The notes beneath the pieces were generated by a model. That model ran no database searches. It was not told the origin of the DNA and saw only the letters and a list, made by a program, of their open reading frames with translations. Shown here piece by piece: positions 1-25,188 of a DNA stretch of 25,188 nt. The stretch is from assembly GCA_002343505.1 (NCBI GenBank), contig DDQZ01000089.1, forward strand, positions 1 through 25,188, given 5' to 3'. The position numbers and the translations under genes are program-made. Source of the stretch: Verrucomicrobiaceae bacterium UBA2429. Its GTDB lineage: Bacteria; Verrucomicrobiota; Verrucomicrobiia; Verrucomicrobiales; Verrucomicrobiaceae. Positions within the stretch are counted from its first letter, which is position 1, and the number at the start of each line of letters is the position of its first letter.

Positions 1-224
1 CAAACGAATGGCAGCTTGGAGCGGGTGAACGGTAGTCCGGGCCAAAATATCGGTGGTTTGCGCCAGCAGGACGGCAGTCTGGCTCGGACGACATGCAGTT
101 TGACGGGGCGCTCCTGCCCGGCGTTGGCGGCGGTTGAGCCTTGCGCTGCTGGCGCGGGGTGGGCCGGGCTGCGGCGGCGCATTTCCACCTTGCGGCGCGG
201 TGGCGTTGTCGCTAAACGCTGCCC

Positions 225-848
225 ATGCACTCCCACCAGCCACGCCTTGGACTTCTGGTCATTGTCTCCGGCCCCTCCGGCACAGGGAAGACCACGCTCT
301 GCCGCCAGGTGTGCGACGGGGTGCGGGCGGTGTTTTCCGTCTCCTGCACGACCCGCGCGCCGCGCCCCGGCGAGGTGGACGGGCGCGACTATTTTTTCCT
401 CAGCGAGGACGATTTCCTGGCCCGCGTGGACCGCGGCGAGCTCTTCGAGCACGCGCGCGTGCATGGCCGCTGGTATGGCACGCTGAAGAGCCATGTCTTC
501 GACAATCTGCGGCGCGGGGTGGATGTGTTCATGGACATTGACGTGCAGGGCGCGGCGCAGGTGCGCGCCTGCCAGGATGAGCTGGTGCGCCGCTGCCTGA
601 CGGACATATTTGTCATGCCGCCGGGCATCGGAGAGCTGCGCGCGCGGCTGCTGGGCCGCGCCACGGACAGCGCCGAGGTGGTGGAGCTGCGGCTGAGGAA
701 CGCCGAGGCGGAGCTGCGCCACTGGCGCGAGTACCGCTACAATCTCGTCAGCGGCGAGCGGCCGCGGGACGAGGCGCGCTTCAAAGCCATCCTGGAGGCG
801 GAGCGGATGCGCTCCAGCCTGGTGGCGTGCGGCGGCGACGCATGGTGA
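225..848 (+). CDS. gmk: Guanylate kinase
   Basis: Phosphorylates GMP (and dGMP) to GDP with ATP in the cytoplasm, a step of purine nucleotide synthesis. The 207-residue protein has the usual family length. A P-loop GPSGTGKTT is at residues 16-24. The GMP-binding stretch SCTTRAPRPGEVDG is at about 40-53, followed by YFF. DIDVQGAAQVR is in the middle, and the lid/C-terminal part PPGIGELRARL...RATDSAEVVELRL follows. ATG 225 is the only start compatible with the family N-terminus, because an in-frame TAA lies at 213-215; no clear Shine-Dalgarno precedes it. It converges on metX with 15 bases between the stop codons. Function is secure from motif conservation. Confidence 0.96.
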   Translation: MHSHQPRLGLLVIVSGPSGTGKTTLCRQVCDGVRAVFSVSCTTRAPRPGEVDGRDYFFLSEDDFLARVDRGELFEHARVHGRWYGTLKSHVFDNLRRGVDVFMDIDVQGAAQVRACQDELVRRCLTDIFVMPPGIGELRARLLGRATDSAEVVELRLRNAEAELRHWREYRYNLVSGERPRDEARFKAILEAERMRSSLVACGGDAW

Positions 849-863
849 TCAAGGCCGCGCGCG

Positions 864-2069
864 TCACTCCACCTGCGCCACATGGGAGCGGCGGGAGTCC
901 TTGCCCCAGCGGCCCTCAAGCGTGTACACGAGATGCGGGGTGTAGAGCTCGGGCTCGAGCAGGAAGGAGTCGTGCCCTTTGTCGGAATGCACGGTGATGT
1001 ACATGCTGGAGACGCCGGCTTTCTCCAGCTCGGCGACCAGCAGGGACTGCTCCTCGGGGTAAAAACAAAAGTCCGAGTCAATGCTGAAGACCAGGTAGTG
1101 ATGCCCGGCGGCTTTGCTGCGCTGGAAAAGCTCCGCAAAGCCGCCGACGCCGGCGTCGGCGAGCGGGTCGTAGCGCAGCCACATGTTGATGATGCGCAGG
1201 TAGGTGTTGGCGTCGAAGCGCTTCACGAACTTCTTGCCCTGGTGGAGCATGTAGCTCTCCACGTTGTGGCCCACTTTGTACCAGGCCAGTTGGCCGTTCG
1301 GCTGGCTCACATCCTGGCGGGCGCGGCGCTCGATGGCGTCGAGATGCACGAAGGTCTTGTGCGAGATCATGCGCGCCAGGGCCAGGCCGTATTCGGGGCT
1401 GCGCTCGCAGGTGTAGTCGCCGCCGTTGAAGTGCGGGTCGTTTTCAATGGCCAGCACCTGCTCGAACAAAGTCAGCCGCGTCAGCACGGTGGTGCTCAGG
1501 CCGGTGGCGATGGGGATGACAATGCGCACCCGGTCCGGGAAGAGGGTGGCGAAGTTGATGGCCAGCAGCCCGCCCACTGACGCGCCGATGATGGCGTGCA
1601 GCGCGCGGATGCCGAGATGGTCAAGCAGCGCGGCCTGGCTGCGCACGATGTCTCTGGAGAGCACCGGGGGGAAATCCCTGCCGTAGGGCATGCCCGTGGC
1701 CGGGTTGATGGAGAGCGGTCCGCTGGAGCCGTAGCAGCCGCCGAGGTAGTTCGCGCAGATGACGAAGTAGCGGTCCGTGTCGAGGGCCTTGCCGGGGCCG
1801 ATGAAAAGATCCCACCAGCCGAGATGCACGTCCTCCGTCCAGCGCGCGCCCACGCCCTCGATGGCGGTGTTCACGCCCGCCGCGTGCTGGCTGCCGGAGA
1901 GGGCGTGAAAGAGCAGGATGGCGTTGCTGCCCTTGTCATTGAGTTTGCCGTAGGTCTCGTATGCCACGGTGATGCCGGGCAGCCTTTCACCGCTGGCGAA
2001 TTCGAAGGGTTCGTCAGCGGAGCCGAGATGGAAAAACTGGGTGGCGGTCGCGCCAAGGCCATGGGACAT
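864..2069 (-). CDS. metX: Homoserine O-acetyltransferase (MetX family)
   Basis: An alpha/beta-hydrolase-fold acyltransferase that activates homoserine for methionine synthesis in the cytoplasm. The product is 401 residues. Family signatures include HALSGS (about 55-60), GGCYGSSGP followed by INPATG (about 110-126), the nucleophile elbow GASVGG with Ser164, and the acid and base Asp333 (SDFCFYP) and His366 (GHDSFL). Their 33-residue spacing is typical of MetX. The reading frame stays open upstream to 2438, but homology starts at MSHGLG, so ATG at 2069 is chosen; the extension lies over the gene upstream. Acetyl- versus succinyl-CoA specificity cannot be settled from sequence alone. It is the last gene of the minus-strand series, 79 bases after its neighbour. 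Confidence 0.93.
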   Translation of the reverse strand: MSHGLGATATQFFHLGSADEPFEFASGERLPGITVAYETYGKLNDKGSNAILLFHALSGSQHAAGVNTAIEGVGARWTEDVHLGWWDLFIGPGKALDTDRYFVICANYLGGCYGSSGPLSINPATGMPYGRDFPPVLSRDIVRSQAALLDHLGIRALHAIIGASVGGLLAINFATLFPDRVRIVIPIATGLSTTVLTRLTLFEQVLAIENDPHFNGGDYTCERSPEYGLALARMISHKTFVHLDAIERRARQDVSQPNGQLAWYKVGHNVESYMLHQGKKFVKRFDANTYLRIINMWLRYDPLADAGVGGFAELFQRSKAAGHHYLVFSIDSDFCFYPEEQSLLVAELEKAGVSSMYITVHSDKGHDSFLLEPELYTPHLVYTLEGRWGKDSRRSHVAQVE

Positions 2070-2148
2070 AGGGCGCGCAGCAAACAGCAGGATGGGGCGC
2101 GCGCAACCCCGGCGGGCATTTTCCAGCGCGCGAAAAAGACCCCGCTGC

Positions 2149-3243
2149 TCAGGGCGCGACCGGGCCGATGAGCCGCCTGCCGCTGCGGTCCGTCTCCACG
2201 GCGATCCAGCCGTCGAAGGTGACCTCGACATGCCCGTCCTGCCTGCGTCCGGTGGCAAAGACAGGGACGCCGGGGTTGAACACGGCCAGCACCGGCGTGC
2301 CTCCCGCGCTCGCGCGTTTGAGCGAGCGCGCGTCGGCGGGGGCGTCGCGGCGGATTTCCAACTGCGCCGCGGCCCCCGCGTCCGGCAGGCTGCCGCCGGC
2401 GAAGGCCGCCTCGGACAGCCAGCCCTGGAAGCGCACATGGCAGCGGGGCGTGCCGCCGTTCCAGTAAACCGAGGTGGAAAGCCGCGTGAACTGCGGCTCC
2501 GGGGGTGAGATGCGGTGCACCACGCCGGCCTCCGACTTCTGGTTCGGCGAGGTGTGGAAGGTGACGCCGTCCTTGCCGTCGTACTCGGCGCGGTAATGCG
2601 CCCCGCAGAAGCCGTTGGAAAGCGCGCTCCCGGCCTGGATGCCGGCCATGAGTTTGTCCATGAAGCCGCGGTCCTGAACCAGCGCGCTCACGATCTCCTC
2701 CTGCCTGTCCTGGGCTTTGGCAAAGGCCGCCGTGGTCCTGACCGTCTCCGCGGTCTTGTTCGCATCCTTGACCACCGAAGCCGCCGCGCGCAGGGACTCC
2801 TCCGAGGCTTTGATGCGCTCCAGCCGGGATTTCATGTCCTCGTCATGCGCGGCGAGCACTTTCGCGAGCGTCTCCCGCTGCTCCTCGAGCCAGGACTTCG
2901 CGGACTCGAAATCCTGCGTCATTTTTTTGTGCTTGTCCTCCATGTCCTGGTGCATGCGCTCCAGGTCCTCGACCCGCGTCCTGGCCTGGCCGAAGGCTTC
3001 GCTCACCTTGCCGAGGGTGTCCTCCAGCCGGCTGTTCTTCGCCTCGATGATCTGGAGCTTCGACTCGATGAGGGCCACCGCCTGGTCCTCCAGCTTGCGA
3101 CTGACAGCCCAGACCACCGCGCCGCCGAGCAGGCCGGTGAGCACCGGAAATAGAAACCGCCTCATGCCGGCAAGGAACCGGTCCGGCGAGTCTTTGGAGC
3201 GCGCCTCCCGCAGGGGGCCTTCGGATGGATTTGGACTGCTCAT
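2149..3243 (-). CDS. Membrane-anchored coiled-coil protein of unknown function
   Basis: I do not recognise the family. The 364-residue protein has a short polar N-terminus and one hydrophobic segment at about 29-48 (FLFPVLTGLLGGAVVWAVSR). A long charged, heptad-like region at about 50-190, rich in E/K/Q/A, is probably a coiled coil. The C-terminal part, about 210-364, is rich in G, aromatic residues and charged residues, looks beta-rich and ends in LIGPVAP. The layout suggests a single-pass anchor with a rod and a terminal domain outside the membrane, but the topology is inferred. Met27 (MRRFLF) is a possible alternative start. It lies 73 bases after hslR and 79 bases before metX, so co-transcription is possible but there is no translational coupling. 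Confidence 0.8.
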   Translation of the reverse strand: MSSPNPSEGPLREARSKDSPDRFLAGMRRFLFPVLTGLLGGAVVWAVSRKLEDQAVALIESKLQIIEAKNSRLEDTLGKVSEAFGQARTRVEDLERMHQDMEDKHKKMTQDFESAKSWLEEQRETLAKVLAAHDEDMKSRLERIKASEESLRAAASVVKDANKTAETVRTTAAFAKAQDRQEEIVSALVQDRGFMDKLMAGIQAGSALSNGFCGAHYRAEYDGKDGVTFHTSPNQKSEAGVVHRISPPEPQFTRLSTSVYWNGGTPRCHVRFQGWLSEAAFAGGSLPDAGAAAQLEIRRDAPADARSLKRASAGGTPVLAVFNPGVPVFATGRRQDGHVEVTFDGWIAVETDRSGRRLIGPVAP

Positions 3244-3316
3244 GACGGTTCAACGCATGATCCGCCCGCTCTTTAGCGCCCAACCTTCCCGGCATGATGC
3301 GCGGGTGCGCCGGGAC

Positions 3317-3724
3317 TCAAAGCCCCTCGTTGGCCGCGCGCCATTCACGGAGCTGGCGGAGCTGCTGCTTGGTGGGTTTGACGAGTGTCTCGTGGCCGCG
3401 TGGTGTCTCCATCTCGCGCTGCTTGCGCGCCTCGGCGGCTTTTTCGATCCACTCTTGCGGTGTGAGGTTCTCGCAAAACTCGGGCACGCGCGGCGCGCCG
3501 AGGCGCTGGGGCGGCAGGCCGAGCACGCGGAGGCGCAGGCGCAGATCACCGCGCGCGACCTCCACCACGTCGCCGGGGCGCAGGTCGCGCGCGGGCTTCA
3601 CCGCTTTGCCATCCAGGGTCACATTGCCTTTTTGACATGCCTGCCCGGCCAGGCCGCGCGTCTTGAAGACGCGCACATGGTGCAGCCATTTGTCGGCGCG
3701 CTGGGTGGCGGGCTGCTCTGGCAT
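3317..3724 (-). CDS. hslR: S4-domain RNA-binding protein, Hsp15-like
   Basis: A 135-residue cytoplasmic protein whose first 60 or so residues form an S4 RNA-binding domain: RADKWLHHVRVFKTRGLA, a GNVTLDGKAVKPA segment, then LRPGDVVEVA. Known Hsp15/RqcP-type proteins bind the 50S subunit carrying nascent-chain-tRNA and take part in ribosome rescue. The C-terminal half is basic and alanine/glutamate-rich (EKAAEARKQRE), as in Hsp15. It follows rsmB by 18 bases on the same strand, consistent with a shared ribosome-related transcript. The assignment to Hsp15 rather than a generic S4 protein rests on the characteristic RxDKWL...FKTR start and overall size. Confidence 0.85.
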   Translation of the reverse strand: MPEQPATQRADKWLHHVRVFKTRGLAGQACQKGNVTLDGKAVKPARDLRPGDVVEVARGDLRLRLRVLGLPPQRLGAPRVPEFCENLTPQEWIEKAAEARKQREMETPRGHETLVKPTKQQLRQLREWRAANEGL

Positions 3725-3742
3725 GGTCTCGCTGCCTCCCGT

Positions 3743-5041
3743 TCAGCTCTCCGCCTTCCGCGCCAGCCGCGCGGCATAGGCGCCGTCCATGCCGTCCTTC
3801 GGCGGAAAAACGAGGCGGCTTTCCAGCAGTTCCAGCTCCGGGTGCGCTGAGAGCACGGCTTTGACCACGCCCTGGTTCTCCTCCGGGTCTATGCTGCATG
3901 TGCTGTAAACGAGCGAGCCGCCCGGCTTCAAATACGGCAGGGCCGCCTCGACGATGCCGCGCTGCGCGGCGGCCAGCGCTTCAAAGTCCTCCTCGCGCAG
4001 CCGCCAGCGCACATCCACGCGGCGGCGCATGACGCCTGTGTTCGAGCAGGGCACGTCGAGAAGGATGCGGTCAAAGAGCTGCCCGGCGAAGGGCGGCGCC
4101 TGTCCGCCGAGCAGGTCATGCTGGAGGACGCGGACATGGCGCGCCTTGAGCCGGGCGAGGTTTTCACGCAGCCGGGCGAGGCGCGCGGCGGAGGCGTCGC
4201 AGGCGGTGAGCTCGCCCTGGCCGCGCATCATTTCGGCGAGCAGGGCTGTCTTGCCTCCGGGGGCGGCGCAGGCATCCAGCACCGTCTCGCCGGGCTGCGG
4301 CGCGAGCATGCGCGGCGCGATGGCGGTGGCCGGATCCTGCGCGTAGCACCAGCCCTGCCTGAGCGCCTCGCGCGGAGGCCCGGCGGTGCATTCGAAGAAG
4401 GCGTCGTCTCCGGGGAAGGGCAGCAGCCCCGCTGTCTGCGGCAGCTTTTCCGCAGCCTCGTCATGCAGGCGGTTCAAGCGGACGAAGACTGGCGCGGGAG
4501 CCTGGTTCCACTCGCACAGAGCCTGCGCTTTTTCCTTGCCCATGATCTTGATCCAGCGGCGGGCGAGCCATTCCGGGTGGGAATGGCGCGTGGAGACGGG
4601 CAGCGCCTGCCCCATGTCGCGCAGGGCGCGCTCCTCGCGCGCGGCGCGGCGCAGCACGGCATTGACCAGCGCGCCGGCGCGCCCGGCGGCGGCCACGGTT
4701 TCATTCACGGCGGCATGGGCGGGCACGCCGAGCAGCAGGAGCTGGCAGAGGCCGGAGCGCAGCGACCCGCGCGTGTGCGCGTCGAGTTTTTTGCCGCCGG
4801 TGAGGTGGCTGGCCCAATGGTCGAGCAGGGAGAGATTCCGCAGGCAGGTCAGCACGATGTCGTGAAGAAAGGCCGCGTTCGGGCCGGAGAGGACGGCGCG
4901 GCGCGCGCGCTCGTCCAGCAGCTCGGCGGCAAAGCGCCCCGTCTTCTCCCAGTCGAGCAGAACCTCCAGCGCCATGCGGCGGATGCCGGGAGGCTGGCCG
5001 TGGCGGGCGCCTGGGTCTGCTGTGCCGGTCCGGGGTTTCAT
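3743..5041 (-). CDS. rsmB: 16S rRNA (cytosine-967-C5)-methyltransferase RsmB
   Basis: Methylates a cytosine of 16S rRNA using S-adenosylmethionine. The 432-residue protein has an N-terminal NusB-like RNA-binding domain (about 20-145, with LVNAVLRRA) and a C-terminal Rossmann methyltransferase domain. The SAM motif DACAAPGGKT is at 256-265. The release cysteine lies in DVPCSNTG (Cys332) and the nucleophilic cysteine in YSTCSIDPEEN (Cys382). All key residues of the two-cysteine m5C mechanism are present. Its ATG overlaps the ugd stop codon (ATGA at 5038-5041), implying translational coupling to ugd. The product also has SAM/SAH chemistry in common with ahcY, encoded elsewhere in the window, but no regulatory link is visible. 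Confidence 0.94.
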   Translation of the reverse strand: MKPRTGTADPGARHGQPPGIRRMALEVLLDWEKTGRFAAELLDERARRAVLSGPNAAFLHDIVLTCLRNLSLLDHWASHLTGGKKLDAHTRGSLRSGLCQLLLLGVPAHAAVNETVAAAGRAGALVNAVLRRAAREERALRDMGQALPVSTRHSHPEWLARRWIKIMGKEKAQALCEWNQAPAPVFVRLNRLHDEAAEKLPQTAGLLPFPGDDAFFECTAGPPREALRQGWCYAQDPATAIAPRMLAPQPGETVLDACAAPGGKTALLAEMMRGQGELTACDASAARLARLRENLARLKARHVRVLQHDLLGGQAPPFAGQLFDRILLDVPCSNTGVMRRRVDVRWRLREEDFEALAAAQRGIVEAALPYLKPGGSLVYSTCSIDPEENQGVVKAVLSAHPELELLESRLVFPPKDGMDGAYAARLARKAES

Positions 5042-6354
5042 CCGCGCTCCGCGATGACGCCGCGTCCGATGCCGCGGTATTGAAAGCCGAAGTCCCGCGC
5101 GGCGGCGGGGTCGAGCAGGTTGCGCCCGTCAAAGACCAGCGGCGTCATCATGGCCTCGCGCAGCTCTGAAAGGTCAACGCTGGCAAACTCCGCCCACTCG
5201 GTGGCGATGGCCAGCGCCTCGGCCCCCTTCGCCGCCTCAAGCGGACTGGCGGCGAATGTGACGGCGGAGGCAAAGGGCAGCGCCCTGGCTTTCTCCATGC
5301 CTTTGGGATCGTAAACGGTGACCCGCGCGCCCTCGGCCACCAGCCTCTCCACCAGCGCCACGGCCACCGAGGAGCGCACGTCGTCCGTGTTGGGCTTGAA
5401 GGTCAGCCCCCAGACGCAGATCTTTTTGTCCTTGAGCACCCAGAGCGCCTCGCGCATGGCGTCGAGGAAGCGCTCAAGCTGGCGGGCGTTGATCTTCTGC
5501 ACCTCCTTGAGCAGATGGAAGGGCACGCCGAGCTGCTCGCTGATGGCGATGAAGGCGGCGAGGTCCTTCGGGAAGCAGGAGCCGCCGTAGCCGAGGCCGG
5601 CATTGAGGAAGCCGCGCCCGATGCGCTTGTCCGCGCCGATGCCCTCGGCCACTTTCAACACGTCCGCGCCGGATGCCTCGCAGATTTCCGCGAGCGCGTT
5701 CGCGTAGCTGATCTTGAGGGCGAGGAAGCTGTTGGCGGCGTGCTTGATGAGCTCGGCGCTGTTGATGTCGGTGACGAGCACGGGGGCGACGAAGGGCTCG
5801 TAGATTTTTTGCATGAGCGCCAGCGCGCGGTCGCTGTTGCCGCCGATGACGATGCGGTCGGGCTTCATGAGATCCTCCACCGCGCTGCCCTCGCGGAGGA
5901 ACTCGGGATTGCTCACCACGTCGAACTCGACGCCGGGTTTCGCATAGCGGCGGATGGTCTGCGCCACGCGCTCGCCCGTTCTCACCGGCACGGTGCTTTT
6001 GTCCACCACCACGCGGTAGCTTTCCAGATACTGGGAGATCTCCCGCGCCACTTTCTCCATGAAGCTCAGATCCACGCTGCCGTCCTCCTGCGGCGGGGTC
6101 GGCACGGCGATGAAAAGCACCTCGCCATGATCCACGCCCTCCTCCGTGCTGGTGGTGAAGCGCAGCCGGCGCGCCGCCACATTCTTTTTCACCAGGGCCT
6201 CCAGCCCCGGCTCGTAAATGGGTATCTCCCCTGCCACGAGTTTCTCGATTTTTTTGGGATCGTTGTCCACGCACACGACGTGGTGGCCGACTTCGGCAAA
6301 ACAGGCCCCCGTGGTGAGGCCGACGTATCCTGAACCAATGATGGTGAGCTTCAT
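5038..6354 (-). CDS. ugd: UDP-glucose 6-dehydrogenase
   Basis: Oxidises UDP-glucose to UDP-glucuronate with two NAD+, feeding exopolysaccharide or lipopolysaccharide sugars. The 438-residue product has the nucleotide-binding start MKLTIIGSGYVG (GxGxxG at 7-12), an acidic residue at the end of beta-2 (VDND), the hinge motif SNPEFLREG (148-156), the helix NSAELIKHAANSFLALKIS and the catalytic Cys260 in GYGGSCFPKD. WGLTFKPNTDDVR is at about 315-327. The frame is open upstream to 6435, but ATG 6354 gives the correct family N-terminus. It is the first gene of the minus-strand series and overlaps rsmB by four bases. A 131-base divergent spacer separates it from the VHL-metallopeptidase gene. Confidence 0.95.
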   Translation of the reverse strand: MKLTIIGSGYVGLTTGACFAEVGHHVVCVDNDPKKIEKLVAGEIPIYEPGLEALVKKNVAARRLRFTTSTEEGVDHGEVLFIAVPTPPQEDGSVDLSFMEKVAREISQYLESYRVVVDKSTVPVRTGERVAQTIRRYAKPGVEFDVVSNPEFLREGSAVEDLMKPDRIVIGGNSDRALALMQKIYEPFVAPVLVTDINSAELIKHAANSFLALKISYANALAEICEASGADVLKVAEGIGADKRIGRGFLNAGLGYGGSCFPKDLAAFIAISEQLGVPFHLLKEVQKINARQLERFLDAMREALWVLKDKKICVWGLTFKPNTDDVRSSVAVALVERLVAEGARVTVYDPKGMEKARALPFASAVTFAASPLEAAKGAEALAIATEWAEFASVDLSELREAMMTPLVFDGRNLLDPAAARDFGFQYRGIGRGVIAERG

Positions 6355-6450
6355 GCGTTTGAAAGTCCCGGCCTCATGGCGGCCGGGGACGCCGAGCCTA
6401 GCACGCGCGCCGCGTTTCGAAATCCGAAATATCACGCCGCGCCCCGGTTT

Positions 6451-6477
6451 TGTGGTAGATGGGCGCCGGTCCTCGTT
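6451..6477 (+). promoter_or_regulatory. Possible weak ECF-type promoter for the VHL-metallopeptidase gene
   Basis: TGTGGTA (6451-6457), exactly 16 bases, then CGTT (6474-6477), with the CGTT 12 bases before the ATG at 6486. Spacing and position match the four stronger TGTCAG-N16-CGTT sites in this window, but the upstream half agrees only in TGT, so this is a tentative member. Confidence 0.35.
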
Positions 6478-6485
6478 TTCCCACC

Positions 6486-8234
6486 ATGAAACACATCTGC
6501 ATCGCCCTGCTGCTCCTGGCCCGGCCGGCCCTCTCGCTGGACCGGCCCAGCCTGCAAATCATCAACGCGGCGCCGGACGCCGTCGAAGTCTTCTGGCTGG
6601 CTCCGGACGGGAAGCGCGTGTCGAACGGCAGGGTCGGGCCGGGTGAGGACAAGATCATCGGCACCACCCTCGGCCACCGCTTTGTCATCGTGGACGGGCG
6701 GCGGGAAACGGAGGTGGTGAGCAAGGCGCGCGTCCAGGGTTTCCGCTACGATCCGGCGGCCAGGGATGGCATCCCGGCTTTTTACACCCAGGTGGTTCAT
6801 GCCGGGGGCTATCCCATTTGCGCCTCGGAAAATGTGAGTCCGTATGCGCTCAAGGAGGCGGCCTACCTTGTGGACCTCATGCTGGCAAAACGGACCGATG
6901 TGCGCGAGGCGATGATCGCCAGCGGATCGAGGCTGTGCATCATCGCGCACAACGAGTTCACCACCGGCCTGCCGGAGTTCGGGCGGCTGGGGCCGGTGAA
7001 GGGCTACGAGGAGCTGGCGCCGCAGGATTACTGGGATGCCCGCGCGCGCGGCACCGGCGGCAGCCTGACGGATCCCTTCTGCACCTGCGGGGAGGAGAAC
7101 CTCCTGGCTTACGAGGGCGATCCTTACGACGCGGAAAACATCCTCATCCACGAGATCGCGCACAACATCCATCTGCGCGGCATGACGAATGTGGATCCGG
7201 CATTCGACGGACGTTTGAAGTCGGCCTATGACGAGGCGATGAAAGCCGGGCTTTGGAAGGGGCTTTACGCCTCGCGCAATCATCACGAATACTTCGCCGA
7301 GGGTGTGCAGAGCTGGTTCGATGACAACCGGGAGAACGACCACGACCACAACCATGTCAACACACGCGCGGAGTTGACAGCCTACGATCCCGGCCTCGCC
7401 GCCATGTGCCGCGAGGTCTTCGGCGACACCGTCCTCAAATACACCAAACCCCGGACCCGCCTCGTCGCACATCTCGCCGGTTACGACCCCGCCAAAGCGC
7501 CGAAGTTCGAGTGGCCGGAGCGGCTCATCAAAGCCCGCGCATTGATAAGGAAAAAAGCCGTCGAGGCTCATGCGGCAGCCAGCCTGGAGGAAAAGACGCA
7601 CGCCACGCGCGCCATCGCGGGCTGGACCGTGAACATGAGCCTGCAACTGCTCCGGGACGATGCGGTGGCGCTGGAAAAGGCGCTCACTCTCCTGCGGGCG
7701 CAGCTTGATGAGATCGCGCGGGTCGTTCCGCCCGGGGCCGTGGCCGAGCTGCGCAAAGTGCCGCTGTGGATCAATCCCGAGTATCCCGGCGCGCGTCCAC
7801 GCGCCGAGTATCATCCCGGCGCGGGCTGGCTGCGCGAAAACGGGCGCGACCCCGTGATGGAAAAGGCGGTGGAGTTCACCAACGTGCGCGTCTTCGAGCA
7901 AGAGACTCGGCGCATGCCCAACTTCGCGCTGCATGAGCTGGCGCACGCCTTTCATGACCGGGTGCTCGGCTTTGACAACGCGGAGATCAAGGCGGCCTAT
8001 GAAAAGGCCGCGGCGGCGGGCGGTTATGAAAAGGTGCGGCGCCGGGACGCCGAGGGCCGCATGAGGCTGGACAAGGCTTACGCGATGACCAACGCGAAGG
8101 AATACTTCGCCGAATGCACTGAGGCGTTCTTTTCTCGAAATGACTTTTTCCCCTTCACGCGCGAGCAACTGCGGGCGCATGATCCGGAAATGTTCGCGCT
8201 GCTCGGAAAGCTTTGGGGAACCAGCGAAGGCTGA
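6486..8234 (+). CDS. Secreted protein with a VHL beta-like domain and two HExxH metallopeptidase domains
   Basis: A 582-residue exported protein. Residues 1-18 are a signal peptide (MKHICIALLLLARPALSL); ATG 6486 is chosen over an in-frame start at 6459 for that reason. Residues about 21-75 (LQIINAAPDAVEVFWL, then GHRFVIVD) resemble the VHL beta domain, known in eukaryotic pVHL and in scattered bacterial proteins. Two gluzincin-like halves follow. The first has H222-E-I-A-H226 with a downstream glutamate in EYFAEGVQSWFD (Glu272); the second has H483-E-L-A-H487 with EYFAECTEAFF (Glu543). Both keep the HExxH pair and a third-ligand glutamate, so both may bind zinc. They recall the anthrax-lethal-factor-like (ATLF) peptidase fold, but that placement is inferred. 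Substrate unknown. Confidence 0.85.
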   Translation: MKHICIALLLLARPALSLDRPSLQIINAAPDAVEVFWLAPDGKRVSNGRVGPGEDKIIGTTLGHRFVIVDGRRETEVVSKARVQGFRYDPAARDGIPAFYTQVVHAGGYPICASENVSPYALKEAAYLVDLMLAKRTDVREAMIASGSRLCIIAHNEFTTGLPEFGRLGPVKGYEELAPQDYWDARARGTGGSLTDPFCTCGEENLLAYEGDPYDAENILIHEIAHNIHLRGMTNVDPAFDGRLKSAYDEAMKAGLWKGLYASRNHHEYFAEGVQSWFDDNRENDHDHNHVNTRAELTAYDPGLAAMCREVFGDTVLKYTKPRTRLVAHLAGYDPAKAPKFEWPERLIKARALIRKKAVEAHAAASLEEKTHATRAIAGWTVNMSLQLLRDDAVALEKALTLLRAQLDEIARVVPPGAVAELRKVPLWINPEYPGARPRAEYHPGAGWLRENGRDPVMEKAVEFTNVRVFEQETRRMPNFALHELAHAFHDRVLGFDNAEIKAAYEKAAAAGGYEKVRRRDAEGRMRLDKAYAMTNAKEYFAECTEAFFSRNDFFPFTREQLRAHDPEMFALLGKLWGTSEG

Positions 8235-8242
8235 GTGATGGC

Positions 8243-9004
8243 TTAACGCAGCCGGTCTTGCCGGCGATACTCGGTGGGTGACAGGCCGGTGACGGCCCGG
8301 AAGGCCCGCGTGAAGGCGCTGTGATCCGCAAAGCCGCACTCCAGCGCGATCTCGGCGATGGAGGTGTTCGTTTCACGCAGCAGGCGGGAGCCGGCGGTGA
8401 TGCGCGTCTTCGTGATGAGCTGCATCGGGCTGAGGCCGTGGATGCGTTTGACCACGCGGGCGAAGCGCGCGGCGCTCATGCCGGCCTTTTTTGCCAGCGA
8501 CGACGGGCTCACGGGCTGGTCATACGATCGTTCGAGGTGCCGCAGCGCCAGCGCCACGGCGGGCTGCACCTCGTCCCGGCTCACGAGCGCGGTGAGGTCC
8601 TTTGAAATGCCGATGAGGCCGGTCACGCGGCCCGTGCCATCGCGGATGGGAATCTTGCTCGTCAGACCCCACACGGGCACATTCGGCCTGCGCCAGAACA
8701 ACTCCAGCCGCTCGATGATCGGCCTGCCCGTGCGCAGCACCTGCTCATCCTGCTCGGTGGGGATGCGTCCATAATCACCCGGACACACATCGCAGGGGCG
8801 CCGGCCGACCATTTGCGCTTTTTCAGCCAGCCCATGCCGCTCCACGAGCGACTGGTTCACCACCAGGTAGCGTCCTGCGGCATCCTTGATGAAAAAGGCC
8901 GTGTCATGCATCAAATCGGCGATCTGCTCAACGAGCCGCGCGTCAATGAGCAAGCCCCCTTTTTGGGAAAGGATGCCCGAGAACGCTGCTGCCGCGGCTT
9001 TCAT
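8243..9004 (-). CDS. PAS-domain AraC-family transcriptional regulator
   Basis: A 253-residue cytoplasmic regulator. An N-terminal PAS-like sensor (about 22-140) contains DTAFFIKDAAGRYLVVNQ and, near its end, GLIGISKDLTAL. A C-terminal AraC DNA-binding domain (about 152-247) has two helix-turn-helix units, SPSSLAKKAGMSAARFARV and TSIAEIALECGFADHSAFTR. Such PAS-AraC proteins are frequent in Planctomycetes and Verrucomicrobia. A CDVC pair in the PAS loop (71-74) is unusual and could bind a ligand or metal; this is speculative. The frame runs open upstream to 9730 but over the next gene, so ATG 9004 is used. It is divergent from the PSCyt/DUF1552 operon across a 159-base spacer, making that operon a candidate target. 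It converges with the metallopeptidase gene, leaving eight bases. Confidence 0.88.
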   Translation of the reverse strand: MKAAAAAFSGILSQKGGLLIDARLVEQIADLMHDTAFFIKDAAGRYLVVNQSLVERHGLAEKAQMVGRRPCDVCPGDYGRIPTEQDEQVLRTGRPIIERLELFWRRPNVPVWGLTSKIPIRDGTGRVTGLIGISKDLTALVSRDEVQPAVALALRHLERSYDQPVSPSSLAKKAGMSAARFARVVKRIHGLSPMQLITKTRITAGSRLLRETNTSIAEIALECGFADHSAFTRAFRAVTGLSPTEYRRQDRLR

Positions 9005-9126
9005 GATAAGACAGGGTGAACAACGAACATCCGCGCCCTGATTTCCAGCCGTTTTGAGCAATGAACAGACGCAAGGCCAGCCCTCCGATGCCGGCCTGTT
9101 CCAAAGGCTGCTCCATGCCTGTGAAA

Positions 9127-9156
9127 TGTCAGGGTTGGCTGAACTCCCGCGTTGCC
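9127..9156 (+). promoter_or_regulatory. ECF-type promoter of the PSCyt/DUF1552 operon
   Basis: TGTCAGG (9127-9133), 16 bases, CGTTGCC (9150-9156). The C of CGTT lies 14 bases before ATG 9164, so a transcript starting about 12 bases past it would be leaderless or nearly so. Both boxes and the spacer length are identical at the sigma gene promoter (21268-21297). Confidence 0.75.
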
Positions 9157-9163
9157 TGAAGAC

Positions 9164-11887
9164 ATGAGATTTCCGACGCTTGTGATGATCCTGCTGACCT
9201 GCTCCGCGATGGGGGCGGATTTTCGTGGCTTCTTGGAGGCGCATTGCCTGGAGTGTCATGACAATGAGATGAAGAAGGGCGATCTCGATTTGTCGTCGTT
9301 CACGGATGAGGCGGCGGTGATGCGGGATCGCGTGATCTGGCGCTCGGTGTTTGAAAAGATCGAATCGCATCAGATGCCGCCGCCGAAGCAGAAGTCGCAG
9401 CCGACCGAGGCGCAGCGGCAGGAGATCATGGCGTGGATCATGGACGTCGCGGCGAGGCCGGATGCGGACCTGGGAGCGGTTGATCCTGGAAAACCTGCGC
9501 TGCGGCGGCTGACGCGTTTGGAATACAACAACGCGATTCGCGACCTCTTTGGCCTGGAGATGGATCTCTTCATGTTTCCGGAGCGGTTGCCCATCCGCGA
9601 CAAGGGCTACTTCCAGCCTGCGAATGGCAAGATGCCGGACGAGCTCAAAATCGAGATGCGCGAGTATGGGGCGAAATATCCGGTGCTCTGCCCGCAACTG
9701 GGTTTGCCAGGGGACAACCGTGCTGAACACGGCTACCGCAATCGCGGAGATGCCCAGGATTTCTCGCCGCTGCTGCTGGAGAAATACCTCGCGGCCGCGC
9801 TGGAGATCGTGAACGCGCCAGAACTGCCGCGCCGCAGCCGTGTGTTTACCGAACTTGTTGGCATGAAGCAGGAAATGCAGGAGCCTGCGGACGTCTCATC
9901 CAACGCTCCGACTCTTGCGCCCGTCTACTCGCCGGACATCGAACGCGCCGCCAAAGCCGAGGGCAGTCCCGACTATCTGGAGCCCTTCCGGGAGCATGTG
10001 GCCTCGGCGCACGCAGACGGCCGCGGAGGTGTCTTCGATGTGCCGCGTGCGCTCGCCAACCAGACCATCGCCGGCAAAGGCGGGCTGATTCGTGCGGCCC
10101 TCGGTGCCCGCGCGCTCACCATCAATCCCGACAGCGATCTCTGGCTCGCTTCTTTTGCGACCACCAAGCCCGCCTCAGCTCCTGCGATCCTCACAAACAA
10201 GGTGAAAGGCGTGAAAACCTTTGAACTGACCTTCGACATCGTCAGCGAGGATGACGATGAGGGCATCGAGCGTCTCGGCGTTTGTGTCATGGGACGGCAA
10301 AAACAAAGCGGCATGGTCAAACTCACCGCTGTCTTTACCGACGGCACCGATGCCGCGATCACCGCCTTCATCGCTGAAGGCGCGGCAGGCACCACGTTCT
10401 ATTCCTTCGCCGCACCGTCTGGTGAGGCCATCAAGAAGCTCGCGGTGGATGGTTCGCAGTTCAGTGGTGACTATGTGCTGCTCGACGATCTCGGCATCAT
10501 CACCAATGGCGCGACACAGACACTCCTCTCTGTTCAAGGCCGCGAACCGGCGAAGCCTGAGAAAAAGGAAGGACAGACAAGAGTGTCTGTTTCACTCACT
10601 CCCCACGAACGGATTGAGGCATTCATGTCTCGTGCGTTTCGTCGCGAGGTGGCCGATGAAGAGCTTGCCCCCATTTTTTCGATCTTCCAAAACGCACGAA
10701 AAAGCGGCCGGTCAGAGGCGGATGCCATGAGAACCGCGATTTCCGCCGTCCTGTCCTCGCCGGGCTTTCTCTACGTTGAGGCCAATGGCGACGCGACGGC
10801 CGGCAAGGTTTCACGGCTGGAGGATCATGAGCTGGGCACCCGTCTCGCTCTCTTTCTCTGGTCATCCACACCCGATGACGAACTGCTCGCTCTCGCCAAA
10901 GCAGGCAAACTCCGAGACAACCTCGAAAACCAAGTCCGCCGCATGCTCAAAGAACGGCGCTCGCGCGAGCTGAGCGAGTCGTTTGCCGTGCAATGGCTGC
11001 GGCTTGATCAGCTCCACACTTCCAAACCCGACCGTGATCTGTTTCCGGGCTTCTACTCAGGTCCTCAGGGAAAATCCACACTTCATGGAGCGACACTTGC
11101 CGAGGCGCTGCTGCTTTTCGAAACGGTGCACGTGGAGGACCGCGGCATTCTCGACTTCCTCGCCGCAGACTACACCTGGCTGAACGCGCCGCTCGCCCGG
11201 CTTTACGGTCTTCAACTCGGCGCTGATGATCAAGCGCACGAAGTCGCTGCCAACACGAACCGCGAATTGAAGACGAAGAGCGACAAAGCCGCCCTCTGGC
11301 ATCGCGTGAAGCTGAGCGATGCGAATCGTGGTGGCTTCATGAGCATGGCCGCGCCGTTGGTCGTCACGTCTCTGCCCTTCCGCACGAGTCCGGTGAAGCG
11401 GGGCGCGTGGCTGCTGGAGACGCTTTTCAACCGACCGCCCACGGAGCCCAAGGTGGCCTTTGCCATTGAGAACGACACCAAGGAAGCCGCGCAGCAGATG
11501 AGCATCCGCGAGAAGTTCGAAGCGCATCGCAGCAAGGCCGCGTGCTACTCCTGCCACATCCGTCTGGATCCGCCCGGCTTCGCACTGGAACGCTTCAACC
11601 CCGTCGGGCAGTGGGATGAAAAAGCGGACGCGAAGGGCGAATGGTCCGGCAGCGCCTTTGACGGCCCCGCTGGCTTCAAGAGCATCCTCGCCCGCCATCC
11701 CCATGAGTTTACGAGAGGTTTCATCGAGCACCTCCTCAGCTACGCGCTGGGCCGAAAGCTGGAAGTTTATGACATGCCCGTGGTGGACCACATCCAGCGC
11801 GCTGCCGAGGCTGATGGCTGTAAATTCAGCCGTATCATTGTCGAGATCGTCCGATCTTATCCGTTCACCCACGTGCGCCGCTCATGA
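9164..11887 (+). CDS. Secreted PSCyt1/DUF1592-type cytochrome-like protein, no. 1
   Basis: A 907-residue exported protein of the planctomycete cytochrome family. A signal peptide is at 1-18 (MRFPTLVMILLTCSAMGA). The haem-type motif C28-LE-CH is in the PSCyt1 domain. LTRLEYNNAIRDLFGL (116-131) marks DUF1587. A family-atypical beta-rich insert occupies about 300-445. DUF1595 (about 480-540), DUF1592 (LFLWSSTPDDELL) and DUF1588 follow; DUF1588 carries a second CYSCH motif (794-798, then DPPGFALERF). DUF1585 ends the protein. Electron-transfer or substrate-oxidation roles are proposed for the family but unproven. ATG 9164 is preferred to TTG 9152. Its stop overlaps the next ATG (ATGA). A dispersed palindrome lies in frame at residues 450-477, in the linker before DUF1595. 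Confidence 0.88.
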   Translation: MRFPTLVMILLTCSAMGADFRGFLEAHCLECHDNEMKKGDLDLSSFTDEAAVMRDRVIWRSVFEKIESHQMPPPKQKSQPTEAQRQEIMAWIMDVAARPDADLGAVDPGKPALRRLTRLEYNNAIRDLFGLEMDLFMFPERLPIRDKGYFQPANGKMPDELKIEMREYGAKYPVLCPQLGLPGDNRAEHGYRNRGDAQDFSPLLLEKYLAAALEIVNAPELPRRSRVFTELVGMKQEMQEPADVSSNAPTLAPVYSPDIERAAKAEGSPDYLEPFREHVASAHADGRGGVFDVPRALANQTIAGKGGLIRAALGARALTINPDSDLWLASFATTKPASAPAILTNKVKGVKTFELTFDIVSEDDDEGIERLGVCVMGRQKQSGMVKLTAVFTDGTDAAITAFIAEGAAGTTFYSFAAPSGEAIKKLAVDGSQFSGDYVLLDDLGIITNGATQTLLSVQGREPAKPEKKEGQTRVSVSLTPHERIEAFMSRAFRREVADEELAPIFSIFQNARKSGRSEADAMRTAISAVLSSPGFLYVEANGDATAGKVSRLEDHELGTRLALFLWSSTPDDELLALAKAGKLRDNLENQVRRMLKERRSRELSESFAVQWLRLDQLHTSKPDRDLFPGFYSGPQGKSTLHGATLAEALLLFETVHVEDRGILDFLAADYTWLNAPLARLYGLQLGADDQAHEVAANTNRELKTKSDKAALWHRVKLSDANRGGFMSMAAPLVVTSLPFRTSPVKRGAWLLETLFNRPPTEPKVAFAIENDTKEAAQQMSIREKFEAHRSKAACYSCHIRLDPPGFALERFNPVGQWDEKADAKGEWSGSAFDGPAGFKSILARHPHEFTRGFIEHLLSYALGRKLEVYDMPVVDHIQRAAEADGCKFSRIIVEIVRSYPFTHVRRS
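10511..10595. repeat. Palindromic element, copy A (inside a CDS)
   Basis: Left arm 10511-10533 and right arm 10573-10595 are 23-base near-complements around a 39-base loop. The right-arm core is CAGACAAGAGTGTCTG and the left is ACAGACACTCCTCTCTGT. Each arm is also an internal hairpin (CAGACA...TGTCTG). It is translated in frame as TQTLLSV and GQTRVSVS within the interdomain linker of the PSCyt/DUF1592 protein. The loop is longer than the 12-13 bases of the simple copies. Confidence 0.85.
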
Positions 11888-13122
11888 TGAATCGCCGCCA
11901 TTTCCTCCGCTCCACCGGCATCACGCTCGGCCTGCCGCTTTTTGAAAGCCTTGCCAAGGCCGCGCCAGCAGCCTCACCGCGCCGCTTCGCCTTCATCTAC
12001 ACGCCGAACGGCTACCTGCAGAGCAAACTGCTTCCGCAAAAAGCCGCGCAGGGCCTGAACCCGCTGACTCTGACATCCACGCTGGAGCCTCTCTCGAAGA
12101 TCAAAGACGATCTCACCTTCATCACCGGCCTGGACCGCCAGTTTGTGCCAGGAACGGGCGTTCACGCGCAGGCAGGCTCTTGCTGGCTCACGTCATCCGC
12201 ACCGCAGGAGACTCTCGACGGCGGCTTCCCGACGAACCTCACGCTCGATCAGCTCATCGCCCGCCAGATCGGCGCGGACACGGCTCTACCTTCGCTGGAA
12301 CTCAGCACGAACGACTTCACCGACAACAAGGAGACGAAATACTTCGAATGCATCTCGTGGTATGGCCCCGGCTACGCGGCGAATACGGAAAAGAACCCGC
12401 GAGCCGTGTTTCAGCGTCTCTTTGGTCAAGGCCAGGGCGGCCCGCAACGCAGCATCCTCGACGCGGTGCTCGCGCAGGCACACAGCCTCGAGAAACGTCT
12501 CGGCGGTGAGGACAAACAAAAGCTCGGCGAGTATCTCGAAAGTGTCCGCAGCACCGAGCAGCGCATCCAACGCGCCGAGGCAGCCGCCAAACGCATCGGC
12601 AAGCCCCCGCTGCCGGAGCCGAAGGGCATTCCTGAAAAGCGCAGCGAGTATTTGAAGCTCATGGCCGAGCTGTTCATCCACGCTTTTCAAAATGACCTCA
12701 CCCGCGTCGCCACCCTGCTCGTCGCACCGGAGCGCTGGGACAATCCCACGCTCTACGACGGCCTTTTCGACAAACCGCAGAACCACCACGTCCTGACCCA
12801 TATCAAGGGCGATGAAGCCAAGGACAAGCTCGCCCTCATTGACCGCTATCACATGGAGTTCTACGCACACGTCGTCCAGCGTCTCAAAGCCACCAGCCTG
12901 CTCGACAGCACCACGCTCGTCATGGGCAGCGGCATCAGCGATGGCGACCAGCATAACTACGCCGACCTCCAAGTCCTCATCGCCGGAGGCGGCTGGAAGC
13001 GCGGCCATTTCCACTACGAAGGCAAACGTCCGCTGGCCGATCTCTGGCTCACGATGGCGCAACAAGCCGGCGTGAAGCAGGAACGCTTTGCGGACAGCAC
13101 GGGCATCTTGACCGAGATATGA
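11884..13122 (+). CDS. Tat-exported DUF1552 protein, no. 1
   Basis: A 412-residue protein of the DUF1552 family, which is nearly always encoded beside PSCyt/DUF1592 genes; its biochemical role is not established. The N-terminus NRRHFLRSTGITLGLPLF is a twin-arginine signal, suggesting export of a folded, possibly cofactor-bearing protein. Family features include FIYTPNGYL (about 39-47), FITGLDRQ, the serine-rich SSAPQETLDGG, and the C-terminal LLDSTTLVMGSGISDG motif with HNYADLQVLIAGGG. Start 11884 overlaps the preceding stop (ATGA); an adjacent ATG at 11887 is equally possible. The stop overlaps the next start, again as ATGA. Stoichiometric production with the two flanking cytochrome-type proteins is therefore likely. 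Confidence 0.88.
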   Translation: MMNRRHFLRSTGITLGLPLFESLAKAAPAASPRRFAFIYTPNGYLQSKLLPQKAAQGLNPLTLTSTLEPLSKIKDDLTFITGLDRQFVPGTGVHAQAGSCWLTSSAPQETLDGGFPTNLTLDQLIARQIGADTALPSLELSTNDFTDNKETKYFECISWYGPGYAANTEKNPRAVFQRLFGQGQGGPQRSILDAVLAQAHSLEKRLGGEDKQKLGEYLESVRSTEQRIQRAEAAAKRIGKPPLPEPKGIPEKRSEYLKLMAELFIHAFQNDLTRVATLLVAPERWDNPTLYDGLFDKPQNHHVLTHIKGDEAKDKLALIDRYHMEFYAHVVQRLKATSLLDSTTLVMGSGISDGDQHNYADLQVLIAGGGWKRGHFHYEGKRPLADLWLTMAQQAGVKQERFADSTGILTEI

Positions 13123-15404
13123 CCATGAGTTTAACCACAGAGACACCGAGCACACAGAGAACCACACAGAAGAATCCTCTGTGTGCTCCGTGCCTCTGTG
13201 GTTCAAAAGCGAAGCTCACGAATCTCTTCTCTGCGTTTCTCTGCGCCCTCTGCGGTTTCCTCCATGCCGCGCAGCCACCGCGTGCCGCGCTGGAGCGTTT
13301 CTGCATCGACTGCCATGATGCAGAGACGAAGAAAGGCGGTGTGGATCTCGATTCGATCCTCCAAGATGGCATCGCGAAACATCCGGCCACTTGGGAAAAG
13401 GTGGTGAAGCAGCTCAACGCCCGTCACATGCCGCCCATCGGCAAAAAGAGACCTGATGAGCAAGGCTACAATGAACTCATCACCGCGTTGACGACAGAAC
13501 TCGATGCCCAACCACCCCAAGCCATCGCTGGCCCGGCGTTTCGTCGTCTCACGCGCACCGAGTATCAAAACGCTGTGCGTGATCTGCTCGCGGTCGAGTT
13601 TGATGCGAAATCGGCCTTTCCAACGGACGAGATCAGCCACGGCTTTGACAACGTGACCGTCGGTGATTTGCCGCCCGCGCTACTCGACCGCTACATCAGC
13701 GCGGCGCAAAAGATCGCCCGACAGGCGGTGGGGACCTCCACACAGCCGGAGATCACCGCCATCCGTGTGCGGCCGGACATCACGCAGGAGTATCATGTGC
13801 CCGGATTGCCGCTCGGCACACGCGGCGGCGTGCTGGTGAAGCATGTCTTCGCGCAAAGCGGTGATTACGAGGTGCAGGTGCGCCTCCAGCGGGATCGCAA
13901 CGAGCAGGTCGAGGGCATGCACGGCCAGCATCAGCTCCAAATCCTGCTCGACCGCGAGGTGCGCAGCGAGTTCACCATCCAGCCGGCGAAGGACAAAAAC
14001 TACGAGAAGATCGACGCGCATCTCAAAGCCCGCGTTCACGTCGCCGGCAGCCAGCATGACCTCGGCGTGACGTTTCTGCCGAATGGCTCGCCCGTCCTCG
14101 AACGTCTCCGCCAGCCCTACAAGTCGAGTTACAACCTGCATCGCCATCCGCGTCTGAATCCCGCCGTGTATCAGGTCACCATCACCGGCCCGCTCAAGGC
14201 CGAAGGCGCGGGCGACACGCCGAGCCGTCGTTTGATCTTCGGAGCAGGCCAAACCGACCCCGAGGCCATCTTGAAGCCGATTATGCGTCGTGCGTGGCGA
14301 CGTGACATCACGGCGGCCGATCTGGAGCGCATGCTTCCATTCGTTCGCGAGGCGAAATCGCTCGAAAAAGGCATCGAATCGGCTCTCGCGGCCATTTTGG
14401 TCAGTCGCGAGTTTTTGTTCCGCACGGAGCAAAAGGGCGATGAAGCCGCTTTGGCCTCCAAACTGGCTTTTTTCCTCTGGAGCAGCCTTCCCGATGATGA
14501 ACTGCTCTCGCAGCGCCGACTCGATCTCGAAGCGCAGGCCCGCCGCATGCTGCGCGATCCGCGTTCGAAGGCGCTCGTGACCAACTTCGCCGATCAATGG
14601 CTCTACCTGCGCAATCTCGATGCCATCACGCCGGATGCGCGCTTGTATCCCGACTTCGATCACAACCTCCGCGAATCGCTGCGCACGGAGACGAGCCTGC
14701 TCTTCGCCGATGTGATCGAAAACGACCGCAGCGTGCTCGATCTGCTGCGCACCGACCGCACATGGCTCGATGAACGCCTCGCAGCTCACTACGGCATCCC
14801 GCACATCCACGGAAGCCGCTTTCGCGAGGTGAAACTCGACGCGCCAACGCAACGTGGCGGCCTGCTGCGTCAGGGCAGCATCCTCACCGTCACCAGCTAC
14901 GCCACTCGAACCTCACCGGTGATTCGCGGGCACTGGATTTTGAAGAACCTGCTCGTCACCGAGCCACCACCGCCGCCGCCAAACGTGCCCGCCCTCGATG
15001 GCGTCATCTCCGAAAGCCTCCCCATCCGCGAGCGACTTGCTAAGCATCGCGAAATGGCCGCCTGTGCCAGTTGCCACAACCTCATGGACCCCGTCGGCTT
15101 CGCCTTGGAAAACTACGATGCCATCGGCCGCTGGCGTGCCGAGGCCGATGCACGCGGCGGTTTCGCCGACGGCAGCGAGTTCGAAGGCGTGGGCGGCCTC
15201 GAAGACACCCTCATGAAGCGCCCCGAACTCTTCGTCACCGCTTTGACGGAAAAACTCATTGTCTATGCCCTCGGTCGCGGCCTCGAAGCCAGCGATATGC
15301 CCGCCGTGCGGAAGATCGTGAGCCGGGCGAAGGCGAATGGCTGGAAGTTCAGTGAGATCATCGTCGGCATCGTGACGAGTGCTTCGTTTGGCACCTCACA
15401 GTGA
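13119..15404 (+). CDS. Secreted PSCyt1/DUF1592-type cytochrome-like protein, no. 2
   Basis: A 761-residue relative of gene no. 1. Haem-type motifs are C62-ID-CH (PSCyt1) and C649-ASC-H (CASCHNLMDPVGFALENYD, DUF1588). DUF1587 begins at LTRTEYQNAVRDLL (144-157). A beta-rich domain spans about 225-370, followed by DUF1595, DUF1592 (FLWSSLPDDELL) and DUF1585 (YALGRGLEASDMPAV). The N-terminus is odd: the first 25-30 residues are encoded by a 27-base-arm palindrome, and the hydrophobic core FSAFLCALCGFLHA is encoded by a further repeat-like stretch. No other in-frame start exists between 13125 and the domain, so ATG 13119 (ATGA overlap with the previous stop) or 13125 must be used. The TGA stop lies inside palindrome copy B. 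Confidence 0.86.
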   Translation: MTMSLTTETPSTQRTTQKNPLCAPCLCGSKAKLTNLFSAFLCALCGFLHAAQPPRAALERFCIDCHDAETKKGGVDLDSILQDGIAKHPATWEKVVKQLNARHMPPIGKKRPDEQGYNELITALTTELDAQPPQAIAGPAFRRLTRTEYQNAVRDLLAVEFDAKSAFPTDEISHGFDNVTVGDLPPALLDRYISAAQKIARQAVGTSTQPEITAIRVRPDITQEYHVPGLPLGTRGGVLVKHVFAQSGDYEVQVRLQRDRNEQVEGMHGQHQLQILLDREVRSEFTIQPAKDKNYEKIDAHLKARVHVAGSQHDLGVTFLPNGSPVLERLRQPYKSSYNLHRHPRLNPAVYQVTITGPLKAEGAGDTPSRRLIFGAGQTDPEAILKPIMRRAWRRDITAADLERMLPFVREAKSLEKGIESALAAILVSREFLFRTEQKGDEAALASKLAFFLWSSLPDDELLSQRRLDLEAQARRMLRDPRSKALVTNFADQWLYLRNLDAITPDARLYPDFDHNLRESLRTETSLLFADVIENDRSVLDLLRTDRTWLDERLAAHYGIPHIHGSRFREVKLDAPTQRGGLLRQGSILTVTSYATRTSPVIRGHWILKNLLVTEPPPPPPNVPALDGVISESLPIRERLAKHREMAACASCHNLMDPVGFALENYDAIGRWRAEADARGGFADGSEFEGVGGLEDTLMKRPELFVTALTEKLIVYALGRGLEASDMPAVRKIVSRAKANGWKFSEIIVGIVTSASFGTSQ
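13133..13203. repeat. 27-base-arm palindrome (AACCACAGAG type), copy 1
   Basis: Arms at 13133-13159 and 13177-13203 match as inverted repeats at 25 of 27 positions, with a 17-base loop. The left arm starts AACCACAGAGACACCGAG and the right arm ends TGCCTCTGTGGTT. It lies within the 5' coding end of the second PSCyt gene. A second copy is at 23105-23180. I recall similar CACAGAG palindromes as dispersed repeats in this and other phyla, which a genome search would confirm. Confidence 0.85.
13229..13257 (+). repeat. Half-copy-like sequence of the CACAGAG palindrome
   Basis: The stretch from CTCTGCGTTTCTCTGCG to the closing CTCTGCGGTT follows the right-arm pattern CTCTGTG...CTCTGTGGTT with T-to-C changes. 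It encodes the hydrophobic core FLCALCG of the signal peptide. It could be a diverged single arm or coincidental low-complexity sequence. Confidence 0.5.
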
Positions 15405-15458
15405 CACAGACACTCCTGTCTGTGATTCTCCGTCGGCAGACAGGAGTGCCTGCCTCAC
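15401..15458. repeat. Palindromic element, copy B, between convergent genes
   Basis: Arms 15401-15423 and 15436-15458 flank a 12-base loop. Each arm begins GTGA on its own strand. The left-arm TGA (15402-15404) is the stop of the PSCyt gene, and the right-arm TGA on the minus strand (15455-15457) is the stop of the converging 107-residue gene. The strong hairpin may also act as a bidirectional terminator, although no T-run follows. Confidence 0.88.
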
Positions 15459-15778
15459 ACCCAGTCCTCGCAGGGATCGATGCGGCCTTCGCGCTCATCA
15501 GCCATTTTCCAGTGAAACGGCAGTCCGTGACTCCCATGCGTGACCGGTTCCCAGCCGAAGCGGGATCGAAAAGTATGGTAAGCCGGCGAGTCCCGCAGAG
15601 GAATCCAGTCAAACACATCCTTCCATCCGGCAAACAGCTTCCAGTCGTCTCGCTCGGGGAAAACACCGAAGTCAAATGCCCCGCAGATCCGATGCACATA
15701 GTCAGCCCGGTCCGCCATGGTGTGAAGCTCCAGTGGCGGCTCGGCGAGATCAGGGTAAACAGAGTGATCGAGATTCAT
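15455..15778 (-). CDS. Small unknown protein coupled to the AbiEii-like gene
   Basis: 107 residues, family not recognised. The protein is rich in tryptophan, aspartate and histidine (DDWKLFAGWKDVFDWIPLRDS, broken here as DDWKLF / AGWKDVFDWIP) and ends PCEDWV. It has no signal peptide or membrane segment, so it is probably cytoplasmic. The ATG at 15778 overlaps the stop of the nucleotidyltransferase gene (ATGA at 15775-15778). This coupling is the main evidence that the frame is real and suggests a functional pair. The longer open frame to 15994 runs antiparallel through the upstream gene and is ignored. The stop codon is contributed by palindrome copy B, so the last residues may have been altered by its insertion. 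Confidence 0.72.
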   Translation of the reverse strand: MNLDHSVYPDLAEPPLELHTMADRADYVHRICGAFDFGVFPERDDWKLFAGWKDVFDWIPLRDSPAYHTFRSRFGWEPVTHGSHGLPFHWKMADEREGRIDPCEDWV

Positions 15779-16464
15779 CGGGGACCGGCTGGGCAAAATA
15801 CATCCCGATACCAGCTGCGCAAGGCTGCCGCCTGAGCACGGGACTCGGCTGGCAACTTCGACACGGGCCGCATGAGTTCCAGCTTTTCCACATAAAACAG
15901 AACCTTTTCCGGCCCCTCGGGTGGGTCGCGGTGGGTGTTCTTTGCCTGCCACATGGCCCAGCACTCTTCGATGGTGGTAATGCTCTGCGTGCATAGTTGG
16001 TGGATGTCTCGAAGATCACGCGGTGCACCACGCTCGACCAGCGCTGTCATCTTCGACGCCACATTGTCCCGCAGCGTCTCAATCCACAGCGGCTGCCATT
16101 CCGCCGGCACCGGTTCATCGAGGTAAAGGCCGCGCTTGCTGATCTGGAATGAAAACTCCTTCTGGCCTCCTCGCATGAGTTCCAGACTTTCGGTTTCTCC
16201 CCAAGTTCTCCGCCGGTAGTCGAGGCCGTGCCTTGCGGCGAGAGACTTCATGGCCCCCTCGACAAAGGCGAGAACCTCGGACCGGGGCGACTCGCGCCAC
16301 CAAGCATCCAGATCGACCGTTTCGCGATATTCAAGGTAGTGGCTCAGCGCCACGCCACCACCGAGCACGATTTCCGCCGCCTCCGCATGACCCGCGAGGC
16401 TCTCCAGCAGCTCGCGGGAGAAGGGATTCAGGTTTTGCGGGGGCTTGGGACGGATGTTCTGCAT
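15775..16464 (-). CDS. AbiEii/AbiGii-type nucleotidyltransferase
   Basis: A 229-residue cytoplasmic protein of the nucleotidyltransferase superfamily related to the AbiEii toxin of type IV toxin-antitoxin and phage-abortive systems. The motif GGGVALSHYLEY (35-46) is followed by the metal-binding VDLDAWW with Asp51 and Asp53. Downstream, ASKMTALVERGAPRDLRDIHQL matches the conserved lysine and RD..D region of AbiEii proteins. The usual upstream antitoxin gene (AbiEi) is absent. Instead the gene is followed by a coupled 107-residue gene of unknown type. It is divergent from DUF1552 no. 2, with an 85-base spacer containing a hairpin and the ECF promoter of that gene. The fold is fairly sure; activity as a toxin is inference. 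Confidence 0.78.
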   Translation of the reverse strand: MQNIRPKPPQNLNPFSRELLESLAGHAEAAEIVLGGGVALSHYLEYRETVDLDAWWRESPRSEVLAFVEGAMKSLAARHGLDYRRRTWGETESLELMRGGQKEFSFQISKRGLYLDEPVPAEWQPLWIETLRDNVASKMTALVERGAPRDLRDIHQLCTQSITTIEECWAMWQAKNTHRDPPEGPEKVLFYVEKLELMRPVSKLPAESRAQAAALRSWYRDVFCPAGPR

Positions 16465-16465
16465 T

Positions 16466-16484
16466 GCCGGGCAGTTTGCCCGGC
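16466..16484. promoter_or_regulatory. Inverted repeat between divergent genes
   Basis: GCCGGGCA, three bases, TGCCCGGC (perfect 8-base arms), immediately upstream of the AbiEii-like start codon (minus) and 30 bases upstream of the ECF promoter on the plus strand. It could be an operator for the minus-strand pair; a chance hairpin is possible. Confidence 0.4.
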
Positions 16485-16513
16485 ATGATTGCCTTTCTCA
16501 AGAGCGGGCTTTG

Positions 16514-16543
16514 TGTCAGTTTCCCCTCCTCAACACCGTTTCA
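16514..16543 (+). promoter_or_regulatory. ECF-type promoter of DUF1552 gene no. 2
   Basis: TGTCAGT (16514-16520), 16 bases, CGTTTC (from 16537). The C of CGTT is 13 bases before ATG 16550, again leaving essentially no leader. The site supports the choice of that start codon. Confidence 0.7.
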
Positions 16544-16549
16544 CCCGTC

Positions 16550-17878
16550 ATGAGCACCTTCACCACGCGCAAAGCTTTGTCCCGCCGCCATCTGCTGCGC
16601 GGCGTGGGGGCGACGTTGTCGCTGCCGTTTCTGGAGGCGATGATCCCGGCCGCCACGGCGGCGAATCGGGTGGCGCAGCCAGCAAAACGACTGAGCTACA
16701 TTTACATCCCGATGGGCACGGATCACTCGCGGTGGAATCTCGGCGCGACGAGCACACTGGAGCAGCTTTCGCCGATTTTGAAGTCGCTGGAGCCGGTGCG
16801 GCAGCATTGCGCGGTCGTTTCGAACCTCGAACTCGAGCCCGCCTATCCCGGCACGCATGCCACATCGAATGCCAGCTTCCTCAGCGCTGCGCGAGTGAAG
16901 CACACGGAGAGCAGCGACTACTACAATGGCACCACCGCCGACCAGATCGCCGCGAAGGCCATCGGGCAGCAGACGCAACTGCCGTCGCTCGAACTCGCGA
17001 TGGACCTCATGCAGGTCGTCGGCCAGTGCGACAACGGCTACGCCTGCGTGTATCAAAACAATCTGTCGTGGTCCTCTCCCACCACGCCGTTGCCGGCCGA
17101 GGCGCATCCTCGGCTCGTGTTTGAGCAGCTCTTTGGCGATGGCGGCAGCAAAACGGATCGCCAGGCCGCATTGGAGCGACGGGCGAGCTTGCTCGACTTC
17201 ATCAAGGACGACATGCAGCGTCTCGCGAAGCAACTCGGCCCGCAGGATCGAGATCGTGTGAATCAATACCTCGACAGCATCCGCGAGGTCGAGCGCCGCA
17301 TCGAAAAAGCGCAGGCCTCCGTCGCGGAAAACGAGCTGCCGGATCTCTCGCGACCGAGCGGCGTGCCTGCGAGCTACGCGGAGCATGCGCGGCTCATGTT
17401 TGACCTCCAGCTCCTCGCCATACAGGGCGATGTCACGCGTGTCATCACCTTCCAGCTCGCCCGCGAGACCTCGAACCGCACCTATCCCGAGATCGGCGTC
17501 AGCGATCCGCATCATCCCCTCAGCCATCACGGCAACGATCCGGCCAAGATCGAGCGCATGTCGAAGATCAATGCCTTCCACGTCAGCCTCTTCGCCGAAT
17601 ACCTCGCCAAACTCGCCTCTGTGAAGGAAGGCGACGGCACGCTGCTCGATCACACGCTGCTCCTCTACGGCAGCGGCATGGGCAATCCGAACGTCCACGA
17701 CCACACCAACCTCCCCATCATCGTCGCCGGTGGTGCAAGCACTGGCGTCAAAGGCAGCCGCCACCTGCGAAATGATAAAACCATCCCGCTCGCGAATCTG
17801 CATCTCACGCTGCTCGACAAGGCAGGCGTGAAGCTGGACAAGTTCGGAGATAGCAGCGGAATCATCGAGGTGCTGTGA
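16550..17878 (+). CDS. Tat-exported DUF1552 protein, no. 2
   Basis: A 442-residue DUF1552 protein. The twin-arginine signal SRRHLLRGVGATLSLPFLEAM is at about 11-31 (read as SRRHLLR followed by a hydrophobic run). Family features are YIYIPMGTDHSRW (about 54-66), a VVSNLELEPAYPGTHA segment, FEQLFGDGG, a helical DRVNQYLDSIREVERRIEKAQ region, and the C-terminal LLDHTLLLYGSGMGNPNVHDH with LPIIVAGG. The frame is open from 16445, but the Tat signal and the promoter at 16514-16543 support ATG 16550. Unlike no. 1 it has no adjacent DUF1592 partner in the window. Its 3' end overlaps the converging HNH gene by 17 bases. It is presumably co-expressed with the first operon through the shared promoter type. 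Confidence 0.88.
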   Translation: MSTFTTRKALSRRHLLRGVGATLSLPFLEAMIPAATAANRVAQPAKRLSYIYIPMGTDHSRWNLGATSTLEQLSPILKSLEPVRQHCAVVSNLELEPAYPGTHATSNASFLSAARVKHTESSDYYNGTTADQIAAKAIGQQTQLPSLELAMDLMQVVGQCDNGYACVYQNNLSWSSPTTPLPAEAHPRLVFEQLFGDGGSKTDRQAALERRASLLDFIKDDMQRLAKQLGPQDRDRVNQYLDSIREVERRIEKAQASVAENELPDLSRPSGVPASYAEHARLMFDLQLLAIQGDVTRVITFQLARETSNRTYPEIGVSDPHHPLSHHGNDPAKIERMSKINAFHVSLFAEYLAKLASVKEGDGTLLDHTLLLYGSGMGNPNVHDHTNLPIIVAGGASTGVKGSRHLRNDKTIPLANLHLTLLDKAGVKLDKFGDSSGIIEVL

Positions 17879-18287
17879 TGAGCACTCCGGCTTCGATCAA
17901 CCACCTCCGCTCCTCTACCTTCTCGGGAGCGTTGAGTTGAAGCAGGTTGGCCGTGACGCGGCCTGTGGCTGTCTTTCCTTTGATGAAGCCACCACGCAGT
18001 TCGAAATGCTCACTCCAGGCATCCAGACGTGGATGAAACAGCGCGGTGAGCCGACCATCTAAAGGGTCGATGGAGGACAAATCGGAACCCTTGGCCTGAT
18101 TGCAGAGGATGAAGGATAGGGCCAGATTTTCCTCCGTGGTCTGGCCGCCGTGCTTTTGCGCGATGATGTGATCCACATGATGCGTGTTGAAGCTAAACTG
18201 CTCCGGCAACAGGCAGTATTCACAGGCTTCGTGCGCACGATCACGCACGAGACGCCTGACATCTGCCGGGATGTGCGCTGCGCTCAT
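17862..18287 (-). CDS. HNH endonuclease-like protein
   Basis: 141 residues, cytoplasmic. A zinc-type pair CEYC is at 22-25. The HNH core HHVDHIIAQKHGG (36-48, Asp39/His40) is followed by NLALSFILCNQAKGSDLS (54-71), where CN..KG is typical of the family. The C-terminal half is less conserved. It belongs to small stand-alone HNH nucleases; DNA cleavage is inferred from the intact motif. It is translationally coupled (ATGA at 18284-18287) to the preceding 117-residue gene, as in many small two-gene cassettes. The stop lies inside the 3' end of the converging DUF1552 gene, a compact arrangement suggesting insertion or close packing. Confidence 0.85.
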   Translation of the reverse strand: MSAAHIPADVRRLVRDRAHEACEYCLLPEQFSFNTHHVDHIIAQKHGGQTTEENLALSFILCNQAKGSDLSSIDPLDGRLTALFHPRLDAWSEHFELRGGFIKGKTATGRVTANLLQLNAPEKVEERRWLIEAGVLITAPR

Positions 18288-18637
18288 GCGGGCTTGAGCT
18301 TCAGTGCTGCTTTGGCCTTCGCCACCCGCACGAGGTGCTCGACTCGCTTGATCTCATCCCACTCAGCCTGCTCCTCCAGCGTCAAGCCTATCTCGCTGTT
18401 CTTCCTCAGCAGCGCCTCGGCACGTTCCGATGCCTCCGCCGAAGGACGAAGCGCTAGCACCTCCTGCGGAGAAGGCAGGGCAGCGAGCATCTCGGTCACA
18501 TCGCTCAACTGCTGAACCTCTCGATGTTGCGCTCCACGCCAGCGTTTCAGACCTGCCGTCAGCACGGCGACGAGGTCCGTTTCGTTCTTTGGCATGTAGG
18601 CCGCCAGTTCGTCAGGAACATTCAAGGTCAAGGTCAT
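18284..18637 (-). CDS. Small antitoxin-like partner of the HNH gene
   Basis: 117 residues. The start MTLTLNVPDELAAYMP, followed by a basic helix (VLTAGLKRWRG), resembles a short ribbon-helix-helix-like N-terminus of addiction-module antitoxins. The remainder is a charged helical region (SAEASERAEALLRKN, EEQAEWDEIKRVEHL) and a lysine-rich end. ATG 18637 is chosen; an in-frame GTG at 18661 would add eight residues. Similar small genes occur upstream of HNH genes in other bacteria (from memory, not checked). The ATGA overlap with the HNH gene indicates coupled expression. Role as antitoxin or DNA-binding partner is inference. Confidence 0.72.
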   Translation of the reverse strand: MTLTLNVPDELAAYMPKNETDLVAVLTAGLKRWRGAQHREVQQLSDVTEMLAALPSPQEVLALRPSAEASERAEALLRKNSEIGLTLEEQAEWDEIKRVEHLVRVAKAKAALKLKPA

Positions 18638-18683
18638 GCCCTGAGTTTGCACGACTGGCACGGAATCGGCAAGCCATCATTCC

Positions 18684-18712
18684 TGTCAGGAGACGAGCGC
18701 ACCGAGCGTTGC
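18684..18712 (+). promoter_or_regulatory. ECF-type promoter of the ankyrin gene
   Basis: TGTCAGG (18684-18690), 16 bases, CGTTGC (18707-18712). The C of CGTT is 15 bases before ATG 18722. The site supports that start over the upstream in-frame ATG at 18524, which lies antisense within the antitoxin-like gene. Confidence 0.72.
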
Positions 18713-18721
18713 TACCTGAGC

Positions 18722-20215
18722 ATGCCGTGGACCCTCCCAGCTATCGTTCTTCTCTTTTCCAGCCTCACACTGGCGAGGGCGTTTACTGACCTCCCCGCAT
18801 GCGCCGAAAAACAGGACTGGGACGCCGTTTCCGCTCAAATTGCCTCCAAGGCCGATTTGAATGCCGCGCAGGCCGATGGAGCGACGGCGCTGCACTGGGC
18901 GGCTTACCATGACAAGGCCGAGATCGTCGAAAAGCTGCTCGCAGCGGGCGCGGAGGCCGATGTGGCGAATCGTTATGGCATCACGCCGTTGCTGCTCGCG
19001 TGTGAAAATGGCAGTGAAGGCATCGTGCGGGCGCTTTTGAAAGCGGGGGCCGATCCGCAGGCGAAAAGACGTGGTGGTGAGACCGCGCTCATGATTGCCA
19101 GCCGCACGGGTCGAGTCGGCGCGGTGGCGGCCTTGCTCGAAAAAGGCGCGAAAGTGGACGCGCAGGATCGTGAGGATCAAACCGCGCTCATGTGGGCTGC
19201 GGCGGAAGGTCATGCGGAGGTCATCGACTTGCTCGTGAAGCACGGCGCGAAGGTCGATCATCGGCTCAAATCGGGCTTCACGGCTTTTTTGTTCGCCGCA
19301 CGCGAGGGAAAGAGCGCGGCGGTGAAGAAGCTGCTTCAACTCGGTGCCGATGTGCATGACGCCATCGATACGAAAGAGTTCACCGGAGGCCGCGACGCGC
19401 CGAATGGCACCAGCGCGGTGCTTTTGGCCGCGGAGAATGGCCACTTCGAGCTGGCGATGGATCTCATCCGCGCCGGAGCCGATCCGAATGACATGCGCAA
19501 CGGCTTCACCGCGCTGCACACGATCACCTGGGTGCGCAAGCCGCCGCATGGCGATGACGAGGCCGGCCAGCCGCCGCCGGACACGCATGGCAAACTGAGC
19601 AGCCTCGATTTCATCCGCGAGATCGTAAAGGCGGGCGCCAAGGTCGATGCCACGCTCGCCAAAGTAGCCAAGGCAAAGGCGTTTGGCGCGATCAACTTCC
19701 ACGGAGCCACGCCTTTTCTGCTCGCCTGCCGAAACGCCGATCTGGAAATGATGAAGCTGCTCGTCGAACTCGGCGCGGACCCGCACAAGCCCAACGCCGA
19801 CGGCTCCACGCCGCTCATGGCCGCTGCGGGTCTCGGCTGCTACGCGCCCGATGAAGAAGCCGGAACGGAAGATGAATGCGTGGCGGCTTGCAATTACCTC
19901 ATCAGCCTCGGCGCGGAAGTGAATGCGGTGGACAATAAGAACCAGACCGCCATGCACGGCGCGGCCTATAAAAGCCTGCCGAAGGTCGCCCAACTCCTTG
20001 CCGCGAAAGGCGCGAAGATTGCCGTGTGGAATCAAAAGAACGATCGCGGCTGGACACCGTTGCTCATCGCGCAAGGCTTCCGCCCCGGAAATTTCAAACC
20101 CAGCGTGCCCACCATCACTGCCATCAGCGAGATCATGCGTGCGAATGGCATCGAGCCACCACCAGCGCCAGATCGCGACGCTTTGCCGAAGAAGAAGGGC
20201 TATGAGCAGCGATGA
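18722..20215 (+). CDS. Secreted ankyrin-repeat protein
   Basis: A 497-residue exported protein. Signal peptide 1-20 (MPWTLPAIVLLFSSLTLARA) is followed almost entirely by about ten ankyrin repeats, with recognisable units such as DGATALHWAAYHDKAEIVEKL, YGITPLLLACENGS, EDQTALMWAAAEGHAEVIDLL, NGTSAVLLAAENGHFEL and HGATPFLLACRNADLEMMKLL (each quoted in part). Two repeats carry insertions, a proline/glycine-rich one near residues 275-290 and an acidic one near 380-388. The C-terminus is basic. Ankyrin arrays bind proteins, so a scaffold role in the periplasm or outside is likely; the partner is unknown. The promoter match links it to the ECF regulon, and the SGNH gene follows 84 bases downstream with palindrome copy C between them. 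Confidence 0.88.
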   Translation: MPWTLPAIVLLFSSLTLARAFTDLPACAEKQDWDAVSAQIASKADLNAAQADGATALHWAAYHDKAEIVEKLLAAGAEADVANRYGITPLLLACENGSEGIVRALLKAGADPQAKRRGGETALMIASRTGRVGAVAALLEKGAKVDAQDREDQTALMWAAAEGHAEVIDLLVKHGAKVDHRLKSGFTAFLFAAREGKSAAVKKLLQLGADVHDAIDTKEFTGGRDAPNGTSAVLLAAENGHFELAMDLIRAGADPNDMRNGFTALHTITWVRKPPHGDDEAGQPPPDTHGKLSSLDFIREIVKAGAKVDATLAKVAKAKAFGAINFHGATPFLLACRNADLEMMKLLVELGADPHKPNADGSTPLMAAAGLGCYAPDEEAGTEDECVAACNYLISLGAEVNAVDNKNQTAMHGAAYKSLPKVAQLLAAKGAKIAVWNQKNDRGWTPLLIAQGFRPGNFKPSVPTITAISEIMRANGIEPPPAPDRDALPKKKGYEQR

Positions 20216-20225
20216 CCGCCTTTCC

Positions 20226-20284
20226 GTGAAACAGACACTCCTGTCTGTTTTCTCCCGAACCACAGACAAGAGTGTCTGTGTCAC
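20226..20284. repeat. Palindromic element, copy C (intergenic)
   Basis: Arms 20226-20248 and 20262-20284 around a 13-base loop; cores CAGACACTCCTGTCTG and CAGACAAGAGTGTCTG. It lies between the co-directional ankyrin and SGNH genes, starting 11 bases after the ankyrin stop and ending 15 bases before the next ATG, so it may attenuate or process the joint transcript. Confidence 0.88.
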
Positions 20285-20299
20285 TTTCCACAAGACCTC

Positions 20300-21211
20300 A
20301 TGAAACTCCACCTTCTCTTCGCTTACCTCCTGCTACCCGTTGCTTCGCTTTGGGCTGATGCCCAAACTACTTTGCTCTTCGCCGGCAGCAGCAGCATGTA
20401 TTGGAACGATTTGCCGCGCGAAGTTGCAAAGCTCGTCGATGGCAAAATCGCCGGTCACCTCGGCGAACAGGTCATTCCCGAAGCCGTGGGCCGCAGCGGC
20501 AGTGACATCCGCGTGTATCTGGAGCCCGGCTTCAATCGCTACGAATACGGCGTGAAGCCCGGACAAAGCTTCCTCGACAAAATCGCCACGGAGAAGCCCG
20601 ACATCGTGCCGATGATGGTCGTGTGCCGTTTCATCATGGGCGACGACGCGCCGACGAATGGCAACCCCGACCACGCCACGGCCATCACCCGCTACTGCGA
20701 GGCCATCCGCGCCGCCGGAGGCGAGCCGATGTTTTATGAGATGGGCTGGGGCAAGACCGAACGCGAGGCCGAGGGCCGCCAGCGCATCCTCGAACTCGCC
20801 AAGAAGAACAAGGTCACTCTCTTCGCACCCTGCTCCACGGCTTGGGCGCGTGTCTATGCCGAGAAACCCGATCTCGCTCTCCAGCATCCGCAGGACAACG
20901 CGCATCCCGGCGATGCAGGCCACTTTTTGAACCTCGCCTGTTTCTACGCCGCGCTCACGCGTGAATCGCCCGTCGGCAAACTGCCGCGCACCTACCCCGT
21001 CTGGCCCCACGGCAAGTATGAGGCCGATGAAGCCAAGCTAGCCGCCTTCCAGCCCGATGCCTACCAGGCGAAGATGGCGAAGTGGATGTTCAAACACATG
21101 TCCATGCACGCCACGGCCACTTTGGACGATGAAACGGCCTGTTACCTCGAAACCGTGGCTTGGGAGACTTGGCAGGCCGTGAGCCAGACACTCCTGTCTG
21201 GCCAAAAGTGA
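20300..21211 (+). CDS. Secreted SGNH/GDSL-hydrolase-like protein
   Basis: A 303-residue exported protein. Signal peptide 1-20 (MKLHLLFAYLLLPVASLWAD), then a block-I-like GSSSMYWNDL with Ser30-32. GRSGSD (64-69) and a C-terminal block V, QDNAHPGDAGHFL, follow; Asp199 and His202 there keep the DxxH spacing of SGNH esterases. The catalytic set looks plausible, but the GDSL block is atypical (GSSS), so substrate and activity are unknown; a carbohydrate esterase is one possibility. The last eleven or so residues (AVSQTLLSGQK) are encoded by palindrome copy D, which also provides the TGA. The native C-terminus has therefore probably been replaced or extended. No separate promoter of the ECF type precedes it, so it may be co-transcribed with the ankyrin gene. 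Confidence 0.78.
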   Translation: MKLHLLFAYLLLPVASLWADAQTTLLFAGSSSMYWNDLPREVAKLVDGKIAGHLGEQVIPEAVGRSGSDIRVYLEPGFNRYEYGVKPGQSFLDKIATEKPDIVPMMVVCRFIMGDDAPTNGNPDHATAITRYCEAIRAAGGEPMFYEMGWGKTEREAEGRQRILELAKKNKVTLFAPCSTAWARVYAEKPDLALQHPQDNAHPGDAGHFLNLACFYAALTRESPVGKLPRTYPVWPHGKYEADEAKLAAFQPDAYQAKMAKWMFKHMSMHATATLDDETACYLETVAWETWQAVSQTLLSGQK

Positions 21212-21267
21212 TGCTGGCACTCCTGTCTGCATTCTGGGAGACAAACAGACAAGAGCGCCTGTTTCAC
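21179..21267. repeat. Palindromic element, copy D (two left arms, one right arm)
   Basis: Left-arm units at 21179-21201 and 21208-21230 and a right arm at 21245-21267 (CAGACAAGAGCGCCTG core). It looks like a truncated copy followed by a complete one. The first unit encodes the C-terminus of the SGNH-like protein and the second supplies its stop. The right arm ends on the base before the -35-like box of the ECF sigma gene. Confidence 0.82.
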
Positions 21268-21297
21268 TGTCAGGCCGCGCTGACTTCATCCGTTGCC
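21268..21297 (+). promoter_or_regulatory. ECF-type promoter of the sigma/FecR operon (autoregulatory candidate)
   Basis: TGTCAGG (21268-21274), 16 bases, CGTTGCC (21291-21297), with CGTT 14 bases before ATG 21305. Boxes, spacing and start distance are the same as at 9127-9156, although the spacers differ in sequence, as expected for a sigma factor recognising its own promoter. Confidence 0.75.
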
Positions 21298-21304
21298 CAG
21301 AGAC

Positions 21305-21823
21305 ATGCCACTCGATCACGAAACCATCTTGAAACACCTCTTTGAGGCCAGGCAGCGGCTCAGCGGGGTGGCGTGGCTCATGGTGCGGGATGCGCAGGCG
21401 GCGGAGGATCTGTTTCAAAACGTCGCGCTGAAGTCGGTGACGAAGAATGTGGCCTTCGAGCACGAGGGCGCGCTGCTTTCGTGGGCGATGGTCTCGATCA
21501 AGCGCGAGTCCATCGACTGGCTGCGCAAGCGCAAGCCTGAGACACTCGGCCTGGAGCCGGAGGTGCTTGATTTGATCAGCGAGGAGTGGTCCGCGCATCC
21601 GCAGCCCGAGGGCCAGCGCATGGAGGCGCTGCGAGAGTGCCTGGCTTCCGTGCCGGAGAAGTCTCGTCAGCTTCTGCATCTGCGCTACTTCGACGGGCAT
21701 TCGTGTGATGAAGTCGCGCGGAAGGTCGGGGCGAATGTCGATGCGGTTTATCAAAGGCTCTCGCGGCTGCATCGGCAGCTCAAGCAGTGTGTGGAGCAGC
21801 GGCTGAAACCAGCAACACCATGA
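21305..21823 (+). CDS. ECF-type RNA polymerase sigma factor
   Basis: 172 residues, with only sigma regions 2 and 4, as in extracytoplasmic-function factors of the Rhodopirellula/Verrucomicrobium group. Region 2 covers about 8-78, with DAQAAEDLFQNVALK (2.1/2.2) and LLSWAMVSIKRESIDWLRKRK (2.3/2.4, quoted in two overlapping parts). Region 4 covers about 112-165, with LASVPEKSRQLLHLRYFDG and the helix-turn-helix SCDEVARKVGANVDAVYQRL. ATG 21305 is preferred to TTG 21293, which overlaps the -10-like box. The stop overlaps the FecR start (ATGA at 21820-21823), a typical sigma/regulator pair. The promoter immediately upstream is shared with three or four other genes in the window, so this is the likely regulator of the cluster. 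Confidence 0.92.
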   Translation: MPLDHETILKHLFEARQRLSGVAWLMVRDAQAAEDLFQNVALKSVTKNVAFEHEGALLSWAMVSIKRESIDWLRKRKPETLGLEPEVLDLISEEWSAHPQPEGQRMEALRECLASVPEKSRQLLHLRYFDGHSCDEVARKVGANVDAVYQRLSRLHRQLKQCVEQRLKPATP

Positions 21824-23097
21824 ACGACGACCTTCTCATCCAACGCTATATCGATGGAAGCCTCTCGCGTGAGGACATCGCGGTGCTGAATCAGCGCCTG
21901 CGTGACAACGCGGACTTGCGCCAGCATCTGCGGGACATCGCGGAGCAAGTGGTGGCATTCGGTGATCTGGCACGGCAACATCGTGAAAAAGACACTCCTG
22001 TCTGTTCTCCCAAACAGCCAGACAAGAGTGTCTGGCTCACTTCTCTGGCCCTCGCCGCATCCATCGCGGTGCTGGCGGCCAGTGCGTGGCTTTTCTTCGC
22101 CAGCAAGCCCGATGCGGTGCTCACGCTCGTCGAAAGCACCGGCACCGTTGCATGGAGCGATGGCACGCTTATCGCGAGCGGTGAGAGATTGCCCGCGGGC
22201 ACGTTGGAGACGGTGGGCGAGGCCAGCAGCGCGTTGCTGCGCTTTGACGATGGATCGCTCATCACGCTGCATGGCGACGCGGAGCTTTCTTTTGCCAGCG
22301 AGCATCAAAAAGTGCTCTCGCTCACCCGCGGCACGCTTTCCGCCGAGGTGCGGCCGCAGCCTGCGGGTCGTCCGATGCTGATCCGCACGCCCAGCGCCGT
22401 GGCGGAGGTCGTGGGCACCGCGTTTGACCTTTCCACGAGGTCGGAAGACACGCTGCTGAAGGTCAACGAGGGCCTGGTGAAGCTGAAACGCCTCGCCGAT
22501 GGCAGCGAGATCGACGTGCCCGCCAATCGCAGCGCCGTGGCCTCGCTGGACACCGGCGCGGCGCTCGACACAGCCTCCACGCCGGAGCCGCTGACCGCGT
22601 GGCGCTTTGATTTCACCAGCAGCACTCCGCCACGCGACTGGCGTGGCTTTTCCAAAAACGGCGCGATGCACGCCAGCCCCTACGTCGCCAAAAAAATGCC
22701 CGATGGTCGCGTTGTCACCCACCACGGCATCTCCATCCGCACCGCAATGCTGGAGCAGCCCCTGCGCCTGATCGCCACTGAGCTCAGCGTCATTAAATAC
22801 CGCCTGCGGCAGGATCAGCCGGGCGATCTGCAACTCATGCTGCTGACGAATCGAACGGAAGGTGGTTTTGGCGGCAACTTCGAATGCAAAATCCCCGCCG
22901 AGGAACTTCGTCCCGGCCCGGATGGCTGGTGCGAGATCGCCATCCCGATCAATCGCTACGAGCCCATCGATCCTCGTCCGCACCTTCGCAAACGCCATCC
23001 CTCCGCCGTGGGCAACGTCATTACTTCTGCCATCATCAGCACCTTCCGCGAGGACCGCCATTTGGAGGTCAGCCACTTCGAGCTCGGCACGCGCTGA
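21820..23097 (+). CDS. FecR-family transmembrane sigma regulator
   Basis: 425 residues, and probably the partner of the ECF sigma factor. Residues 1-55 form a cytoplasmic anti-sigma-like helical domain (YIDGSLSREDIAVLNQRL). One membrane segment is at about 75-94 (SLALAASIAVLAASAWLFFA). The periplasmic FecR domain spans about 100-235 (GEASSALLRFDDGSLITL, TPSAVAEVVGTAFDL). A beta-rich C-terminal domain (about 258-425) has FDFTSSTPPRDW near its start and may bind a ligand; its family is not recognised. Palindrome copy E is inserted in frame at residues 55-74 (KDTPVCSPKQPDKSVWLT), exactly between the cytoplasmic domain and the membrane segment. FecR proteins may inhibit or activate their sigma factor; the sign is not visible here. 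Confidence 0.9.
   Translation: MNDDLLIQRYIDGSLSREDIAVLNQRLRDNADLRQHLRDIAEQVVAFGDLARQHREKDTPVCSPKQPDKSVWLTSLALAASIAVLAASAWLFFASKPDAVLTLVESTGTVAWSDGTLIASGERLPAGTLETVGEASSALLRFDDGSLITLHGDAELSFASEHQKVLSLTRGTLSAEVRPQPAGRPMLIRTPSAVAEVVGTAFDLSTRSEDTLLKVNEGLVKLKRLADGSEIDVPANRSAVASLDTGAALDTASTPEPLTAWRFDFTSSTPPRDWRGFSKNGAMHASPYVAKKMPDGRVVTHHGISIRTAMLEQPLRLIATELSVIKYRLRQDQPGDLQLMLLTNRTEGGFGGNFECKIPAEELRPGPDGWCEIAIPINRYEPIDPRPHLRKRHPSAVGNVITSAIISTFREDRHLEVSHFELGTR
21983..22040. repeat. Palindromic element, copy E (inside the FecR gene)
   Basis: Arms 21983-22005 and 22018-22040 around a 12-base loop. It is translated in a different frame from copy A (DTPVC and DKSVWLT rather than QTLLSV). It forms the linker just before the membrane helix, a place that tolerates extra residues. 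Confidence 0.88.
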
Positions 23098-23104
23098 TTT
23101 TTTT

Positions 23105-23180
23105 AACCACAGAGACACGGAGCACACCGAGATGAAAAAGCAGGCTCTAATCCTCTGTGTGCTCGTTGCCTCTGTGTGTT
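23105..23180. repeat. 27-base-arm palindrome (AACCACAGAG type), copy 2
   Basis: Left arm 23105-23131 starts AACCACAGAGACACGGAG; the right arm, 23153-23180, has one extra base and ends CCTCTGTGTGTT. The ATG of the cytochrome remnant follows the left arm directly (23132), and the right arm encodes the core of its signal peptide. Confidence 0.83.
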
Positions 23181-23335
23181 TACTCCACGCGGCTCCCGCT
23201 GCTTTCGAGTCTTTCTGCTTCAAATGCCACGATGCGACGCAAACCGACGGCGAGCTCGATTTTGGAGGCTTTGACGGCTCGGAAGGCCGATCCGGCGCAG
23301 TGGTCTGTTTTGAGAAGCGGCGTCAGGCAAGTTAG
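23132..23335 (+). pseudogene. Truncated PSCyt1 cytochrome-type gene (5' remnant)
   Basis: A 67-codon frame encoding a signal peptide (MKKQALILCVLVASVCLLHA) and the beginning of a PSCyt1 domain with the haem-type motif FCFKCHD, then DGELDFGGFD. After this the frame changes: in the frame +1 from here ARKADPAQWSVL continues in a more family-like way, and the written frame ends at TAG 23333-23335. Full-length relatives have several hundred residues and DUF1549/1553 or DUF1592 domains, none of which follow. It lies 34 bases after FecR, where sigma/FecR operons of these phyla often carry a cytochrome-type gene. It is probably a decayed operon member, but a short secreted product cannot be excluded. 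Confidence 0.72.
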
Positions 23336-23698
23336 TCAGCGAAAGCGTCTGTGGCGACTCTGTGCGAAGTGTGTGTTTCAGTCCTGATGGGCGCTGGCTC
23401 GCGGTCTCCAGTATGGACAAAACCGTGCAGGGGTTGAAGTGGCAACGGGTAAAGATGTCAGCAAGACCGTCGTTGGCGTTACCGTGAAAACAATGTGTTT
23501 CAACCGCGATGGACGATTGCTGGTGGTTGCGACGGGTAGTTTGGATGGGGACGAGGGCGAATTGAGGGTGATTGAAGCAGCGACGGGCAAGGAGGTTGGT
23601 AGGACCGCGTTCGGCGATGCAGCGAAGGTCGTGAGTTTCAGCCCCGATGGGCGCTGGCTCGAGTAGTAGGTTATGATACCATCAGGGTGATCGACTGC
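23335..23698 (+). pseudogene. WD40-repeat gene remnant with frameshifts
   Basis: WD40-like blades are visible in three successive frames: GDSVRSVCFSPDGRWLAVSSMDKTVQ (quoted as GDSVRSVCFSPDGRWLA then VSSMDKTVQ) up to about 23435; VEVATGKDVSKTVV, MCFNRDGRLLVVATG and VVSFSPDGRWL to about 23660; then VVGYDTIRVID. Joining them requires an indel near the GGGG at about 23433 and another near 23660, where two stop codons (TAGTAG) occur in the broken frame. Intact relatives have more blades. Decay is the simplest reading; sequencing error at a G-run could explain the first shift only. The start of the WD40 gene is missing, and it is joined directly to the cytochrome remnant. Confidence 0.75.
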
Positions 23699-24355
23699 TT
23701 GTGGCTTAATGTTCCTGCACAAGGAAGCGAACTTTGGCGGGAAATGCTGCGCAGGCAGGCCAGGCGGCACTTCCAAGCCGACGGAAGATTGGTGCCGTTG
23801 GCCACGCAGGATTCCAAAGGCGCTCAGGAAGCCATTGCTCGCTTCCTGCAAGAACCCCCTCCCGCAGATCGCCATTGGGAACATGACATTCTTACATGGG
23901 CACAACAGCTTCCTGACGTGCGTCCTACGTCGCCTTGGACCACAGAACCTCTACGTATCGCAACGGGACATTGGTTCATGCAAGCCTCGGGCAAGTCCTA
24001 CTCCATCATCACAGACACTGCCGACGAAGCCCCCTGGCATCCGCTCTCGCCTGTCTCACTTGCACGTTTGGAGCCAAGACCCGCAGACTGGAACTACGAT
24101 GCCGTTCAAGGGGCCTTGCAGCCCACCTTCCTACCCCGTCTCACCCTGAAACGCCTGCGAGAGGCTCATGAGCATCTCTATGGGAGGGACACACTGGCGG
24201 AGTATGCCGCCTGGGCTGCGAAGATCATGCACGAGAAACTGCACCTCAACACCGAGGCGAAGGAAGCGATCAACTTTGCCCTCGAACGCACCCCGCCGGA
24301 GAACCAGAAGGCGTTGCTGGACCTGAAGGCGCAGGTTGAGAACGGCGGGCAATGA
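23687..24355 (+). pseudogene. C-terminal part of the broken WD40 gene
   Basis: A 222-residue open frame that continues the last WD40 strand (IRVIDCLWLN) into a mixed helical region with no further blades: WREMLRRQARRHFQADGRL, WTTEPLRIATGHWFMQASGK, then RLTLKRLREAHEHLYGRDTLAEY (each in part) and EAKEAINFALERTPPENQKAL near the end. I recall similar tails on verrucomicrobial WD40 proteins but cannot assign a family. The only available start is GTG 23687, within a repeat strand, so an independent protein is unlikely. It is given as part of the pseudogene. A hairpin follows the stop at 24363-24392. Confidence 0.6.
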
Positions 24356-24362
24356 AAGCCAT

Positions 24363-24392
24363 AACGCGCCCGGCCTTTCGACCGGACGCGTT
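24363..24392. terminator. Candidate terminator hairpin
   Basis: AACGCG-C-CCGG, eight-base loop, CCGG-A-CGCGTT: eleven-base arms with one mismatch, eight bases after the stop of the WD40 remnant. It is followed by TGTGGGGTTTTGGGG rather than a clean T-run, so intrinsic termination is plausible but not typical. It separates two convergent units. Confidence 0.55.
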
Positions 24393-24425
24393 GTGGGGTT
24401 TTGGGGATGGTGAGTGTCGGAGGCT

Positions 24426-24444
24426 CATCTCGCGGAGCGAGATG
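24426..24444. terminator. Hairpin downstream of ahcY (terminator or dispersed repeat)
   Basis: CATCTCGC, GGA, GCGAGATG: perfect 8-base arms ending seven bases from the ahcY stop codon on the minus strand. There is no clear T-run. I recall similar GCGAGATGGCTAC palindromes in verrucomicrobial genomes, so it may be another repeat family. Confidence 0.5.
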
Positions 24445-24450
24445 GCTACT

Positions 24451-25188
<738 letters not shown>

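Follow-up and report, generated by a model that had tools for sequence, protein, structure and literature searches.

The window analysed here, a 25,188-nt stretch of contig DDQZ01000089.1 of Verrucomicrobiaceae bacterium UBA2429, encodes a sigma factor with its putative FecR-type partner and several PSCyt/PSD, DUF1552 and ankyrin-repeat proteins. It raises the question of whether four similar short sequences preceding these genes are promoters read by the sigma factor of the locus itself. The gene identities given in the first-pass annotation agreed with the domain matches (Table 1); the start of the second PSCyt/PSD protein is uncertain because its N-terminal ~40–50 residues show no conservation. 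The pattern scan of the window re-found exactly the four plus-strand sites described there, 13–15 nt ahead of start codons. All conformed to TGTCAG(G/T)-N16-CGTT(G/T)C with a 16-nt spacer at 4/4 sites, and CGTT began 14, 13, 15 and 14 nt before the ATGs of PSCyt1, DUF1552 no. 2, the ankyrin gene and the sigma gene, respectively. The mean number of matches in 100 dinucleotide shuffles of the window was 0.01. The genome-wide scan proposed in the same annotation revealed only seven matches to TGTCAG-N17-CGTTNC in the whole 5.96 Mb genome, four of them inside the window, vs none for the reversed control pattern.

Table 1. Genes and predicted promoters of the locus (positions in the window)
Feature	Position	Strand	Basis or remarks
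PAS-AraC regulator	8243-9004	divergent from site 1	domain match
ECF-type promoter 1 (predicted)	9127..9155	+	TGTCAGG-N16-CGTTGC, 8 nt 5' of ATG 9164 (PSCyt1)
PSCyt1/PSD protein (DUF1587-DUF1595-DUF1592-DUF1588-DUF1585)	9164..11887	+	domain matches
DUF1552 (HXXSHH) protein no. 1, operon-internal	11884..13122	+	domain match
Second PSCyt/PSD protein, operon-internal	13119..15404	+	domain match
ECF-type promoter 2 (predicted)	16514..16542	+	TGTCAGT-N16-CGTTTC, 7 nt 5' of ATG 16550 (DUF1552 no. 2)
DUF1552 protein no. 2	16550..17878	+	domain match
ECF-type promoter 3 (predicted)	18684..18712	+	TGTCAGG-N16-CGTTGC, 9 nt 5' of ATG 18722 (ankyrin)
Ankyrin-repeat protein, N-terminus signal-peptide-like (by eye)	18722..20215	+	domain match
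Exported-looking protein	20300..21211	+	weak GDSL-like match, below cut-off
ECF-type promoter 4 (predicted, autoregulatory)	21268..21296	+	TGTCAGG-N16-CGTTGC, 8 nt 5' of ATG 21305 (sigma)
ECF sigma factor, 172 aa	21305..21823	+	nearest family TIGR02989, below its cut-off
FecR-type anti-sigma	21820..23097	+	N-terminal helices, one membrane-type helix, FecR domain, C-terminal jelly-roll

In the Pfam search, Sigma70_r2 and Sigma70_r4_2, both above cut-off, were the only domains of the 172-aa protein, which places it among the ECF (group IV) sigma factors, typically about 170–200 aa long with regions 2 and 4 alone. Its best family match was TIGR02989 (Sig-70_gvs1, the Rhodopirellula/Verrucomicrobium sigma family), to which it was alike over nearly its full length, with a score of 103.2 bits that lies below the curated cut-off of 124.55. 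The four other orthologs scanned also scored below it (101.2–112.9), and in a tree the window sigma factor was separate from the six members of its own genome above this cut-off. Orthologs with 71–96% identity were found in 10 other genomes of the genus, the next best proteins reaching at most 39%.

The gene following the sigma gene, which it overlaps by ATGA, encodes a protein with a FecR domain (PF04773, 54 bits) and a membrane helix at residues 76–94 of the predicted structure model (residues 86–96 being modelled with low confidence). Such a FecR-domain anti-sigma with a membrane helix, adjoining a sigma gene, is the arrangement of FecI/FecR cell-surface signalling, a system whose further partner is a TonB-dependent receptor carrying a signalling domain, and FecI/FecR and PupR are the nearest known system type for the pair. 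A FecR-like ORF was present in 55 of 64 loci recovered with the sigma protein as bait. The structure model and structure comparison predicted a carbohydrate-binding-module-like jelly-roll for the C-terminus of FecR; the comparison pointed to no single CBM family for this domain, many jelly-rolls being tied within 1 Z. The predicted fold is perhaps a lead toward a saccharide signal.

The comparison of upstream regions in related genomes, also proposed in the first-pass annotation, revealed sites conserved ahead of orthologous genes with diverged spacers (these counts cover orthologs with a readable start or upstream region, in related genomes that are mostly MAGs). A site with at most one mismatch and a spacer of 15–16 nt preceded the sigma gene in 15/15 readable orthologs, the window one included, and no ortholog of the next gene, FecR, had one (best, three mismatches). 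For PSCyt1, the site was found within one mismatch or with a 15-nt spacer in 8 of the 10 orthologs with a readable start, the two orthologs without a site lying 3 nt after FecR. TGTCAG-N17-CGTT was retained ahead of DUF1552 no. 2 in 8/10 orthologs with a readable upstream region. DUF1552 no. 1 possessed its own site in two genomes in which it stands apart from the operon (G004 and G031), as did the ankyrin gene in three (G031, G032 and G023) where a minus-strand insert parts it from DUF1552 no. 2. The gene at 20300–21211 is probably part of the set too, in an operon shared with the ankyrin gene, and its ortholog in G016 had a site of its own. In G015, the sigma gene lies on contig C2 and the targets on C5, the sites travelling with the genes to other contigs. 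Inserts in relatives were labelled by eye as RAYT-like transposase and PIN-like, and G032 contained a small exported-looking ORF.

Among orthologous genes, sites followed the predicted unit structure, being present at 31/37 unit heads vs 0/38 closely spaced internal genes and at 7/10 genes preceded by a gap of 61–100 nt. The same motif, enriched over chance, stands at the sigma gene and at target units, as in an autoregulated regulon.

The 64 bait-recovered loci, titled Verrucomicrobiota and Planctomycetota, contained 63 GTCAGG-N16-CGTT sites on the strand of the sigma gene and two on the opposite one, with at least one site in 53/64 loci; shuffles gave a mean of 1.6 and at most 3, and the reversed control none. 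In a blind dyad search the top rank went to TCAGG-16-CGTT, jointly with the overlapping form GTCAG-17-CGTT. This dyad occurred in 19/38 non-redundant sigma upstream regions (shuffled maximum 3). In columns outside the selection, 19 non-redundant sites had T before GTCAGG in 84%, A after it in 84% and a pyrimidine as the second base after CGTT in 19/19. The TGTCAG form was found within 75 nt of the sigma gene itself in only 32/61 loci. Among the 11 loci lacking a strict site on the sigma strand, two end at contig edges (L180, L224), two have a 15-nt spacer (L178, L181), one carries TGTCAGT (L218) and one CGTC (L206), and for five (L220, L221, L225, L230 and L232) no good candidate was found within the stretch examined. 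The proposal of a regulon spread over about 14 kb understated its range, as the predicted promoter accompanies the sigma clade in loci of both phyla.

Comparison ties the predicted promoter dyad (T)GTCAGG(A)-N16-CGTTNY to this sigma clade and places it at the head of the sigma gene and of genes of the PSCyt, DUF1552, ankyrin and comparable types, but not before close followers in the set. On sequence evidence, the four sites are very probably promoters used by the ECF sigma factor whose gene spans 21305–21823. The proposal of one FecR-controlled ECF regulon of exported proteins was partly supported, in the form of a predicted autoregulated ECF/FecR regulon, based on the conserved sites and their tracking of unit heads; the data support a single predicted regulon with nearly leaderless promoters and mostly exported-looking products.

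It is unlikely, though the strongest of the alternatives, that the sites are ECF promoters recognised by a different ECF sigma factor from this genome, or by several that overlap, and not only by the neighbouring one. Matches to the sigma family model number 28 in the genome, and in G023 the sites at DUF1552 no. 2 and the ankyrin gene are present, while the ortholog search among genus genomes found no close ortholog of the sigma factor there. Related dyads also occur in two genomes without this sigma factor (TGTCAGA-N16-CGTTCC before an ATG in G010 and TGTCAGA-N16-CGTTTC in G019), so recognition of such sites by further sigma factors is probable. However, where it lies ahead of a long ORF, the exact (G/T) form tracks the sigma ortholog: 27/37 matches in sigma-bearing genomes are followed by an ATG with a long ORF vs 2/25 in other genomes (Fisher p 3e-7, a value that ignores the phylogeny of these related, mostly MAG genomes). 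Of the remainder, nine had no long ORF behind them and the tenth lies ahead of a sigma gene whose reading frame contains a stop. The site is moreover conserved ahead of this very sigma gene across loci from both phyla, and a sister sigma clade has a distinct motif, TGTCGAG-N16-CGTA, ahead of its own genes. The ECF42 promoter motif is of TGTCGA type. A third clade showed TGTCAGA-N15-CGTC, with a TGTCAG-type -35, in two upstream regions. The region 4 recognition helices of the three clades read YQRLSRLH, YQALARLH and YKALSRLH. A one-residue code, with R or A in the helix setting the -35, was dropped because the third clade has A yet a TGTCAG-type -35.

Less probable still is that the dyad serves as an operator of a DNA-binding regulator, e.g., the PAS-AraC protein encoded divergently from site 1, or as a leader element, and is no promoter. 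No obvious dyad symmetry was seen by eye, the spacer is fixed at 16 nt, CGTT ends 8–13 nt ahead of the start in 31/35 cases, the site is conserved along with the sigma gene, and ECF41 promoters of the same geometry are described in the available part of PMC3426412. Chance, or copying of one mobile or duplicated stretch, has a negligible probability despite the inserts and repeats in the locus, being rejected by genome counts, by shuffles and reversed controls (window, genome and 64 loci) and by the lack of resemblance, by eye, between the four sites in spacer or flanking sequence.

According to the accessible portion of PMC3426412, the ECF41 promoter is TGTCACA-n16-CGTC. It resembles the sites described here in the TGTCA-type -35, the 16-nt spacer, the CGT-type -10 and its position at partner and sigma genes, but differs in its -35 (TGTCACA vs TGTCAGG) and -10 (CGTC vs CGTT), so that only TGTCA, CGT and the spacer length are shared; putative ECF41 leaders are 31–199 nt long there, whereas those here would be near zero. 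ECF41 factors also have a fused C-terminal regulatory extension, whereas the window sigma factor ends after region 4, with none in Pfam, and unlike ECF41 it has a FecR partner and other targets. The suggestion that the TGTCAGG specificity may be new was hence overstated, and a wholly new -35 was rejected, TGTC-type -35, n16 and a CGTC -10 being published for ECF41 (PMC3426412, in the part available). The most fitting description of TGTCAGG is a variant of the ECF41 promoter type that a different sigma clade apparently recognises; within the literature searched, this variant in its own clade, the two-phyla spread and the targets are new. The literature search found nothing on this promoter, though a published prediction for this sigma group is possible; the portion of PMC8103513 available contained nothing on TGTCAGG-N16-CGTT. 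In Rhodopirellula baltica, the ECF factor RB10049 was suggested to regulate the planctomycete-specific cytochrome PSD/PSC protein RB10051 (PMC2754498, citing Studholme), likewise pairing an ECF factor with a planctomycete-type cytochrome, with no promoter motif given in the part of that source available.

If the sites are promoters of this sigma factor, its region 4 would read TGTCAGG and region 2 CGTT, with transcription beginning either on the start codon itself or just a few bases ahead of it to give leaderless or nearly leaderless mRNAs without a Shine-Dalgarno sequence. FecR would retain the sigma factor at the membrane until a periplasmic ligand, perhaps a saccharide on its carbohydrate-binding-module-like domain, frees it; the freed factor would increase expression of the operon that encodes it and of the exported PSCyt/DUF1552/ankyrin proteins, forming a single positive loop. 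More tentatively, as a possibility somewhat short of even, a sigma clade common to Verrucomicrobiota and Planctomycetota, with its own leaderless promoter code TGTCAGGA-N16-CGTTNY and switched by a saccharide-sensing FecR, may control the still functionless PSCyt/PSD, DUF1552 and exported ankyrin proteins, the sister clades then providing a naturally occurring set of promoter-code variants (TGTCGAG-N16-CGTA; TGTCAGA-N15-CGTC), accompanied by corresponding substitutions in the region 4 recognition helix.

Four short matches spotted by eye can thus be settled through comparison. Sister clades with sister promoters offer a ready data set for studying -35 selection by ECF region 4, and a predictable promoter would provide a list of co-responding genes and a place for reporters in finding the signal.

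The four exact ECF-type sites listed in the first-pass annotation were all present in the window, with an ATG 13–15 nt beyond the first base of CGTT at each. The genome-wide scan that the annotation had proposed, performed on the source genome (G000; 5.96 Mb in 113 contigs, the window being C75:1-25188), gave seven matches to TGTCAG-N17-CGTTNC, four inside the window, and none to the reversed-pattern control. When a start codon was demanded and the -10 box loosened to CGT, 10 matches were obtained vs. 1 in the control. On contig C73 of the same genome (112095-113545; L055, L056, L138), TGTCAGA-N16-CGTTCC and TGTCAGA-N16-CGTCTT each preceded an ORF, one encoding an exported-looking protein and the other being a short MNRRAFL ORF. 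Similar TGTCAGA..CGTTYCAGCC sites were found in genus genomes without the sigma factor (G010, G019), so TGTCAGA-type sites may be read by a different sigma.

Promoter-like sites and neighboring minus-strand features in the window
Feature	Position	Strand	Remark
ECF-type site 1	9127	+	TGTCAG[G/T]-N16-CGTT[G/T]C
ECF-type site 2	16514	+	TGTCAG[G/T]-N16-CGTT[G/T]C
ECF-type site 3	18684	+	TGTCAG[G/T]-N16-CGTT[G/T]C
ECF-type site 4	21268	+	TGTCAG[G/T]-N16-CGTT[G/T]C
PAS-AraC-type regulator	8243-9004	-	divergent from PSCyt1 operon, site 1 in between
AbiEii-type nucleotidyltransferase (insert)	15775-16464	-	
HNH nuclease and small unknown partner (inserts)	17862-18287, 18284-18661	-	

Searching 48 genus genomes with the sigma protein revealed orthologs (71–96% identity) in 10 further genomes and fragments in G057 (75% over residues 1-79, in-frame stop) and G062 (77% over 47 residues, contig edge); the remaining matches among those listed had at most 39% identity. 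The comparison of orthologous upstream regions suggested in the annotation showed the site kept before sigma in 15/15 readable orthologs from the genus and near relatives, the window counted. Twelve were exact with a spacer of 16, two had a spacer of 15 (L135, which is G001, and L181) and only L179 carried one mismatch, while the spacer sequence was strongly divergent. An identical scan upstream of FecR, the gene after sigma, detected no site, the best candidate having three mismatches. In G057:C46 (L107, L137), the promoter site and a FecR ORF were present although an in-frame stop interrupts the sigma gene.

The TGTCAGK-N16-CGTTBC pattern had 62 matches over the 48 genus genomes. Thirteen genomes carrying either an ortholog or a fragment were counted as sigma-bearing, and matches were present in 12 of these; the other 35 lacked sigma. 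In the sigma-bearing genomes, 27 of 37 matches had an ATG 4–17 nt further on that opened an ORF of 100 codons or more; these ORFs encode sigma, PSCyt, DUF1552, ankyrin and GDSL-like proteins and further exported-looking ones. In the 35 genomes without sigma, 2 of 25 matches stood before an ATG and a long ORF, the gene in one case being PSCyt-like (G014, 81% complete). Ten of the 12 close copies of DUF1552-2 in the genus (at least 88%; one a fragment) were in sigma-bearing genomes, the others in G020 and G023. A wider pattern with ATG, summed over rows for 56 genomes, gave about 106 matches vs. 14 controls, a count that takes in other motif types.

Eight gene families from 27 loci were analyzed for the position of sites relative to transcription-unit heads, one duplicate contig being removed from the counts. 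A site was present in 0/38 genes lying at most 60 nt behind the preceding ortholog, in 7/10 spaced 61–100 nt and in 31/37 spaced more than 100 nt or without a preceding ortholog. The six misses were PSCyt2 in L122 and L123 (same-strand transposase-like insert in front), ankyrin in L122 (preceded by a second ankyrin-like ORF), DUF1552-1 in L124 (insert of unclear content in front), the GDSL-like gene in L131 (immediately after a leucine-rich gene bearing the site) and PSCyt2 in L128 (start uncertain, TGTCAGC-N16-CGTTGC close by). In the window, G031, G032 and G023, DUF1552-2 and the ankyrin gene are split by a minus-strand insert, and ankyrin had a separate site; when ankyrin came directly after DUF1552-2, it had no site. 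By eye, this insert was HNH-like in G031, as the HNH insert of the window, and a different, PIN-like one in G032 and G023. A separate site also preceded DUF1552-1 in G004 and G031, in which this gene is detached from its operon, and in G015 sigma was on contig C2 and PSCyt1 and DUF1552-2, both with sites, on C5.

The transposase-like gene of L122 and L123 (RAYT-like by eye) lay inside the operon between DUF1552-1 and PSCyt2, bordered by GGGCTTCAGCCC-type hairpins. A 23-nt inverted repeat, GTGAAACAGACACTCCTGTCTGT, REP-like or a terminator, was located at 20226-20284 of the window, and stretches resembling it by eye occurred upstream of sigma in the window and relatives.

The ortholog alignment A1 served as bait for the species genome collection and retrieved 64 loci (849 kb), the genus relatives included, under Verrucomicrobiota, Planctomycetota and Lentisphaerae titles, mostly MAG titles and some probably wrong (e.g., Akkermansia muciniphila). 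TGTCAG-N16-18-CGT was found at most 75 nt upstream of sigma in 32/61 loci. GTCAGG-N16-CGTT occurred 63 times on sigma's strand vs. 2 on the opposite one, with at least one site in 53/64 loci (shuffles: mean 1.6, maximum 3; reversed pattern: 0). In L185-L190 and L194, the site was not immediately before sigma; one lay several kb upstream on the same strand before another gene. Sites downstream of sigma were detected in L185, L187, L188, L190, L193 and L194. A blind count of every 5-mer/gap/4-mer dyad in 38 non-redundant upstream regions put TCAGG-16-CGTT at the top (19/38; shuffled letters, maximum 3). In 19 non-redundant sites, unselected columns were also conserved: preceding T (84%), following A (84%) and T (79%) at positions 7 and 9, and a pyrimidine as the second base after CGTT (100%).

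Ninety-eight sites had no obvious sigma start behind them; 57 were listed, and proteins of 20 among these were run against Pfam. Fourteen started at most 60 nt from the site, comprising PSCyt/PSD, DUF1552, sulfatase, HlyD-type, pseudopilin-like, DUF1559, GDSL-like, leucine-rich and GH2-type proteins and ankyrin proteins with three different architectures, a beta-propeller being part of one. Exported-looking ankyrin proteins were linked to sites again in distant lineages. The other six, including a beta-lactamase-fold and a secretin-domain protein, started 113–215 nt away and are less sure target assignments.

The distance from the CGTT end to the start codon was 8–13 nt in 31/35 pre-sigma sites, and a Shine-Dalgarno-like 4-mer accompanied 1/35. 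ECF transcription starts lie 5–9 nt after the -10 box, so messages from these sites would be leaderless or nearly so.

The comparison of sequences strongly supports the annotation's regulon reading, in which one sigma factor would drive these genes.

Fifty sigma proteins were placed in a maximum-likelihood tree, which gave a warning of long branches; one branch (95/97; 97% of bootstraps) split off the 31 chosen orthologs, leaving outside two sister groups and six TIGR02989 proteins of the source genome. In 14/18 loci of one sister group (L102-L120), the group's own genes were preceded by a TGTCGAG-type box and a CGTA-type -10, in most cases with 16 nt between the two, and in 13 a start codon lay 10–12 nt further on; this amounts to a second promoter code with the same architecture. 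The third clade showed TGTCAGA- or GGTCAGT-N15-CGTC in the two upstream regions seen (L117, L103). The recognition helices were not alike among the clades. The TGTCAGG -35 box, for which a possibly new specificity had been suggested, represents a variation on an already published type. The sister-clade sites and the differing helices support a common promoter type whose letters would have changed between sister clades.
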